From: Planctomycetota bacterium
Lineage (GTDB): Bacteria > Planctomycetota > Brocadiia > Brocadiales > Brocadiaceae
Assembly (NCBI GenBank): GCA_016188675.1
Contig: JACPHJ010000093.1
Coordinates: 62,001-126,000, forward strand
DNA length: 64,000 nucleotides
Direction of reading: 5' to 3'
In this document: positions 1 through 64,000 of the stretch, in pieces
Numbering within the stretch: the stretch's first letter is position 1
Layout of the letters: each line of letters begins with the position of its first letter
Program-made: the position numbers and the translations under genes
The notes under the pieces: model-generated
The model's input: the letters and a program-made list of their open reading frames with translations, nothing else
Told to the model about the DNA's origin: nothing
Database searches by the model: none

Positions 1-260
1 GGGGATAATCCATTTGTAGAAAATACCAATCTGGCATTTGGACATCTCTTTGTTATGACTTCAACTACTTCAGGCAAATCATTTCTAAGAAATGGTTCCC
101 CTCCGCTGATGTTTATATTCTTTAAAGAAGTTGGGAGTCTTGCATAATCCCTAGGCTCTAACGCCGCAGATTGACTCGAATTTGACTTCCATATATCGCA
201 CATAACACAGCGGGCATTGCAGCGATAAGTAACAGCTAGTACAGCATCCGTTGGTTTCAT
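1..260 (-). CDS. Radical SAM protein, N-terminal part (runs off the window)
   Basis: The first 86 residues are visible; the rest lies beyond the left edge. Residues C14, C18 and C21 form the CxxxCxxC motif (RCNARCVMC) that holds the 4Fe-4S cluster of radical SAM enzymes. NISGGEPFLRNDL further on is the SAM-binding GGE motif. The start is the ATG at 258-260. Its substrate cannot be told from this part; it could modify a peptide or take part in surface-polymer metabolism. One copy of the 55-bp repeated element lies 76 bp upstream and points at this start. Confidence 0.85.
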   Translation of the reverse strand, partial: MKPTDAVLAVTYRCNARCVMCDIWKSNSSQSAALEPRDYARLPTSLKNINISGGEPFLRNDLPEVVEVITKRCPNARLVFSTNGLS

Positions 261-336
261 AAAGTTTTTCTACCTTCTCTTTATTTATGAGTAAATAAGA
301 TTTAATAAAGAATTTTATCCATTCTTTACTATAGTT

Positions 337-391
337 GTAAATCCATGAAATCGAGTATACCCTAAAGGATTAACCCTTTAGCATATATCCT
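337..391 (-). promoter_or_regulatory. 55-bp conserved element, copy a
   Basis: Read on the minus strand it begins AGGATATATGC, has GGGTTAATCC and GGGTATACTCGATTTC in the middle, and ends GGATTTAC. It matches six other copies in this window and lies upstream of the radical SAM gene, in that gene's direction. The role is unknown; a promoter or regulator site is inferred. In the rest of 261-660 I see no convincing gene, only a 37-codon open stretch on the minus strand just beyond the glycosyltransferase stop. Confidence 0.6.
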
Positions 392-660
392 CAATATCGG
401 TTCTGCCCGGAATGGTCATGCCAAGCGAGGTCGGAGCATCACAACGGAGTCGGTGAAGAGGAAAAGTTGCCGAAGGCCTGATTTGGAAAAGAAAAGTTGG
501 TAGTGTAAAAACTGTCCAAAAAACAGGTAAAAAGCGGAATACGAGGCTTCTTAAAATTTATCTCTGAAGATAGTGCATTTCCCAATGAGCTAAATTGTTA
601 CCATTTTTATGTTTGTTCACACGTTTCTCCAGGAGAAATTCGATAATATCCTTTTTACGT

Positions 661-1908
661 TCACTGAAGTCGTTGTTTTCCCATCGCTGACTGATAGATG
701 TTCATTAATCCCTGGTAATATTTTTCTGCGTTAAAATTTTGTTCTGCAAATAATCTGGCATTTTTCCCCATCTCAGCAACTTTAACAGGGTTCTCAAACG
801 CATGTCTAATCTTTTCGGCTAAATCACTGGCATTTCCAGACTCAAAAGTTAATCCCGTTTCTCCGTTTCTCACCAACTCAGGAATACCACCGATCTTTGC
901 CCCGATAACTGGTTTTCCAAGCGCAAATGCCTCAATGACCGACATAGGATTATTCTCATACCACTCGGATGGGAGCACAACTGTCTTACTCCTTTTTATC
1001 TCACGGTACAATTCGTCACCCTTTCGATAGCCGAGGAATCGAACATTTTTAACGCCCTCTTTTTTGGCCCACTCTTCCAGGTTCTTTCTCAATGGGCCAT
1101 CTCCGATTATTTTAACCTCAATATCCTGCCCGATTTTTTTTGCCGCTTTCAGCAATGTCCACAATCCCTTTTCAATCGTGAGCCTTCCAAAATAGGCAAT
1201 GGAGTTTTCCCAGCCATTTTCTTGAGTATTAATTCTTTTAAACTTATCGGTATCAATAAAATTAGGCAGATGGACAATTTCCTTTGCAAATCCCATTTCG
1301 TGTAATTTCTCCTTCAAGAAAAGGCTGGGAGAAACGAAGACATCCACGTTGTTATATATAGCAAGTATTTTGTGGTGCAGGAACATTTCGAGAACAGCAA
1401 GGACGCTTTTTGTAAATGATCCCTTGACGCATCTGTTTTTTATTGCAAGAAAATATTCCCCGTTATTGCACGCCTCGCAAGGTCTTTCGTGTGCCAGCAT
1501 GGAATATGATGCGCACACCATCTTGTAATCGTGCAGGGTCATTATTACTGGGATATTTCCTTTTTTCAATTCATGAAGGATGGAAGGAGAAATCTGATGA
1601 TGGATATTGTGAAGGTGTGCAATATCTGCGGGGTACTTGTCTAATAACAGAGACAATTGTTTCCTTGCCTCAAGTGAGTAGAGAATCCTTCCGGCATCTT
1701 TCATCTGCTTTATCAGACCGTTGCCGTTAGTAAGATCTACATAAGGCATAAAATAACTGTTGGTTTCACAAGGTACATTATCAGGGTGATGCATTGAGAA
1801 GAAAGAAGACGAGTGACCGTGTGATTCCAGTATTCTTGCCGTTCCGAAATAGACCGCTTCACTGCCACCGCGCAAATAATGAAATTTGTTAATATGAAGA
1901 ACATTCAT
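661..1908 (-). CDS. Glycosyltransferase family 4 (GT-B)
   Basis: A 415-residue retaining glycosyltransferase, probably adding a sugar to the repeat unit of the exopolysaccharide on the cytoplasmic side. The N-terminal half begins with the typical acceptor-domain strand and glycine loop (MNVLHINKFHYLRGGSE). The C-terminal half has the nucleotide-sugar site, with the E-x7-E motif in EWYENNPMSVIEA near residues 318-327, then GKPVIGAKIGGIPELV. A cysteine-rich insert near residues 131-160 is common in this subgroup. The gene starts two bases after the methyltransferase stop, so the two are probably cotranscribed. Donor and acceptor cannot be predicted. Confidence 0.9.
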   Translation of the reverse strand: MNVLHINKFHYLRGGSEAVYFGTARILESHGHSSSFFSMHHPDNVPCETNSYFMPYVDLTNGNGLIKQMKDAGRILYSLEARKQLSLLLDKYPADIAHLHNIHHQISPSILHELKKGNIPVIMTLHDYKMVCASYSMLAHERPCEACNNGEYFLAIKNRCVKGSFTKSVLAVLEMFLHHKILAIYNNVDVFVSPSLFLKEKLHEMGFAKEIVHLPNFIDTDKFKRINTQENGWENSIAYFGRLTIEKGLWTLLKAAKKIGQDIEVKIIGDGPLRKNLEEWAKKEGVKNVRFLGYRKGDELYREIKRSKTVVLPSEWYENNPMSVIEAFALGKPVIGAKIGGIPELVRNGETGLTFESGNASDLAEKIRHAFENPVKVAEMGKNARLFAEQNFNAEKYYQGLMNIYQSAMGKQRLQ

Positions 1909-1910
1909 TT

Positions 1911-2537
1911 CTAAAATATGATGATAAAATCCATTGTAAATCCGAGTAGCTTGTTTGCAATTATCTTGTAATTATTGATTCCAGTCTTCATCAAAAGGCT
2001 TTTTATGTCATTTATTGATAAAAGATTCATATAGTTTCCCGCAGCCCAAGATTTCCCAATCAATTTTAAATAATTATCAAATATTCCTTTGGGCAAATAA
2101 TGGAGTAACGGTGTGCGGGTATGCACTTCAATTGGGAAAAATTTGTTGGGGGTAGTGAGAAACACCTTTGACGCTATTCGCTTTGCTTCCGATAGAAAAA
2201 TGATTTGCTTGTCAAAATTGCCCACATGCTCAATGACGGCATTAGACCAGCAAACGTCAAACTCCTTATCGCCAAAGGGAAAAACAGTCCCATTGTACTG
2301 AATAACCTTCACCTTTGGATATCTTTCTTTGAACATCTTAGGCGTATTTACCCCTAAAGCAGTCAACATCTCAGGATACGGATAATACTTTTCAATATAA
2401 TTGTCTGTTGAAGAGTATTCGTTTTCAGAAAATCCCACATCAAGTACACGCAATTCAGGATTGGGAGAAATTTCCTTAAAGAAGATGTCCCACTTCCTGT
2501 TTCTGTTACATGCGGATATCTTGTGTGCTAACGACAT
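1911..2537 (-). CDS. Class I SAM-dependent methyltransferase
   Basis: About 208 residues. The glycine-containing SAM loop is RVLDVGFSENEYS near residue 31, and FDVCWSNAVIEHV is the post-II motif of Methyltransf_11-type enzymes. It may methylate a sugar of the polymer or a lipid carrier; the context (glycosyltransferases on both sides) favours sugar methylation, which is inference. I chose the ATG at 2537 over a TTG 18 bases upstream. It ends just before the downstream glycosyltransferase. Confidence 0.8.
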   Translation of the reverse strand: MSLAHKISACNRNRKWDIFFKEISPNPELRVLDVGFSENEYSSTDNYIEKYYPYPEMLTALGVNTPKMFKERYPKVKVIQYNGTVFPFGDKEFDVCWSNAVIEHVGNFDKQIIFLSEAKRIASKVFLTTPNKFFPIEVHTRTPLLHYLPKGIFDNYLKLIGKSWAAGNYMNLLSINDIKSLLMKTGINNYKIIANKLLGFTMDFIIIF

Positions 2538-2570
2538 GTTATGACTACCAACCAATTTTTAATACACCAT

Positions 2571-4886
2571 TCAGTTAAAACTCAGAACACTTGGTTCGCC
2601 ACGTTTGTAAAGGACAGGTCTATCAAAGGGGGTTGTTTTAATAATTTCCCCATCTTTCGTTAACTCTGTTATGATGCTCCATTCCTTGGGATGTCTTCCA
2701 GGTCCTGCTGGTACATCTGGATCTATGACATTATAACGAGGATGGTCAATAGCATTCACAATCAAAAAATTAGGAACATTTTCTATCTTAAAAATTGAGT
2801 GTTCACCTAAAGGTGCCGCATTTCCTCCGTATCCAAAAATTCGTATGTTATTAGAATTTCTTACCCATAAAACCGGCACTATACCTTCGCCTTTAACACC
2901 AAAAATTGTTATGTTATTTGAATTCTTAATTTCAGATATTGCATCACTCTTCGCATATTGTGATTGAAACATATAAAAAGATAAAGGTCCAGTAATACCG
3001 TCCACAAGTATATTCCTATAGTCTGGGTTTTCTATAACAGATTCACTATATTGATTATACCATCGCCCTCCTCCAAATCCGGTTATTATGGATAATGGCT
3101 TTTTTCGCTCAGGCAAATGAGCAGGAGCACCATATCCACACAACGGTGCTAATCTTGGTTTAACAATTCTTAAGATAGATTCTCCACCACACTGCCATTT
3201 TAATGCATACGCCCCTGGAACTTCTCTAGGTACATATATTCCTATACAATCAAGAATTGTAGTTGCTTCTTTTATGTTGGCGGTTTCAACTATTGGTTTT
3301 GGATTATCTGGGTCTTTAAAATAACCTTCTTTCTCTCGTATCATTATTGTTGAAAAATAAGGATCGATTCCAATTAGTTTGGTATTTGGTTTTAAGTTAA
3401 TAGTTTTTTTGACACGATAAAATCCTTTTGGAAGAAACACTCTTTCATTTTCGTCAATTGCCTTTTGAATTGCTTGTGTGTCATCTGAATAACCGTCTCC
3501 CTTTGCGTTGTAAGGAGAAAGTTTTATATTAACTGCTCCTTTTGAATCCCAAGAAGGAAAGTTGTTATTCCATATATGTTTACTTACCAAATCTTGTGGT
3601 GGTTCCTGTTCGATTTTACATTCTAATGTATCGTTAGTTATTTTAATTCCGTTTATATAAATTGGTTGATCGTATTGCATTCCTTCCCATGCCTTTGGCT
3701 TTATATAGTGGGCATATTCTTGTATTCTAATCCATCCATTTGGATTGCCAATTACTTCAGAGCCATCCGAATTCAAAATAACTTTAGTAACTCCTTTTAT
3801 ATATACATTATTCAAATAAGCACAACGATTTGTTAAAATAGCACAAGAATTTTTATCATTTTCCTCAAAAATAATTTCACTATCAACTAGGCATAGTGGC
3901 CCTTGGAAAAAAGTATCATAATCGGGTGTAATTTTAATAACAGGGCCTTTTATTTTTGTAACTATCTTTACACCTACAGCGCAAAGCGATTGTCTGCCAC
4001 CGTAGAGTAGTGCTGTTTCAGATTGGTTTAGTAAGGTAATTCCTGCTAACACTGGGGTTGGTTGTGTTTCTTTTAGGTCCATACCAATTTTACCGCCAAT
4101 CACAGTAATGTTGGTATGACTACCTCCTGATCCTGAGCCACCAGACACCCCAATTAATCCATGCGTTGCATCTATTGTTGAATCCATAATTCCAGATCCC
4201 TCTGCCCCTCTTAATCGTATTGCAACCGCCCCAGAATTTCCCGTGCCGATTTCAATATCGATGTTAACAAATTTTTGATTAAATGCCCAAGAGGGGGAAT
4301 CCCTCTTTAAATCTCGCATATCGCGTGTCCAGAAGTGAACTACATATTTTGGTTTATATGGATTATTAAAACCAGGTGAATTGGGAGCTAGATATATCTT
4401 AGGACGTTTATTACCTTTGGATCGTTCACCCATTAAGGAACAAAAAAATGTTGTTGCAGGTAATATTTTACCATTTTGTCGTATATAAAAATCCTGAATA
4501 CAGGAGAGTGTTTCGGAAATTTTATATATACCGAGAGGAAAGTAACATACCATTTGATAATCACGTGCCATATTGATTGCATCTTGGATCGCTTTTGTTG
4601 AGTCTCTCTGTCCAGTAGGATCCGCCAAAAATGGTGGCGATGTAACATCAACAAAACCCCAAGCGGCTAATTTATTATTCTTCAATATCTCTGGAATATC
4701 CAATCTGGCCTCATCCATAACAGGACTTCGAACTGTTGTGTGTGTGTAGTGTAATATTGGATTGTTCTTGCCTATAATATCTCCAAAGCTATTTTTGTAA
4801 TTTAATTCTTTTCCATTACTAACTTCTATTTCCAAGAAGAAGATCAAAAAAGTTATTATAAGTACACTTACTGATAGTTTAATCAT
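2571..4886 (-). CDS. Secreted pectate-lyase-fold (beta-helix) protein
   Basis: About 771 residues. The start at 4886 gives a signal-anchor-like N-terminus (MIKLSVSVLIITFLIFF) and an ATGA overlap with the stop of the upstream glycosyltransferase, so translation is probably coupled. Two copies of the pectate-lyase-superfamily opening motif are seen: GQRDSTKAIQDAINMA with YFPLGIYKIS near residues 90-125, and GDGYSDDTQAIQKAID with FLPKGFYRVK near 465-500. In known relatives this fold cleaves or modifies acidic polysaccharides, so the protein may trim or remodel the exported polymer. No catalytic residues can be assigned from sequence alone. Confidence 0.8.
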   Translation of the reverse strand: MIKLSVSVLIITFLIFFLEIEVSNGKELNYKNSFGDIIGKNNPILHYTHTTVRSPVMDEARLDIPEILKNNKLAAWGFVDVTSPPFLADPTGQRDSTKAIQDAINMARDYQMVCYFPLGIYKISETLSCIQDFYIRQNGKILPATTFFCSLMGERSKGNKRPKIYLAPNSPGFNNPYKPKYVVHFWTRDMRDLKRDSPSWAFNQKFVNIDIEIGTGNSGAVAIRLRGAEGSGIMDSTIDATHGLIGVSGGSGSGGSHTNITVIGGKIGMDLKETQPTPVLAGITLLNQSETALLYGGRQSLCAVGVKIVTKIKGPVIKITPDYDTFFQGPLCLVDSEIIFEENDKNSCAILTNRCAYLNNVYIKGVTKVILNSDGSEVIGNPNGWIRIQEYAHYIKPKAWEGMQYDQPIYINGIKITNDTLECKIEQEPPQDLVSKHIWNNNFPSWDSKGAVNIKLSPYNAKGDGYSDDTQAIQKAIDENERVFLPKGFYRVKKTINLKPNTKLIGIDPYFSTIMIREKEGYFKDPDNPKPIVETANIKEATTILDCIGIYVPREVPGAYALKWQCGGESILRIVKPRLAPLCGYGAPAHLPERKKPLSIITGFGGGRWYNQYSESVIENPDYRNILVDGITGPLSFYMFQSQYAKSDAISEIKNSNNITIFGVKGEGIVPVLWVRNSNNIRIFGYGGNAAPLGEHSIFKIENVPNFLIVNAIDHPRYNVIDPDVPAGPGRHPKEWSIITELTKDGEIIKTTPFDRPVLYKRGEPSVLSFN

Positions 4887-6058
4887 CTTTTCTCTAAAGC
4901 ATTGACAAAATCGAGCAATCTTTTGGCCTGTTTGTTCCAAGTATATCCTTCTTTAACTATTTCAATACCTTCTTTCCCCCATTCTTCTATGTATTTTCTG
5001 TTTTCATAACAATAGTTTATTGCCTTAGCAATAGATTCGTAACTGTTATCTTTTATAAAATATCCACATTTTTTATTTCCAATTACATTTCTGAAAGTCC
5101 ACATATCGGTACAAATCACAACTTTACCCATTGCAAGATACTCAATAAGCTTTATTGGATTATTGTTGTTCCAGTACCCTATGTTAGGATATGCCATAAT
5201 TGCACAGTCACAATAACTAATGTGCTTTGGTATTTCTGCATGAGGTACAGGGGGGAGTATAAAAACATTTTTTTCTAAATTGAGTTTCTTAATTAAACGA
5301 AGTATATCATCTTTTGCTTTGCTGCCTGTAACTGCATTACCTATTAAAACGAGACAAATGTCTTTTCTACTAAGCATAGCTAACGCTTCAACAGTCTCAA
5401 ACAAGCCCCTATTATATGAAATTTCGCCGTGCTGCATTAAAACAAACTTATCCCTAAAGAATGTTGGTTTAAAGTTGTCTTTAAACTTTTGAGGGGAGAA
5501 CCTATCTATATCTACCCCAGAACCCCATACCCCTATATTTGTACTCGTAAATTTAAAATCCTGACAAACCTGTTGTTTATAAAAATCAGTGATTACCGTC
5601 ATGCCGTCCAAAAAAACTTTACAATACCAATAAGATAGTTTTGTATATATTTTCATTCCCCTGTCTTTTATTGTGGAATCTTTTGAAGTTGAGTTGTAAA
5701 AAGGAGTTCTATTGTCAACGATAAACAACGAACGGGTTGGGAGTAGTATCGAAAAAGGGATGCTGAACCAGATACTAAAAATATCTAATATGACAGCTTG
5801 AGGTCTAAATTTGAAATAATGGTAAAGAAATTTTACATATCCAAAAAATAAGAAGCTCAGCACCCTAAAAACCTTTTTTCTTATTATAAATACCCGAATA
5901 TGGCTTCGGTCAATTATATTGCTATTCGGTTTGCCAGCTATGGCGATTTTAACCGTACAGCCACAATTAAGTTCTAACTCCCGGCACATTTCACGCCACG
6001 TAGTTATATGTAGCGTATCAATATCAAATTGCAATCTTGGAAACCACAATATTTTCAT
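4883..6058 (-). CDS. Glycosyltransferase family 4
   Basis: About 391 residues from the ATG at 6058 (MKILWFPRLQFDIDTLH); an upstream in-frame start would add 14 residues deeper inside the polymerase gene. The C-terminal donor-binding half is recognisable from FVLMQHGEISYNRGLFETVEALA, which I read as the usual G-x-R/N-G loop, and from NNNPIKLIEYLAMGKVVIC near residue 320. The gene overlaps the end of the polymerase gene by 35 bases and the beta-helix gene by 4, which fits one operon. Linkage and sugar are unknown. Confidence 0.85.
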   Translation of the reverse strand: MKILWFPRLQFDIDTLHITTWREMCRELELNCGCTVKIAIAGKPNSNIIDRSHIRVFIIRKKVFRVLSFLFFGYVKFLYHYFKFRPQAVILDIFSIWFSIPFSILLPTRSLFIVDNRTPFYNSTSKDSTIKDRGMKIYTKLSYWYCKVFLDGMTVITDFYKQQVCQDFKFTSTNIGVWGSGVDIDRFSPQKFKDNFKPTFFRDKFVLMQHGEISYNRGLFETVEALAMLSRKDICLVLIGNAVTGSKAKDDILRLIKKLNLEKNVFILPPVPHAEIPKHISYCDCAIMAYPNIGYWNNNNPIKLIEYLAMGKVVICTDMWTFRNVIGNKKCGYFIKDNSYESIAKAINYCYENRKYIEEWGKEGIEIVKEGYTWNKQAKRLLDFVNALEKR

Positions 6059-7460
6059 TGGTTTTATTGCTCTGTTTTGTAGAAACAACCAACAACGCAT
6101 ACATTACCCAAGCAAATTGTGTAGTATGCTCATATCTTAAATATTCTATTTTAGATTCATCTATTAATATTGCAGTAACAGAAATGGTAAGAAAAAAAAT
6201 TGTAAACCAATTTTCCGATTCTCTCACGTGATACAAATTACACCATGCTTTTATTAATATTGTTAACCAAAATATTGCATAAATAACCAATCCAAAAATC
6301 CCTATTTTGTATAGTATTGTTAAATACAAAGAATGAAATCCTCCTGCATTTATTGAAATGTATTGGGATGTTATATCATATAAACCGTTGCCAAATATTT
6401 TAGGATTTTTGAGTAAATCTAATGCTGTTTTCCATACTTGTGCACGATTAATAGCTTCTGGAGAAGTTATATCTGAAGAGTGTAAAAAGGTTTCCATACG
6501 TTGAAATATCCCATGTGTTAGGCTTGTAAACATGAAAGCAACTAGACCAAATCCAAAAATAAGCAATAATATCTTTATTGAAAGTTCTTTGTAGTTGTTT
6601 TTTAATAAATTGAGAAATATAAAAATTATGATAATCATGAACACAAGTAACAATAAGGCAGATCTCGTATTTGTAAATACAATCCCCGCGACAGAGCAAA
6701 GTAATGAAGCATAAAATCCATATTTTTTTGTCTTATAAATAAGACACATTGACAATACAGCACCAACAAGAAACCACTCAGCAAGTAGTTCATAATCTCC
6801 AACCGTTCCAGTGGCACGCAAAAATCCTTCTCTAATACTTGCACCTGCAATAGTTTCTCTCCTAGCAAAAAGATTGAAATAATTGGCTATGGCAGGAGTT
6901 TTCAACTGGAAAAATGCTATTACTGATTGTAGAACAAGAACAAGCAAAACTATTTTAATAATTAATAATACTTCTGAATCTTTTTTGATTACTGCAAGTA
7001 TCATAAAATACAATAAAATTCCGCTACAATATGCAACATAATATCGAATAGATTGTTCAAGAAAATAAGGATTAAGCAACAATGATATTGTTAAATTGAA
7101 AAATAATAGTATGGGAAGAATAGTTTCAGATTTAATCTCGAAAAACAATTTCTTTAATGTTAGTCGGTAGAATATCAAAATTAAAAAGAAAAAGTATATA
7201 GTTAATGTGGTAACTGACAAAGCGTCTTGGGCACGAAATTGAATAATATAAGGAAAAGGTATTGTTGCAATGATTATGTAGAGAACGTAATTATTTGTTT
7301 TTTTTATTCCAATTTTTGTAAATCCAATAATACTTAGTAATACCAAAAAGAGGAAAATAATTAATGCAAAGGCTGTTTTGCTTCCAGATAAGATTAATAA
7401 TCCAGTTAGAAATGATAAAAATATTGCTATAAATAAATGCATATCGTTTTGATAGACCAT
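6024..7460 (-). CDS. O-antigen ligase/polymerase-type membrane protein (Wzy/WaaL-like)
   Basis: About 478 residues, almost wholly hydrophobic, with roughly ten to twelve membrane segments and a larger periplasmic loop in the C-terminal half. That loop holds NGLYDITSQYISINAGGFHSLYLTILYKIGIFGL, split here as the H-S-x-Y-L pattern typical of the Wzy_C/O-antigen-ligase family (GFHSLYLTILYKIG). Such proteins join lipid-linked repeat units at the outer face of the inner membrane. No start has a good ribosome site; I took the ATG at 7460, and a TTG at 7484 or ATG at 7442 are possible. Confidence 0.8.
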   Translation of the reverse strand: MVYQNDMHLFIAIFLSFLTGLLILSGSKTAFALIIFLFLVLLSIIGFTKIGIKKTNNYVLYIIIATIPFPYIIQFRAQDALSVTTLTIYFFFLILIFYRLTLKKLFFEIKSETILPILLFFNLTISLLLNPYFLEQSIRYYVAYCSGILLYFMILAVIKKDSEVLLIIKIVLLVLVLQSVIAFFQLKTPAIANYFNLFARRETIAGASIREGFLRATGTVGDYELLAEWFLVGAVLSMCLIYKTKKYGFYASLLCSVAGIVFTNTRSALLLLVFMIIIIFIFLNLLKNNYKELSIKILLLIFGFGLVAFMFTSLTHGIFQRMETFLHSSDITSPEAINRAQVWKTALDLLKNPKIFGNGLYDITSQYISINAGGFHSLYLTILYKIGIFGLVIYAIFWLTILIKAWCNLYHVRESENWFTIFFLTISVTAILIDESKIEYLRYEHTTQFAWVMYALLVVSTKQSNKTNENIVVSKIAI

Positions 7461-7467
7461 ATTGTTA

Positions 7468-8487
7468 TTATGGTTGTGCTTCAACGCATGTTTTACAACA
7501 ATCGAATAAAAATTTATCCCTCTTCAGAAAAGACTCTCTCAGCTTTTTCCTGAATTCATTATTCCATACATTTTTACCTTCTTTAAACAAATTGCCATAT
7601 TCTTTGTTTGTGCCCATTGCCCTATGGCATCCAGCCGTATTGCCTTCCATATCAATTCCAATCCAATTCCACAATGGAATACATGCTCTTGCTGGTCTTT
7701 CCAATCCTTTTCGTACCAAACTTGGCCAGTCAATTTTTACTTTGATATTTTTTCTTTTCCACTCGGAAATTTTTGCAACAACTTCATCATCATCACAGGT
7801 AAGTACACCCGTATAATCATTGTAGTTGTTGTGTGGTATCAGATTGTGCAAAGTTAATCCGTCCACTTTTATATCTTCAGCAAATTTAATTACCTCTCCT
7901 AACTGATCAACCAAATTACGTGTAAGCACAAAGGAGAGGGAAAGTAAATATTTCCCCACTTTGCGTTTTTCTGCTAAAGATTGAATACCTCTAACGATTT
8001 TGTTGAAGGTATTTTCATCTCCACCGCATGTTGATAAATAATTTTGAGCATCTAATGAGTTAATACTAATTTCTATATAATGAAATCCGGCTTGTATTAT
8101 TTCATCAATTCTATCCAGTAAAAGCGTGCCATTAGTTATAATGCTAGTTCTCATTGGATGCTTTTTAAATTCGGCATTGATTCTAAATAAATCTTCATTT
8201 AGTAACGGTTCTCCAAAACCGGCAAAATTTACATGACCTGCCCTAGGAAAATATTGCATTATTTTCCTAGCAACATCAAGCGATAAGTCTGGTCTTGTTT
8301 TATTAAAGTGTTTACTAAAATGATTACTAGAGTCAGACTGTCTTAAGCACCAGTTACATGATAGGGTACACCGATCTGTAACAAATAAACATATCTGCAC
8401 GGGGGCATTTTTGCAACGGGAATTACGATGTCCCAGTTTAAAAAGAAGATAGTTGTATAATTGCTTAAAAGAATAAAATTTACTCAT
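7468..8487 (-). CDS. Radical SAM/SPASM-type enzyme
   Basis: 339 residues. C40, C44 and C47 (CTLSCNWC) form the CxxxCxxC cluster motif and NFAGFGEPLLNEDL is the SAM-binding region. The C-terminal half has extra cysteines (ARACIPLWNW, TAGCHRAMG, DCCKTCVEAQP) placed as in SPASM domains, which hold auxiliary Fe-S clusters. SPASM enzymes modify peptides or sugars; in a polysaccharide operon a sugar-modifying role is plausible but not shown. An AGGG ribosome site precedes the ATG. It ends just before the polymerase gene. Confidence 0.85.
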   Translation of the reverse strand: MSKFYSFKQLYNYLLFKLGHRNSRCKNAPVQICLFVTDRCTLSCNWCLRQSDSSNHFSKHFNKTRPDLSLDVARKIMQYFPRAGHVNFAGFGEPLLNEDLFRINAEFKKHPMRTSIITNGTLLLDRIDEIIQAGFHYIEISINSLDAQNYLSTCGGDENTFNKIVRGIQSLAEKRKVGKYLLSLSFVLTRNLVDQLGEVIKFAEDIKVDGLTLHNLIPHNNYNDYTGVLTCDDDEVVAKISEWKRKNIKVKIDWPSLVRKGLERPARACIPLWNWIGIDMEGNTAGCHRAMGTNKEYGNLFKEGKNVWNNEFRKKLRESFLKRDKFLFDCCKTCVEAQP

Positions 8488-8508
8488 TCCCTACCCTTGC
8501 ACATTATT

Positions 8509-9420
8509 TTATTGCATCCAATGTGATAAATTCCTGTTAATTAGATTTTGGAGTTTTATAATATCTTCTTTGTATAAATCATTAAGGTATTTCTTTGTTT
8601 CAGGTTTCATTTTTGGTTTATCTAGGTTTCTTGATCTTAAAGTTTCTTTAAGTCTTTTTATTTGATCATCAGGTAAAAATGATTTTAAAAATGTTTTAAT
8701 AATTTTTTTAGGTAAATTAGGTTTAGTTAAAAAATCATTGATAAATTTATTCTTTGGTATTCCAGAAACATTAAACTTGATATTTGTATCAGGAGCAAAT
8801 GAAGTATCTACATTTAAATATGCAAACATATCTTTAACCAAACCTAGTACGTTATTTTCCAAATCTTCATATAGGTAAACCCTAACATGAGGAAAATTTT
8901 CTATAAACGCTTTTACCTGCTTATAGTAAAAACCGCTTTTTGTACGATGCCATCCCCATCCCCAATTCTGGCTTATTCTGTAATCTTCTTCAATCAATGC
9001 ATCTTCAAAGGAAAGCTTTTCTATTCCCTCTCTTCGATGGTGCAAATAGTTAGAATAAGCTCGATCAACAGGATTTCTTAATATTATTACAATCCTTACT
9101 TTGTCCCCCAAAAGGGATTTTATATTCTTTATGCTATTCTCATAATAATACAAATAATCGGGCGATATATCTCCTATTGCCTTTTCGTGAGTAACTGTGG
9201 AAAAAAGCGATGTATATTCATCTATACTTTTAATTATTTGCATGTTTAAATCTTCGTCATCACCTGGGCCTACATAGTCCGCTGTCATATTTGAGAAGAA
9301 TTTACATTCTTTTACTCTAGAGAGATATACTTGCGGATGTTGTTTCAAATAATAATAAAGCGATGTTGTTCCGCTTTTCGCGGCACCAACAACTAAAAAA
9401 TTGGGTAATTTAGTCACCAT
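8509..9420 (-). CDS. Sulfotransferase (PAPS-dependent)
   Basis: 303 residues. The N-terminus carries the 5'-phosphosulfate loop of the sulfotransferase fold (FLVVGAAKSGTTSLYYYL, residues ~8-25). The 3'-phosphate-binding strand and helix follow in VIILRNPVDRAYSNYLHH near residues 112-130. This is the pattern of heparan/NodH-type carbohydrate sulfotransferases. It would transfer sulfate from PAPS to a hydroxyl of the polysaccharide. PAPS supply and PAP removal genes lie just upstream in the same direction (10.4-14.7 kb). A GGAAAG ribosome site precedes the start. Confidence 0.88.
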   Translation of the reverse strand: MVTKLPNFLVVGAAKSGTTSLYYYLKQHPQVYLSRVKECKFFSNMTADYVGPGDDEDLNMQIIKSIDEYTSLFSTVTHEKAIGDISPDYLYYYENSIKNIKSLLGDKVRIVIILRNPVDRAYSNYLHHRREGIEKLSFEDALIEEDYRISQNWGWGWHRTKSGFYYKQVKAFIENFPHVRVYLYEDLENNVLGLVKDMFAYLNVDTSFAPDTNIKFNVSGIPKNKFINDFLTKPNLPKKIIKTFLKSFLPDDQIKRLKETLRSRNLDKPKMKPETKKYLNDLYKEDIIKLQNLINRNLSHWMQ

Positions 9421-9441
9421 TTTATCTTTCCGAGTTTTTAA

Positions 9442-10377
9442 TTATTCATATGCCAATTGACGATTGATCTTTTCTGCTCTTACGTTAAAATATTTTAGAT
9501 CATTTAGAGATAGTTTTTGCTTCCAGATCATATCTGTCTTGATAGTCGAAGAATTGTTAAAACGCATTTCATTACCGTTTGTAATGTGATGTGTTTTATT
9601 TTTGAAATTAAGCATTTCTTCCTCAAATTCTAATCCTATAAAATTACATATTTTTATAAGTTCATTTTTAGTGCTAGTTGCCAAATCTTCATATCTTATC
9701 TGTAATACATGATTTGGGTTTACGTTCTTTTTCAATAAAGGCAATACCCTGGCATAAACGTTTTTCCAAGAATTAAGGCTTTCCTTCCTAGGAAAACTTC
9801 TCTTCAATCCTGAATAAAAAACCGCCCTCCCGTCTCGTACCAGAAGAATGATTCGTACACTTTCAGGCGACATTTTGTAAAGATTAACACATTCAAGATA
9901 TGATTTAGAAGAATCTACAATTAGTTTAGTGCCAAGAACAGAATTCACCGTATCATACAAAATGAATTTGTTCTTCAGCCCTTCATTAATATTACCTGTA
10001 AATGTTTGTAAAAAGCTTAGTCCAAAACGTAACTCCGCATATTTTAAACCAGACTTTATTTTCCGAATGAACTTATAAATCAAAGTCTGATGTTTTTTGT
10101 CAACCATGATTTTGCTGTAAATATAACCCAAGTTAAGCGAATAAGGATTACTCTTGATGTCGATACCTAATTTTTCACTCAGACTATTAATAACTTCAAT
10201 CCATACAGGGCAGCATCTCACAGTTAACCCACACGTACAAGCTGTATTTAGGGCAAGATTCTTAGGTAATTGTGTGATCTCGCCCAAGGAAGTCACACAT
10301 GAATGAGAACCAATGAGCATGTCAAGAAGCGTTGAACCAGAAAAATTTGCAGAACAAATATAAATATATTTAACCAT
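9442..10377 (-). CDS. Second sulfotransferase-family protein
   Basis: 311 residues, only distantly similar to its neighbour. The P-loop-like PAPS site is ICSANFSGSTLLDMLIGSHS at residues ~7-26, and IILLVRDGRAVFYSGLKR near 175-192 is the 3'-phosphate site. A CGLTVRCCPVW stretch near residue 50 is seen in this sulfotransferase subgroup. Two different sulfotransferases imply sulfation at two positions or on two sugars. The gap to the next gene is 21 bp, so cotranscription is likely. Confidence 0.82.
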   Translation of the reverse strand: MVKYIYICSANFSGSTLLDMLIGSHSCVTSLGEITQLPKNLALNTACTCGLTVRCCPVWIEVINSLSEKLGIDIKSNPYSLNLGYIYSKIMVDKKHQTLIYKFIRKIKSGLKYAELRFGLSFLQTFTGNINEGLKNKFILYDTVNSVLGTKLIVDSSKSYLECVNLYKMSPESVRIILLVRDGRAVFYSGLKRSFPRKESLNSWKNVYARVLPLLKKNVNPNHVLQIRYEDLATSTKNELIKICNFIGLEFEEEMLNFKNKTHHITNGNEMRFNNSSTIKTDMIWKQKLSLNDLKYFNVRAEKINRQLAYE

Positions 10378-10453
10378 GGGAAAAAGACATTTGCATAAGC
10401 TAACTAAATTTGAATAGATTAAAAACTACACTGAAATAAGGGTTAAATAACAC

Positions 10454-11266
10454 TTACCTTTCCACAAGAAACCACGGATTTAAAAGGTTTTCCTTATTAT
10501 ATTTCAAGGAAAGGTTTGTTTTTCTGTCTATCACTTGTCCCCCTGCCTCCTCAACTATAATGTGTCCTGCGGCCGTATCCCATTCCATTGTTGGGCCAAA
10601 TCGCGGATAAACATTTGCCTTTGCTTCTGCTACAAGGCAAAATTTAAGCGAACTACCAGCAGATATGATATTTATTTCCTTGTATTTTTGTTTCAATTCA
10701 TGAATGTAATCTTCTGTCTCTTTTGACCAATGCGAACGACTTCCTACAATTGTGAAAGGCATTTTTTCGGTGTTTCCCGGTAGTTTTTGGGAAGATACAG
10801 TTAATTCATCAATTGTATTAAAATTATCTAAATTATCTTTTCCCTCAAATTTATATGTCCCAATCTCCTCTTGAGCAAAGTATAATAACCCTTTTACAGG
10901 GACATAGATCACCCCAATTACCGGCTTGTTTTTGTGTATTAATGCAATGTTTACCGTAAACTCACCATTTCGTTTTATAAACTCCTTTGTCCCATCAAGG
11001 GGATCAACAAGCCAAAAATATTCCCAGATTTTTCTCTCTTCGTAAGGTATACTTTTCCCTTCCTCGCTGAGTATGGGTATGTCCGGATACAACGTCTTCA
11101 AGTTATCAACTATCACATCATTAGAGTTTTTATCGGCAATAGTTAATGGTGATTGATCTTCCTTGGCTTCTATGCAAAAATCGGTGGTGTAGACATTTAG
11201 TATTTCATCCCCAGCTGTTTTTGCTATCCTAATTACGTCCAGTATGTTAAGCCTGTTTATACTCAT
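10454..11266 (-). CDS. cysQ: 3'(2'),5'-bisphosphate nucleotidase (PAP phosphatase)
   Basis: 270 residues, the usual family length. DPLDGTKEFIKRNGEF holds the metal-binding DPxDGT motif near residues 88-103, EEGKSIPYEER is the upstream acidic site, and MEWDTAAGHIIVEEAGG near 228 is the second signature. The enzyme hydrolyses PAP, the inhibitory by-product of sulfotransferases, to AMP. Its place beside two sulfotransferases and the PAPS-synthesis gene makes this role strong here. Inositol monophosphatase activity is the main alternative within the family. Confidence 0.9.
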   Translation of the reverse strand: MSINRLNILDVIRIAKTAGDEILNVYTTDFCIEAKEDQSPLTIADKNSNDVIVDNLKTLYPDIPILSEEGKSIPYEERKIWEYFWLVDPLDGTKEFIKRNGEFTVNIALIHKNKPVIGVIYVPVKGLLYFAQEEIGTYKFEGKDNLDNFNTIDELTVSSQKLPGNTEKMPFTIVGSRSHWSKETEDYIHELKQKYKEINIISAGSSLKFCLVAEAKANVYPRFGPTMEWDTAAGHIIVEEAGGQVIDRKTNLSLKYNKENLLNPWFLVER

Positions 11267-11281
11267 TTTTGAAGTTTTACC

Positions 11282-12865
11282 TTACGCCCTGGAAGTACGC
11301 ATTCTGAATTTAAATTTTTTAGCTACAGCATCAAAAACAAATCTATCTTCATCTGCGATACCTTTAATAATAAAGCCCGCCACAAATATACCACTAACTA
11401 CAAGACCATTTGAAACAAGCCTTACCAAGACAGGGTGATTGAGCAAATAATTATTGATAATCAAGTAATTATCAATAAGCACATAGTTATCCAGGAGATA
11501 AAGTGCGATACCTGCAATTACACCACATACAACCCCTTGAATATAACTCATGTTATATGGTTGAATTTTGTAAATAATGTAAACCTCTACTAACCCTAAA
11601 AGGTTAATGGTGCTTATAGAAATACTCGTAGCTATAGCGGCTCCTAAACTCCCATATATCGGAATAAGAAAATAATTAAGGGCAATATTTACAACAACCA
11701 TCGCCAAAGAGTTTATTAGTGTAATATTTTGCTTGCCTGTCATAGATAAGGTAAACCCTACACCTCCTGTTGCACAGTTAACAAACTGCGAAATAGTTAA
11801 AAATATCAATACATAAGCCCCCACCTCAATATAGGTACTACCAAAAACAGCCATAACTTCTCTGGCAGAGAAAATGAGAATCAGCATAATTGGCAGTGCC
11901 ATAAAAAAGACCCAACGGGTTGTTGTTTTAAAAAGATTCTCTAATTTTTCTTTTTTACCCAAATGATGCAACTCAGCAGCGGCCGGGGCATAAATTGAAT
12001 TTGATGCGGTTAAAATTAATGTAAGAACCATGGGAATCTGTGATGCGGCACGGTATATGCCTACATCTACGGCTGATCTCTTATATCCCAGCATAATGAT
12101 GTCGGTCCAGTACAGAGCTAATCCCAGAAATCCACTAAACAAAAGTGGCATCGAATAATTTAAAAGCTTTTTAGTTTCATAAATAGGTTTAATAGTTCTC
12201 CTTTTTATTTCCGGAAATTGCCTGACAATAAAATAAAAACCCACAAGAAGCGCTATTGCGTGGGAAATAACAAATGAAACAATAATCCAAGCAAATCCAA
12301 AACCAAGACAAAGAAAAAAAATTGTTAAAACTACGTTTGCTGATGGCTGGACTATATCTTTTATATACGCATTATACTTGGTTGTGTGAAATCCCTGTGA
12401 GGCTGTGGCAACAACCATCATGGTTGCCATAAATGGAACACATGGGGCAAAGGTTTTCATTATGTTTGTCAACCCCGGTTTGTGAAATACAGATTCGGAT
12501 ATAAAACCTGCATAAAAGTAAACCAGTCCACCCAGCACACTCCCGCACAAAAAAGAGAATAGAGCAGAGCTGATTAGCACACCCTTTACCCTATACGGAT
12601 CATCCTTTCGGTAGATGGAAATGAACCTCATTGCTCCCATATTTAGACCTAAACGACCAAAAAGATCTGCAATTCTTATGACGGTTAGTCCTAGGCTAAA
12701 CAAACCAAACACCTCGGTGCTAAAGAAGCGCGCAATAATAACCTGATATATGAAGAAAAGACATCTTCCAATTGCACTGCCAATAAGGCTGATTCCCGCC
12801 CCTTTGGCGACCTTTTTTACGTCTTTTGAAGTGTCTTCAATTGTAGCTTGTTGTATTTTAGTCAT
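11282..12865 (-). CDS. Polysaccharide flippase (Wzx/MurJ-MATE superfamily)
   Basis: 527 residues with about fourteen hydrophobic segments. The N-terminal block GAGISLIGSAIGRCLFFIYQ followed by ARFFSTEVFGLFSLG is typical of the polysaccharide-synthesis flippase family. It probably moves undecaprenyl-linked repeat units across the inner membrane, upstream of the Wzy-like protein. A basic C-terminal tail (KKFKFRMRTSRA) would lie in the cytoplasm. It lies between cysQ and the ATP sulfurylase gene, all on the minus strand. Confidence 0.88.
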   Translation of the reverse strand: MTKIQQATIEDTSKDVKKVAKGAGISLIGSAIGRCLFFIYQVIIARFFSTEVFGLFSLGLTVIRIADLFGRLGLNMGAMRFISIYRKDDPYRVKGVLISSALFSFLCGSVLGGLVYFYAGFISESVFHKPGLTNIMKTFAPCVPFMATMMVVATASQGFHTTKYNAYIKDIVQPSANVVLTIFFLCLGFGFAWIIVSFVISHAIALLVGFYFIVRQFPEIKRRTIKPIYETKKLLNYSMPLLFSGFLGLALYWTDIIMLGYKRSAVDVGIYRAASQIPMVLTLILTASNSIYAPAAAELHHLGKKEKLENLFKTTTRWVFFMALPIMLILIFSAREVMAVFGSTYIEVGAYVLIFLTISQFVNCATGGVGFTLSMTGKQNITLINSLAMVVVNIALNYFLIPIYGSLGAAIATSISISTINLLGLVEVYIIYKIQPYNMSYIQGVVCGVIAGIALYLLDNYVLIDNYLIINNYLLNHPVLVRLVSNGLVVSGIFVAGFIIKGIADEDRFVFDAVAKKFKFRMRTSRA

Positions 12866-12979
12866 TTTTAAAAATGTTTAATCTATTCCTTTCGCATTGA
12901 ATTATACGAATACCACGAATGCTCTACAATCAGGAGAAGGATTTTTATAAAATCCTTTTAAAATCAGACTATTGTAACC

Positions 12980-14692
12980 CTATCGGATGAACCCGAGTTT
13001 TTCTAGTTTCAATAATACCATCTGTGCCGCCTCTTCCGGCGAGCACTGCCGTGTGTCGATTACGAGTTCAGGATTCTCAGGCGCTTCATACGGGTCACTT
13101 ATGCCGGTAAATTCTTTGATTATTCCTGCCCGGGCCTTTGCGTATAGCCCCTTACGATCTCTCTCTTCACAAATTTCAAGGGGCGTTGACACATATACCT
13201 CCAAAAATCCCCCTGCCGGAGATATGATGTCTCTGACTCTCTTGCGGGTTGCCGCATACGGCGCAATGGGAGCGCAGATAGCAATACCACCCGCTTTGGT
13301 AATCTCGCCTGCTACAAAACCGATTCGCAGGATATTCAAGTCCCTGTGTTCTTTCGAAAAGCCCAGTTCGCTTGAAAGGTGTTTTCTTACCAAATCTCCA
13401 TCCAGAAGCGTTACCGCTTTGCCGCCCATTTCCAGGAATTTTACCAGCAAGGCGTTTGCTATCGTAGATTTACCAGAACCGGAAAGCCCCGTAAAAAATA
13501 CTGTAAATCCCTGTTTTTGCCTGGGTGGATGTGTCTTCCTCAATTCCTCAACTACTTCAGAAAAGGAAAACCAGTCAGGTATTTCAAGACCTTCCTGCAA
13601 ACGACGGCGGAATTCAGTGCCGGATATATCCAGAACTTCCATTCTGTCTTCAACTTCATCTACCGGCATGTACCCTGCCTTTTCTTTTACATAGACCATC
13701 ATCTGAAACGGCACCATTTCAACTCCAATCTCTCCTTGATACTTTGAGATAAGCTCCTGTGCATCATAATGCCCGTAGAAAGGTTTACCGTTACTGCCAT
13801 TTCCCGGCCCTGCATGATCCCTGCCCACGATAAGATGAGTACAGCCGTAATTTTTGCGTATGATTGCGTGCCACAATGCCTCGCGCGGACCTCCCATACG
13901 CATGGCCAATGGCAACAGGCTCAGGGCTGTCGTCTGTTCTGGATAATGCTTCAGCAGCTTCTCATAGCAACGCACCCTTGAGTAGTGGTCTATGTCTCCC
14001 GGCTTTGTCATGCCTACAACGGGGTGTATGAGAAGGTTTGCTTCTGCTAATTTTGCCGCCCGGAAAGTGAGTTCCTGGTGGGCCCGATGCATGGGGTTTC
14101 TTGTTTGAAATGCCACCACTTTATGCCACCCCTGTCTTTTAAATTTTTCCCTTAATTCTCTTGGAGTATTGCGTAAGTGGCCAAAGTCGTAATGAAATGG
14201 CATCTCTACCCCGGTAATTTCACCGCCTAGGTAAACCGGATTTGCCCGATTAAGCAAGAACTCTACGGCAGGGTGTAATATGTCCTTGGTTCCATATACG
14301 AATTTTGCCTCCGTTTCCTTGTCCGGTTTCCAGATATCAGAGACGTTCAGCACCGCGATGAGTATGCCTTCCGGATTTCTCAAGGCAATGGAACTTCCAG
14401 TCGCTACTTTTGACGCGAATTCTTCGGTGACGTCCAGCGTTACCGGTATCGGCCAAAGCGTCCCATCGCTAAGACGCATATCCCGAACGACAGTATTGTA
14501 ATCGGCCTTCCCAAAAAAACCTTCAAGCGGAGAAAACCCTCCGTTCATTATCATTTCCAGATCGCACAACTGGCGTTCGGTCAGATCCCAGGAAGGAAAG
14601 TCCCTTGCTCTTTTTTTCAGCATTTCAGCCTCTTTTTCATCCAGGAGTCTTTCCTTCAGCATTCCACCGTGCGGTGAGATTAAAACAGTCAT
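12980..14692 (-). CDS. Bifunctional sulfate adenylyltransferase / APS kinase
   Basis: About 570 residues from the ATG at 14692, which has an AAAGGAAA ribosome site; a start 45 bases upstream is possible but poorer. The ATP sulfurylase part shows QTRNPMHRAHQELTFRAA, whose HxxH motif binds ATP, and GRDHAGPG. The C-terminal part is an APS kinase with Walker A in FTGLSGSGKSTIANALL near residue 390 and LLDGDLVRKHLS. The fusion makes APS from sulfate and ATP, then PAPS. In this locus it would feed the two sulfotransferases rather than cysteine synthesis; no reductase is nearby. Confidence 0.95.
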   Translation of the reverse strand: MTVLISPHGGMLKERLLDEKEAEMLKKRARDFPSWDLTERQLCDLEMIMNGGFSPLEGFFGKADYNTVVRDMRLSDGTLWPIPVTLDVTEEFASKVATGSSIALRNPEGILIAVLNVSDIWKPDKETEAKFVYGTKDILHPAVEFLLNRANPVYLGGEITGVEMPFHYDFGHLRNTPRELREKFKRQGWHKVVAFQTRNPMHRAHQELTFRAAKLAEANLLIHPVVGMTKPGDIDHYSRVRCYEKLLKHYPEQTTALSLLPLAMRMGGPREALWHAIIRKNYGCTHLIVGRDHAGPGNGSNGKPFYGHYDAQELISKYQGEIGVEMVPFQMMVYVKEKAGYMPVDEVEDRMEVLDISGTEFRRRLQEGLEIPDWFSFSEVVEELRKTHPPRQKQGFTVFFTGLSGSGKSTIANALLVKFLEMGGKAVTLLDGDLVRKHLSSELGFSKEHRDLNILRIGFVAGEITKAGGIAICAPIAPYAATRKRVRDIISPAGGFLEVYVSTPLEICEERDRKGLYAKARAGIIKEFTGISDPYEAPENPELVIDTRQCSPEEAAQMVLLKLEKLGFIR

Positions 14693-14746
14693 TATTTTCC
14701 TTTCTTCGAGATGCCAATTATTAATCCATACAACCATTACATTGTA

Positions 14747-15715
14747 TTAACTCTTACACTCCCATACCCACGCCGTTCCTATAATTTCTTCCAAATTAGC
14801 ATTTGGCTTCCAACCCAAAATCTTTTTTGCCATTTCCGCACCTGCCACAAGTTTTGCTGGATCACCCGCACGGCGTGGTACTATTTTTACTTTTATTTTC
14901 TTACCGGTCACTTCTTCCACCGTTCGTACGACCTCTTTTACCGAATAACCACTGCCACTACCCAGATTGAATATATCATTCTTCTTTCCATCTTTTAAAG
15001 CCTTTAACGCCAAAAGATGCGCATGGCATAAGTCCTGTACGTGTATAAAATCCCTAATGCAGGTTCCGTCCGGTGTTGGATAATCGTCTCCAAAAATCAT
15101 CAATTCTGACTTCTCACCTCTTGCGGTCTTTAGTATATTGGGAATGAGATGGGTTTCGGGGTTGTGTTTTTCTCCTATTTCCCCAGCCGGATGCGCGCCT
15201 GCTGCATTAAAATAACGAAGCGCAATATAAGAAAAGTCATACGCGCGGGAAATATCACTCAAAATGTTTTCGATCATCAGCTTTGACCTGCCATACGTGT
15301 TTGTTGGACAGGTTTTATCTTCTTCCTTTATAGGAATATTCTCCGGTTCTCCATAAACTGCTGCCGTAGAGGAAAAAATGAATTTCGCTACTTTATTTTC
15401 CATCATTACCTTTAGTAAATTGATACAGGCTAACACATTATTATGGTAATATTTCAGGGGATCACTCATTGATTCCGGCACGATGCTCGACGCGGCAAAA
15501 TGCATTACGGCGTCAATGGAATGATCCCTGAATACCCCCTGAATATCAGGCACATTACGCAGATCGCCTCTAATAAAAGGAACTCTTTCGGGGACAAATT
15601 CCCTGTAGCCCGTGCTTAAATTATCAAATACAACAGTATCGTATTTTTCTTCGAGTAAGGCTCGCACCATGTGGGAACCAATATATCCAGCGCCGCCAAC
15701 AACTAAAACACGCAT
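14747..15715 (-). CDS. galE: UDP-glucose 4-epimerase
   Basis: 322 residues, standard length. It is an extended short-chain dehydrogenase with the NAD loop GGAGYIGSH at residues 7-15, the FSSTAAVYGEPE motif supplying the catalytic Ser/Thr, and the YGRSK (YxxxK) catalytic pair near residue 143. RYFNAAGAHPAGEIGE is characteristic of GalE-type epimerases. It interconverts UDP-glucose and UDP-galactose (possibly the N-acetyl forms), supplying a sugar donor for the polymer. Confidence 0.92.
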   Translation of the reverse strand: MRVLVVGGAGYIGSHMVRALLEEKYDTVVFDNLSTGYREFVPERVPFIRGDLRNVPDIQGVFRDHSIDAVMHFAASSIVPESMSDPLKYYHNNVLACINLLKVMMENKVAKFIFSSTAAVYGEPENIPIKEEDKTCPTNTYGRSKLMIENILSDISRAYDFSYIALRYFNAAGAHPAGEIGEKHNPETHLIPNILKTARGEKSELMIFGDDYPTPDGTCIRDFIHVQDLCHAHLLALKALKDGKKNDIFNLGSGSGYSVKEVVRTVEEVTGKKIKVKIVPRRAGDPAKLVAGAEMAKKILGWKPNANLEEIIGTAWVWECKS

Positions 15716-15780
15716 GCGTACTCCAACAACGATTTAAATTAACCACAGATTAACACGGATAAACACTGATTTTTTTCTAC

Positions 15781-15845
15781 CCACCCCTCAATCCCCTCCC
15801 AAGAGGGGACTTCTTTTATTCCCCTCTTGAGAGGGGTAGGGGTGT
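15781..15845. repeat. Palindromic repeat, CCCCTCTTGAGAGGGG type
   Basis: An intergenic imperfect palindrome made of two CCCCTC/GAGGGG hairpins inside outer CACCCCT and AGGGGTG arms. Related copies lie at 31379, 34832 and 38797. It resembles a REP/MITE-like mobile palindrome, or could act as a transcription terminator. Confidence 0.65.
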
Positions 15846-15858
15846 ATTTTTTGCGCTA

Positions 15859-16647
15859 CTAATAAACTCTGGTTGCAATGTACTGTTTTGCTTGATTTAC
15901 ACATCCTCTGCTGCCGGCAAAGTACTTTTGCGCATCGTAATAAGCCTGCTTATCTCCTATATCAAACCACTTCTCAGTAAAATTACAGCCATAAACCTCA
16001 TCAACTTGTGACAACCACCCTATAAAATGTCCCATGGCATCGTAGTAATTACCAGATGCAAGATACTCTGAAAATCTATCAAGTTTACATTGCGGAAAAT
16101 AGTAGAGACACATAGAAACGAATGAAGAGTTTGGTTGTTCTGGTTTTTCCTGAAAGCCAATCACCTGCGAGCTACTATCAAATTCAACAACGCCAAACCT
16201 TTTCGCAGCGCTAAGGTCTTTGAGATTAACCATGCCGATTGAAGAGGCGGGATTTTTTCTTTGGGCAAAGGCAATAAACGCATCTAAATTACCCGTAAAG
16301 ATGTTGTCTCCGCCAATTATGAGGAGGTCGTCATCTATCATTTTCTCTGCAATAGCCAACTGAATATCTCCGATAGTGCCCAGCCTGTCGCTCTCCGAAG
16401 TCGTTCCGTCATTAATAAGTTCGATATTTGTATTTCTGCTAAAGCTTCCTAACCATGTCTGAAAATGACTTAAAAATTTCTCATTGGTGACAATATAAAT
16501 CTTGTCTATAAAACGAAGATGGTTGATTTTTTTGATGATATATTCGATTATTGGTTTTCCGGCAATTGGCAATAAGGGCTTTGGTGTATTTTCAGTCAGT
16601 GGATACAGCCTTGTGCCATAGCCTGCGGCTAAGATTAAAGCTTTCAT
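15859..16647 (-). CDS. Sugar-phosphate nucleotidyltransferase
   Basis: 262 residues. The nucleotide-binding signature MKALILAAGYGTRLYPLT is at the extreme N-terminus, followed by TPKPLLPIAGKPIIEYII. IGGDNIFTG is the metal-binding aspartate loop. This is the RmlA/UgpA-like class that makes NDP-sugars from sugar 1-phosphates and NTP. Which sugar is not clear; the length is shorter than typical RmlA. A strong ribosome site (AAGGAGG) precedes the ATG. In the gap upstream (16648-16936) I see only a GGGG-palindrome fragment at 16841-16877. Confidence 0.87.
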   Translation of the reverse strand: MKALILAAGYGTRLYPLTENTPKPLLPIAGKPIIEYIIKKINHLRFIDKIYIVTNEKFLSHFQTWLGSFSRNTNIELINDGTTSESDRLGTIGDIQLAIAEKMIDDDLLIIGGDNIFTGNLDAFIAFAQRKNPASSIGMVNLKDLSAAKRFGVVEFDSSSQVIGFQEKPEQPNSSFVSMCLYYFPQCKLDRFSEYLASGNYYDAMGHFIGWLSQVDEVYGCNFTEKWFDIGDKQAYYDAQKYFAGSRGCVNQAKQYIATRVY

Positions 16648-16840
16648 TTTCTAGATGCCTCCTTTTTATCAAGATTTTTATTCAGAAGTTACATTTTACA
16701 GGATACTGCATGGTTCAGCCGTCTTCGATTAAACCACAACCTTTGTCATTTTTCACGGTGGCATCGGTTCCTATCCATGTCCCGGTCAAAACATCCAGTT
16801 CGATCTTCAAAATTGAACCGGCAAAGGTTGTTCTGGGTAA

Positions 16841-16877
16841 GTCCCCCTGGTTAATAAAAGGGATTCAGGGGGTTGTG
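16841..16877. repeat. Palindromic repeat fragment (GTCCCCCT...AGGGGGTTGTG)
   Basis: A short inverted repeat with 5-base C and G arms around an AT-rich loop, ending in GGGGGTTGTG. It is like the element at 31332-31375 and, less closely, 18800-18838. Intergenic; likely a second REP-like family. Confidence 0.5.
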
Positions 16878-16936
16878 TTTTCTGAAATTCTTTACAACCC
16901 CCGTGCCCCTAAGAGGAAATCGTTTATACAATTAAA

Positions 16937-17164
16937 TTAATAACTATCATTGGTTAACTCCTGTGATACATCCACCTTGGTGTTTATACCTTCTTCTATC
17001 ATTCCTTTTGCAGTCTTTTTAATGTCTGTTTCTATATTTTCAGTTGCTACAATAACGTCTTTCATAATGCCAGGGAAGATTTTTAGTATATACGTAAACA
17101 GGAAAGCTGCAAAAAAACAGATTACTATGACAATTATTACCTGTTTGCCCGCCCTTACACCCAT
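16937..17164 (-). CDS. Small membrane protein of the polysaccharide operon
   Basis: 75 residues. A single membrane segment covers residues ~8-29 (IIVIVICFFAAFLFTYIL), followed by a charged, probably helical tail ending TNDSY. Its ATG overlaps the last ten bases of the copolymerase gene, which supports it as real and translated with it. I do not recognise the family. Size and position suggest an accessory of the copolymerase or export complex; that is inference. Confidence 0.6.
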   Translation of the reverse strand: MGVRAGKQVIIVIVICFFAAFLFTYILKIFPGIMKDVIVATENIETDIKKTAKGMIEEGINTKVDVSQELTNDSY

Positions 17165-18750
17165 TTATAGAGTATCCTTGGAATAGCAAAAGTGCGGTTA
17201 TTCAAAACGACACCAATAAAATTGCACTTCCGCTGTTCTAATGGCGCTATCAGTGATTTAATGACATGCCGGCGAGTTTTGCCTTCATTTACCACCAGTA
17301 CAATCCCATCCAGATAAGAAGAAAGAATAGAAACGTCTTTAATATGCCTTAAATTTGCATAGTCAACAAAAACAATGTCAGCGTTTTCCATTGCTGATTT
17401 AATTACTTCCTGCAATTTAACAGAACCCAAAAGAGTAACCGGATTGAGCGAGGTTTTCCCCGCGGATAAGGCGATTAGATTCTCCCCTGCGTTCCGCGTT
17501 GCTTTTTCCAGAGTAGTCTTCCCTTCGAGGATATCAGAGAGACCGGGGCTCTCTGAAATATTTAAGAATTTATGGACAGCAGGCGCCCTCAAATTAGCAT
17601 CGATAACATGCACTTTGTGTCCGGCGGTTGCGGAAAGGTACGTGCAAAGATTGGCAAGAATCATCGTACTTCCCTCAAGAGGAGAGGCAGCCGTTACCAG
17701 CACGGATTTTAATTTTTTGTCTTTTATCAATAGATACAATTGGTCGGCAAGATGATGATACGATTGGGTATAAGGAGTTGTTTGTTGTATCTCTTTAATA
17801 AGTGTTTTCCCATTATTGCCCACCCTCGGGATAAAACCCAGAAGGGGAAAAGGGAAAAAGTTTTCCACGTCCTGAGGCGATTTGAAGGTGGTATCGATAT
17901 ATTCAAATCCAAAAGCAAGCATTACCCCGAGAAATATACTCATAAAAAAGGCTATAACAAGGGTTGTTGATTTACGGGTACTCGCTGGCGCAAAAGGCGC
18001 TTGCGCCTGTTCTATAATTTTGACGCTTGCCGGCCCAATGGCCTCTATTGTGGGCAGGGGCAGACCGGAGAGGTGGTTCTCCATAGCATTAATATGATCT
18101 TTTAGCAACAATACATCCTGGTGTTTTTCACCATACTGCGTCCGAAGTTCTACCAGTTGCTGTTCAAGGTCAAAGATAACATACGACCGGCTCACCGCAT
18201 TTGCAATCATAGAGGCAGCCTCCGGGCTAAAGTCTTTGGCGCTTATAGTAAATATATCAGTGTCTCTTATAGATTCGATAGATACACATTCCCGTAAATT
18301 CTCTACCGCCGCTCTGAAGATAAACTCTGTTTCCTGTGCCGTGGGGAGCGATGGCTGGAATGAAAGACTGCGCCTTAATCTTATTAACAACGCCTTAATT
18401 GGAGAACAAAAGTTTATTTCATAGTCCAGCGGCCGCTCATGAAAACCTAATACCTTAACCGCTCGTTCCAGTACGGGATTGGAATTTACGATTTCTCTCT
18501 GGGTAAGGGATACCACGCTTTGTCCATAAGATCCTATATCTTTATAATAAGGAGATGTAACCTGTTTCTTGCCGGAAACAAGCATCTTGACCTGCGCCAC
18601 ATATACGGGGGTTTTTAGTTCCAGACCAATAACAACACTTATCATAACGGTGATAAACGTAACGATAATTACCATCTTGCGCCTGAATATAACTGTCAGA
18701 TAATCACGCATGGTACTCTCAACTAAATTTGATTTCATAATTTTTTCCAT
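17155..18750 (-). CDS. Polysaccharide copolymerase, Wzc/BY-kinase-like with degenerate P-loop
   Basis: About 531 residues from the ATG at 18750 (18738 also possible). An N-terminal Wzz domain begins DYLTVIFRRKMVIIVTFITV, a membrane segment, and a second segment (VIAFFMSIFLGVMLAFGFEY) lies near residue 290. The cytoplasmic domain resembles bacterial tyrosine kinases, but Walker A reads AASPLEGSTMILANL, without the GK[ST] lysine, and Walker A' is VIDANLRAP. There is no tyrosine-rich tail. It therefore probably sets chain length and links to the Wza-like exporter without kinase activity. The exporter gene lies just upstream. Confidence 0.85.
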   Translation of the reverse strand: MEKIMKSNLVESTMRDYLTVIFRRKMVIIVTFITVMISVVIGLELKTPVYVAQVKMLVSGKKQVTSPYYKDIGSYGQSVVSLTQREIVNSNPVLERAVKVLGFHERPLDYEINFCSPIKALLIRLRRSLSFQPSLPTAQETEFIFRAAVENLRECVSIESIRDTDIFTISAKDFSPEAASMIANAVSRSYVIFDLEQQLVELRTQYGEKHQDVLLLKDHINAMENHLSGLPLPTIEAIGPASVKIIEQAQAPFAPASTRKSTTLVIAFFMSIFLGVMLAFGFEYIDTTFKSPQDVENFFPFPLLGFIPRVGNNGKTLIKEIQQTTPYTQSYHHLADQLYLLIKDKKLKSVLVTAASPLEGSTMILANLCTYLSATAGHKVHVIDANLRAPAVHKFLNISESPGLSDILEGKTTLEKATRNAGENLIALSAGKTSLNPVTLLGSVKLQEVIKSAMENADIVFVDYANLRHIKDVSILSSYLDGIVLVVNEGKTRRHVIKSLIAPLEQRKCNFIGVVLNNRTFAIPRILYKWV

Positions 18751-18799
18751 TAAAGAAAGTCCACAATACTTTAAGTTTTTTGAAAAAAGTAAAGTTTTT

Positions 18800-18838
18800 A
18801 CAACCTCCCTCCCCCCTTTTCTATGGGGGATTTGGCTG
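18800..18838. repeat. Palindromic repeat fragment near the copolymerase start
   Basis: Contains CAACCTCCCTCCCCCC followed by TATGGGGGATTTGG, a short inverted repeat of the GGGGG family also present at 16841 and 31332. It lies between the export-protein gene and the copolymerase start. Confidence 0.4.
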
Positions 18839-18924
18839 TATCTACGCAGCGCCATGTAGTGTAATGGCAATTCATGAATTGCCACAACACGATTGAAAGT
18901 TGTCGAACACCTAATTTATTTCCG

Positions 18925-19767
18925 CTACATCACTCCTTCGGAGGCCACCACAATATCGTTGGGTAATAAGCGAATGTCTTTGCCAATCTGACCGCTTACA
19001 GCGCCTTTAACATCTACTTTAATGCTTTCGTAGTCTACCTTGCCGGGAACTGTTCTGAGGACTTTGACTCTGTCAGGAGAACCATATTTTGCGAATCCTC
19101 CGGCAAGGGATATTGCCTTCAGCACTGTCATATTATCCTCAAGGGTATATTTGCCCGGCTTCAATACTTCGCCATAAACAAAGAAATCCTTGTTCCGTCC
19201 AACAATTACTATGTCCTCAGCCTGAAGAGGCGTATCACCACCGGCACTTCCTTTTTCTCCGTTTTTCAGGAGGATCGCTATCTCACTATAATCCTGTTTT
19301 TCCTTCTGCATGCGCCTCAGTTTTACACTTCCATAAAGGCCGTCAAGCGTAATACCACCAGCAGCAGAAATTGCCTTTAATACAGTCATATTATCTTCCA
19401 GCACATATCTGCCGGGATTTTTAACTTCGCCGCATACAAAAAATTTCAGACTCTTTGAGGTGGACATTTTTACCGATACGACCGGATATTTTATGTAACC
19501 ATCTGCAAGCCTTTTGGATATTTCCCTTTCTACCTCAGACAAACTCATACCTTTTATAGTAATACTGCCAATATAAGGAAAGGATATGGAACCATCCGAG
19601 GTTACTGGTGTTGTTGTATCAAGGGTACTGTGTCCCTGCACTTTTATTTCTAGCACATCATCGACCCCTACAACATATTGACTATTAGATTCGTCAGCGT
19701 AACTTCCAGGTGGCGCTATAAAAATACATACCAACAATAACAAGATTGTCACCATTTTCTTTGACAT
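18925..19767 (-). CDS. Polysaccharide export protein, Wza-like with SLBB domains
   Basis: 280 residues. A signal peptide (MVTILLLLVCIFIAPPGSYA) starts the protein. The Poly_export domain follows (YVVGVDDVLEIKVQGHSTL, residues ~30-50), then two SLBB domains with the near-repeated GRYVLEDNMTVLKAISAAGG and GKYTLEDNMTVLKAISLAGG. It forms the outer-membrane/periplasmic channel for the polymer. No lipobox cysteine follows the signal peptide, so it may not be a lipoprotein as Wza is. A perfect GGAGG ribosome site precedes the ATG. Confidence 0.92.
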   Translation of the reverse strand: MSKKMVTILLLLVCIFIAPPGSYADESNSQYVVGVDDVLEIKVQGHSTLDTTTPVTSDGSISFPYIGSITIKGMSLSEVEREISKRLADGYIKYPVVSVKMSTSKSLKFFVCGEVKNPGRYVLEDNMTVLKAISAAGGITLDGLYGSVKLRRMQKEKQDYSEIAILLKNGEKGSAGGDTPLQAEDIVIVGRNKDFFVYGEVLKPGKYTLEDNMTVLKAISLAGGFAKYGSPDRVKVLRTVPGKVDYESIKVDVKGAVSGQIGKDIRLLPNDIVVASEGVM

Positions 19768-19788
19768 ATCTGCCTCCTTCGCATAAAC

Positions 19789-21195
19789 TTATTTTGCCCC
19801 AATTCCGAACAACACAACGGGCACCGTCTTAAAAAATATTTTGCAATCGAGCCAAAGCGACCAGTTGTCGATATACTCCAAATCAAGCCGCATCCACTCA
19901 TCAAAATCGACGATCTTATTACGTCCGTTTACCTGCCAAAGACAGGTTATACCGGGACGCATACTTAACCGTCTTCGCTGCCAGGGTTCGTATCTCTCTA
20001 CTTCAGAAGGAATAGGAGGTCTTGGGCCGGCAAGGCTCATATCCCCTTTAAATACATTCCATAACTGCGGGAACTCATCGATGCTAAATTTTCTTAAAAA
20101 TTTTCCCACGGCCGTTATTCTCGGATCATTTTTCATTTTAAATACAGGCCCTTTCATTTCATTATATGCAAGAAGTTCCTGTAGTTTTGCTTCTGCATTT
20201 TCGACCATTGTCCTGAATTTATATAAGGCAAACCTTCTCCCGTGCAAGCTGCATCTGTGCTGCTTGAAGAATATGCACCCTTTCGATGTTGCCTTTATGC
20301 CGATTGCGGTGATCGCTAAAACCGGCGATAATAGAATGAGCGCAATCCCAGAGACTACAAGGTCAAATACACGTTTTACAAAAAGAGAGAGTAATTTATC
20401 CGAAACAGTCTCAAATCTCAGAAGGGGGAGCTTGTCAAGATACGTGTGTTTTGCCTTTGATATTTTAAGTTCAAACAAATCTATTGCCACACTTACCTGT
20501 ACGCCTTCCGTTTCGCAGATATACATTGTTTCCTCGATCATGCCAAGCCATGACCTGGGAACAACAAACACTACCTCATCAATAACATGCCTATGAATTA
20601 TCTCCCGAACATCCTTGAGTGCACCGATTACCTTATGCCCGTAAATTACACTCCCCTTGATCACTTCGCTGTCTATAAGGCCAATGATATTAATGCCCCA
20701 TTCGATATGCTTGTTAATCAAGTCTATGAAACGCTGTGCCCTTTTCCCCGTTCCAACAATCAGGATATTTCGCGTATTAAAACCCTTTTTACGCTGGTAT
20801 CTGAAGTATTGTATTAAAACAACCTTTTCAATGCCGATGAATAGTACCGCAAGGAGAAACGAATAAAATATATGCAGCCTGCTGAGGGAGGAGATTTTGG
20901 TTACGAAAATGAAACCTCCTAAAAATCCCCATCCAATAAGGGCTGCTTCAACTACGATAAGCAACACATCGGTTATTTGCTTGGTCCGGAATGATTCATA
21001 CATCCCAAAGTTATAAAGAAGAATCCCCCAGATAATGAGTAGTATGGAAACGAGGACAACGTATTTACCCGAATCTTCATAGAAATCTTTTAAATTATAC
21101 CTCAATAAAAACCCGATGAAAAAAGCCACGCTTACGATGCAGAGATCGAAAGATATCATCAGTCTTCTCAATAGTGCGTGGTGTTCTTTTATCAT
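19789..21195 (-). CDS. Initiating sugar-phosphate transferase (WbaP/WcaJ type)
   Basis: 468 residues. The N-terminal half has four or five membrane segments and a nucleotide-binding-like domain (NILIVGTGKRAQRFIDLI near residue 145). The C-terminal catalytic domain begins KRVFDLVVSGIALILLSP near 273 and has FKQHRCSLHGRRFALYKFRT and LRKFSIDEFPQLWNVFKGD. These are signatures of polyprenyl-phosphate sugar-1-phosphate transferases. It starts repeat-unit synthesis on undecaprenyl phosphate at the inner membrane. It sits between the exporter and the outer-membrane barrel genes, as in exosortase-linked exopolysaccharide loci. Confidence 0.93.
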   Translation of the reverse strand: MIKEHHALLRRLMISFDLCIVSVAFFIGFLLRYNLKDFYEDSGKYVVLVSILLIIWGILLYNFGMYESFRTKQITDVLLIVVEAALIGWGFLGGFIFVTKISSLSRLHIFYSFLLAVLFIGIEKVVLIQYFRYQRKKGFNTRNILIVGTGKRAQRFIDLINKHIEWGINIIGLIDSEVIKGSVIYGHKVIGALKDVREIIHRHVIDEVVFVVPRSWLGMIEETMYICETEGVQVSVAIDLFELKISKAKHTYLDKLPLLRFETVSDKLLSLFVKRVFDLVVSGIALILLSPVLAITAIGIKATSKGCIFFKQHRCSLHGRRFALYKFRTMVENAEAKLQELLAYNEMKGPVFKMKNDPRITAVGKFLRKFSIDEFPQLWNVFKGDMSLAGPRPPIPSEVERYEPWQRRRLSMRPGITCLWQVNGRNKIVDFDEWMRLDLEYIDNWSLWLDCKIFFKTVPVVLFGIGAK

Positions 21196-21200
21196 ACGTA

Positions 21201-22424
21201 TTAAAATTCTGCCGCTAATCCAAAAAATACCGTATTTTTTGTATACCCTGCGGTTTCCACATCGGAATCCGAGAATGAATAGGTATAGGTCAAATTCCCT
21301 TTCAGGTTTTTATTAATATCATAGGTAATCGCAGGAGTGGCGCCTATCAGCCTTTGCTCAAAGCCGGAGGAGATATAATCGCCGTTGCCGTAAAAAAGAG
21401 AAACGGAACTCCCGAATCTTTCAGACAATTGCCGTGTAAAAAAAGCCGAAGTTCGCCAGTAATTAAAGATGTCAACGTTATAAGGACTCGTATCGTACTT
21501 CTTAATAAAAACAAGCCGTGCGCGGGTGGTTTCGCTGATTTCATAAGCAAGCGATGCCTGGGCAAGCGGCCTCACAAGTTCCACATCATCAAAGGCATCG
21601 ATAAAATCCAGTCCGATGCCGGCGTCAAAATACAGCTTTTTTGTAATAGATTGTCGTGTGCCAAAGGTAATCGTGTTTATCAAGGCGTTATCTGCATCTT
21701 CAAAGTCTCTGTCGGAAAAATCGTATGCGAAATACAGCGTTGTATCGGGATTCAGCAGATAATCAGTCTCGAAACCAAATCTATTGAGAAAAGAATCGGA
21801 TAAAGATTCTGTTGAAAAGGCATCTACATCATTTCCGTACTTTGCAAGCAGGGCAAAATGCTCGGTAATGTCCCTGCTATAATCGATGCTGAATTTGTTT
21901 TTGTAGTAGCTGAATCGCCCTTCTGTTCTTCCAAACTGGTCTACAAAGAATTGCGCACCTTCAAACCAGAGGGGCACATAGGTATGAGCAAAGGTATTCT
22001 TAAGACTCATCCGCTCATATTCTGAAAATTCAGTTTTAAAATTAAGGGTTACGTCCTGAGAGACGTTATTAAGATTATCATTTTTTGCGAACGTTTCGCT
22101 GTAAAGAGAGCCGATAACTTCCAACGAAGTAATTTTCCCTTCGTATTTGACAGATACGCCAAGTCCTGCGTTAGTTATGAAATCTTCTTTCGGATTTTCT
22201 TTTGAAAACGTGACATTATCGTCATAGGTTTCGCCGATGGTTATCCCTCTCAGTTTTACGTCAAAACCTTTATAGTTTACCGAAAGCGAATCAAGAAAGT
22301 TCATAAGCGAAATATCCGGCCTGTTAAAATCAAAAGAATAGAGATTTAAACAGGGCATAGTAAAAACGGTGAAAAAAACTGTCGTAACAATCGTCCTACA
22401 ATATCTTTTTATATCTGTATTCAA
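21201..22424 (-). CDS. Outer-membrane beta-barrel protein of the exopolysaccharide locus
   Basis: About 408 residues. A TTG start at 22424 has a GGAGG site eight bases ahead; a TTG at 22439 lacks one. A signal peptide (IVTTVFFTVFTMPCLNLYSF) is followed by many alternating hydrophobic strands and aromatic residues, ending in VFFGLAAEF, a typical outer-membrane C-terminal phenylalanine. It resembles barrel proteins found in PEP-CTERM/exosortase exopolysaccharide clusters. It may form or support the polymer exit pore. In the 257 bases upstream I see no gene, only the TTTAAACCGTTTA repeats at 22579-22634. Confidence 0.78.
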   Translation of the reverse strand: MNTDIKRYCRTIVTTVFFTVFTMPCLNLYSFDFNRPDISLMNFLDSLSVNYKGFDVKLRGITIGETYDDNVTFSKENPKEDFITNAGLGVSVKYEGKITSLEVIGSLYSETFAKNDNLNNVSQDVTLNFKTEFSEYERMSLKNTFAHTYVPLWFEGAQFFVDQFGRTEGRFSYYKNKFSIDYSRDITEHFALLAKYGNDVDAFSTESLSDSFLNRFGFETDYLLNPDTTLYFAYDFSDRDFEDADNALINTITFGTRQSITKKLYFDAGIGLDFIDAFDDVELVRPLAQASLAYEISETTRARLVFIKKYDTSPYNVDIFNYWRTSAFFTRQLSERFGSSVSLFYGNGDYISSGFEQRLIGATPAITYDINKNLKGNLTYTYSFSDSDVETAGYTKNTVFFGLAAEF

Positions 22425-22578
22425 GGATAAGTCCTCCAAGCATTATGGTGATTTATGTTTTATACATGCTGTGGGAGGTTACCATAAAACATAGAATAAT
22501 CAAGCCTTATCCTTCTCTTTTCCCAGACTTGATTTAATCGTTCCCGATTGAATCAGAACGTTTGACGAGGTCTGAGAC

Positions 22579-22634
22579 GTTTTAAACCGTTTACGGTTGA
22601 TACCGGTTTAAAACCAATGACACTGTTTAAACCA
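22579..22634. promoter_or_regulatory. AAACCG/CGGTTT dyads upstream of the barrel gene
   Basis: The stretch contains GTTTTAAACCGTTTACGG, then ATACCGGTTTAAAACC, then GTTTAAACC. Half-sites repeat with dyad symmetry. The same core (GGTTTAAACCGTTTAAAC) recurs at 45478. It may be an operator; no regulator is identified. Confidence 0.4.
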
Positions 22635-22681
22635 TCTGGTTTATCCTGCACATCTTTGCAGCTTTGTTGAAACTTCGAAAC

Positions 22682-24355
22682 TCATGTTGACTTTCCAAAA
22701 ATGTAATCCAATTGATCTGTCGGGACAGACTGATGCATATCTGTCATGAATTCTTTTGCTAAATTCAGGGCGTCTTCGATGGCATCTTCTCTGCACGGTA
22801 TATCAAACCGTATCATCAAACCGGTTTTTTTCTTATTCGTTAATGAATGCCACAGTTCCTTTATCTTCTGTCCTGTCCAGTCGACGATATTTTTATCAAT
22901 ACACATCCAGTAAACCAGTAAATAACTATCCGTGTCCTTCTCAACATAAAGACAATGCGCTGTAACCATACGGTTGAAGAGGGGAAAATTGGCGTTATTT
23001 AAATCCTTTACCTTAAAGCCCGCGCCGTTGGAGCACACCTTTGGATTATGGAAATTACCCGCATCCAAAATAAGCCAGTAGAGGTTTTTCCCATCCTTAT
23101 TCACGTATTCCCGGTCAAAGACATTACTGATAAAATTGTATTTATCGTCATCTCTGTTCCATTCCTGTTCGGTATTCTTTCCCTGCCAGCCATTCAATTC
23201 GAGAGGGATTTCCAACTGAGAAAGGACGTCGTTGCTTACATATTTCGCCCTGGTTCCGGTAAAACAATATATAACAGCGATTAACAATGCGATAATCACA
23301 ACCCACCCTTTGGTATGTTTTATCGTATTAGTGAAATATCCTGTGAATGAGTGAAACGATGGATGGTTTTTTAACGCTGTATAAGAAATATCAGATATCT
23401 GCGCACTGACCGGACGTTTATTTATTTGTGTGAAATTCAGCACCGGATTTTTTGGTTGTTTCATACATTTACCAAGAAGATATTCCAAGCCGAACAATCC
23501 TATTATTGTGATCATGAACGTTAAAGTCCCGCTAAAACCGTGGAAAAATCCCTGTCCGACAGTTTCGCCAAAATAATATGTAACAAGACAGATTGCCACT
23601 ACGCGGATAAAATTGCTGAATACCGATAAAGGAATTATTGAAGAACTGAGTACCACTTTTTTAAACAAACTGCCATTGCTTATATATACATAAACCATGG
23701 TAAGAGACAGCATAGAGATGATGGTACGAAAACCACTGCAAGGCTGTCCCATAAAAAGCTCATTATCACCAATAAACAGTAAAAGTCCCTCTCTGCCTAT
23801 GGGATAGTGGAAAATTCTTAAAATACCCTCCGTTGCAATTGAAACACCGTACCGTAACGGGAGGGTAACGTTATCGATAATTCCGACTGGAATCGGGGGA
23901 ATGAGCGCCAGATAAAGAATGGGGAAAGTCAAAATCTTTACTACTTCCCTTCCGTAAAGATAGCTTACCAAACCATAGAGAATGGGAATGAGAGAAAGTG
24001 AAGTAAGAAATATGTAATCGTAGTACCAGCCAAAAATGAACAAACATAACCCGGTTACTAGAGGTATAAAACTGACAACGGCATTACCGGACTGCCCGTT
24101 GCGGAGAAATTCTTTCAAAATGCTGCGTTTTCGCCACACCAACCAGAGGAATAACGGAAGGATAAAATATGCATGCGTGTAATCGCTTGTCTTCCACCGC
24201 CCGCCGTAAAGCTGATAGAAAACGGGGGTATAAAGTAAAACAGTTAGCAACCAAACGATGGCGTGAATCATAGTTTTAAATATTTTGATTGATAAGATAT
24301 TTCTCTTCTGAAAATAATAGAGGGAAAAACATCCTTCTTCTGCAAATGGATACAT
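22682..24355 (-). CDS. Exosortase with C-terminal EpsI domain
   Basis: About 557 residues. The N-terminal ~300 residues form a multi-pass exosortase with the catalytic triad visible: C206 in GQPCSGFRT, R251 in SNFIRVVAI and H272 in GFFHGFSGT. A further membrane segment (VVIALLIAVIYCFTG) leads to the periplasmic EpsI domain with PKVCSNGAGFKV, seen in exosortase/EpsI fusions. It would cleave PEP-CTERM proteins at the membrane. Two substrates lie in this window (24440 and 55930). The ATG at 24355 has AGGAGA ten bases ahead. It follows the PEP-CTERM and PilZ genes. Confidence 0.93.
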   Translation of the reverse strand: MYPFAEEGCFSLYYFQKRNILSIKIFKTMIHAIVWLLTVLLYTPVFYQLYGGRWKTSDYTHAYFILPLFLWLVWRKRSILKEFLRNGQSGNAVVSFIPLVTGLCLFIFGWYYDYIFLTSLSLIPILYGLVSYLYGREVVKILTFPILYLALIPPIPVGIIDNVTLPLRYGVSIATEGILRIFHYPIGREGLLLFIGDNELFMGQPCSGFRTIISMLSLTMVYVYISNGSLFKKVVLSSSIIPLSVFSNFIRVVAICLVTYYFGETVGQGFFHGFSGTLTFMITIIGLFGLEYLLGKCMKQPKNPVLNFTQINKRPVSAQISDISYTALKNHPSFHSFTGYFTNTIKHTKGWVVIIALLIAVIYCFTGTRAKYVSNDVLSQLEIPLELNGWQGKNTEQEWNRDDDKYNFISNVFDREYVNKDGKNLYWLILDAGNFHNPKVCSNGAGFKVKDLNNANFPLFNRMVTAHCLYVEKDTDSYLLVYWMCIDKNIVDWTGQKIKELWHSLTNKKKTGLMIRFDIPCREDAIEDALNLAKEFMTDMHQSVPTDQLDYIFGKST

Positions 24356-24439
24356 GAAAAACAAGTCTCCTGCCTTTTAACCTCTGTGAAATAAAGTGAA
24401 TGCTCTCGGTTTTGTCCAATGGTAGCTGATAGTAAAAAA

Positions 24440-24682
24440 TTATTGTAAATTCTCAGAATTCTTTTTTCTTGCATTCCAGCATCGAAAACACAGAATAGTT
24501 ATTCCACCGACAATAACGAGGATATAACTCGAAGGTTCAGGGACAGGGAGAGGCCTTTCATTGATTACGTCCCCTTTCCCCCACCTTATCTCTCCGCCAC
24601 TACCTAAAAACACACCGCCTAGCGTCAGGGCAGAAAAGACCGACAGCATTTTTATATAAGTAATTAATTTTTTCATTTTCAT
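24440..24682 (-). CDS. PEP-CTERM mini-protein
   Basis: 80 residues. A signal peptide (LSVFSALTLGGVFLGSG) is followed by only about 20 mature residues, then the exosortase signal: VPEPSS (PEP motif, residues 47-52), the hydrophobic stretch YILVIVGGITILCF and a basic tail RCWNARKK. Being so short, it may be an exosortase helper or a small surface peptide rather than a structural protein. Its ATG overlaps the PilZ stop by one base, and the exosortase gene follows. Confidence 0.85.
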   Translation of the reverse strand: MKMKKLITYIKMLSVFSALTLGGVFLGSGGEIRWGKGDVINERPLPVPEPSSYILVIVGGITILCFRCWNARKKNSENLQ

Positions 24683-25032
24683 TACGCCATAAATCTTATG
24701 CCTACCTGGTGGTCTTCATTCGACGACCCCTTTACCCAACGCACCTGCGTTAAGACCGGAATAACTGCCTGTACGTCTGGAGCAACATGTACAGGCACCA
24801 ATACACGAAGCACAGATCCCTTTTCCGGTGGGTTCCCATCTACTCGAATTTTCATACCGCCATTGCTTACGTCGAGTATTTCACCTTTTACATCATACGT
24901 ATTAGGGGGATGAATAAAATCCCCCATGACAATAAAACTTGTAGAAGCAGGCTGGGGATAAGAAATACGCTTATTTCTTCTTTTTTCATCTTCGTGTTTT
25001 TTCATAGATGCAGAATTTACCTTTATTTCCAT
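24682..25032 (-). CDS. PilZ-domain protein
   Basis: 116 residues. EKRRNKRISYP supplies the RxxxR c-di-GMP-binding motif near residues 17-21, and LDVSNGGMKIRV (~53-64) is the second PilZ motif (D/NxSxxG). It probably senses c-di-GMP and acts on the exosortase or polysaccharide machinery with which it is cotranscribed. The start lies five bases after the 55-bp element and has no clear ribosome site, so the transcript may be leaderless or begin at Met10. Confidence 0.82.
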   Translation of the reverse strand: MEIKVNSASMKKHEDEKRRNKRISYPQPASTSFIVMGDFIHPPNTYDVKGEILDVSNGGMKIRVDGNPPEKGSVLRVLVPVHVAPDVQAVIPVLTQVRWVKGSSNEDHQVGIRFMA

Positions 25033-25037
25033 CGCAT

Positions 25038-25078
25038 GTAAATACCAAAAAATGAGTTAATCCTTATTGATATATCCT
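25038..25078 (-). promoter_or_regulatory. Conserved element, copy f (shortened)
   Basis: On the minus strand it starts AGGATATATC, has AAGGATTAACTC and ends GGTATTTAC, as the 55-bp copies do but with about 14 bases missing from the middle. It points at the PilZ-PEP-CTERM-exosortase operon and abuts its first start codon. Confidence 0.5.
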
Positions 25079-25210
25079 TTTGGATATGCCCGAATATATA
25101 CTTGATTTTTTTCGTACTTTCTTTATATTTCTCAGTCTTTTACAAACGCAACGGAGACAACAAGAACAATATTGCATAAATTCTCTTCTGCTATTTATAG
25201 AAGTCGAAAT

Positions 25211-25271
25211 TGTAGCATGACACACTATGTAGCATGACACACTATGTAGCATGACACACTATGTAGCATGA
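25211..25271. repeat. Tandem repeat, 17-bp unit, 3.6 copies
   Basis: The unit TGTAGCATGACACACTA is repeated exactly three times, followed by TGTAGCATGA. It lies in the 445-bp gap between the divergent PilZ operon and the LuxR-type gene. It may be a cluster of regulator sites, or simple slippage. I see no real gene in this gap. Confidence 0.85.
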
Positions 25272-25477
25272 AATATTTAAGTGCCTAATTGAATAATCTG
25301 GTAAAAACATTCTTCCAGCACTATCTTATTTGCCAGTGAAATTGAGGTATTGTGATGGATTTTAAATAATAAAAGATTTTAAATTTTCTCGGCTTGTTTC
25401 CTTAGGCATGATATGTGCGAATTGTGTAGGAGTTTAAAAATACATAAAATTGTTGTCAATTTTTTATCTTCTTTTCT

Positions 25478-26089
25478 ATGAATAATAATCTTACAGAAAA
25501 AGAAAAAGAAAAAGAAATTAAGATTTCGAATCCGGTTCCTTTTGTTTTATATCAGTACAGAGGAAGCAGACAGAAGGATGAATGCTATTATAACGAAGAG
25601 GCGTTGGATATCATTTCTTTCGCACTAGATTGCGGGAAAAAGACAGAAATGTCTCCGTCAGATATTACTACTTTTTGCTTAAAATGGATGAAATTGCTGG
25701 ACAAGAAGGTAAACGGCTCGAGTAAAAATGGCGATGATCCACTCCTCAGTGCCGAACTTATTGACATATTTAATAGTCATAGGCGTCGTTACGGCATAAG
25801 GGGTGTGATAATGTCACCTTGTGGAGCAAAGGAGAAACAATATTTGTTTCTTTTGGAGAGAATCTGTAATGATAATGTAAACCTTCAGAAGGCATTCCGG
25901 CAATGGAAACTAACACCGCGAGAACGGGAAATAATACAATTGCTTATCGATGACCGCTGCAATAAAGAGATTGCCCGCAGTCTCAAATTGAGCAACAATA
26001 CGATAAAAGTATATATGAAGCTTTTAATGCTAAAACTCGGCGTTACCGGCAGGGCAGGGGTTGTTGCACGTCTTCTTACCGGGAAGTAA
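25478..26089 (+). CDS. LuxR-family transcriptional regulator
   Basis: 203 residues. The C-terminal ~60 residues form a LuxR-type helix-turn-helix: LTPREREIIQLLIDD, CNKEIARSLKLSNNTIKVYM and LLMLKLGVTGRAGVVARLL. The N-terminal ~140 residues match no domain I recognise and begin with a run of Lys/Glu. No receiver domain or phosphoacceptor aspartate is visible. It is divergent from the PilZ-exosortase operon across the tandem repeat, and upstream of a diguanylate cyclase. It is a good candidate for control of this locus. Confidence 0.85.
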   Translation: MNNNLTEKEKEKEIKISNPVPFVLYQYRGSRQKDECYYNEEALDIISFALDCGKKTEMSPSDITTFCLKWMKLLDKKVNGSSKNGDDPLLSAELIDIFNSHRRRYGIRGVIMSPCGAKEKQYLFLLERICNDNVNLQKAFRQWKLTPREREIIQLLIDDRCNKEIARSLKLSNNTIKVYMKLLMLKLGVTGRAGVVARLLTGK

Positions 26090-26146
26090 AGATTTTATTG
26101 CTCTTGCCAGATTTTTACACGCGCATAAATTAATAGACCTTTGCCA

Positions 26147-27625
26147 ATGAAAAATGGTGAAAAACTAAAAACAATAGACAATGATCTTCTGTTGTTTTCT
26201 ACCCAAAAGGAGCTTGGCGAGCTAAAGGAACGATTCTTCGAATTTTATGTCCTCTACAGATTGAGTAAAACCCTCAATTTCTGCCTTCATGCAGAAGAGC
26301 TTTTTAATAAAATAACAGCCCTCATAAATGACATCCTCATGATCGAAGATTTCTGCATTATGTTAGTGGACGAAAAATCTGGCGAACTCAAGATATGGAA
26401 AACAAACAGCAAAATCTATGAAGAAGTAAAGGATGTATCGTTTAGAATAGGGGAAGGGATAACTGGCATTGTATTCCAATCAGGCGAGCCCATTCTGCTG
26501 AATGACGTGAGCAAGGATGAAAGATTTCTCTATTATAAAGGAAGAATATCGGCTATTGGTTCTTTTCTATCTGCCCCTTTAAAATTAGATAACGGCCAGA
26601 TAGTTGGGATTTTAAATTTACAAAAGCAGGCAACGAATGGATTTGAAGAGAACGACAAGAGACTCTTCTTTGCCGCCGGGCATGTCATAGCCCACACAAT
26701 TGAGAGGATACGACGGTATGAGAATGCCCAGAGGAGTTCTATGTTCGATGATTTGACGACATTGTATACCAGGAGATATTTTCTTGAGGCATGTCATCGT
26801 GAATACTGTGCGGCAGAGCGGTACAAGAAGAATTTTTCCATAATAATCGGAGATATCGACTATTTTAAATATTTTAATGATATATACGGACACGGACTGG
26901 GGGATGAGATACTGAAAAAATTAGCGCACCTCTTGAAATCAAATGTCAGGCAGGGTGATCTCGTTTGTCGTTATGGAGGTGAAGAATTTACGATACTCCT
27001 GCCTGAAACGGATAAGGAAGGCGCTACTACAATTGCACAAAAACTGAGAACCATAGTAAAAAACGCGTTTGCCAATGAAATCCCTGATGGCAAGGTTATG
27101 ATGGTATCCATTACGTTTGGCGTTGCCACATACCCGGAGAACGGGAAAACGGCAGAAGAGGTGATAACTGCTGCCGATGCGCACCTCTATTTAGGCAAAG
27201 AGAGCGGTCGTGACAGGGTGGTTAATAGACTGTCGAATGAAGATTCCTGCAATAAATCTGAAAAAAGGGAAAGCAACAGGCACAAAACAGCATTAAAGAT
27301 CGTCAGGGGTATAAACCACATTCATTATGTGGAGATAAAGATTAACGATGAGGACTGGAGGATTTGTACCATACGGGATGTGAGTAAGAAAGGATTTAAA
27401 GGAGAACTGGAATTAGAGACGGATATTGACCATGATTATATGCGCAATACGCACCTGTGTAAAATTATTATGGATACCGAGACCGGGTCAACGAACATCT
27501 TTCCTGTTCGGATAGTTCATGCAAAAAAAACAAACCAAAATCACTCCAGTTGCTACCTGATTGGAATAGAAATATTAGACGGTTTGGATAGCTGGGAAAG
27601 GCTTTTCGTGACGTTGAGATATTAA
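26147..27625 (+). CDS. Diguanylate cyclase with GAF and C-terminal PilZ-like domain
   Basis: About 492 residues. A GAF sensor domain spans ~30-190 (LMVDEKSGELKIW as LVDEKSGEL, IGEGITGIVFQSGEPILLND). A GGDEF domain follows, DDLTTLYTRRYFLEAC near 200, with the active site RYGGEEFTILLPE at ~274-286 and the RxxD inhibitory site RQGD just before it. The last ~120 residues begin ESNRHKTALKIV and contain IRDVSKKGFKGEL, like PilZ, though the first arginine motif is degenerate. It makes c-di-GMP. The ATG at 26147 is preferred to a TTG at 26141. A membrane anchor is not seen. Confidence 0.9.
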   Translation: MKNGEKLKTIDNDLLLFSTQKELGELKERFFEFYVLYRLSKTLNFCLHAEELFNKITALINDILMIEDFCIMLVDEKSGELKIWKTNSKIYEEVKDVSFRIGEGITGIVFQSGEPILLNDVSKDERFLYYKGRISAIGSFLSAPLKLDNGQIVGILNLQKQATNGFEENDKRLFFAAGHVIAHTIERIRRYENAQRSSMFDDLTTLYTRRYFLEACHREYCAAERYKKNFSIIIGDIDYFKYFNDIYGHGLGDEILKKLAHLLKSNVRQGDLVCRYGGEEFTILLPETDKEGATTIAQKLRTIVKNAFANEIPDGKVMMVSITFGVATYPENGKTAEEVITAADAHLYLGKESGRDRVVNRLSNEDSCNKSEKRESNRHKTALKIVRGINHIHYVEIKINDEDWRICTIRDVSKKGFKGELELETDIDHDYMRNTHLCKIIMDTETGSTNIFPVRIVHAKKTNQNHSSCYLIGIEILDGLDSWERLFVTLRY

Positions 27626-27726
27626 ATACCCGCACATGGCATATTGACTCAGATTGCCATATACCGGATGATTCCATCATCCTTTACATTTCCGCACTAA
27701 TACTGTCTTTTCGTAAGGATTAATCG

Positions 27727-28554
27727 TTGTCTTACTGTATAGAAACACAAAGCCTCACAAAAAGATACCCGGTAATAAGAGGATACGGCAGTTTATTCCT
27801 GCACCCTTTCAGAAGAAAAGAATTCACCGCCCTTAATAACGCGACACTTGCAATAGAAAAGGGCGTATTGTTCGGCCTTCTTGGGCAAAATGGGGCAGGC
27901 AAAACGACCCTCACAAAGATACTCTGTACCCTGGTCTTCCCTACCTCAGGAAAAGCGCTGGTAAATGGGTTTGATGTTTCAAAGGACGGCGGGAAGATTA
28001 GAAGGATCATTGGGTGCGTGGTAGGCGATGACAGGAGCTTTTACTGGAGGCTCACGGGCAGGCAGAATCTGAGATTTTTTGCACGGCTGAATAATCTCAC
28101 GGGCCGGGAAGCGGAAACGAGAATAAATGGCCTTCTGGAGACTTTGGAACTCACCACTGATGCCGACAGGATGTTTAAGGATTATTCAACTGGCATGAGG
28201 CGAAAAGTCGCAATAGCAAGGGGGCTTCTGACCAACCCTGAAATTATTTTCATGGACGAACCAACAAACGGCATAGACCCTGTTACATCGCGTAAATTGA
28301 GGAGGTTTATCCGTGAAAAATTAGTGCTGAAAGAGAAAAGGACTGTCATATTTGTCACCCATAACTTGCATGAGGCTGAGGAATTGTGTGACCGGGTGGC
28401 CATTCTCCACAAGGGAGAAATAAAGTTTACCGGGACGGTAAGTGAACTGAAAAAAGAATTTGCTTCAGGAAAACAATACATAGAGAAAGAACTTTCGCTG
28501 GGAGAAGTATTTTCGAGGATAGTAGACCCCGAAATTCTTCCGGCAGAAAGGTAA
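27727..28554 (+). CDS. ABC transporter ATP-binding protein
   Basis: 275 residues, TTG start with AAGGA eight bases ahead. Walker A is GQNGAGKTT near residue 54, the signature is YSTGMRRKVAIARGLL, Walker B is IIFMDEPTNGIDP near 175 and the switch histidine follows in FVTHNLHE. This is the ABC-2/NatA-DrrA type that drives export. The permease gene begins nine bases after its stop, so the two form one exporter. Substrate unknown; polysaccharide, lipid or a peptide are possible. Confidence 0.93.
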   Translation: MSYCIETQSLTKRYPVIRGYGSLFLHPFRRKEFTALNNATLAIEKGVLFGLLGQNGAGKTTLTKILCTLVFPTSGKALVNGFDVSKDGGKIRRIIGCVVGDDRSFYWRLTGRQNLRFFARLNNLTGREAETRINGLLETLELTTDADRMFKDYSTGMRRKVAIARGLLTNPEIIFMDEPTNGIDPVTSRKLRRFIREKLVLKEKRTVIFVTHNLHEAEELCDRVAILHKGEIKFTGTVSELKKEFASGKQYIEKELSLGEVFSRIVDPEILPAER

Positions 28555-28563
28555 TTTATAGAT

Positions 28564-29376
28564 ATGGCATATATGAGAAAGGTCTTTGCCTTTGTCCTGC
28601 GCGATATTATAAATGAAACGAGCTATAAATTTTCGTTTTTCACGCAGCTTGCCGGAATAATTGTTTCAACCACAATATTTTTCTTTCTCTCTAAGCTTTT
28701 GGGAAACGCCGGTGTATCTTATCTGAAGCCGTACAAGGGAAACTACTTTTCATTTATCCTTATAGGGATAGCTTTTTTTAATTATCTCAGAGTCGCTACA
28801 GAGGGGTTATCCAAAAGTATCAGGGAAGGACAGATGCTGGGAACCCTCGAGGCAATGCTTGTAACACAGACGGGAATTTCCACCATAATCATCTCTTCAT
28901 CCCTTTACGGCTTTATTTTTACCTCTTTTAAGGTTGCTGTCTATCTCTTACTGGGAATTTTAGTGTATGGGGTTGATATAGGCAATGCGAATGTGGTAGG
29001 GGCAGTTATCATACTCCTCCTTACCATAATCTCCTTTAATAGTCTGGGAATAATCTCTGCCAGTTTTGTCATGGTATTAAAAAAGGGCGATCCTATAAGC
29101 TGGATGATAACAAATGTTTCAGGGATAGTGGGAGGGGTGTATTATCCCGTCTCCGTACTGCCGTTGTGGCTTCAAAAGTTATCGTATTTACTGCCGATTA
29201 CTTACTCAATGGAAGGAATGCGACTTTCCCTGTTAAATGGATATTCCCTGAAATTATTATTGCCTAATATAATTGGATTGACGCTGTTTTCTCTCATCAT
29301 GACGCCGCTCAGTATTGCAGTGTTCGGGTATGCCGTAGGAAAGGCAAAGCAGGATGGCACCCTGACGCACTATTAA
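28564..29376 (+). CDS. ABC-2 type transporter permease
   Basis: 270 residues with about six membrane segments. PISWMITNVSGIVGGVYYPVSVLP is the ABC-2 signature region, here shown as VGGVYYPVSVLPLWLQKLSY. It pairs with the ATPase just upstream. No substrate-binding protein is present, which agrees with an exporter. In the ~320 bases after it I see no gene; they hold copy b of the 55-bp element. Confidence 0.9.
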   Translation: MAYMRKVFAFVLRDIINETSYKFSFFTQLAGIIVSTTIFFFLSKLLGNAGVSYLKPYKGNYFSFILIGIAFFNYLRVATEGLSKSIREGQMLGTLEAMLVTQTGISTIIISSSLYGFIFTSFKVAVYLLLGILVYGVDIGNANVVGAVIILLLTIISFNSLGIISASFVMVLKKGDPISWMITNVSGIVGGVYYPVSVLPLWLQKLSYLLPITYSMEGMRLSLLNGYSLKLLLPNIIGLTLFSLIMTPLSIAVFGYAVGKAKQDGTLTHY

Positions 29377-29550
29377 AAGTGAACAAAAAAAGATTTCTCT
29401 CCGCACTCTTCCCAAGAAGTATTCCCTCTATTTGTAGTTTTTTAATCCATTAGCAAAAACTCAAAACATAACCGTTTGTCATTCTGAGCAAAAGCGAAGA
29501 ATCTCTTAGAACAACAGCGCATCAGTAACCCTTCATTCAATTCGTTCAAA

Positions 29551-29605
29551 AGGATATATCCTTTTGGGTTGATTCTTTTGGGATAACCCTATTTCAGGTA
29601 TTTAC
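29551..29605 (+). promoter_or_regulatory. 55-bp conserved element, copy b
   Basis: Begins AGGATATATCCTTTTGGG and ends TTTCAGGTATTTAC. AAAAGGATATATCCTTTT at its left end is a perfect 18-bp palindrome. It is 93 bp ahead of the nidogen-like gene and in its direction. Confidence 0.6.
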
Positions 29606-29698
29606 TTTCTATATAAAAAATGTTGAACTGTCGCAAAAAAGCATTGGAAGAAAGAGAGATTTATTTAACTACACCATGAAAAAGGAGGAGGGGGGAAA

Positions 29699-30781
29699 AT
29701 GTTTTATCGAGGAATGATAATGTTTATGATGTTTTTGATGGTATGCACTTTAGGTGTTACTTATGGTGTAAATGCGCATGCGGGGGCTATTCGGTCGGGT
29801 TTTAACAGTAACTCATTACCTAGCAATGATGATAGTTCAACAAGCCTTGTATCAATTGGTTTTTTTGTTAACTTTTTTGGAAGCAACTATACGGATCTCT
29901 ACATTAACAACAATGGCAACGTAACGTTCGATAGTGCGCAGTCCACCTATACACCTTATGGTTTGGTGAGTACAAGCCGGGTAATTATCGCCCCCTTCTT
30001 TGCAGATGTAGACACAAGAGGCTCTGGTTCTGGCGTTGTTACTTACAGCTACGGCGCCGGTTCTGTTGATGGGCGTAATGCATTCGGGGTGAATTGGATT
30101 GACGTTGGTTATTATAGTGCTCATGTAGACAAGCTTAACAGTTTTCAGCTTATCCTTATAGACCGTTCTGACATAGCGCCGGGTGATTTCGACTTCGAGT
30201 TTAATTACGACAAGGTTCAATGGGAAACTGGGGATGCCAGCAGCGGAAGTGGCGGGTTAGGCGGTAATTCCGCCAGGGTTGGTTACTCTAACGGCACTGG
30301 CGATCCCGGAACTTACTATGAACGATCCGGCTCTGGCGTTCCCGGCTCATTCCTCGATTCCAATTCATCAACAGGGTTGATTTATAATAGCCTCAATAGC
30401 AGCGTATCTGGAAGGTACTTATTTCAGGTGCGTAATGGTGAAGTAACGGTTGTCGATTTGGTCTCCTTTACAGCAGAAGGAGATAGCAATGGCAATGTTG
30501 CCCTGAACTGGGAAACCGCGGCGGAAGTAAATAATGCAGGATTTAACATTTATCGTTCAAAACACAAGGATAGTGCATACACAAAGATTAACGACGAACT
30601 TATTGATAATAAAGGCAGTGAAACAGAAGGTGCAAGGTATAGCTTTGAGGACGCACCTGGCAGGGGCAGCTTCTACTATAAGCTGGAAGATGTGGACACA
30701 AATGGGACAAAGACCATGCACGGGCCGGTAAAGGTGCGGGTAAGAAACGGAGGGAGTGAGGCGAGGAAAAGTAGAGTCTAG
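29699..30781 (+). CDS. Secreted nidogen-like protein with shared C-terminal domain
   Basis: 360 residues. A signal peptide (MFMMFLMVCTLGVTYGVNAHA) is followed by a NIDO-like domain, with TDLYINNNGNVTFDSAQSTY, VIIAPFFADVDTRG and FGVNWIDVGYY at residues ~60-150. The last ~105 residues are the shared domain: LVSFTAE, LNWETAAEVNNAGFNIYRS, FYYKLEDVDTNG, TMHGPVKVRV and a tail GSEARKSRV. NIDO domains occur in extracellular adhesion proteins. The ribosome site is strong (AAGGAGGAGGGG). After the stop is a purine-rich flank also found behind four sister genes. Confidence 0.85.
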   Translation: MFYRGMIMFMMFLMVCTLGVTYGVNAHAGAIRSGFNSNSLPSNDDSSTSLVSIGFFVNFFGSNYTDLYINNNGNVTFDSAQSTYTPYGLVSTSRVIIAPFFADVDTRGSGSGVVTYSYGAGSVDGRNAFGVNWIDVGYYSAHVDKLNSFQLILIDRSDIAPGDFDFEFNYDKVQWETGDASSGSGGLGGNSARVGYSNGTGDPGTYYERSGSGVPGSFLDSNSSTGLIYNSLNSSVSGRYLFQVRNGEVTVVDLVSFTAEGDSNGNVALNWETAAEVNNAGFNIYRSKHKDSAYTKINDELIDNKGSETEGARYSFEDAPGRGSFYYKLEDVDTNGTKTMHGPVKVRVRNGGSEARKSRV

Positions 30782-30944
30782 AAGTCAGAGGCCGGAAAAC
30801 TAGAAGCTGGAGGCATGGGGGAGTTTATATAATTCTGAAATCCGAATAGCAGCGGTAACGCCGAACCCCGTGCCCCGCCCAAACTGCTATGTCTCAGGCG
30901 ACAACAGTCTGATGAATTAACTTTTAACACACATGGAGAGTTAG

Positions 30945-31226
30945 GTGAAGCCACTTCGTAAACAAGGTTTTTTTATGCAGAATGCAGGGTGTGAAGCCAT
31001 CCTGCACAACTCCGGCAAAAAAGTAATTCACGTCCTCAATCCAACGGCAAAACTCGTCTGGAAATTGTGCGACGGAAATCACACACCAGAGGACATAGAG
31101 AAAGCAATCAGAACAAACTTTTCTATAACCGATAAACACGACGTCTCCGGAGATATACTGAAGATACTTGAGGCCTTTTACAGTAAGGGGATATTAGCAA
31201 TGCACCATTACAATGCGGGATCCTAG
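30945..31226 (+). CDS. PqqD-family peptide-binding protein
   Basis: 93 residues with a GTG start behind GGAGAG. The PqqD fold is recognisable from IHVLNPTAKLVWKLCDGNHTPEDIEKAI (N-P-T-A-x-x-[VI]-W-x-L-x-[DG]-G pattern, residues ~26-53) and the C-terminal helix ILKILEAFYSKGIL. PqqD-like proteins bind leader peptides and present them to modifying enzymes. The natural partner is the YxxP peptide at 37332. It lies inside the surface-protein region, apart from the peptide, kinase and transferase genes but in the same direction. Confidence 0.85.
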   Translation: MKPLRKQGFFMQNAGCEAILHNSGKKVIHVLNPTAKLVWKLCDGNHTPEDIEKAIRTNFSITDKHDVSGDILKILEAFYSKGILAMHHYNAGS

Positions 31227-31331
31227 ATACAAGATGCAAGCCGCTCTTTGTGATGAGTTCATGGCAGAACGGTGGATAAATCAGGCTGCCTTTGGCAGCG
31301 ACTTTTTAGATACACGGCAAATGCCGGCGAA

Positions 31332-31375
31332 ACAACCCCCTTGCCCCCTTTGTTAAGGGGGATTTAGGGGGTTGT
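31332..31375. repeat. Palindromic repeat, ACAACCCCC...GGGGGTTGT
   Basis: A strong inverted repeat with outer arms ACAACCCCCT and AGGGGGTTGT and an inner GCCCCCTTT/AAGGGGGAT pair. It is directly followed at 31379-31405 by half of the CCCCTCTTGAGAGGGG family. Apart from these repeats I see nothing in the 320-bp gap 31227-31547. Confidence 0.7.
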
Positions 31376-31378
31376 CGT

Positions 31379-31405
31379 TCCCCTCTTGAGAGGGGTAGGG
31401 GTGTG
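31379..31405. repeat. Half palindromic repeat CCCCTCTTGAGAGGGG
   Basis: The right half of the element at 15781-15845, with CCCCTCTTGAGAGGGG followed by TAGGGGTGTG; the match with that copy is base for base over this half. Confidence 0.65.
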
Positions 31406-31547
31406 TTAACTGAACAATCAAATACTTTGAAATTCCTAAACATTAAATTAAGCAAGGCAAACCCTTTGTATCTTTGAGACCTCAGATTCTTCGGCTTTGC
31501 CTCAGAATGAGATAAGGCAAAGAGAGTGACAATACGATAGGGTTGAA

Positions 31548-31757
31548 ATGACAATGACAGACGAAAACAAAGAAATGGTTACGATAAGACACGACTCCTC
31601 CACTCTGAACTGCGCCAAAGGTTCTTCTGTAAAAGATCATTCATCTTTCCAGGATAAAAAAAACGAATTATTGCGGCAAATGACGGTATTGCTTTTATTT
31701 AGTCTGGATCTAAAAGTCGAAATCAGAAATGATGAGAGGAAAATGGGTGTTATATGA
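31548..31757 (+). CDS. Small hypothetical protein
   Basis: 69 residues, polar N-terminal part (MTMTDENKEMVTIRHDSS) and a short hydrophobic stretch (LLRQMTVLLLFSL). Its stop overlaps the start of the beta-helix gene as ATGA, which supports real translation and coupling. No family is recognised. One cysteine. It could be a chaperone or leader ORF for the following large gene; its ribosome site is weak. Confidence 0.4.
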   Translation: MTMTDENKEMVTIRHDSSTLNCAKGSSVKDHSSFQDKKNELLRQMTVLLLFSLDLKVEIRNDERKMGVI

Positions 31758-34753
31758 ATATGAAGAAATATTGTGCCGGTATTTTTTTATTGTGTTTGTG
31801 TTTATTTACCGTTTCCAAAACTGCCTTTTCCGCAGGACCAACCTATCACAGCGGCTATATCTCAAGCGATGAGACATGGTATGCATCAGGTAACCCCCAT
31901 ATCATAAACGGCGATGTAATAGCAAGGTCTTCTTCCTCGAGTTATGGGGCGACAGCGACATTGACTATCGAGGCGGGATGTGAGGTGAAGTTTAATCCGG
32001 GAACCGGACTATTTATCGGAACCGGCAGTTATGTCGACTATTACCGCGGCGCACTCAATGCGCAGGGCACCAGCGGCAGCCCCATCACCTTTACCTCTAA
32101 CGCCACCACTCCATCCGCAGGAGACTGGAAAGGCATCTATTTTTATAACGGAACGTACGATGGTGGTACGATACTGAGCTACTGCACGGTAGAATATGGA
32201 GGAAACACCTATTCTTCTAACATGTATTTCAGTAATGCCTCACCCACCATTCAGAATTGTACGATACAGAATTCCAGTGGTTATGGCATCTATTGCAACG
32301 ATTATTCAGCCCCGACTATTACAAATAATATCTTTAACAATAATGCCACATATCCGATAAGTATGAATCCGGATTATGTAGATACCACGTCAGGCAATAC
32401 GGGGAGCGGCAACGGGACGGATGCAATTCTGGTACGGAGTGGATATGTAGATTCAAATGCCACGTGGGTAGACCAGGGATTGTTCTATTTTATTCATGGA
32501 AACGTAACGGTGAGGTCTTCTTCCGGGAACTATCTGGCGACTGCGACATTGACCATAAATCCTGGCTGTGAAATAAAGTTCAACACCGGCACCGGGCTAT
32601 TCATTGGGAACAACAGTTATACCGATTATTATCGCGGCGCACTCAATGCGCAGGGTACCAGCGGCAGTCCCATCATCTTTACCTCTAACGCAGCTACCCC
32701 TTCAGCAGGAGACTGGCAAGGCATCTATTTTTATAATGGGACGTATGACGGAGGAACGATACTGGATTATTGTACAGTAGAATATGGAGGCCATACGTAT
32801 AATTCCAACATTTACTGTAATAATTCCTCTCCTATGATAAAAAACAGCACCATCCAGAATAGCAGCGCTAATGGCATATTTCTGACAAGCAGCTCAAACC
32901 CTCCAATTGGAGGAACCGGCAATGGCAATACCATTACCAATAACAGTACGTATGGAATCTACTGTAATTCTACAACCCCGGTTCCTAACGTTACAGATAA
33001 CACTATTACCACCAACGGTACCGCCATGCGGGTAGGTCCGTACATGAACCTCACAAATAATATCTGTACAGGAAACACCAATAATGTCATAGAAGTAATC
33101 GGAGGATATGTCGATGGAGACAATATCTGGAGAGTTCAAAATGGCATACCATATAATGTTCTGGGAGACGTAACGGTAAGGTCTTCTTCCGGAAGCTATC
33201 TGGCGACAGCGACATTGACTATCGATGCGGGATGTGAGGTAAAGTTTAATCCGGGAACCGGACTATTTATTGGTAACAACAGTTATGCCGATTATTATCG
33301 CGGCGCACTCAATGCGCAGGGTACCAGCGGCAGCCCCATCATCTTCACCTCTAACGCCACCACTCCATCCGCAGGAGACTGGAAAGGCATCTATTTTTAT
33401 AACGGAACGTACGATGGCGGCACGACACTGAGCTACTGCACGGTATCATACGGAGGATACGCCTATAATGCCAATTTGTATTTCAATAACGCCTCCCCCA
33501 CCATCCAGAATTGTACGATACAGAATTCCAGTGGTTATGGCATCTATTGCAACGATTATTCAGCCCCGACTATTGCAAACAATATCTTTAACAATAATGC
33601 CACATATCCGATAAGTATGAATCCGGATTATATAGATACCACATCAGGCAATACGGGGAGCGGCAACGGGACGGATGCAATTCTGGTACGGGGCGGATAT
33701 GTATATTCAAATGCCACGTGGGTAGACCAGGGATTGTTCTATTTTATTTATGGAGATGTAACAGTGAGGTCTTCTTCTGGAAGCTATCTGGCAACTGCGA
33801 CATTGACCATAAATCCTGGCTGTGAAATAAAGTTCAATACCGGCGCCGGGCTATTCATTGGGACCAGCAACGCCGATTATTACCGTGGCGCCCTCTATGC
33901 GCAGGGTACCAGCGGCAGTCCCATTGCCTTTACCTCCGGTGCGGCTACTCCCTCGGCAGGTGACTGGAAGGGCATCTATTTTTATAACGGGACGTATGAC
34001 GGAGGTGCGATACTGAGCTATTGCACCATAGAATACGGAGGCTACTCCTTCCCATCTTCTAATATTTACTGTAATAACGCTTCTCCTGCCATTCAAAATT
34101 GCATCATAAGTAAATCCAGCAATTACGGCGTGTATTCAACAGGCAGCAGTTCGACGCCGTCAATTACCTGCTCTGCACTAAAAGAAAATTCGTACGGTGT
34201 TTACGCTACTTCTGGTTCCAAGCCGTCCATAAGCAATTGCAATATTACGAATAACTCAACCTACGGGGTTTACAACACAGGCGCCCCCACCTTGACTGCT
34301 GAAAACAACTGGTGGGGCGATGCCAGCGGACCTTCCGGCGTAGGAGCAGGAACGGGAGATGCAGTCAGCAATTATGTAGATTATGACCCATGGCTGGCGT
34401 CATCTCAATCCTGTGTTCCAACCATTATCGAACTGGTATCGTTCACGGCAAAGGCGGATGATGACGGCAACGTTATCATTCGTTGGGAAACGGCGTCTGA
34501 AATTGACACCGTGGGGTTCAATCTTTACCGCGCCAGACAGAAAAATGGAACATATGAGAAGATCAACAATAATACAATCGCCTCCGAAGGCAGTGATGTT
34601 GAAGGCGCTAATTACCGTTTCGAAGATAATAAACCAGGCTGGGGCAGTTTCTATTACAAGATTGAGGACGTTGATTCTTACGGCGTAAAGACCATGCACG
34701 GTACTGTAAAGGTCAGGGTGAAGTTCGGAGATAACGCTGAGAGGAGAAGATGA
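31754..34753 (+). CDS. Large secreted beta-helix protein with shared C-terminal domain
   Basis: 999 residues. A signal peptide (YCAGIFLLCLCLFTVSKTAFS) is followed by a right-handed beta-helix of four large repeats. Each has ATLTI[ED]/[N]PGCEVKFN-like text, YYRGALNAQGTSGSPI, AGDWKGIYFYNGTYDGG and short N-rich turns such as NNWWGDASGPSG near the end. Repeats 1 and 3, and 2 and 4, match best. The C-terminal ~105 residues are the shared domain (LVSFTAKADDDG, WETASEIDTVGFNLYRA, FYYKIEDVDSYG, MHGTVKVRV, tail NAERRR). The fold is common in adhesins and polysaccharide-binding or -cleaving proteins; no enzyme site is seen. Confidence 0.88.
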   Translation: MNMKKYCAGIFLLCLCLFTVSKTAFSAGPTYHSGYISSDETWYASGNPHIINGDVIARSSSSSYGATATLTIEAGCEVKFNPGTGLFIGTGSYVDYYRGALNAQGTSGSPITFTSNATTPSAGDWKGIYFYNGTYDGGTILSYCTVEYGGNTYSSNMYFSNASPTIQNCTIQNSSGYGIYCNDYSAPTITNNIFNNNATYPISMNPDYVDTTSGNTGSGNGTDAILVRSGYVDSNATWVDQGLFYFIHGNVTVRSSSGNYLATATLTINPGCEIKFNTGTGLFIGNNSYTDYYRGALNAQGTSGSPIIFTSNAATPSAGDWQGIYFYNGTYDGGTILDYCTVEYGGHTYNSNIYCNNSSPMIKNSTIQNSSANGIFLTSSSNPPIGGTGNGNTITNNSTYGIYCNSTTPVPNVTDNTITTNGTAMRVGPYMNLTNNICTGNTNNVIEVIGGYVDGDNIWRVQNGIPYNVLGDVTVRSSSGSYLATATLTIDAGCEVKFNPGTGLFIGNNSYADYYRGALNAQGTSGSPIIFTSNATTPSAGDWKGIYFYNGTYDGGTTLSYCTVSYGGYAYNANLYFNNASPTIQNCTIQNSSGYGIYCNDYSAPTIANNIFNNNATYPISMNPDYIDTTSGNTGSGNGTDAILVRGGYVYSNATWVDQGLFYFIYGDVTVRSSSGSYLATATLTINPGCEIKFNTGAGLFIGTSNADYYRGALYAQGTSGSPIAFTSGAATPSAGDWKGIYFYNGTYDGGAILSYCTIEYGGYSFPSSNIYCNNASPAIQNCIISKSSNYGVYSTGSSSTPSITCSALKENSYGVYATSGSKPSISNCNITNNSTYGVYNTGAPTLTAENNWWGDASGPSGVGAGTGDAVSNYVDYDPWLASSQSCVPTIIELVSFTAKADDDGNVIIRWETASEIDTVGFNLYRARQKNGTYEKINNNTIASEGSDVEGANYRFEDNKPGWGSFYYKIEDVDSYGVKTMHGTVKVRVKFGDNAERRR
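31915..34421 (+). repeat. Internal 1,254-bp duplication in the beta-helix gene
   Basis: Sequence starting near 31915 is repeated near 33169 at a constant offset of 1,254 bp (418 codons), for example at 32237/33491 and 32431/33685. DNA identity is high over long stretches, so the copy is recent or kept alike by gene conversion. Confidence 0.8.
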
Positions 34754-34831
34754 GGGAAGCTAGAAGCAAAAGGCAAGGATAGCCATACAAGTCACATTTT
34801 AGAAACCCATGCTAACTATTCAGCATTTCAT

Positions 34832-34918
34832 ACACACCCCGTCAGCTACGCTGTCACCCCTCTTTTTAGAGGGGAAGATGGGAAGTCCCCTCTAAAAAGA
34901 GGGGATTTAGGGGTGTGT
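34832..34918. repeat. Palindromic repeat, CCCCTCTTTTTAGAGGGG type
   Basis: Outer arms ACACACCCC and GGGGTGTGT enclose hairpins CCCCTCTTTTTAGAGGGG and CCCCTCTAAAAAGAGGGG. It is the same family as at 15781 and 38797. It fills much of the gap before the next gene. Confidence 0.7.
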
Positions 34919-34996
34919 TTGTGTTTTCGAAAACCAGACGCTTTTGGCTATATACAGGCGAAATAACAATACGATGAACCTTTGACAGGAGCTAAT

Positions 34997-35890
34997 ATGA
35001 AGAAACCAATAGTACGGAGAACGGCATTAATATTTTTTTGTACTGCAATAATAATCTGCTGTGCCGGTTTTCCTGTTGTGACTGCCGCTCTGCCACAGCC
35101 GGTGTATGGTACGGCAACCGTGGACGGTGATATCAGTGAATGGAATCTGGCGGAAGATGGAGGCGGCGATTTTTTTGCAAACATGTACCGTGCCGCAAAG
35201 TCCAGCAAGAAAGTAGAATCGAAACTGTACCTTCGGTATGACTGCACGATAAATACACTTTACGCCTTGGTACTACCCGTGTCGGGGGTAAGTGTAATTG
35301 CGTCGCCGGGCGATGCCTTTGTAAAGCTTGGAAATAGCAATAAGCTTGTTGATGGCAATGACGGGGACAACGGTACCCCGCCTGATTTTGCCTGGTACAA
35401 TCTGAGCGGTGGTATTGCTTCGGGATGGGAGGCGTCCGCATCGCTTGCACCCGACGCTTATCCCAATTTTAATGTACATACGCAGGTTGTGGATGGTGGA
35501 GAACAAACCTCAGCCGTCGAAGACAGGGCAATCAGCCTGGAGATCGTTTGCGCTCCTACCGCAGTTGAACTGCTTAATTTTACTGCCGAAACGGATGGCG
35601 ATGGTGTCGTTACTTTGCAATGGGAAACGGCCACGGAAATAGATAACGCCGGCTTTAACCTCTACCGTTCAAGAATGAAAGACGGTAATTATAAGAAGAT
35701 CAATGAGGGTCTCATTGTTTCAACAGGAGGCCAGACAGAAGGCGCAAGCTACAGATACGAGGATATCCCGCCCGCCAGTGGAACATATTATTACAAACTG
35801 GAGGATGTTGATTCAAACGGTGCTAGTGCAATGCACGGACCGTTGAAGATGAAAGTAAGAAGCGGAGGAAGTGAGGCAAGGAGGAGGTAG
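34997..35890 (+). CDS. Secreted protein with shared C-terminal domain
   Basis: About 297 residues from the ATG at 34997, which has AGGAG ahead; an upstream TTG is unlikely. A signal peptide (TALIFFCTAIIICCAGFPVVTA) precedes a ~150-residue domain with TVDGDISEWNLAEDGGGDFF and LYLRYDCTINTLYALVLPV, like carbohydrate-binding-type modules that begin with V/IDG-x-ISEW. The C-terminal domain is LLNFTAETDGDG, WETATEIDNAGFNLYRS, YYYKLEDVDSNG, AMHGPLKMKV, tail SEARRR. Its 3' half is nearly identical in DNA to that of the next surface gene. Confidence 0.83.
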   Translation: MKKPIVRRTALIFFCTAIIICCAGFPVVTAALPQPVYGTATVDGDISEWNLAEDGGGDFFANMYRAAKSSKKVESKLYLRYDCTINTLYALVLPVSGVSVIASPGDAFVKLGNSNKLVDGNDGDNGTPPDFAWYNLSGGIASGWEASASLAPDAYPNFNVHTQVVDGGEQTSAVEDRAISLEIVCAPTAVELLNFTAETDGDGVVTLQWETATEIDNAGFNLYRSRMKDGNYKKINEGLIVSTGGQTEGASYRYEDIPPASGTYYYKLEDVDSNGASAMHGPLKMKVRSGGSEARRR

Positions 35891-36039
35891 CGTCTAGAAG
35901 TCAGAAGCCGGAAATTGGAGGTAAGAGAGAAAGTTCATAATTCCGAAATCCGAATTCTACAATCTAAGATTGATGCCTTGGCAGGTTCTGGAGAGAAACG
36001 GCGATGAAAGAAGCAGTATTTGAGTTGCTCGATTGAATT

Positions 36040-36094
36040 AGGATATATACCTTTTGGTTAACTCTTAATGGTATATGCCAAATCAGGTATTTAA
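36040..36094 (+). promoter_or_regulatory. 55-bp conserved element, copy c
   Basis: Begins AGGATATATACCTTTTGG, has TTAACTCTTAATGGTATATG, and ends ATCAGGTATTTAA. It lies 94 bp upstream of the next secreted-protein gene, nearly the same distance as copy b has to its gene. Confidence 0.6.
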
Positions 36095-36188
36095 TAATGT
36101 ATCAAAATGATTAATATATTTGAGGAATTTTTGACCAATTTTGTGATTGGCAACAATTTTATTTTTTGAGAAACGCGGGGGTATACGT

Positions 36189-37169
36189 ATGCAGCAAAAG
36201 CGAGTTTGTTTTCCGTTGGTTTTCATGTTGATGATAAGCTTCTTTGTGGTCGTATCTGCTTTTACCGGACGGCTGTCATGGGCAGATGAAATAACTGCTT
36301 TTTCTGATGATTTCGAATCAGGAGCGCAACCTGAATGGTCGAGTACATCTGTTAGCACAACACCGGCAAGTGAAAGAAAATTTCTCGGGAGGTTTACTAA
36401 TAATACTGTAAGCCTTTCGCTTTCCGGTCTTCCTTCCCACTCAAACATCACGATTGAATTAGATCTTTTTATCATACACTCATGGGATGGCAATCCCTGG
36501 AACTGGGGACCTGATATCTGGGGTATCGATATCAATGGTAGCACGACACTGAAAAAAACAACCTTTAGCAACGGGTACGGACCGGGGCAGGCATACCCGG
36601 GTGATTATACCAATAGTTCCACCTATGATTCAAATTCGGCCAGAACCGGAGCAGTTGAAAACAATACCCTTGGATACGGATCGGGAGGGTGGGGAGATTC
36701 GGTTTATCACTTAAGTTTTACATCATCACATTCCGACAGCAGTGTAGCATTTAACTTTTTTGGTCAAAATTTACAAGCTGTGAGTGATGAAAGCTGGGGA
36801 TTGGATAATGTGGTGGTTAAGATTGAACCAGTTTCAACCGCTGTTACCTTATCTTCTTTCTCCGCTGAGGCAGGCGGTGATGGTAGTGTTACTTTAACGT
36901 GGGAGACGGCCACGGAAATTGATAACGCAGGATTTAACCTCTACCGCTCAAGACTTAAGGATGGCAATTATAAGAAGATCAACGGCGAACTCATCAGCGC
37001 AACTGGCAGTGAAACGGCAGGCGCAAGCTACAGCTACGAAGATACCCCGCCTGCCAGTGGAACGTATTATTATAAACTGGAAGACGTGGACACAAACGGC
37101 GCAAGCGCCATGCACGGGCCTGTAAAGGTGAAAGTGAGAAGCGAAGGGAGTGAGGCAAGGAGGAGATAA
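36189..37169 (+). CDS. Secreted jelly-roll-like protein with shared C-terminal domain
   Basis: About 326 residues from the ATG at 36189, with GGGGG ahead; the frame is open 42 bases further up. After the signal peptide (PLVFMLMISFFVVVSAFTG) comes a ~190-residue domain with DDFESGAQPEWSS, NITIELDLFIIHSWDGN and WGLDNVVVKI, like concanavalin/LamG-type modules with a choice-of-anchor look. The C-terminal domain follows (LSSFSAEAGGDG, WETATEIDNAGFNLYRS, YYYKLEDVDTNG, AMHGPVKVKV, tail SEARRR). It is probably displayed at the surface. Confidence 0.83.
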   Translation: MQQKRVCFPLVFMLMISFFVVVSAFTGRLSWADEITAFSDDFESGAQPEWSSTSVSTTPASERKFLGRFTNNTVSLSLSGLPSHSNITIELDLFIIHSWDGNPWNWGPDIWGIDINGSTTLKKTTFSNGYGPGQAYPGDYTNSSTYDSNSARTGAVENNTLGYGSGGWGDSVYHLSFTSSHSDSSVAFNFFGQNLQAVSDESWGLDNVVVKIEPVSTAVTLSSFSAEAGGDGSVTLTWETATEIDNAGFNLYRSRLKDGNYKKINGELISATGSETAGASYSYEDTPPASGTYYYKLEDVDTNGASAMHGPVKVKVRSEGSEARRR

Positions 37170-37331
37170 TTTTTAGAAGCAAGATGACAGAAGCTAGAGG
37201 CAAGGAACGAGAGGCGAAAAGGGAAAGTTATAATTCCGCAATCCGAAATGACGCCTTGGCGGTTCAGGTTTGCAATGCGATAGGACTTGTTTGCATTACG
37301 TAATTATTACAGGATATTTTGAAAGGGGGTG

Positions 37332-37463
37332 ATGGCGGTGAAAGAAAAAAAGTTGCCCGAATACGAAGCACCTGAAGTAACAACTTATACAGATGAAGAG
37401 ATTTTTGAGATGTTAGGACCGGCTCATACAGGGTCTGGACCTGGCAGTGGTAGTGTATTGTGA
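37332..37463 (+). CDS. Candidate RiPP precursor peptide
   Basis: 43 residues, starting at the ATG behind AAAGGGGG. The leader-like part MAVKEKKLPEYEAPEVTTY has a Y-x-x-P motif (YEAP, residues 11-14), as recognised by PqqD-type leader binders in lasso and related systems. Then come TDEEIFEMLGPAHTG and a small, flexible C-terminus GSGPGSGSVL, rich in Gly and Ser. A terminator lies 27 bases downstream, then the HPr-kinase-like gene. The C-terminal serines are possible kinase targets. There is no Cys, and the only acidic residues are upstream, so a classic lasso ring is doubtful. It could instead be a small secreted or anchor peptide. Confidence 0.72.
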   Translation: MAVKEKKLPEYEAPEVTTYTDEEIFEMLGPAHTGSGPGSGSVL

Positions 37464-37489
37464 TAGTAAATATTCGGGCAATAACCAAT

Positions 37490-37532
37490 AGGGGCTTGCT
37501 ATGGTTTTTACCAGTAAGCCCCTTTTCTTTTT
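37490..37532 (+). terminator. Intrinsic terminator after the precursor peptide
   Basis: A hairpin of GGGGCTTGCT and AGTAAGCCCC is followed by TTTTCTTTTT. It lies 27 bases after the peptide's stop. It would make the peptide transcript far more abundant than the downstream genes, as in many RiPP operons. Confidence 0.85.
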
Positions 37533-37542
37533 ATAAAATAGT

Positions 37543-38703
37543 ATGTCTGCTAGATCATTAACAGAAAAGACTTCTCTGTATCAAATAAACTTACGGTTTT
37601 TTGATGTTGACGTCACTATCAAATCGGACTGTAAAAGTTTTGTCGATTTGTTTTCTCAAATGTACCATAAATTTCTTGTAGATAGGCTACAAACGGACTC
37701 CAGATCAACAATAGAATTTGCTTTATTGGCCGAGCAGGATGATACATATAACGCACCGGTTATCGTTATCAATAATGAGATATGGCCGCTCAGTAACGCC
37801 AGATTATTTGACGGGTATGCCTATGAATGCGTCCTCAGTACGATAATCGCCAGGATTCAGAGTCATTTGTTACTCCACGCCGGAGTTGTTTCCCGGAATG
37901 GACAGGGTGTAATCATACTTGCAGATAGCGGATTCGGAAAGACGACACTGGTTATCGAGCTGGTGAAGCGCGGGTTTAAGTTTCTCTCTGATGAAATGGC
38001 CGCATTGGGAAGAACTGACGGGAGAGTACACCCATTCCCCAGATGTCTCTGGATTCGGAAAGGAACATTGGAACTGACCGGCATTGCTCAAAAATCCACA
38101 AATGCCCCACGATGGATGGGAAAAACGCTCCTGGATATCGAAGACATTGTGCCGGGCAGTTATAGGGAGACAACAAATGTTAATCATGTAATTATACTGC
38201 ATGATGATGCCAGGCCAGAGAATGGATTGCAGGACATAAGTGTATTAGTTGAACGGCTTGACAATTCGCTCCTTGCTTGCATAAATGAGATTGAAGGCGT
38301 TGAAAATGTGCGGGTGGAAAACATGCATGGTTATCCTCTGATAAAGTGTACAGCTGTTCGACCAACTTCTACCTTGGCTAAAATAGAATTATTTTGCAGG
38401 GAATTTCAGACACTGATGCTGAATGCTGGCAAAGGAAAAGAACATTATCCATCGTTTTCTTCCCCTGCAAGGCTTGAAGATATCCCTAAAAGTGAGGCAG
38501 TAGTATCGCTCCTGAAACGATTTCAGGGGGGATATATGTCGAAGGTGTTGCATGACGAATTTAGCGGGAACTCGATACCATTATTTTTAGAACTCTCTGC
38601 GATGATAGAAGGGGCTAAATGCTACCGGCTTTCTGTTGGACCGCTCAAGGATATGGCGGATTTAGTATGCGGCGTGGTTGGTGTGCAACATCAAGTTAAA
38701 TGA
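37543..38703 (+). CDS. HPr-kinase-like protein (RiPP/PqqD-associated type)
   Basis: 386 residues. A P-loop ADSGFGKTT lies at ~127-135, with the conserved His before it (LLHAGVV, H112) and SDEMAALG (~148-155) after it, in the order seen in HprK-type kinases. The first ~100 residues and the last ~150 do not match HPr kinase, so it is a divergent relative. Similar kinases act on lasso-peptide precursors (PadeK/ThcoK), phosphorylating a C-terminal serine. That is known for the family and inferred here from the neighbouring peptide with GSGS near its end. No HPr gene is nearby. Confidence 0.85.
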   Translation: MSARSLTEKTSLYQINLRFFDVDVTIKSDCKSFVDLFSQMYHKFLVDRLQTDSRSTIEFALLAEQDDTYNAPVIVINNEIWPLSNARLFDGYAYECVLSTIIARIQSHLLLHAGVVSRNGQGVIILADSGFGKTTLVIELVKRGFKFLSDEMAALGRTDGRVHPFPRCLWIRKGTLELTGIAQKSTNAPRWMGKTLLDIEDIVPGSYRETTNVNHVIILHDDARPENGLQDISVLVERLDNSLLACINEIEGVENVRVENMHGYPLIKCTAVRPTSTLAKIELFCREFQTLMLNAGKGKEHYPSFSSPARLEDIPKSEAVVSLLKRFQGGYMSKVLHDEFSGNSIPLFLELSAMIEGAKCYRLSVGPLKDMADLVCGVVGVQHQVK

Positions 38704-38796
38704 GAATCCAGCGGTTGTCTAACTGCTCTGTTTCCAACTTTGAAATTTCTATACGTTTAATTAGGGTTTTAAAAGTTAAAACCCAATGACTTTTTA

Positions 38797-38864
38797 CCCA
38801 CCCCTTTTCCCCTCCCAAGAGGGGACTTCTTAAATTCCCCTCTTGGGAGGGGAAAAGGGGTGGG
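38797..38864. repeat. Palindromic repeat, CCCCTCTTGGGAGGGG type
   Basis: Outer arms CCCACCCC and GGGGTGGG, with CCCCTCCCAAGAGGGG and CCCCTCTTGGGAGGGG inside. It is followed by a CCCCTTTTAGCAAAGGGGG inverted repeat near 38895. The rest of 38704-39036 shows no gene. Confidence 0.7.
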
Positions 38865-39036
38865 TTCCTTCCCGGGAGTGGCTTTCTTGCATTCCCCTTT
38901 TAGCAAAGGGGGAGCAAGGGAGATTTGGTTACTTAGTTGTTGTCGCTGACTATAGATTCACAGTCGTTCTTTATATTATTTTAAAAATATAGTTTATCTG
39001 TGTTTATCCGAGGCCGATGCAATTTTAAGGAAAAAT

Positions 39037-40095
39037 ATGATACCCGAAAACAAACTCCTCTTTCTCTGTACGAGGCAAAAATTTACTCCCGAACATAAAA
39101 ATATCCTGATTGCCCTGTACAGAGAGAAAAAAATTAAATGGGACGTCGTTTGGACCACCGCTCGACTACACGGCGTAGCGCCGTTGGTTTACAGGAATCT
39201 GCTGACATGTTTTCGTGAAGGCCTTAAAATACCACAGGAAGTAAATGAACGGTTCAAGCTTTGTTATTACAGCTCTATTGCCGCAGAAAAGCCAAGGTCT
39301 GAGAGGATAAAAGAGATACTGGCATTGGCAGATAACATGTCGGCTGATGTTATGCTGATAAAAGGGGTCGCTATGGATATCCTTGTGTATGAACACCCAT
39401 GGTACATGCTGCCCGGTGATATTGACCTGATTGTCATATCCAGGAAAAATGGCGTAACTGATAAAGAAAAAGAGGCGATTGTATCATCAATTCGCCGTCC
39501 GGGAATTGAATGTCAGTATCTCAATCACCACGATGTTGATATGGGAGGTTTGCTGCCGATAAACTTCCAGAATATGTGGGATAATGCAACAAGGATTGAT
39601 TTTATGGGATATGGCGCGTATGTGGTGTCGCCGGAAGACATGCTCCTGACTACCTGTATAAATAGTTGCAGGAAGAGATTTTTCAGGCTGAAATCCTTAT
39701 GCGACATTGCAGAAATTATAAATAAATACCGTAATTTAAACTGGGAAAAATTCGTCCGGGACGCATGGGCATATCAATGCAATAACATTGTTTACACGGC
39801 CCTTTTGATCACCAGAATGACGCTTGGCGCTGACATGCCTCAAGAGGTACTTGAGGAATTATCATACAGCGTATTAAAAAGCAAAATAAGCTACTGTTTG
39901 GCGCTCTGTTTTAGCCGGAACGTCCCCTTAACTTTCTTCTATCCGTACTTTGAAAGAGACACAGAAAAGAAGGTACTCAGAAAGATAAACATCTCATTAA
40001 TCTTACCCTACATAACGTATACACATTATCAGCTACGCGGGAAAGTAAATTCCGTTCAAAATACCGAACACAAGAGGTTTTTATTAAAATGGTAG
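39037..40095 (+). CDS. Nucleotidyltransferase-family protein (RiPP-associated type)
   Basis: 352 residues. MLIKGVAMDILVYE followed by MLPGDIDLIVISR near residues 118-146 matches the NTP_transf_5-type fold, where GDIDL supplies the metal-binding aspartates. Proteins of this family sit in lasso-peptide and PqqD/HprK-like clusters, where they may add nucleotide or phosphate groups to a peptide. A ribosome site AAGGAA is present. The start is 333 bases from the kinase stop, with repeats between. Target unknown. Confidence 0.82.
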   Translation: MIPENKLLFLCTRQKFTPEHKNILIALYREKKIKWDVVWTTARLHGVAPLVYRNLLTCFREGLKIPQEVNERFKLCYYSSIAAEKPRSERIKEILALADNMSADVMLIKGVAMDILVYEHPWYMLPGDIDLIVISRKNGVTDKEKEAIVSSIRRPGIECQYLNHHDVDMGGLLPINFQNMWDNATRIDFMGYGAYVVSPEDMLLTTCINSCRKRFFRLKSLCDIAEIINKYRNLNWEKFVRDAWAYQCNNIVYTALLITRMTLGADMPQEVLEELSYSVLKSKISYCLALCFSRNVPLTFFYPYFERDTEKKVLRKINISLILPYITYTHYQLRGKVNSVQNTEHKRFLLKW

Positions 40096-40112
40096 TTAAA
40101 CAGGTGCAAAAA

Positions 40113-43100
40113 ATGAAACATTTACAACAAAATATTCTGTGGAGCGTATTTTTTTCCACAGCCGTGTTTTTGATACTGGAAGGTGTTTATACCTCTCCGG
40201 TAACTGCACTGCCGTTATCTGAAGGACATCTGAAGGTATTACGGTCGGATGAACAGGTGATCGAACTGGAATTAAACGTTGATGATTTTCAGGTTGAAAC
40301 GATAAAACACGGCGGGCAAACGTATCAAAGGCTCGTTATTCCGGATATGGCGCAAAGCAACAGGCCCGGAATGCCGCAGATACCCATATATGGCACGCTG
40401 GTGGGTATTCCATGCATCGAAGGGGTTTCTGTGGAAATCCTGGATGCCGGATATGAAATGTTGAAGGGGTATCGTTTACTGCCATCACCGGAACCAAAGG
40501 TGATGGGAGACGTACTTACAGAGGGGGCGGAGGAAACCTTTGTTATTGATCGGAAGGTTTATACAACCGATGCCTTCTATCCTGGTAAGGCAGTAGAAAT
40601 AGGTTATACCGGCTATGTGCGGGATCAGGCGGTCGCCCAGGTGCAGTTCTATCCGGTACAGTATAACCCCGTTACCGGTGAGATATGTCTCTATCACCGC
40701 ATCCTTGCAAGGATTACATGGGATACGCCTCCATCCTCAAGTCATGACAGGACACAAAATGTTCATCCTGCTTATGAAAATGTATTAAAAAACACACTGA
40801 TAAACTATCATTCCCTGAAGCGTCCCTCACCCGCACATGTGGAAACCCACCACAGTAACCAAAGCGCTAAAAGTAGCGACAGTGGGAATGCAGTCACAAA
40901 TCTTAAAATCAGCGTTACTGAAAACGGCATATACAAAATTACGTATGACGACCTTACTTCCGCCGGGCTGGATTTAAGCGGTATAGACCCTTCAACAATC
41001 AGCATGAGCAATCGGGGAACCGATACCCCTATTCATGTGTATGGAGAAGCTGACGGTAAATTTGACACCTCTGATTACGTCCTTTTCTATGGCAGCGCTA
41101 CCGCAGGCATTTATACAAATGAAAATGTATACTGGCTGACAACGGGTGGGAAAAACGGCCAACGGATGAATACCCGCGATGGAATTCTTCATGGCAGTTC
41201 CACAACACCAACGTATTTTCCCGCCACGCTCCATGCGGAGGAAGACAGCCATTACTGGCAGGCAATACCCAATGGCAAAGGGAAAGACCACTGGTTCTGG
41301 GGTGATAAACTAAGCGCCCCTGCATCGGGCGAGTATACCTTTGTGGTTGATAATATCCTTTCAACAGACGGGACGGCAACCGTCCGGGTGCGATTGATGG
41401 GTTACACCAATGACAAAAGTGTTTCTCCTAACCACCATACAAAGATTTACCTTAACGGCACTGAGATAGACAACCGGCAGTGGGACGGCCAGATTATTTA
41501 CGACCATGAGGTATCCATTTCCCATTCATATTTGAACAACGGAACGAACACGGTCAAGATCGAAACCGTTGGCGATACCGGCGCCAGCACCGATCAGGTG
41601 TTTGTCAACTGGATAGAGGTTGATTATTTTGACACCTACACGGCGGAAGACGATAGCCTCTCGTTTGGCGTTCCTGAGTCCGGCGACTTTCATTTCAGGG
41701 TAACGGGATTCAGCAGCAGTGACGTGGAAGTCTTCGATGTAACCGATCAGGGAAATCCGGTGCGTATTACAAATACAACCGTTGTGAAAGAGGATGGCGC
41801 ATATACGCTGAAGTTTGAAGACACTGCGCATTCAGACACGCGGTATCTGGCGCTGACGTTGGAGCAGCGCAAATCAGCCGCAAGTATCAAGGCAGATCAG
41901 GCATCATCCTGGAAGTCGTCAGACAATGGGGCAGATTATATCATCATTACCCATGAAGATTTCTATGATGAATCGTTAGCGCTGGCAAATCACAGGAACG
42001 AGCGTGGATTAAGGGTAGTAACGGTTAAGGTTGAGGACATCTACGATGAGTTTAACTACGGCATATTTGACCCACAGGCCATTCGTGACTTTCTGTCGTA
42101 TGCGTACAGCAACTGGGTTGCCCCTGCACCTGTGTATGTTTTACTTGTTGGCGATGCGTGTCAGGATTACAAGGATAATCTCGATACTGGTACGGTCAAC
42201 TACGTACCATCCCAGATTGTTGAGACAGACCTGCTTGGAGAGACGCCTTCCGACAACTGGTTTGTTCTTGTAAGCGGCGATGACATCCTGCCGGACATGT
42301 ATATCGGGAGATTGAGCGCCCAGACGGAATCGCAGGTGGAAGACATGGTGAACAAGATTATATATTACGAACAGCACCCCCCGGAAAATTCGTGGAGCAA
42401 AAATGCCTTATTTGTGGCGGATGATGACGACTCGTCATTCGAAGACATTTCTGAAGAACTTGCGGGCATTTTACCTGAAGGCTACAAGGCGAATAAGGTT
42501 TACGTGGGTGATTATACATCGGATGAAAACCCTACAACGAACATCCAGAAGTATATCAACAAAGGGTGCCTGCTAGTGAATTATACGGGACACGGGGCGG
42601 TGGAGCGATGGGGATTGTGGAATGATAACAGCGAGGCGATCTTTAACAATTCCAGCGTGTCGGCGCTGGAAAATACTCAAAGATATCCTGTGGTGACGGT
42701 GGCAAATTGCCTGAATGGTTTTTTCCCCGGATACAAAACAAAGGTATCAATGGCAGAGCAGTTCCAGCGCCTTCAGAACAGGGGCGCTGTGGCCGTCTGG
42801 GCGCCTACGGGACTGAGTTACTCTTCCGGCCACCGGCTGCTCATGAAGGCGTTTTACGAGGCAATCTTCAACGACGGCAAGTATGGACTTGGCGCTGCTA
42901 CTACAGCAGCCAAAATAAATACCTATGAGCAAAACAGTTACTGGGGTGAACTGGTGGAGATGTTTGTGCTCTTCGGCGACCCCGCAATGGAATTGGGAGT
43001 ATCTTCCGGCTCAACATCGCAACTAACACTCATTTCTCCGAACGGCGGGGAGACCATAAATTCAGGATCAACCGTTTCCGTTCAGTGGGAAGCCCCCGAA

Positions 43101-43316
43101 GACATGGTTGCGTTTGCCCTTAAATATTCACTGAACAAAGGGCGTTCGTGGAAAAAGATAACGGGGAAGGCGACGGGCGCAAGTTACGACTGGAATGCGC
43201 CATCTGTAAAAGGGAATAAGAAGAAGTGCCTTGTGCAGATAACGGGATTTAACGCATCAGGCGAAAAAACGCAAGAAGACGTATCCGATGCGATGTTTAC
43301 GATAAAAGGGCGATAA
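40113..43316 (+). CDS. C25-family peptidase, gingipain/PorU-like
   Basis: About 1067 residues from the ATG at 40113 (AGGTG ahead). A signal segment (WSVFFSTAVFLILEGVY) precedes a C25-type propeptide, then ISVTENGIYKITYDDLTSAG, a motif typical of PorU/gingipain N-domains. The catalytic pair is H827 in NYTGHGAVERWG and C866 in TVANCLNGFF. A C-terminal sandwich has LISPNGGETINSGSTVSVQW. It lacks the shared Fn3-like domain, so it may act on proteins that have it. It begins inside the end of the nucleotidyltransferase gene's transcript. It could be simply a secreted protease. Confidence 0.88.
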   Translation: MKHLQQNILWSVFFSTAVFLILEGVYTSPVTALPLSEGHLKVLRSDEQVIELELNVDDFQVETIKHGGQTYQRLVIPDMAQSNRPGMPQIPIYGTLVGIPCIEGVSVEILDAGYEMLKGYRLLPSPEPKVMGDVLTEGAEETFVIDRKVYTTDAFYPGKAVEIGYTGYVRDQAVAQVQFYPVQYNPVTGEICLYHRILARITWDTPPSSSHDRTQNVHPAYENVLKNTLINYHSLKRPSPAHVETHHSNQSAKSSDSGNAVTNLKISVTENGIYKITYDDLTSAGLDLSGIDPSTISMSNRGTDTPIHVYGEADGKFDTSDYVLFYGSATAGIYTNENVYWLTTGGKNGQRMNTRDGILHGSSTTPTYFPATLHAEEDSHYWQAIPNGKGKDHWFWGDKLSAPASGEYTFVVDNILSTDGTATVRVRLMGYTNDKSVSPNHHTKIYLNGTEIDNRQWDGQIIYDHEVSISHSYLNNGTNTVKIETVGDTGASTDQVFVNWIEVDYFDTYTAEDDSLSFGVPESGDFHFRVTGFSSSDVEVFDVTDQGNPVRITNTTVVKEDGAYTLKFEDTAHSDTRYLALTLEQRKSAASIKADQASSWKSSDNGADYIIITHEDFYDESLALANHRNERGLRVVTVKVEDIYDEFNYGIFDPQAIRDFLSYAYSNWVAPAPVYVLLVGDACQDYKDNLDTGTVNYVPSQIVETDLLGETPSDNWFVLVSGDDILPDMYIGRLSAQTESQVEDMVNKIIYYEQHPPENSWSKNALFVADDDDSSFEDISEELAGILPEGYKANKVYVGDYTSDENPTTNIQKYINKGCLLVNYTGHGAVERWGLWNDNSEAIFNNSSVSALENTQRYPVVTVANCLNGFFPGYKTKVSMAEQFQRLQNRGAVAVWAPTGLSYSSGHRLLMKAFYEAIFNDGKYGLGAATTAAKINTYEQNSYWGELVEMFVLFGDPAMELGVSSGSTSQLTLISPNGGETINSGSTVSVQWEAPEDMVAFALKYSLNKGRSWKKITGKATGASYDWNAPSVKGNKKKCLVQITGFNASGEKTQEDVSDAMFTIKGR

Positions 43317-43426
43317 TGGCTCACCGTAAAGGCACGGAGGTTTCAAAGGAACCAGTCCTACATTTATAAATGGACAATTTCGTGGCCTTTCGCGGGCTGT
43401 TTCAGATGAATTTGAAAGGAGATGAT

Positions 43427-45142
43427 ATGAGAAATATAACAATGCGGTTATTTTACTTACTTACGATGATTTTCATTATTACACCTAAGATCTCCGCCTT
43501 AACGTGGGAAACAACAACGGTTGATAGCGGCGGCAATGTTGGCATTGACAACGACATCGCTGTTGATTCGTCAGACAAAGTACATATCAGCTATTACGAT
43601 TCCACCAATAAAAACCTTAAATATGCCACAAATAAGGATGGTTACTGGGCAGCCACAACCATTGGCAGCAGTACGGCAGACCTGGGGAAACGCACGTCAA
43701 TAGCAATAGACTCACAGGGCAAGGCGCATATCTCGTATTTTGACAATACAAGAAACAAAGTCATGTACGTTACCAATGGTGGAGGTTCGTGGGGAACGAC
43801 TACTATTGACTCTGCTAGTACGGATAATGGCTATAGTTCAATTGCAATAGATTCACTGGACAGCGTGCATATCAGTTACTCCTCTCAGGAACTTAAATAT
43901 GCCACAAACAAAACAGGCGCATGGGGGACAACGACTGTGGATAGTTCTGAGCCGTATGGCAACAAATACAACTCAATAGCGATTGATTCTTCTGACAACA
44001 TGCATATCAGTTATCGTGAGTATGAGGGCAACTTTATTCGAAGTCGTCTGAAATATGCGACTAACAAGACAGGCTTATGGGAAAAAATATATATTGAATA
44101 TCCCGGTTCTACAGGAACAAATGTTGGCGTGCGTAATTCAATAGCGGTGGATTCTGCCGACAACGTACATATCAGCTATGAACAAGCAGTTCTCAGGTAT
44201 GCCACCAATAAAACAGGAGAATGGGAAAAGACAACCATTTATAATGACACTGGCAATAATCATACTGAACCTAGCTCAATAGCATTGGATTCATCGAATA
44301 ATGTGCATATAAGCCACAATAATTATTCTGGTTCCGCTGGTAAACTCCTGTATACCACAAACAAAACTGGGGCTTGGGTAACAACAACACTGGATGATAC
44401 TGTTACTGTGGATGCAGTAACATCCATAGCAATAGACTCATTAGACAATATTCATATTAGCTACATCGACAGTACAAACGATGACCTTAAGTATGCAAAG
44501 ATATTTGGACCGCCAAAGGTAACAACCGAATCCGCAACGAATTTGACATCCACAACTGCCACATTGAATGGTGCCGTGCATCCCAACGGTTTGTCCACGT
44601 CTGTATGGTTCGAATATGATACCGATAGCGGTTCGCCTTACACACATTCAACCGCCTCACAATCTGTAAACAGCGGTGATTATATATCCGTAAATGAAGG
44701 CACAAGCGGATTACAGTCAAATACAACGTATTATTACAGGATAGCCGCATCAAACGGTGACGAGACGTCCTATGGGGACGAATTGTCGTTTAACACATTG
44801 TCTGAACCTACAGCCATTGAGATTATTTCATTTACTGCTGAGACAGATGGTAGCGATGCCGTAACACTCAAATGGGAAACAGCTACAGAAATTAACAATA
44901 CCGGTTTCAACCTCTATCGCTCCAGGATTAAAGACAACAATTACAAAAAGATTAACAATGGACTCATAGCCGCAAGAGGTAGTGAAACCGAGGGTGTTAG
45001 TTACAGCTATGTGGATACACCGCCTAGTCACGGGACGTATTATTACAAGTTGGAGGATGCAGATGTAAACGGTGTAAAAACATTGCATGGTCCGGTGAAA
45101 GTGAGGATAAGAGGCGAAGGAAGCGAGGCGAGGATGAGATGA
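43427..45142 (+). CDS. Secreted beta-propeller/Fn3 protein with shared C-terminal domain
   Basis: About 571 residues from the ATG at 43427 with AAAGGAG ahead. After the signal (LFYLLTMIFIITPKISA) come about seven repeats of the type SIAIDSxDxVHISY-LKYATNKxGxW, likely a propeller. Then a fibronectin-III-like module (ESATNLTSTTATLNGAVHP, GLSTSVWFEYDTDSG) and the shared C-terminal domain (IISFTAETDGSD, WETATEINNTGFNLYRS, YYYKLEDADVNG, LHGPVKVRI, tail SEARMR). The Fn3 module is closely like ones in the 52-kb gene. Probably a surface-binding protein. Confidence 0.85.
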   Translation: MRNITMRLFYLLTMIFIITPKISALTWETTTVDSGGNVGIDNDIAVDSSDKVHISYYDSTNKNLKYATNKDGYWAATTIGSSTADLGKRTSIAIDSQGKAHISYFDNTRNKVMYVTNGGGSWGTTTIDSASTDNGYSSIAIDSLDSVHISYSSQELKYATNKTGAWGTTTVDSSEPYGNKYNSIAIDSSDNMHISYREYEGNFIRSRLKYATNKTGLWEKIYIEYPGSTGTNVGVRNSIAVDSADNVHISYEQAVLRYATNKTGEWEKTTIYNDTGNNHTEPSSIALDSSNNVHISHNNYSGSAGKLLYTTNKTGAWVTTTLDDTVTVDAVTSIAIDSLDNIHISYIDSTNDDLKYAKIFGPPKVTTESATNLTSTTATLNGAVHPNGLSTSVWFEYDTDSGSPYTHSTASQSVNSGDYISVNEGTSGLQSNTTYYYRIAASNGDETSYGDELSFNTLSEPTAIEIISFTAETDGSDAVTLKWETATEINNTGFNLYRSRIKDNNYKKINNGLIAARGSETEGVSYSYVDTPPSHGTYYYKLEDADVNGVKTLHGPVKVRIRGEGSEARMR

Positions 45143-45254
45143 TTTTTAGAAGCAAGAGGGAGGACAGCCGGAAGGCAGAAGCTGGAGGCAAGCGATAAGA
45201 AGCGAGAAGAGGGGCAGTGGAGAATCAGAATGCTGGTTACGCTGAAAGCCGATT

Positions 45255-45447
45255 GATGGGGGCTGGAAAGTTTGTTTTTACGTAATACATCGAGGATTTC
45301 GGCGGTCTTTTGGGAATTACGTAAGCATAATACCAGATGTTAGTATCGATGAATATGAAATTAGTCAACATCTATCCGGGTATCTTTGATAAGTTCCTTG
45401 GATGTACGTGTAGGAAGAGTACCTTTAAGGTGGCTGTTGTTTTTTCA
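45255..45447 (-). pseudogene. Relic of a VapBC-type toxin-antitoxin pair
   Basis: On the minus strand, the end of an antitoxin reads GTLPTRTSKELIKDTRIDVD before its stop at 45361-45363; a TGA lies in frame upstream, so the gene is broken. A PIN-toxin start overlaps it at 45371, MLTNFIFIDTNIWYYAYV, with the DTNxW metal motif. A frameshift follows, seen as QKTAEILDVLRKNK in another frame. Only the junction of the old operon is left. Confidence 0.55.
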
Positions 45448-45566
45448 CAACCGATGGACGAAACGCGCCCAACAAACGGTTTAAACCGTTTAAACTGTTG
45501 AAACGACTTTGAGGTAGGTGCTCTGTCGCTTTACCCAGCCTTATATGCTGTATTTTTATTTCTATC

Positions 45567-45621
45567 AGGATGTACACTTTCGGGCTAATCCTCAAGGGCT
45601 TACTCGAATTCCAGTATTTAC
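45567..45621 (+). promoter_or_regulatory. 55-bp conserved element, copy g
   Basis: Begins AGGATGTACACTTTCGGG, has GCTAATCCTC and GGGCTTACTCGAATTCC, and ends AGTATTTAC. It is 287 bases ahead of the RHS gene and in its direction. An AAACCG dyad like that at 22579 lies upstream at 45478. Confidence 0.55.
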
Positions 45622-45660
45622 ATTATATGAGGAAAGTGTAAGATTTTTGAAAATATAGTA

Positions 45661-45713
45661 CCTAAATTCTGCAAATGACTTTCGCATAGCGAAAGTCATT
45701 TGCAGAATTTAGG
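45661..45713. repeat. Perfect palindrome with 25-bp arms
   Basis: Arms CCTAAATTCTGCAAATGACTTTCGC and its exact complement flank a 3-base loop (given as CCTAAATTCTGCAAATGACT plus TTCGC). A decayed copy lies at 59134-59185. It could be a mobile palindrome or a strong bidirectional hairpin. In the gap 45143-45908 I also see the VapBC relic and copy g. Confidence 0.9.
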
Positions 45714-45908
45714 TTTAATTTTAAAATAGCCATTGGCAAGACAGGCATTTTGCCTGATCCTGTAAATAAGAGTCCATGCGGTAAGGCAAAGATTCTAGTC
45801 CTAAAACAAGCGATGATTTTTGAGCATTTGATGACAACAGCGTCATTTTTTGGCATCGGCGCTTTTGGTTCTGACATATATTTAAAATAGTGCAAAGAGA
45901 TATAAATT

Positions 45909-48900
45909 ATGATTAATTTTAAAAAAAGGTATAAATTTTGGCTGTGGGTGTTGGTAGTTGTGTTAGGCAGTATTGCTTCTCCAGTTTCAGCTAAAGAGAA
46001 TTTCATCATTACTGTTGGGCAAGATAAGGTCTTTACTGAATTCAATTATAATGAGGCGTGGTTTGAGAACGATCCCAATAATTCTGAGCCTTGGCCCGAT
46101 CAGAGAGAGGCATATTCTGGAGGTAATATAGCCCGCGTGTCATTATCAGCAACACCTAGTCATGCTGGAGTAGCACAAGCATGGATAGGAGTTAAGATTG
46201 AATGGAATTTAGGAAAACACACTTGGGAAGAGGTCCAAAACTGGCCTGTCATGTTAACTATCAGTTTTTCTTACCAAATTGAGGCTTATTGGACTGAAGG
46301 AAATGGTTCTGCTAACGCAGGTGTAAATCTTCACAATGTCACCGGTCCTTGGTACGGCTGGATAGGTCGTCAGGCCGGTTACCCTGGAGCCAGTAGTCAA
46401 ACAATCGACCAAACATTTACAACCACATTGGATGGGCACCTACTCACAGTGGGAGAAATCGAAGGATGGGGAAGGAAAATACTTGGGCAAGTTTACTGTC
46501 AAGCCCACTCGATTTATAAGGAAGACGAGAAAGGTAATCCCATTGGTACTACACATTCTTCCTCTTCAGAAGTAACTATTAACAGTATAAAAGTTACCTT
46601 CGTTAACCACGGTAATAACAATTTAGGTCAACCTCACGATAGTAACGCTTCGCAGGGTGAGCCTGTCAATATTATTAATGGTAATATGTACATCATTAAG
46701 ACTGACCTTTCTACCTCAGCCCCGGGCATTCCATTCGAATTTATCCGTGCCTATAATAGCAAGGACAGCGTAAATGGCTCCTTTGGAACAAGTACAACTC
46801 ATAATTTTAATGTTAAACTAACCCCTCCTCAGGATAGTACCTCTTCTGCCTTAATAACCGATGGAGACGGAGGCGATATTACATTTTATCAAACCAGTCC
46901 AAATGTATTCGAGGCTATGACTGGAGAATATTCTACACTAACAAAAACAGATTCAGGTTTTGCCTGGGAAAAGAAGGAGAAAATAACGTATAGCTTCAAT
47001 TTGGAAGGAAAACTCCAATCCATAAAGGACAAAAATAATAACACAAATTCTCTAAGTTATGACGCCGATGGGCGACTTAAGACCATTACAGATACCGCTG
47101 GCAGGAATTACAATTTCACTTATGATACCAACAATCATATCACCAGTATCGCAGATACCACTGGCAGGACCGTCATTTACGAATATGATAGTAATAGCAA
47201 CCTTGCCAAGATAACCGACCCTGCTGGCGTTGTTACAACATATGAATATAATGACACCAGTGATGTACATAACATTACCAAACAGACCGTGCAAGCCGAA
47301 GACGACCAGTTTATTTATACGTATAGTTATGACAACCAGGACAGGTGTATCAACGCAACAGGGCAAAACAATGAACTGGGTTATAGCTTTGAATATAAAT
47401 CCGATGAGGATAAAACAGTCGTAACGGATTCTAAAGGAAACGTGACGACTAAACATTATAACTCAAATAATATGATTACACAGATTGATTACCCGGATAG
47501 CGGTACTGAAACCTTTACCTGGGATAGCAGTCTCAACAAGACCTCTGAGACGCTCCAGGATGGCAGTACATGGCAGTACGAGTATGATGGAAACGGTAAT
47601 ATAACAAAAATAACAGACCCTCTGGGCAACTATAAGGTAATGGTGTATGATTCGGATGACAATCTTGCCTCGCTTACAGACGAACTAGGAAGGACGATAA
47701 AATATACTTACGATGACAATGGGAATCTTACAAAGATCACCTATCCAGACACAACGACCAATACTTTTACCTATAATACCAGAGGCCAAACTTTGACCAT
47801 TACCGACACTGCGGAGAAAACTACTACTTTTTCTTATGATGAACATGGCAACCTTACCTTTACGACAGATCCGGAGGGCTATGCAGTTACTTACGACTAT
47901 GACTCATTAGGGCGAAGTTCCAGCATGACCGATGCAAGGGGTAAGGTAACGAAGTATCAATACGATGGATTGAATCGTATTACAGAAATAACAGATGCAC
48001 TAAACGGTAAGATAAGCAATACCCATACAATAGCAGGGCTTGGCAGTCTGACAGATCAAAATAACAATAAAACCTCTTTTCAATATGACACCCTAAATCA
48101 ACTAACCGGAGTTACAGACCCCCTGACAAAAACCAAGCAATATATTTACGATGACATGGGGAATCTTGCATCACTAACCGATTTTGACGGCAGTGCCACC
48201 ACGTATGCTTATAATAACATGAATCGCTTGACCACTATTACTTATCCAGATAATAGCCAGGTTACCTTTGACTACAATACCGTAGGCAGATTAACCAAAT
48301 CGAAAAATTATACTGGTACGTCTACGTATACTTACGATGCTATAGGAAGGGTAACATCGTATGGATGGTCAGGGGCTTTCGTTTGTTTTGAATATGATGC
48401 GGTTGGAAACCTTAAATACCTTACATATCCTGGTAGTCAAAAAGTGTCGTATACCTATGACGACCGTAACCGTTTATCTCGGGTAAAGGATTGGGTAGGA
48501 AGGGAAACAAAATATAGTTATGATAGCAGGGGGCTTTTAACAGAGGTGTCTCTTCCAAATGGTGCAAAGGCACAATATGATTATGATGATGCGGGACGAA
48601 TGACCGGACTCAGAAATTTGAATAAAGACAGCACGGTTATTGCATCATATAGTTATACACTTGATGCAAATGGAAACATTACCTCCGAGACATCAAACCA
48701 GCCCCTTGATCTGGTGATTCAACCTCAGTCTACAAATCTTTCTTATGGTTCAGACAACCGTCTTTTAAGCGTAGACGGCGCTTCGCTTACTTATGATCAA
48801 AATGGGAACATAAGAGGGGCATATGGTGCAACCCTCTTGTACGACTTTGAGAATCGCTTAAAAAATATTGCTTCTACCCAGGATACATGGGAGTTTGATT

Positions 48901-49763
48901 ATGATGGGCGAGGCAACCGCGTGGGAATAAGGCACAATGACAATACACGACGTTTTCTCATTGACCCAAGGGGGATGACACAAGTGCTAGCAGAGTACGA
49001 TGGAGATGGCAACCTGATTGCCAGTTACATATATGGTTTTGGGCTTATTTATAAGGTAGATACTGCGGGCAATGCCTATTATTATCACTATAACTTTACC
49101 GGCAATACTGTAGCAATGACTGACACCGATGGAAATATCGTTAATAAATACGCTTACACACCATATGGTGTCTTGACAGGGAGTGAGGAAACTGTGTCTA
49201 ACCCATTCAGGTATGTCGGTAAGTATGGTGCCATGGATGATAACACCGGTCTGCTCTATATGCGGGCAAGGTACTACTCCCCGGATGTAGGGAGATTTAT
49301 TACAAAGGATCCGATTGGGTTTGCGGGAGGAGTGAATTTGTATGGTTATGCGCACGATAATCCTATAAATCATGCTGATCCGACTGGATTAAAAGTTGGT
49401 ATTATCTCTGAATCGCTATTAAATGATATTGGAGATTTATTAGACGAAGTAGTAAATTCAATAGAAAAAATGTCTAAATTTGAAAAAGACTGGTTAAGAT
49501 CGTATGGTGTTCTAAATGGTCTTGACTATGAGTTGGAATGGGAAAGAAATGAGAGACTGGAGGCCGAAAAGGCGCACTTGAAATATTATAAACAAATTAA
49601 TTTTATTGTTGTACCAAGTTCTTGGATTGTTCCGTGGTACCGACAACTAAAAAATCATGATACAAATGGTGACGGTATTGTTGCAGGAAATGAATTAGAA
49701 AGTTACATAAATACCATAAAAAAAGACTTTGAAACTTCTATATCAAAGATTTGTAAAAAGTAG
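45909..49763 (+). CDS. RHS/YD-repeat protein with variable C-terminus
   Basis: 1284 residues. A signal peptide (FWLWVLVVVLGSIASPVSA) leads to a ~230-residue unknown domain, then a DUF6531-like entry (GEPVNIINGNMYIIKTDLS). Many YD repeats follow (for example YDxxGNLTKITYPD), and the RHS core is YGKYGAMDDNTGLLYMRARY to DPIGFAGGVNLYGYAHDNP, residues ~1110-1150. The last ~125 residues differ from other RHS tips and hold an EF-hand-like loop DTNGDGIVAGNELESYI. RHS tips are often toxins, but no known toxin motif is seen. It lacks the shared Fn3-like domain. Confidence 0.9.
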   Translation: MINFKKRYKFWLWVLVVVLGSIASPVSAKENFIITVGQDKVFTEFNYNEAWFENDPNNSEPWPDQREAYSGGNIARVSLSATPSHAGVAQAWIGVKIEWNLGKHTWEEVQNWPVMLTISFSYQIEAYWTEGNGSANAGVNLHNVTGPWYGWIGRQAGYPGASSQTIDQTFTTTLDGHLLTVGEIEGWGRKILGQVYCQAHSIYKEDEKGNPIGTTHSSSSEVTINSIKVTFVNHGNNNLGQPHDSNASQGEPVNIINGNMYIIKTDLSTSAPGIPFEFIRAYNSKDSVNGSFGTSTTHNFNVKLTPPQDSTSSALITDGDGGDITFYQTSPNVFEAMTGEYSTLTKTDSGFAWEKKEKITYSFNLEGKLQSIKDKNNNTNSLSYDADGRLKTITDTAGRNYNFTYDTNNHITSIADTTGRTVIYEYDSNSNLAKITDPAGVVTTYEYNDTSDVHNITKQTVQAEDDQFIYTYSYDNQDRCINATGQNNELGYSFEYKSDEDKTVVTDSKGNVTTKHYNSNNMITQIDYPDSGTETFTWDSSLNKTSETLQDGSTWQYEYDGNGNITKITDPLGNYKVMVYDSDDNLASLTDELGRTIKYTYDDNGNLTKITYPDTTTNTFTYNTRGQTLTITDTAEKTTTFSYDEHGNLTFTTDPEGYAVTYDYDSLGRSSSMTDARGKVTKYQYDGLNRITEITDALNGKISNTHTIAGLGSLTDQNNNKTSFQYDTLNQLTGVTDPLTKTKQYIYDDMGNLASLTDFDGSATTYAYNNMNRLTTITYPDNSQVTFDYNTVGRLTKSKNYTGTSTYTYDAIGRVTSYGWSGAFVCFEYDAVGNLKYLTYPGSQKVSYTYDDRNRLSRVKDWVGRETKYSYDSRGLLTEVSLPNGAKAQYDYDDAGRMTGLRNLNKDSTVIASYSYTLDANGNITSETSNQPLDLVIQPQSTNLSYGSDNRLLSVDGASLTYDQNGNIRGAYGATLLYDFENRLKNIASTQDTWEFDYDGRGNRVGIRHNDNTRRFLIDPRGMTQVLAEYDGDGNLIASYIYGFGLIYKVDTAGNAYYYHYNFTGNTVAMTDTDGNIVNKYAYTPYGVLTGSEETVSNPFRYVGKYGAMDDNTGLLYMRARYYSPDVGRFITKDPIGFAGGVNLYGYAHDNPINHADPTGLKVGIISESLLNDIGDLLDEVVNSIEKMSKFEKDWLRSYGVLNGLDYELEWERNERLEAEKAHLKYYKQINFIVVPSSWIVPWYRQLKNHDTNGDGIVAGNELESYINTIKKDFETSISKICKK

Positions 49764-49848
49764 TCGAGTAAGGTTGGATTGAGGAGTGAAACTCAACATT
49801 TCTCTAAAGGAGTTCTTTAAATTGTTCATCAGTAAGACCGGAGGATTG

Positions 49849-50400
49849 ATGAAAATGTCATTAAGGCTGAAACGTAAGGTGCTGATAGAATTAGCAGTTA
49901 TTGCAATCATCATTATTACAGGCATAGCCTCATTTGCCGGGACAATAAACTACACATACGACGAACTCAATCGTCTTGTAAAGGTTAAATATGAAAATGG
50001 CACTATCATAACCTACACGTATGATGCAGCCGGAAATATACTGAGTACCACTGTTGTTGACAATACATCAACACCAACGGCTATAACACTACTATCTTTT
50101 ATTGCCGAGGCAGATGAAAAGGGTTTAGTTACTTTGACTTGGGAAATGGCAACAGAGGTTAATAATGCCGGTTTCAATATCTACCGTGCAAGACTCAAAG
50201 ATGGCAAGTATGCCCGCATCAATAGCGCCCTTATCCCCACCAATGGTGATTCAACCGCAGGGGCTACATACAGCTTTGTTGATACACCGGGGAAAGGGAC
50301 TTTCTACTATAAACTGGAGGATGTAGACACAAAAGGTGTAAAAACAATACACGGGCCGGTGAAAGTGAGAGTAGAGGCGAAGGAAGTGAGGCGAAGGTAG
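49849..50400 (+). CDS. Mini YD-repeat protein with shared C-terminal domain
   Basis: About 183 residues from the ATG at 49849, behind GGAGG. A hydrophobic signal-like segment (VLIELAVIAIIIITGIASFAG) is followed by one and a half YD repeats (INYTYDELNRLVKVKYENG, ITYTYDAAGNILS). Then comes the shared C-terminal domain (LLSFIAEADEKG, WEMATEVNNAGFNIYRA, FYYKLEDVDTKG, IHGPVKVRV, tail KEVRRR). It may be the remnant of a second RHS protein fused to this domain. It lies 85 bases after the big RHS gene. Confidence 0.8.
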   Translation: MKMSLRLKRKVLIELAVIAIIIITGIASFAGTINYTYDELNRLVKVKYENGTIITYTYDAAGNILSTTVVDNTSTPTAITLLSFIAEADEKGLVTLTWEMATEVNNAGFNIYRARLKDGKYARINSALIPTNGDSTAGATYSFVDTPGKGTFYYKLEDVDTKGVKTIHGPVKVRVEAKEVRRR

Positions 50401-50443
50401 AGTTTTGGATTGAAGTGAAATTATTAGTGGACAATTAAGATTA

Positions 50444-50833
50444 TTACCAGACAGTTTTTATGGTGGGGAGATTTCGAATGGTTTCGTCTTTTGTGATTAT
50501 AGGAAGGCTGAGGTGTTTTGCAGTCGAAACAATTATTTTATCGTGAAGTTCAGGGATGTCTTTCATGGTAATCATTTTTTGGAGAATGGGGTAATCGAGC
50601 GCAATGAGCACAAAATTTTCGCTATTATGTATTTCTTTAAATAGTTTCTTAAAGTTAAAAGAGACGCGTTTTTTGTCAAAAATGCTCAATGCCTCTGCAA
50701 TGACAATTGAAGGTACAAAAATTATATTTTCACCTTTTTCGCATTTCTCAAAGATCGATGATGCCTTTGGACTTATTTTAGGACTGTCTGTAAACCACCA
50801 GATAAGGGCATGTGTGTCTGTTACAAAATTCAT
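50444..50833 (-). CDS. PIN-domain toxin (VapC-like)
   Basis: 129 residues. The acidic residues of the PIN RNase fold are seen in FVTDTHALIWWF (D6), SIVIAEALSIF (E-containing), LHDKIIVSTAKHL and IITKDETI. The pattern TDTHALIW is that of the VapC subgroup. It probably cleaves RNA and is inhibited by the antitoxin encoded just upstream. Gap between the two is seven bases. Confidence 0.88.
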   Translation of the reverse strand: MNFVTDTHALIWWFTDSPKISPKASSIFEKCEKGENIIFVPSIVIAEALSIFDKKRVSFNFKKLFKEIHNSENFVLIALDYPILQKMITMKDIPELHDKIIVSTAKHLSLPIITKDETIRNLPTIKTVW

Positions 50834-50840
50834 AAAAGCT

Positions 50841-51056
50841 TTATATCTCTACTTTGCTATAAAGGGACTTTTTGGCAGAAGTTAAATCTTCATCGGTAAT
50901 ATCCACCCCTTTGAGAATGCCTTTGAGCGATATGACTTTTCTGCCTGTTGGAGTGAGTTTTTTGAGAACGATTAACTTTAAATCCACAATCTCTTTCTCG
51001 ATGGCTTCAATCTTATGAAGCACGTCAATAGTGTCATTTAAAGCTGCTTGTTTCAT
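50841..51056 (-). CDS. Antitoxin of the PIN toxin
   Basis: 71 residues. A helical N-terminus (DVLHKIEAIEKEIVDLKLIVL) is followed by GRKVISLKGILKGVDITDEDLTSAKKSLY. The last part, GxLKGVDITxEDIxxAKKSL, is typical of small antitoxins paired with VapC. It lacks a clear AbrB domain. The 51057-51372 stretch beyond it shows nothing I can name. Confidence 0.8.
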   Translation of the reverse strand: MKQAALNDTIDVLHKIEAIEKEIVDLKLIVLKKLTPTGRKVISLKGILKGVDITDEDLTSAKKSLYSKVEI

Positions 51057-51372
51057 AAGAGTCGTCCTTTTTAAACTTTTAATAAAATATCAATATTTAT
51101 GTGAATTTATTTCTAATGTAAATACTGTCCTTTGTCAAGAAATATCTGACATAATTGGAGGTCAATAAAGGTAATATACGGAGACCAAAAATGCCGGTTT
51201 TACAACTACTGTAGGAAAGAGGCAAGTAGTTGCAGGGTAGATGCTGGAAGTAAGATGGGTAAAGCAGGAATTGAGTTTTTCAGTTAAGAATTTCTTTTCC
51301 GGGTATTTTTGCTAAAAATGTTAAAATTATCCTTGGAAAATGCTGTGTGACCAAGATCATGGATGTTTTATT

Positions 51373-51942
51373 ATGGCCGATATCCAACAGAAATCCATAC
51401 AAGACGCCGTAATAAAAACAATGCTCAATGTCTGGGCGCAGACAAAAGAACGGCATTACGTTTCTATTGCCGGCAGAAGTATGCTGCCGCTGATCCTGGA
51501 TGGCGATTCCCTTCTGATAACGCACGGCTGCGATGGTATGAAGCGCGGCGATATTGTGGTGTTCCGGTGTAATGGCAGGCTTGTTGCGCATAGAGTAATC
51601 CGCAAAGAAATTGATAAGGAAAGCGGCGGTGTTACCTATATAACGAAGGGGGATAATGTATTTCAGTTCGACCCTCCGGTAGGTGAAAGTGAGATTATTG
51701 GACGCGTACTGGGTATACGGAAGGGAGAGAGGGAGATATTGTTCGATACGGCAGTCTGGCGGGCGATGGGGTGGGTCATTGCCGTTGGCACGGTAGTTAT
51801 TTCAAGGCCGTATTCATGGTGCCGTGATTTCACCGGAAGACTGCCAGGTTTTCGTTCACGACGTCATAGGAAGGTACTTAGCAGGCATATACAGACGCTT
51901 TTCTTGTGTATCCGAAAGGCCGTTTTTTTTATTTTCTGTTGA
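51373..51942 (+). CDS. Signal-peptidase-like S26/S24 peptidase (SipW type)
   Basis: About 189 residues from the ATG at 51373; an upstream ATG adds 11. The catalytic serine is in IAGRSMLPLILDGDSLLI near residue 35. GDIVVFRCNGRLVAHRVIRK places a histidine (HRV) where SipW/archaeal-type enzymes have it, and TYITKGDNVFQFDPPVG is the third box. One hydrophobic segment (GWVIAVGTVVIS) and a basic tail follow. It might cleave the peptide at 37332 or the shared C-terminal domains, but this is only inference from position. Confidence 0.85.
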   Translation: MADIQQKSIQDAVIKTMLNVWAQTKERHYVSIAGRSMLPLILDGDSLLITHGCDGMKRGDIVVFRCNGRLVAHRVIRKEIDKESGGVTYITKGDNVFQFDPPVGESEIIGRVLGIRKGEREILFDTAVWRAMGWVIAVGTVVISRPYSWCRDFTGRLPGFRSRRHRKVLSRHIQTLFLCIRKAVFFIFC

Positions 51943-52085
51943 ATGTGCAAGATGAAATTTCTTACTAAACTGAATTTTTCCCTAAATTTTTTAAGACTTT
52001 TGCCGATAATTGATTTATGTGAAAGTGAGGTGATAAAATAATTGAACAATAGTAGATTTGCTACTTCTACAAAAGAAATAGCAAA

Positions 52086-52165
52086 TTTGAAAAAGGCAAA
52101 CTAACCGTGAGGTTAGGACGCAAAGCTATGGGTCTTCGCTGAAGATCGCCAGGCCGCCATATTTG
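52086..52165 (+). promoter_or_regulatory. Cyclic di-GMP-I riboswitch (GEMM-I)
   Basis: AAGGCAAACTAACCGTGAGG, then TTAGGACGCAAAGCTATGGG, then CGCCAGGCCGCCAT match the GEMM-I pattern. P1a is closed by a GAGG-type tetraloop (CTAACC GTGA GGTTAG). It ends ~25 bases before the ribosome site (GAGGAGG) of the 52-kb gene, so it may act on translation or transcription of that gene. I see no clear terminator stem between it and the start. Confidence 0.85.
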
Positions 52166-52191
52166 AAATATTCTTTTGTGAGGAGGCAGAT

Positions 52192-55100
52192 ATGAAACGC
52201 ACTGTCATTCTTTGTGGCTTCATTTTTCTTGTTTTTATTCAGTCGTTTTGTTTTAATCAAAAACTCGCAGATGCAGAGGATTGGTCAAGCTGGAAAAATT
52301 TCTACGGCATCTCCTGGAAAGACACGCCTGCAAACCACGCTAAATATGCAAAACAAATGGGGTACGATTCGATTGCAATAAAGAATCAATGGACCTCGAA
52401 TTACGTCTCTGCTTACAGAAACAACTCCGACCTCTCAGGGCTCAAGTTTTACCTGATAAACCCGCACATGCATTATCAGGTTATGTCAAACCATGGTTCC
52501 ACGATAGACACAACATCAACCTACTCTCAAACAAATCAGGACTTCCATAATCAAAACATGGTATGGAAGAGTAATGATCCATTCCCGAATAATCTGGCAA
52601 CCGGCTGGTTTGGTTCTTCTACGTCTTTTCAGGTAGTATGGGATTTTCAGCAGCAGTCGGTAATTGACTCAGTGGTGGAAAATATTATTGCCTATGCAAG
52701 AAATTTAGAAGACCAAACTACGGGATTTACCTTTGGCGGTTATATGATCGACACGCCGATCCTGTGTGGTAATTTTTTTAAGTGGGACAGTGCTCAAAAT
52801 AAATGCGTGCGAACCAATTTAACATATTGGACAGGAGGCGACTCTGGCTTTGTGCATGATGCAATTACCCATGAGTACTCAACCTATAGCGATGGGGTGG
52901 CGGCATTTTACAAGCAGTTAAATACACGGGTGCGGCAGGAATTTGGCACCGCCACCAAATGGATACTGGAACCATGGAAAATATATAACGAAGTCGACAA
53001 TGGTAACAGCGATGAATGGGTGTATCAGATAAAGAGCAGGGCTGACTACGCCGATCTTACTCCTGATATGATAACGGCACAAGCGGGAGGAGTTGAATTT
53101 GTAGACGAGACGAGAAATTTTAATTCCGGACCGAATATTACCAAAGATATGGTTGGTATTACCCAGCGAAGTAAAATTGGAGAGTATGAAAATCGTCTTT
53201 ATGCAGCTAAGGCTGGTACCAACGGGGCATGGTACAATTGGTTTGGTCAGTTTGGCGATAATGGAGATATGTCAAAATTCCAGAATATAACGGAGGTTTA
53301 TCCTAGGCTTAAGCTGGTGAGGTGTATTCCTAACTGGGATAATCTGAATAATGTCTCTCTTTCCGACCGTTCATGGGATGGGAGTGTTTACCAAAGCACA
53401 AAAAGCTATATCAGCAACGACGTAATGTATTCAAGGCATCCAAAGACAGGTAAACTCTTTGCAGTGTTTCTTACGACAAATGGGGTCATACAACTTAATG
53501 CAGGAGAGACGGTAACGTCCGTGCAGTATGTCGATGGATATCTTATGGAGGTCGGGGATGGAAGTGGCGATGTCAATATCTCTTGTAGCGAAATACGTCT
53601 AAAAACTGGTGTAAGTATTGACAACGATACTAATGGTAGTTCCATCGGTAAGGGGTATATATTTACAATTTCCACAGACAGCACCCCCACCGCGATAACG
53701 ATGTCTGCAACAGATATTACCTCTGATTCGGCTACATTGAACGGCACTGCAAATGCCAATGGGGTATCAACAACGGTATGGCTTGAGTACAGCACCATGA
53801 GTGGTTCGTATACTGATCAGACTTCAATGCAGAATATAGGCGGGTATGACGACTCATTAATCAACGCCGGTATCAGTGGATTAGCGCCCGCAACAACGTA
53901 CTATTACAGGATCATAGCGCAAAATTCCTCCGGAACCGTGTATGGGAATGAAATGTCCTTTACGACATTGGACAGCACTGCTCCTGTTGGTTCTATGAGC
54001 ATTAATAGTAGTAGAAGTTATACTAATACCAACAATATTACCCTAACCCTTTCGGCAACAGACGATGTAGGAGTAACCGGATATTGCCTTTCATCCAGCA
54101 ATTCCACACCTTCATTATCAGATTCTGGATGGGTATCTGTTACCCCTGCTTCCAGCTACAGTTCCAATGTTGCATATAGCTTGGGCAGCGGAGATGGTAC
54201 AAAACTAGTCTATGCTTGGTTTAGAGACGAATCAGGCAATATATCGGACGCCGCACGTGCGACCATTGCCCTGGATACGAGTGTTCCATCCATAACCATC
54301 GCCAGCCCTTCATCCAGTGCTACGTATACGGCTACAATCAACACAATAAATCTGGGTGGTAGCGCTTCTGATGGCACAAGCGGAGTAAATCGCGTTACAT
54401 GGAATAACAGTAAAGGCGTATCCGGTACGGCTGATGGGACTGCTATCTGGTCCGTTTCGAATATAAACTTATCAGCAGGTGAAAATGTAATTACCGTAAC
54501 AGCGACTGATGTTGCTAACAACACAGGTATAAATACGATTACTGTATTATATGGTACAGCACCGACAGTAACAACAGGGTCGGCAACGACTATAACAGCA
54601 AATTCTGTTACATTAGACGGTACTGTCAATCCAAATGGATTGTCAACATCGGTATGGTTTGAATACGGCACTGTAACGGGGTCGTATGTATACCAGTCAT
54701 CATCCCAAAGCATAACTGACACCAACACAACAACGGTAAGCAGCAATATAAGCGGATTATCATCGGGAAAGACGCATTATTACCGGATTGTTGCGCAAAA
54801 CAGTAATGGTAACGCGTATGGAAGTGAGAAAAGTTTTTCGACGTTCGTGTCAGGGTCTGTTACGGTACATGCAAATCCTGAGAATGTGCTTGTCGTGGTA
54901 AATGATAATAGCCAGGCATCGAGGGATATTGCCTTGTACTATCAAAGCAAAAGAAACATCCCGGATATAAATATCATGCATTATACGGGTACCACAACAG
55001 AGACAGTCAGCTCAACTGAATATTCGAATCTGGTCACTGCCATAAAAAACTGGATTACAAACAACAGTTTGCAGAATAGTATTGATTATATCGTCCTTAC

Positions 55101-55851
55101 TAAGGGTACACCGCTAAAAACTTCAAGCGGCTATTCTGTTTGTAGTATGCTTGTATGCATGGATACAACGTTGACAGTCGCAGATCCTAATCCCTACTTT
55201 TATAGAGAAGAAACGTTTACTCACCAAAAAACGTTCAGCGGGCATAAGTTGTATCTTGTAACACGGTTGGACGGATATACCGTTGAACAGGTAAAAACGT
55301 TAATTGATAATTCAGTAAATGCCGGTGGTTACATCGGTAGTTTCCTCTTTGATGGCAAAGGAAGTACTTATACTGAGGAAAATAATATGACTGATGCCGC
55401 GAACAGTTTAAACAACAGAGGGTTCAATGCAACTTGCGACCGGACAACAACATTTTTGACGGGAAAAACAAACATTATAGGGTATTATAGTTGGGGGAGC
55501 AACTCAGGCGGTGATTATTCCCTGTCAAAGTATCAGAATAACTCTTTTCTTCCCGGTTCTCTTGGAGAAACCTATGTTTCCACAAGCGGCAGGACGTTCA
55601 ACCTTCCAGCAAATTGGCCTAACTACACAGGACAATCACTTGTTGCCGATCTCATTGTGAAAGGCATTACCGGAGTCAGCGGCTATGTGAGCGAACCGTA
55701 TCTTTCGACAATGGTTAACCCTAAAATTTTGTTTGACAGATATACCAAAGGATATAATCTGGCAGAGAGTTATTATATGGCAATTCGGAATGTATACTGG
55801 AAAACAGTGGTAATAGGCGATCCATTGTGTGCGCCCTATGCCATACAATAG
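52192..55851 (+). CDS. Large secreted multidomain protein with Fn3 modules and TIGR03790-like end
   Basis: 1219 residues. A signal peptide (TVILCGFIFLVFIQSFCF) precedes a ~450-residue glycoside-hydrolase-like domain (NHAKYAKQMGYDSIAIKNQW, TGFTFGGYMIDTP). Then come Fn3-like modules (TSDSATLNGTANANG and VTLDGTVNPNGLSTSVWFEY) and a Big-type repeat (NNTGINTITVLYGTAP). The last ~330 residues look like the TIGR03790 family (ENVLVVVNDNSQASRDIALYY, YIVLTKGTPLKTSSG). It lacks both the shared domain and PEP-CTERM. The riboswitch ahead suggests c-di-GMP controls it. Enzyme activity is unproven. Confidence 0.85.
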   Translation: MKRTVILCGFIFLVFIQSFCFNQKLADAEDWSSWKNFYGISWKDTPANHAKYAKQMGYDSIAIKNQWTSNYVSAYRNNSDLSGLKFYLINPHMHYQVMSNHGSTIDTTSTYSQTNQDFHNQNMVWKSNDPFPNNLATGWFGSSTSFQVVWDFQQQSVIDSVVENIIAYARNLEDQTTGFTFGGYMIDTPILCGNFFKWDSAQNKCVRTNLTYWTGGDSGFVHDAITHEYSTYSDGVAAFYKQLNTRVRQEFGTATKWILEPWKIYNEVDNGNSDEWVYQIKSRADYADLTPDMITAQAGGVEFVDETRNFNSGPNITKDMVGITQRSKIGEYENRLYAAKAGTNGAWYNWFGQFGDNGDMSKFQNITEVYPRLKLVRCIPNWDNLNNVSLSDRSWDGSVYQSTKSYISNDVMYSRHPKTGKLFAVFLTTNGVIQLNAGETVTSVQYVDGYLMEVGDGSGDVNISCSEIRLKTGVSIDNDTNGSSIGKGYIFTISTDSTPTAITMSATDITSDSATLNGTANANGVSTTVWLEYSTMSGSYTDQTSMQNIGGYDDSLINAGISGLAPATTYYYRIIAQNSSGTVYGNEMSFTTLDSTAPVGSMSINSSRSYTNTNNITLTLSATDDVGVTGYCLSSSNSTPSLSDSGWVSVTPASSYSSNVAYSLGSGDGTKLVYAWFRDESGNISDAARATIALDTSVPSITIASPSSSATYTATINTINLGGSASDGTSGVNRVTWNNSKGVSGTADGTAIWSVSNINLSAGENVITVTATDVANNTGINTITVLYGTAPTVTTGSATTITANSVTLDGTVNPNGLSTSVWFEYGTVTGSYVYQSSSQSITDTNTTTVSSNISGLSSGKTHYYRIVAQNSNGNAYGSEKSFSTFVSGSVTVHANPENVLVVVNDNSQASRDIALYYQSKRNIPDINIMHYTGTTTETVSSTEYSNLVTAIKNWITNNSLQNSIDYIVLTKGTPLKTSSGYSVCSMLVCMDTTLTVADPNPYFYREETFTHQKTFSGHKLYLVTRLDGYTVEQVKTLIDNSVNAGGYIGSFLFDGKGSTYTEENNMTDAANSLNNRGFNATCDRTTTFLTGKTNIIGYYSWGSNSGGDYSLSKYQNNSFLPGSLGETYVSTSGRTFNLPANWPNYTGQSLVADLIVKGITGVSGYVSEPYLSTMVNPKILFDRYTKGYNLAESYYMAIRNVYWKTVVIGDPLCAPYAIQ

Positions 55852-55865
55852 TGCCTCAAATAAAC

Positions 55866-55905
55866 AAAGGACTGGAGAAAAAAATGCGCCCCAGCCCTTT
55901 ATTTG
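55866..55905. terminator. Terminator-like hairpin between convergent genes
   Basis: AAAGGACTGG and CCAGCCCTTT can pair, followed by ATTTG. It lies between two convergent genes. Weak T-run, so confidence is low. Confidence 0.45.
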
Positions 55906-55929
55906 ATTGAATTTAAACAGGAGTTACTG

Positions 55930-56166
55930 TTATGAAACTGTATTATCGGTATCTTGATGAGAATTCTTTGAGTTCCTTCTGTTTCTCAAACGGCGAATAG
56001 CTTCAAGAGTTGCACCTCCTGCCAGAATCAGGATGTAACTTAATGGTTCCGGAACTGTTGGAGGCGCACCCCTTCTTCCTCCCCCTGTACCTGCATTTGC
56101 AATCCCCAGAATTGTACCTATTGACACAAAGACAACAACCATTACGGTAACAATTTTTTTTATCAT
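55930..56166 (-). CDS. PEP-CTERM mini-protein
   Basis: 78 residues from the ATG at 56166 (GGAGAGG ahead). A signal segment (VTVMVVVFVSIGTILGIANA) is followed by a short glycine-rich mature part (GTGGGRRGAPPT) and the exosortase signal VPEPLS, YILILAGGATLEAIRRL, and an Arg-rich tail. It is built like the one at 24440 and is a likely second substrate of the exosortase. It lies just after the gene of a paralogous secreted pair. Confidence 0.85.
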   Translation of the reverse strand: MIKKIVTVMVVVFVSIGTILGIANAGTGGGRRGAPPTVPEPLSYILILAGGATLEAIRRLRNRRNSKNSHQDTDNTVS

Positions 56167-56215
56167 TTTAAGCCTCTCCTTCATACGGGTTATTTAAAAT
56201 ATTAAATTAAGCAAA

Positions 56216-56818
56216 TTATTGATTTACTACTTTAAATTTGCAATCGTCGGATTTCTGGTATGTTTCGGTACTTCCATCCCAGATACCTACTTTTACTTTC
56301 AGTTCATGGTATTTGCTAGGGCCGGTAAAATCACCTGCATCAGCCTTGTACCATGCAAAATACCAATAGTACGGACTTAATTCTGTTCCATCCGGCTCTT
56401 CCGGATCATCAAAAATCGTTTGTGATTTTTCGTTATTATCTACAAGCCAATGCACCTTTACTAAGCTTGTCCCTCCTGTTACTGTGAAAGCGCCGATAAG
56501 ATATGCATTGTTTTTATCCAACCATGCAAAGTATGTAATATCCTCTGACGAATACTCCGCAGGCACTTTTTCGCTTGTAAAAGCACTGTACATCTGAACC
56601 TTAGGATTTGGAGAAAAATTAAGCGCTTCGGATCTTAACTCCTTACGTAATTGAGCTTTTTCTTTAGCAGACATCTTAATCCGAGCTAATCCACATGTTC
56701 CATCATCGTAAACAACCTCCACTTTATTACCTGCGAAAGATGTTTGTGCCAAAATTAGAATTGCTATTGCTGATAACAGCAATCCACCATACAACTTTGC
56801 TCTAAGCCATTTCATCAT
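56216..56818 (-). CDS. Secreted protein, paralogue 1 (unknown family)
   Basis: About 200 residues from the ATG at 56818 (or 56815), behind GGAGGGG. A signal peptide (GGLLLSAIAILILAQTSFAG) is followed by VEVVYDDGTCGLARIKMS, and the second half has LSPYYWYFAWYKADAG and CKFKVVNQ at the end. It shares VVYDDGxxGLxR and YWYFAWY with the next gene. I do not recognise the fold; the strands look beta-rich. Probably surface or extracellular. Confidence 0.7.
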   Translation of the reverse strand: MMKWLRAKLYGGLLLSAIAILILAQTSFAGNKVEVVYDDGTCGLARIKMSAKEKAQLRKELRSEALNFSPNPKVQMYSAFTSEKVPAEYSSEDITYFAWLDKNNAYLIGAFTVTGGTSLVKVHWLVDNNEKSQTIFDDPEEPDGTELSPYYWYFAWYKADAGDFTGPSKYHELKVKVGIWDGSTETYQKSDDCKFKVVNQ

Positions 56819-56862
56819 TTTCCCCTCCTTCAAAAAGTTTTTACTAATATAAATACCATTCA

Positions 56863-57627
56863 CTAATCATTAACTCTAAATTCACAATACCCATAATCAT
56901 AATAGTTCTGTGTTTCACAAATCCAATCCTCCTCGTTATCAAAATAACAATACTCACCGCTGTTGTTTTGATCCGTTACTTTTGTCCAAGCATGACAGTA
57001 ACCACTGGAGTAACTATTTTCGGGATGATACCAGGCAAAATACCAATAATTCGGATCCAGCATTTCTCCATTAAAATCCCAGGCCGCATAATCCCACAGT
57101 TCGTTACCCTCTTCATCATATCTGCCAACCCACCATTCTATATTGACGGTGGTCTCCACATCTGAATGAAAGGATGCGTAAACATAAACACGGTTACCGG
57201 GTAAGGTCGGCCAGTATGTGTCGCCACCGCGCGATTGTGACCCAGTATAACTTGTATAACTCGCATAAACAGAAATGGTATTGTTGGTTTCCCAATCACT
57301 AGAATAATCGGTATCGACATAATTGGGTGAAATTCCCTGTTTTCCAGAAGGACCACTTCCGGGTTTTACGAAAGAGGGTATTCCTGGTTTTTGGGGACGT
57401 GCAACATTCTGTTTATTATTGCCTGAAGAAGATTTCCCGGCTGCCTTTCGTTTAGTAAGGTTATTTTTTCCCACGGGGACACGAATGAGCCCGAACTTCC
57501 CGTCATCATAAACAACTTCACCCTGGTGTTTTCTAATATCTTTGGCATCTGTGGCAAAAGAAATTTGCCATGAAATTAGAAATGCCAACAAACTCCACAT
57601 ACAAGCCTTTCGGACAATAGCACTCAT
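56863..57627 (-). CDS. Secreted protein, paralogue 2 (unknown family)
   Basis: About 254 residues from the ATG at 57627 (GAGGAAAAAG ahead). A signal peptide (ACMWSLLAFLISWQISFA) leads to GEVVYDDGKFGLIRVPVGK, a proline/glycine-rich basic linker and a beta-rich C-terminal half with LDPNYWYFAWYHPENS and YCEFRVND. It is homologous to the gene downstream but longer. Two tandem copies of the 55-bp element lie upstream. Four cysteines in the second half could form disulfides. The role is unknown. Confidence 0.72.
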   Translation of the reverse strand: MSAIVRKACMWSLLAFLISWQISFATDAKDIRKHQGEVVYDDGKFGLIRVPVGKNNLTKRKAAGKSSSGNNKQNVARPQKPGIPSFVKPGSGPSGKQGISPNYVDTDYSSDWETNNTISVYASYTSYTGSQSRGGDTYWPTLPGNRVYVYASFHSDVETTVNIEWWVGRYDEEGNELWDYAAWDFNGEMLDPNYWYFAWYHPENSYSSGYCHAWTKVTDQNNSGEYCYFDNEEDWICETQNYYDYGYCEFRVND

Positions 57628-57733
57628 TTCTTCTTTTTCCTCCTTTCTTTGACTTGAATATTTCACAAAACTTGAAAAACGTTAGCAAAAATATTGTAAT
57701 TTTTTCGGAATTTTACCCTTTCCTTATATTTCC

Positions 57734-57788
57734 GTAAATACTGTAAATCGAGTAAACTCACAAGAATTAACCTATAAGTGTATATCCT
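57734..57788 (-). promoter_or_regulatory. 55-bp conserved element, copy d
   Basis: On the minus strand: AGGATATACACTTATAGG, TTAATTCTTG, GTTTACTCGATTTAC, AGTATTTAC. 106 bases ahead of the secreted pair. Confidence 0.6.
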
Positions 57789-57937
57789 CAATCCTGCGAT
57801 AATGCGAGAATGAGATTGGGAAGGGAGATTCTTGAAAACTGTTATGCAAAATATTTTTCAGCCATACCTCTTATACGAATCAAAAAGATACTACGCCCTC
57901 CTAATTTTTAGCGAATTGTATACTTTATTCATTTTTT

Positions 57938-57992
57938 GTAAATACTGTAAAAAGAGTACTCTCTAATGAATTAATCCAAAAGTATATATCCT
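57938..57992 (-). promoter_or_regulatory. 55-bp conserved element, copy e
   Basis: On the minus strand: AGGATATATACTTTTGG, ATTAATTCATTAGAG, TACTCTTTTTACAGTATTTAC split here as CTTTTTACAGTATTTAC. Copies d and e lie 204 bases apart in a larger ~130-bp direct repeat (57734-57862 and 57938-58067). No gene is seen in 57628-58255 otherwise. Confidence 0.6.
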
Positions 57993-58285
57993 TAGTCTTG
58001 CGATAAATGTGAAGGTTAGATTGGGAAGTAAGATTCTGGAAAACCGATATGCAGGGTATTTTGGCTGTTAGATAGATAATAGATTCAGAAGGGGGTTTCT
58101 TCAGCAGTAAAATCCTTTTGAAAAGGAATAGATTGATGCCTTGCCTTTTTTCATTTCCAGAGGAAGAGTGGATATCATTGAGGACTACGAATATTATCAA
58201 AAGGTGAAATAAAAAAAATTGGTTAATGAGTTCCCTCCGAAATCTCATATAATTTATGGGCAGACAGTGTGTAATACAAAGGTAT

Positions 58286-58950
58286 ATGGAGGAGGGAGTT
58301 CTACAGAAGAATTATAAGGAGATAAACCTTGTAAAATTCCAGGAGAAATTTCGAACTGGAGAAGATTGCCGGAAAAGGCTTGTTGCGCTTCGTTGGCCTG
58401 ATGGTTTTGTATGCCCAGTTGTAAAGGGAAAGAGTATTATAACTTGCCAAAACGGCATCTTTACCAGTGTAAGGAATGTGGATATCAGGTAAGTATAACC
58501 TCTGGAACGGTGATGCATGGGACAAGAACCTCTCTTCTGAAATGGTTCTGGGCAATCTTTCTTATGAGTATGGATAAAAGCGGGATTTCTGCTCTTGGTC
58601 TGTCCAAGAAGATCGAAGTAAGTTACTGGGTAGCATGGACGTTGCTTCAAAAGATACGAAAAGGGATGAGAAGCCGGGATGCGAAGTACAAGCTCACTGG
58701 AGTAATAGAAATCGACGATGCCTTTTTTGAAGGAGATGCGCCTTTTTGATGAAGAATATAGCACAAAAAGAGGAAAGAAAACAATCGAAAACCAATAAGA
58801 GGGAGATGAATGGGAAGGATTAATGGTTGTTGTAAGGCTGTTACCGGTACTGACGTTCTTAAGGAAATTTTGTTTAGATAAAGAATACAAGAAACAGTAC
58901 GTAAGGAGTGGAGTGCAAATGATAGTATGGTTGGATCATCTTCGATGTAC
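58286..58950 (+). pseudogene. Decayed IS1595-family transposase
   Basis: The N-terminal zinc-ribbon part reads RLVALRWPDGFVCP in one frame, then shifts to a frame with KRHLYQCKECGYQVSITSGT, TSLLKWFWAIFLMSMDKSG and GVIEIDDAFFEG, the catalytic ExDD-like region of IS1595/ISXO2 elements. A stop follows after EGDAPF, with more fragments beyond. Frameshift and stop mean it is inactive. The element's ends are not clear. Confidence 0.8.
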
Positions 58951-59092
58951 GAATCTGTATGGCTAAATACAATTTTACATTTCATACAGAAACCAATCCC
59001 AAAGTATTAGCAAATTCAAAGAACCTCTTTACTTCTCCCGAACAAAGCCAGTTGCGAAACTCATCCAACAAAGGGAGCCAATTTGAATGAGA

Positions 59093-59128
59093 AAGCCCTT
59101 CGGTGATTATGCTGAAGGGCTTTTTTTA
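59093..59128. terminator. Intrinsic terminator
   Basis: AAGCCCTTC and GAAGGGCTT pair around a GGTGATTATGCT loop, followed by TTTTTTATT. It stands between the transposase relic and the HPF gene and reads best on the plus strand. Confidence 0.75.
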
Positions 59129-59133
59129 TTGTA

Positions 59134-59185
59134 CCTAAATTCTGCAAATGATTTTCGCGTTGCAAAATCATTTACAGTATCCAGG
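59134..59185. repeat. Palindrome like the 45661 repeat
   Basis: Starts CCTAAATTCTGCAAATGA and ends ATCATTTACAGTATCCAGG, an imperfect copy of the 25-bp-arm palindrome at 45661-45713. Both are preceded by GTA. Confidence 0.7.
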
Positions 59186-59194
59186 TACACTGCT

Positions 59195-59713
59195 TTATAC
59201 CACAGTCACGGTACTGGCCTGCGGCCCTTTTTCGCCCATTTCTTCGGCAAAACGCACCTCCATGCCGGTCTCCAGTTGTTTGAATTTACGGTTCAACACA
59301 CTGTGCTCGTGGAAATAGATTTCCCGTCCGTCCGGAGTGGTGAGGAAGCCATATCCCTTATCGGGAAACAGCGAGCTTATGCGTGCATGGGGTGTTTCCT
59401 CATGGTGTTTTACAGCGCCGCGCTGCCTCCTGGCGAAGTCCTCCAGCTTGCGGCGCGCATCATGAAAGGCGTCTCTTATTGACACATAAAGGTCTGTATT
59501 CGGATCGAGTTTTATTACCAGTTCCGTGCCAGGGACGGTTATATCGATATGTACATTGTACAACGACCTTTTGGGAATAGCCTCTACTGTAACCCTGCAA
59601 CTCGTGATTCTATCGTAATATTTATCTAACTTCTCGGCATGATCGCGGATATCCGCCTTGATCGGTTCAGTAAGTTCCAGATTGCGGGACGTAATTTGTA
59701 GTGGCAGTATCAT
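59195..59713 (-). CDS. HPF/RaiA ribosome-hibernation factor fused to a cold-shock domain
   Basis: 172 residues, GGAGG ahead of the ATG. Residues ~1-100 are HPF-like (MILPLQITSRNLELTEPIKA, YNVHIDITVPG, DARRKLEDFARR). Residues ~108-172 form a cold-shock domain (ARISSLFPDKGYGFLTTPDG, EIYFHEHSVL, VRFAEEMGEKGPQAS) with KGYGF and FHEHS as RNA-binding motifs. It probably binds idle ribosomes in slow growth. The fusion is unusual compared with the short E. coli form. The gap 59714-59931 holds nothing I can name. Confidence 0.9.
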   Translation of the reverse strand: MILPLQITSRNLELTEPIKADIRDHAEKLDKYYDRITSCRVTVEAIPKRSLYNVHIDITVPGTELVIKLDPNTDLYVSIRDAFHDARRKLEDFARRQRGAVKHHEETPHARISSLFPDKGYGFLTTPDGREIYFHEHSVLNRKFKQLETGMEVRFAEEMGEKGPQASTVTVV

Positions 59714-59931
59714 CGTATTTCCTCCATAAATCAGTTGTCATATCAATGAAATTAATGGCGATATTGTAGCAATCAATCAAGGGCGTGTCAATGTATAGCA
59801 GGTATTTTATACCATTTTTCCACAAGGAGAATAAGCGACACTACACGTCTTCGCGTGTTGTTAAAAATGGAAGGTGGATAAAAATGGCTATTGTAACTTT
59901 TTATTAAATCAATATCACACAGAAGCAAGGA

Positions 59932-60417
59932 TCACCAGTTGCATTTACTAAGATATATTTTGCGCAATATCTTATGACACAATTTAGAGTATTTATGAGA
60001 GCTTAAATTATCTAAATCATGAAGCATCTTTTTTTGCCTATTTTCATTAGAAAGATCCTTCTTCGTAAACCATCCTCTAGCATCAGAAAGAGATGCACTA
60101 ACAGAAGGATTTTTTAACCAGTCTATGTAAAAGATATTATTCTGTGGTATTTCCAAAAGCTCAAAATTCCGATCAAAAAATAATTTTAATTTCTTGCATG
60201 CATCAAACAACTCATCAATAATAAAAGATTCTCCATTTTTGAAAATTGAATTTATATGATTTTTAATTTTGGTGAGTTCTTTATCAACATACCTTTTCTT
60301 GGACAAATTAGTAAAATATCTTTCGATAAACGCACCAATAATTCCACCAATGATAGCATCTAACAAGTGCTCAGTGAAAAATTTTGCAATGGAAACAATT
60401 GGATTCCAACATCCCAT
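59932..60417 (-). CDS. Small membrane-linked hypothetical protein
   Basis: 161 residues with GAGGG ahead of the ATG. A membrane-like N-terminus (LLDAIIGGIIGAFIERYF, near residue 17) is glycine-zipper-like. A ~120-residue charged helical part follows. Unknown family. It resembles the next gene in having a GIIGAFI/GAIIGGFI segment at the N-terminus, so the two may work together. Confidence 0.5.
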   Translation of the reverse strand: MGCWNPIVSIAKFFTEHLLDAIIGGIIGAFIERYFTNLSKKRYVDKELTKIKNHINSIFKNGESFIIDELFDACKKLKLFFDRNFELLEIPQNNIFYIDWLKNPSVSASLSDARGWFTKKDLSNENRQKKMLHDLDNLSSHKYSKLCHKILRKIYLSKCNW

Positions 60418-60506
60418 TTTCCCTCTTATACTTTTAAGGTTTATAAGATTGTAATGTGACCTCTATGTATTTACTATTCATTCTTTTCTAATGGTTAATT
60501 ATAATC

Positions 60507-60965
60507 TCATTCGACTTTAGCAATCTCCAACATTTTTTGGATATTTTTCAACGCTAAATCCCTTCTTTCGTCTTCTACCTTACGATCTTTCTCATACAGC
60601 TTCCAATTAGGGACATTATAATACAAGAATCGCTTGCTTTCTGATGTATTATCAGGCCAACACAGTTTTTTCCAAAGCCGGTCCAGTTTATCTGCCTCAG
60701 GTTGACTCAACGATTGCCTGAATTTTAAAACGGCAATTGACATCTTATCAAAATGTTCCGTTAAAACTCTATATGCTCCAATATATTCCCCAGAATAAGC
60801 GGAATCGAGTAAACGTATTACATCAACAAACACGTCTGTGAATTCTGTTTTAGCACGATATTTTTCCTGTTTTTCAAGTGCCCTAATAGCCGAAAACCAA
60901 GAAATAAAACCTCCAATAATAGCCCCTGCTATGGAACCAATAATTCCGGCTAATCCAGAATCCAT
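60507..60965 (-). CDS. Small membrane-linked hypothetical protein
   Basis: 152 residues with AGAGAGG ahead of the ATG. The N-terminus GLAGIIGSIAGAIIGGFISW is a glycine-zipper membrane segment, then a long helical cytoplasmic part follows. No domain recognised. Organisation (short zipper segment plus helical tail) is like the neighbouring gene's and like some phage or defence accessory proteins; no function is claimed. Confidence 0.5.
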   Translation of the reverse strand: MDSGLAGIIGSIAGAIIGGFISWFSAIRALEKQEKYRAKTEFTDVFVDVIRLLDSAYSGEYIGAYRVLTEHFDKMSIAVLKFRQSLSQPEADKLDRLWKKLCWPDNTSESKRFLYYNVPNWKLYEKDRKVEDERRDLALKNIQKMLEIAKVE

Positions 60966-61032
60966 TTTTTCCTCTCTAACTTAATTAACATTTCTGACGC
61001 TTCATTTTGGTTAGATTTATTGATTTTAAGAA

Positions 61033-61106
61033 TGGAGCGGGTGAGGGGAATCGAACCCCCATACCCAGCTTGGGAAGCTGGTATTCTACCACTGAATTAC
61101 ACCCGC
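61033..61106 (-). tRNA. tRNA-Gly, anticodon CCC
   Basis: On the minus strand GCGGGTG pairs with CACCCGC. The anticodon arm is CCAGC-TTCCCAA-GCTGG, so the anticodon is CCC. The T arm is GGGGTTCGATTCCCC-like and the CCA end is encoded. Confidence 0.95.
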
Positions 61107-61107
61107 T

Positions 61108-62133
61108 TTATATTTTTACGGTATGCAACTTCGACTTTTCTTTCAGTGCAGTCGAATGATTATTAACAACGGATTTCGCCGCTTTACAGAGAGCGCCTTG
61201 ATACGTGCCTCTGCGTTCCAACTCTCGCGTTATCCCTGCCGTAATCTCTGCCTTGCTGGCCTTCCATATCGGCGAGATAAGGAAATTGCCATGCGTGTCG
61301 CCAACGAGTCTTTGTATAGTGACATCCGACGGAATACGCTCTAAAAAATCAGCGGCAAGCTGGATGTAGGCGTTCATATCCAGTGTCTGTATCTTGCCCC
61401 TAAAATACTCTTCAGCCAGTGCCGTATTTTTTGCCACATACAGGTGGTGAAGCTTGACACCCTGTATGCCCAATCCTGCCACGGCATCTGCCGTTTTCAT
61501 CATATCTTCCCTCGTCTCGCCAGGTAATCCTAAGATAACATGAACACATATTCGGATGCAAGTTTTTTTTGTACGGGTTATAGCATCCAAAAATGCCTTG
61601 TAATCGTGTCCTCTGTTAACGTGCCTGAGGGTCTCATCATGTATGGATTGAAGCCCATACTCGATCCAGACGTGATATTTTTTTGTATAGCTATCGATGA
61701 GGCTTAAAATATCGTCCGTTACACAGTCGGGTCGCGTGCCGATAGAGATGCCTACAACGTCTTTATCCGCCAATGCCTCTTCATAACACGACCTTAACGT
61801 GTCAACGTCTGAATAGGTGTTCGTAAAGGACTGGAAATATGCGATAAATTTTTCCGCGCCGCATCTCTTCTTATGGAATGCCTTGCCCTTTTCAATTTGC
61901 TCTTTTATGGTAATATGTGTTTCCTTAACATTCGGGCTAAAGCTTTCGTTGATACAATAAGTACATCCGCCCACTCCTACGCGTCCATCACGGTTGGGAC
62001 AGGTAAAACCAGCATGAAGCGGAATCTTGTGCACCTTATAGGGGAACTGTTCCTTTAGATATTCACTAAAAGGGAAGAAACGATGTTTTAACAGATATGG
62101 CTTTTGTTGAAGTGATGCTGATATATTAATCAT
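61108..62133 (-). CDS. Radical SAM protein, YhcC/TIGR01212 type
   Basis: 341 residues. CPNRDGRVGVGGCTYC, in which the cluster cysteines are spaced unusually, is the mark of this family. GLQSIHDETLRHVNRGHDY and HVILGLPGETREDM follow. Function in the family is not settled (it is often linked to tRNA or ribosome modification). Right of the tRNA gene by one base, on the same strand. Confidence 0.9.
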   Translation of the reverse strand: MINISASLQQKPYLLKHRFFPFSEYLKEQFPYKVHKIPLHAGFTCPNRDGRVGVGGCTYCINESFSPNVKETHITIKEQIEKGKAFHKKRCGAEKFIAYFQSFTNTYSDVDTLRSCYEEALADKDVVGISIGTRPDCVTDDILSLIDSYTKKYHVWIEYGLQSIHDETLRHVNRGHDYKAFLDAITRTKKTCIRICVHVILGLPGETREDMMKTADAVAGLGIQGVKLHHLYVAKNTALAEEYFRGKIQTLDMNAYIQLAADFLERIPSDVTIQRLVGDTHGNFLISPIWKASKAEITAGITRELERRGTYQGALCKAAKSVVNNHSTALKEKSKLHTVKI

Positions 62134-62285
62134 GAAATTAATTTAACACGAATATAAGGATTTATCAAATACAAAACAAGTCAAAGGTTGAAATAGAACG
62201 TATGATTTTGTTACTATAAGGCCATAATCCGATCTCCTTTCTTACACGTTTTTTTTGTCTAATCTGTGGTTAAAGGGCTTAAAAC

Positions 62286-63182
62286 ATGCTTGATTATATA
62301 AATAAATATCTTGCGCATATCGAACACGACAGAAATTTTTCATCACAAACCTTAAGGGCATATCGAAATGACCTGCATCAGTATCTTTCATTTCTGAATG
62401 CCGAGGGATGCAGTGGTTTTGGGGAAGTCACACGTTTATTACTGAGAAAATTTCTCGCCTTTCAAAAAAAACAGGCGTATTCCAAAACCACCATTGCCAG
62501 GAAATTCGTATCTATCAGGTCTTTTTACAAGTTTCTGTGTCGCGAGGGTGTATTGGAATTCAATCCCGTGGAGAGTATTCGAACGCCTAAACTGAACAGA
62601 AACCTCCCGGAATTTATGAGTATCAATGAGACGGAGACACTCTTAAATGTTCCTGATGTAAACACCTTGTTGGGCATCAGGGACAGCGCCATGATGGAAA
62701 CCCTGTACAGTACTGGCATGCGGGTAAGTGAATTGGCAGGGCTTGACGTCTCTGATGTTGACTTCTCCGGTGGTCTCGTGAAAGTAAAGGGAAAGGGTAA
62801 AAAGGAACGATTGCTGCCCATCGGGAATCATGCATTAAATGCTATACAAACTTACTTGGACAAAAGGAATGCAGACACATCCGTGCGCATCTCAGGCAGG
62901 AATAGCAAGGCGCTTTTTTTTAATAATCGCGGGGGGCGTCTTACAGAACGCAGTGTTGCAAGGATGCTGGAAAAGTACGTAAAAAAGGCCGGGATGAACT
63001 CAAAAATTTCCCCGCATACCTTCCGGCACAGCTTTGCAACGCACCTGTTAGACCGCGGCGCCGATTTGCGCTCCGTCCAGGAACTTCTGGGTCATGCCAA
63101 CCTTTCCACAACCCAAATTTATACCCATATAACAACAGAACGACTGAAAGAGGTATACAACAAGGCGCATCCCAGGGCGTGA
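62286..63182 (+). CDS. Tyrosine recombinase, XerC/XerD type
   Basis: 298 residues, standard Xer length. The N-terminal core-binding domain begins LAHIEHDRNFSSQTLRAYRN. The catalytic residues are seen in TGMRVSELAGLDVSD (Arg), SPHTFRHSFATHLLDRGAD (His-x-x-Arg) and STTQIYTHIT (Tyr). It probably resolves chromosome dimers. It is near a tRNA gene but its length and form look like the host enzyme, not a phage integrase. Confidence 0.93.
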   Translation: MLDYINKYLAHIEHDRNFSSQTLRAYRNDLHQYLSFLNAEGCSGFGEVTRLLLRKFLAFQKKQAYSKTTIARKFVSIRSFYKFLCREGVLEFNPVESIRTPKLNRNLPEFMSINETETLLNVPDVNTLLGIRDSAMMETLYSTGMRVSELAGLDVSDVDFSGGLVKVKGKGKKERLLPIGNHALNAIQTYLDKRNADTSVRISGRNSKALFFNNRGGRLTERSVARMLEKYVKKAGMNSKISPHTFRHSFATHLLDRGADLRSVQELLGHANLSTTQIYTHITTERLKEVYNKAHPRA

Positions 63183-63268
63183 AATTTATTATTGAAGTGG
63201 TTTGCGTGATTACGGATTTCGTCATAAGTTAAATAAGGCGCTTTTATATTATTTTCATTTGGCATATT

Positions 63269-63643
63269 TTACGCGTCTTTTAGCATTTTGATTAATTTCT
63301 CAAGGTTTTCTTCCGATACCTTTTGCCCTCGCAGAGTTCTAAAAAGTATTGGTAGTTTATCCGCTATTTTCGCTTTTGCCATGATATCTTCCGGAATTCT
63401 TCCTGTTTCTGCTGCTGCCAAATCAAAAAACGTATACCAATCATCCGAACCTTTCTTGATTTTGAGATAACCGGCATATTCCTCAAGTTTTTCTTTGCTT
63501 TGGGGTGGTGGTAGTAACCCTCGTTCTAATTTACTTATATTGCCAGCGTCCAATCCATTTTCGATACAAAACTGCCTAAGGGTTTTTCTATTAGCTATCC
63601 TGCGTGCCTTAGAAAATTCACCAAATAATTTTTTCTCTTCCAT
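63269..63643 (-). CDS. XRE-type helix-turn-helix regulator
   Basis: 124 residues with AGGGAGAAAGGA ahead of the ATG. The helix-turn-helix is RKTLRQFCIENGLDAGNISKL-like; here GLDAGNISKLERGLLPPPQ near residues 31-49 contains the recognition helix. The C-terminal half (KIADKLPILFRTLRGQ) is typical of short regulators paired with toxin genes. No toxin gene is next to it; it is divergent from the KAP NTPase. The 63644-63857 gap holds nothing else I can name. Confidence 0.75.
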   Translation of the reverse strand: MEEKKLFGEFSKARRIANRKTLRQFCIENGLDAGNISKLERGLLPPPQSKEKLEEYAGYLKIKKGSDDWYTFFDLAAAETGRIPEDIMAKAKIADKLPILFRTLRGQKVSEENLEKLIKMLKDA

Positions 63644-63857
63644 TTTTTCCTTTCTCCCTCCTTTCGCGTTGTATTAATTATACAATGTTGTAACTAAAAT
63701 ACAACGTATTTTTAAGAATACCGAGAAAATGTTACGCCCGGCGTGTTCTGGCAACTTATTTAAGTCGTTGACTATAATTAAAATCCCTTGACAGTTTAAT
63801 GGTATTGGTCAATAATTTAACCAGTATTTGTATTCCAGTCACACAAAGGAATAAAGA

Positions 63858-64000
63858 ATGTTCAAACCAGATCAGCCAATCCAGTCTAGCAAAGATGATA
63901 TCCTAGGCAGAAAATCATTCGCACAATCGCTTAGAAATGCTATTCTTAATTACAAAGAAAAAGACAGTATTGTAATCGGGCTTTTTGGTGCATGGGGTTC
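63858..64000 (+). CDS. KAP-family P-loop NTPase, N-terminal start (runs off the window)
   Basis: The first 47 residues: MFKPDQPIQSSKDDILGRKS, FAQSLRNAILNYKEKDSIVI and GLFGAWGS. This is the opening of KAP NTPases (DxLgRxxFA, then the Walker A start GLFGAWGSGK). Such proteins are often part of defence systems. AAAGGAATAAAGA precedes the ATG. Confidence 0.82.
   Translation, partial: MFKPDQPIQSSKDDILGRKSFAQSLRNAILNYKEKDSIVIGLFGAWG

Follow-up and report, generated by a model that had tools for sequence, protein, structure and literature searches.

The window (the whole 64,000-nucleotide stretch of planctomycete DNA analysed here) probably encodes an LPP-like pathway for a linear phosphorylated RiPP that is coupled to surface proteins of one class. 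The observations are of gene content, conservation, co-occurrence, adjacency and catalytic residues (Table 1). The pathway is supported by purifying selection on the peptide, by co-occurrence of the kinase, SipW-like peptidase and PqqD-type genes, and by retention of the residues of the RRE, the SipW-like peptidase and the kinase. The set of modifying enzymes is already known, with a counterpart published as LPP. New here are the pairing of peptide genes with genes of surface proteins sharing an Fn3-like C-terminal domain (CTD), the PorU-like C25 gene in the cluster despite no SprA being found, and two types of peptide core. The parts listed in the initial annotation, namely a 43-aa ORF, a strong terminator, an HprK-like kinase, a PF14907 nucleotidyltransferase, and PqqD and SipW-like genes, were all recovered.

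Table 1. Features of the cassette and its surroundings (window positions)
Feature	Position	Strand	Remarks
ABC transporter ATPase, possible exporter	27727..28554	+	orthologue near cassette in L072 and L091
ABC-2-type permease partner	28564..29376	+	PF01061 9e-15; orthologues near cassette in L072 and L093
Surface protein, nidogen-like domain, Fn3-like CTD	29699..30781	+	
Discrete RRE / PqqD-type protein, 93 aa	30945..31226	+	PF05402 7e-10; N32, D70 kept
Surface protein, Fn3-like CTD	31754..34753	+	
Surface protein, Fn3-like CTD	34982..35890	+	
Surface protein, Fn3-like CTD, directly upstream of peptide gene	36147..37169	+	CTD ends 171 bp before matched peptide start
Precursor peptide gene, 43 aa, ATG at 37332	37332..37463	+	conserved family
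Intrinsic terminator 3' of peptide gene	37490..37532	+	-21.5 kcal/mol, z = -4.3, then T run
HprK-like peptide kinase, 386 aa	37543..38703	+	TIGR04352 9e-19 (below cut-off); P-loop and FLSDE
Nucleotidyltransferase NTP_transf_5, 352 aa	39037..40095	+	PF14907 1e-27; GDIDL motif
PorU-like C25 cysteine protease, 1075 aa, C25 propeptide	40089..43316	+	PF01364 1e-100; His835, Cys874 invariant
Surface protein, Fn3-like CTD	43370..45142	+	
Short RHS-repeat protein, Fn3-like CTD	49786..50400	+	
SipW-like signal peptidase, probable leader peptidase	51340..51942 (ATG also 51373)	+	TIGR02228; Ser47, His84, Asp105

The putative precursor peptide family

The peptide ORF is preceded by a GGGGG ribosome-binding site and encodes MAVKEKKLPEYEAPEVTTYTDEEIFEMLGPAHTGSGPGSGSVL, where a leader carrying YEAP and LGPA is followed by the short core HTGSGPGSGSVL. 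No Pfam or NCBIfam model matched the 43-aa peptide. Homologues from different genera are 34-73% identical, and the leader pN/pS is 0.15-0.18 among 42 distinct homologous leader sequences, nearly all of them from Brocadiales (anammox). Thus a chance ORF is excluded and, judged by its conservation, the ORF is a real gene; conservation of the ORF had been named beforehand as a check, which it passed. The first alignment, of 17 members, contains invariant P, T-Y-T, G and A positions. The leader segment is constrained and the last 7-13 residues vary; at the sequence level, this is how RiPP precursors divide into leader and core. The Gly/Ser-rich C-terminus pointed out in the initial annotation is specific to this species and is not a trait of the family.

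Within the class, the peptide is confined to Brocadiales. It was matched in 21 of 59 relatives (15 full matches, five of a leader-only variant, one marginal), and there are one to eight copies per genome. One strict pattern, by which diverged forms would be missed, was run over 84,980 species genomes and produced 29 peptide loci. Apart from one Anaerolineales-binned contig, their titles are Brocadia, Kuenenia, Jettenia, Brocadiaceae or unnamed Planctomycetota. The window belongs to a genome of Brocadiales type; named genomes with the same genes are those of Ca. Brocadia, Kuenenia and Jettenia. A 6.1 kb contig from an Anaerolineales bin (L095, SOHZ01000154.1) holds CTD, peptide, kinase and C25 genes, by transfer or misbinning. 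The search of plasmids with the peptide gave a single match, at chance level.

Orphan pairs of peptide and PqqD genes, with no kinase or C25 orthologue, were observed in Jettenia-type (g6) and g4 genomes (L132, L133, L060, L099). In these peptides ELVRH or ELVQH replaces ELGPAH, and the C-terminus is different. A pseudogene origin by frameshift was rejected: other frames restore no full peptide and the variant C-termini are mutually similar, so that both decay and a different core are possible.

The terminator hairpin, scored against shuffled sequences, was overlooked by a simple scanner, presumably through its internal bulge. Terminators do not follow every peptide gene: a rough scan found them behind 11 of 42, several being weak. 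An inverted repeat with C-rich and G-rich arms, possibly a small repeat element, lies between the kinase and nucleotidyltransferase genes (38790-38925).

Predicted modifying enzymes and their counterparts in known systems

The kinase scores below the cut-offs of both TIGR04352 (67.7 bits, curated cut-off 200) and Pfam Hpr_kinase_C (2e-7, 31.2 bits, cut-off 33.3); the P-loop and FLSDE are conserved among its orthologues. The nucleotidyltransferase gene is found in some related clusters and is absent from several. The PqqD-type gene lies 6 kb upstream of the peptide gene. In its product and homologues, N32 is retained in all proteins and D70 in seven out of eight; these are equivalents of LppB N33 and D70, which hold the Pro and Tyr of the leader (PMC13381572). 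The SipW-like gene is located 8 kb downstream of the C25 gene, and its product scores above the cut-off of TIGR02228, the archaeal/SipW-type signal peptidases (57.7 bits). The residues Ser47, His84 and Asp105 are invariant in the SipW-like proteins and have the counterparts S29, H68 and D93 in LppS (PMC13381572).

All 12 kinase-bearing genomes contain the peptide, three genomes have the peptide only, and 44 have neither (p = 4e-10, kinship ignored). The counts for the kinase with the SipW-like peptidase are 12/0/3/44, and with PqqD 12/0/5/42 (59 genomes, kinship again ignored). Absence calls are limited by draft assemblies. As presence and absence differ inside one genus (g11), the association of the kinase, SipW-like and PqqD genes with the peptide is not a single event. 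Co-occurrence of the peptide, PqqD, kinase and nucleotidyltransferase genes elsewhere, the other check named in advance, was indeed seen in other genomes.

The closest counterpart is the LPPs (Popov et al. 2026, Nat Commun, PMC13381572), whose clusters encode an RRE, an HprK-like kinase, a SipW-like leader peptidase, an NTP transferase and an MsbA-like pump. The LPP kinase puts several phosphates on core Ser3; the LPPs were stated to be restricted to Bacillota, with no role assigned (PMC13381572). The lpp cluster of Paenibacillus alginolyticus and the window both contain a discrete RRE, an HprK-like kinase, a SipW-like peptidase with Ser/His/Asp and an NTP transferase, and both lack a cyclase. 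A YxxPxV leader, polysaccharide genes nearby and one to several precursors are common as well. However, LPPs come from Bacillota and the window cassette from Planctomycetota, and of the LPP precursor motif YxxPxVLxHQxIxFETxxS the window peptide has YxxPxV only, without the HQxIxFET part. The LPP core has 45 residues, whereas cores of the window family have ~7-13; the LPP transporter is MsbA-like, whereas that of the window is of the ABC-2 type; and the CTD surface proteins and the PorU-like protease are features of the window. Since the transporter type and the full leader motif were tested and differ, formal membership in the LPPs is not established. By analogy, the cassette would work like an LPP cluster, and we call it LPP-like. 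The description of the RiPP as undescribed therefore holds only in part: the enzyme set has a published counterpart, and the half formed by the CTD and PorU-like proteins is the more unusual one.

Paeninodin-type phosphorylated lasso peptides share with the window the kinase, the nucleotidyltransferase, the discrete RRE and a YxxP/WxxP leader. However, no lasso B2 leader peptidase (PF13471) was found in the genome, on which ground a lasso peptide was rejected, and no macrolactam cyclase was recognised on reading the window ORFs. The gene content agrees with the initial annotation in its YxxP peptide, PqqD-type RRE, HprK-like kinase and nucleotidyltransferase, and in the lack of B2. The sets of HprK-related kinase A (TIGR04352) also combine PqqD, an HprK-like kinase and a PF14907 nucleotidyltransferase; the window kinase differs from them by its score. 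One such set, with a PF14907-like gene, is the second of its kind in the genome of the window (L039; G000 contig C124, ~24.6-28.1 kb of the contig), and it lacks the peptide family, CTD and C25. Anti-phage defence was rejected, as the kinase, the nucleotidyltransferase and the C25 protein all had no PADLOC match.

Two further observations concern export and envelope genes. In Kuenenia-type genomes (L134, L090, L093), a MacB-like ABC exporter set adjoins the peptide genes, which have THY cores in L134 and L090. An exosortase gene with an EpsI domain (22682-24364, minus strand) lies at the edge of the polysaccharide locus upstream of the cassette.

Surface proteins and the PorU-like protease

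The window encodes six CTD proteins and one peptide. The CTD is confidently predicted to be an Fn3-like sandwich, which in many cases carries a disordered basic tail, and no T9SS sorting-signal family matched the CTDs scanned. Neither the domain shared by these six neighbouring proteins nor the PorU-like C25 gene had been remarked on in the initial annotation.

A CTD gene is situated less than 600 bp upstream, on the same strand, of 31 of the 51 peptide genes. In Ca. Brocadia carolinensis, seven of eight peptide genes, on separate contigs, follow a CTD gene at a distance of less than 600 bp (~0.006 expected by chance), and seven of eight are within 200 bp. When the peptides are divided into two core types, a grouping made after inspection of the data, only one of 13 T[HCS]Y cores has a CTD neighbour, compared to 30 of 36 other cores.

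The start of the C25 gene overlaps the end of the nucleotidyltransferase gene. The closest relatives of its product are PorU and gingipains, and the best family is NF033707 (T9SS sortase PorU), matched over residues 272-976 (1e-98) with 331 bits, below the cut-off of 420. PorU and gingipains are also the top structural matches of the C25 model, which has low confidence (AlphaFold pLDDT 61), so that the PorU fold match counts only beside the sequence evidence. The window thus resembles the PorU and CTD cargo of Bacteroidota in having a C25 protease of PorU-like layout with His/Cys, and surface proteins that, like T9SS cargo, have a C-terminal beta-sandwich domain. However, the PorU match is below cut-off and the Fn3-like CTD matches no T9SS signal model. 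No SprA was detected in the genome (the control genomes also contained no positive above the cut-off), and the best PorV match in the genome scores 27.7 bits versus a cut-off of 90. A T9SS was therefore rejected.

The counts for C25 with CTD are 13/1/6/39, and with the peptide 12/3/2/42 (59 genomes, kinship ignored), so C25 tracks CTD at least as well as the peptide. Two clusters (L092, L094) contain a TCY core, PqqD, the kinase and the SipW-like peptidase with neither CTD nor C25, which points to C25 as part of the CTD half. The peptide, PqqD, kinase and SipW-like genes are kept without CTD and C25 in G027 and in the second cluster of G028. Conversely, G030 has C25, the SipW-like peptidase and CTD proteins, with the peptide, kinase and PqqD undetected, and CTD proteins also occur in some genomes that lack C25. 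Thus the CTD/C25 half and the peptide half are separable.

A gene for a large protein with a TIGR03790 domain (52192-55851) adjoins the SipW-like gene. On the minus strand, a PIN-like protein gene and its small upstream partner (50444-51056) look by eye like a likely toxin-antitoxin pair.

Proposed pathway and alternative readings

Each enzymatic step of the proposed pathway is assigned by homology. The PqqD-type RRE would bind the YxxP part of the leader, and the HprK-like kinase would phosphorylate the short core, most likely at the near-invariant Thr in LGPA-x-T. This Thr sits where Ser3 of LPPs sits (FET|AQS versus LGP-AHT) if cleavage precedes that Ala. The SipW-like peptidase would cut off the leader in or next to LGPA. 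Cleavage before the Ala of LGPA and after it (GPA|) are equally possible; the latter fits the small-residue rule usual for signal peptidases. The nucleotidyltransferase, where present, would decorate the phosphate. Once mature, the peptide would have roughly 7-13 residues and may act at the cell surface together with the Fn3-like-CTD proteins, and the PorU-like C25 protease may process these proteins; the surface role of the peptide and the substrates of C25 are inferred from gene context only. Several points do not fit smoothly: the leader is unlike that of LPPs beyond YxxPxV, several clusters have no nucleotidyltransferase, each half can occur without the other, and there is one peptide for the six CTD proteins of the window.

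In an extension of this pathway, C25 would cut the surface proteins at the CTD or close to it and ligate the C-terminus so created to the N-terminus of the phosphopeptide, freed of its leader. This peptide would then anchor the surface protein to envelope or matrix, in the way that PorU attaches T9SS cargo to A-LPS. The hypothesis that the PorU-like enzyme ligates a CTD protein to the peptide is consistent with the PorU-like match and fold of C25, with the common beta-sandwich of its presumed substrates, and with the pairing of CTD and peptide genes. Moreover, removal of the leader would leave the peptide with a free amine, and a group of this kind has been proposed for the PorU linker (PMC8545088). 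The CTD pairing and the PorU-like protease, both outside the argument of the initial annotation, make its idea of a surface-anchor peptide plausible. However, G030 has C25 and CTD without the peptide, the window has one peptide to six CTD proteins, the fold of the CTD is that of Fn3 and no T9SS sorting signal matches it, and the C25 model is of low confidence; on balance we consider this extension unlikely. A related reading is also unlikely: protein sorting independent of a T9SS, with a PorU-like transpeptidase that attaches surface proteins to a ribosomal phosphorylated peptide as anchor or tag. If true, it would mean that a RiPP is used as a protein-attachment group.

Two other readings dissociate the components. 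C25 could act on the peptide itself, as a second protease for maturation or trimming, with the CTD proteins as co-regulated neighbours only; the product would then be a secreted signal or resemble a bacteriocin. Two proteases are at work in several RiPP systems, and the counts of C25 with the peptide are compatible with such a role. However, the same leader is processed in second-type clusters (L092, L094) that have no C25, and C25 follows CTD at least as closely, making this role improbable. The small ORF could also encode a structural, regulatory or chaperone-like protein of surface-protein operons, with the kinase and PqqD acting on another substrate. The acidic "leader" is indeed the conserved part, the C-terminus is very short, and peptide and CTD genes are often bicistronic. 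However, the YxxPxV motif is accompanied by the RRE, the kinase and the SipW-like leader peptidase, co-occurrence with the kinase is strict, and clusters without CTD still have the peptide beside PqqD and the kinase. We regard this last reading as very improbable.

The LPP-like pathway places an enzyme logic published in 2026 as Bacillota-restricted in anammox planctomycetes. It also connects the peptide, through the order of the genes, with one defined class of surface proteins and with a PorU-like protease. Aggregation of anammox bacteria is driven by surface proteins (PMC7482068), and the function of the peptide becomes testable by proteomics of existing anammox enrichments.
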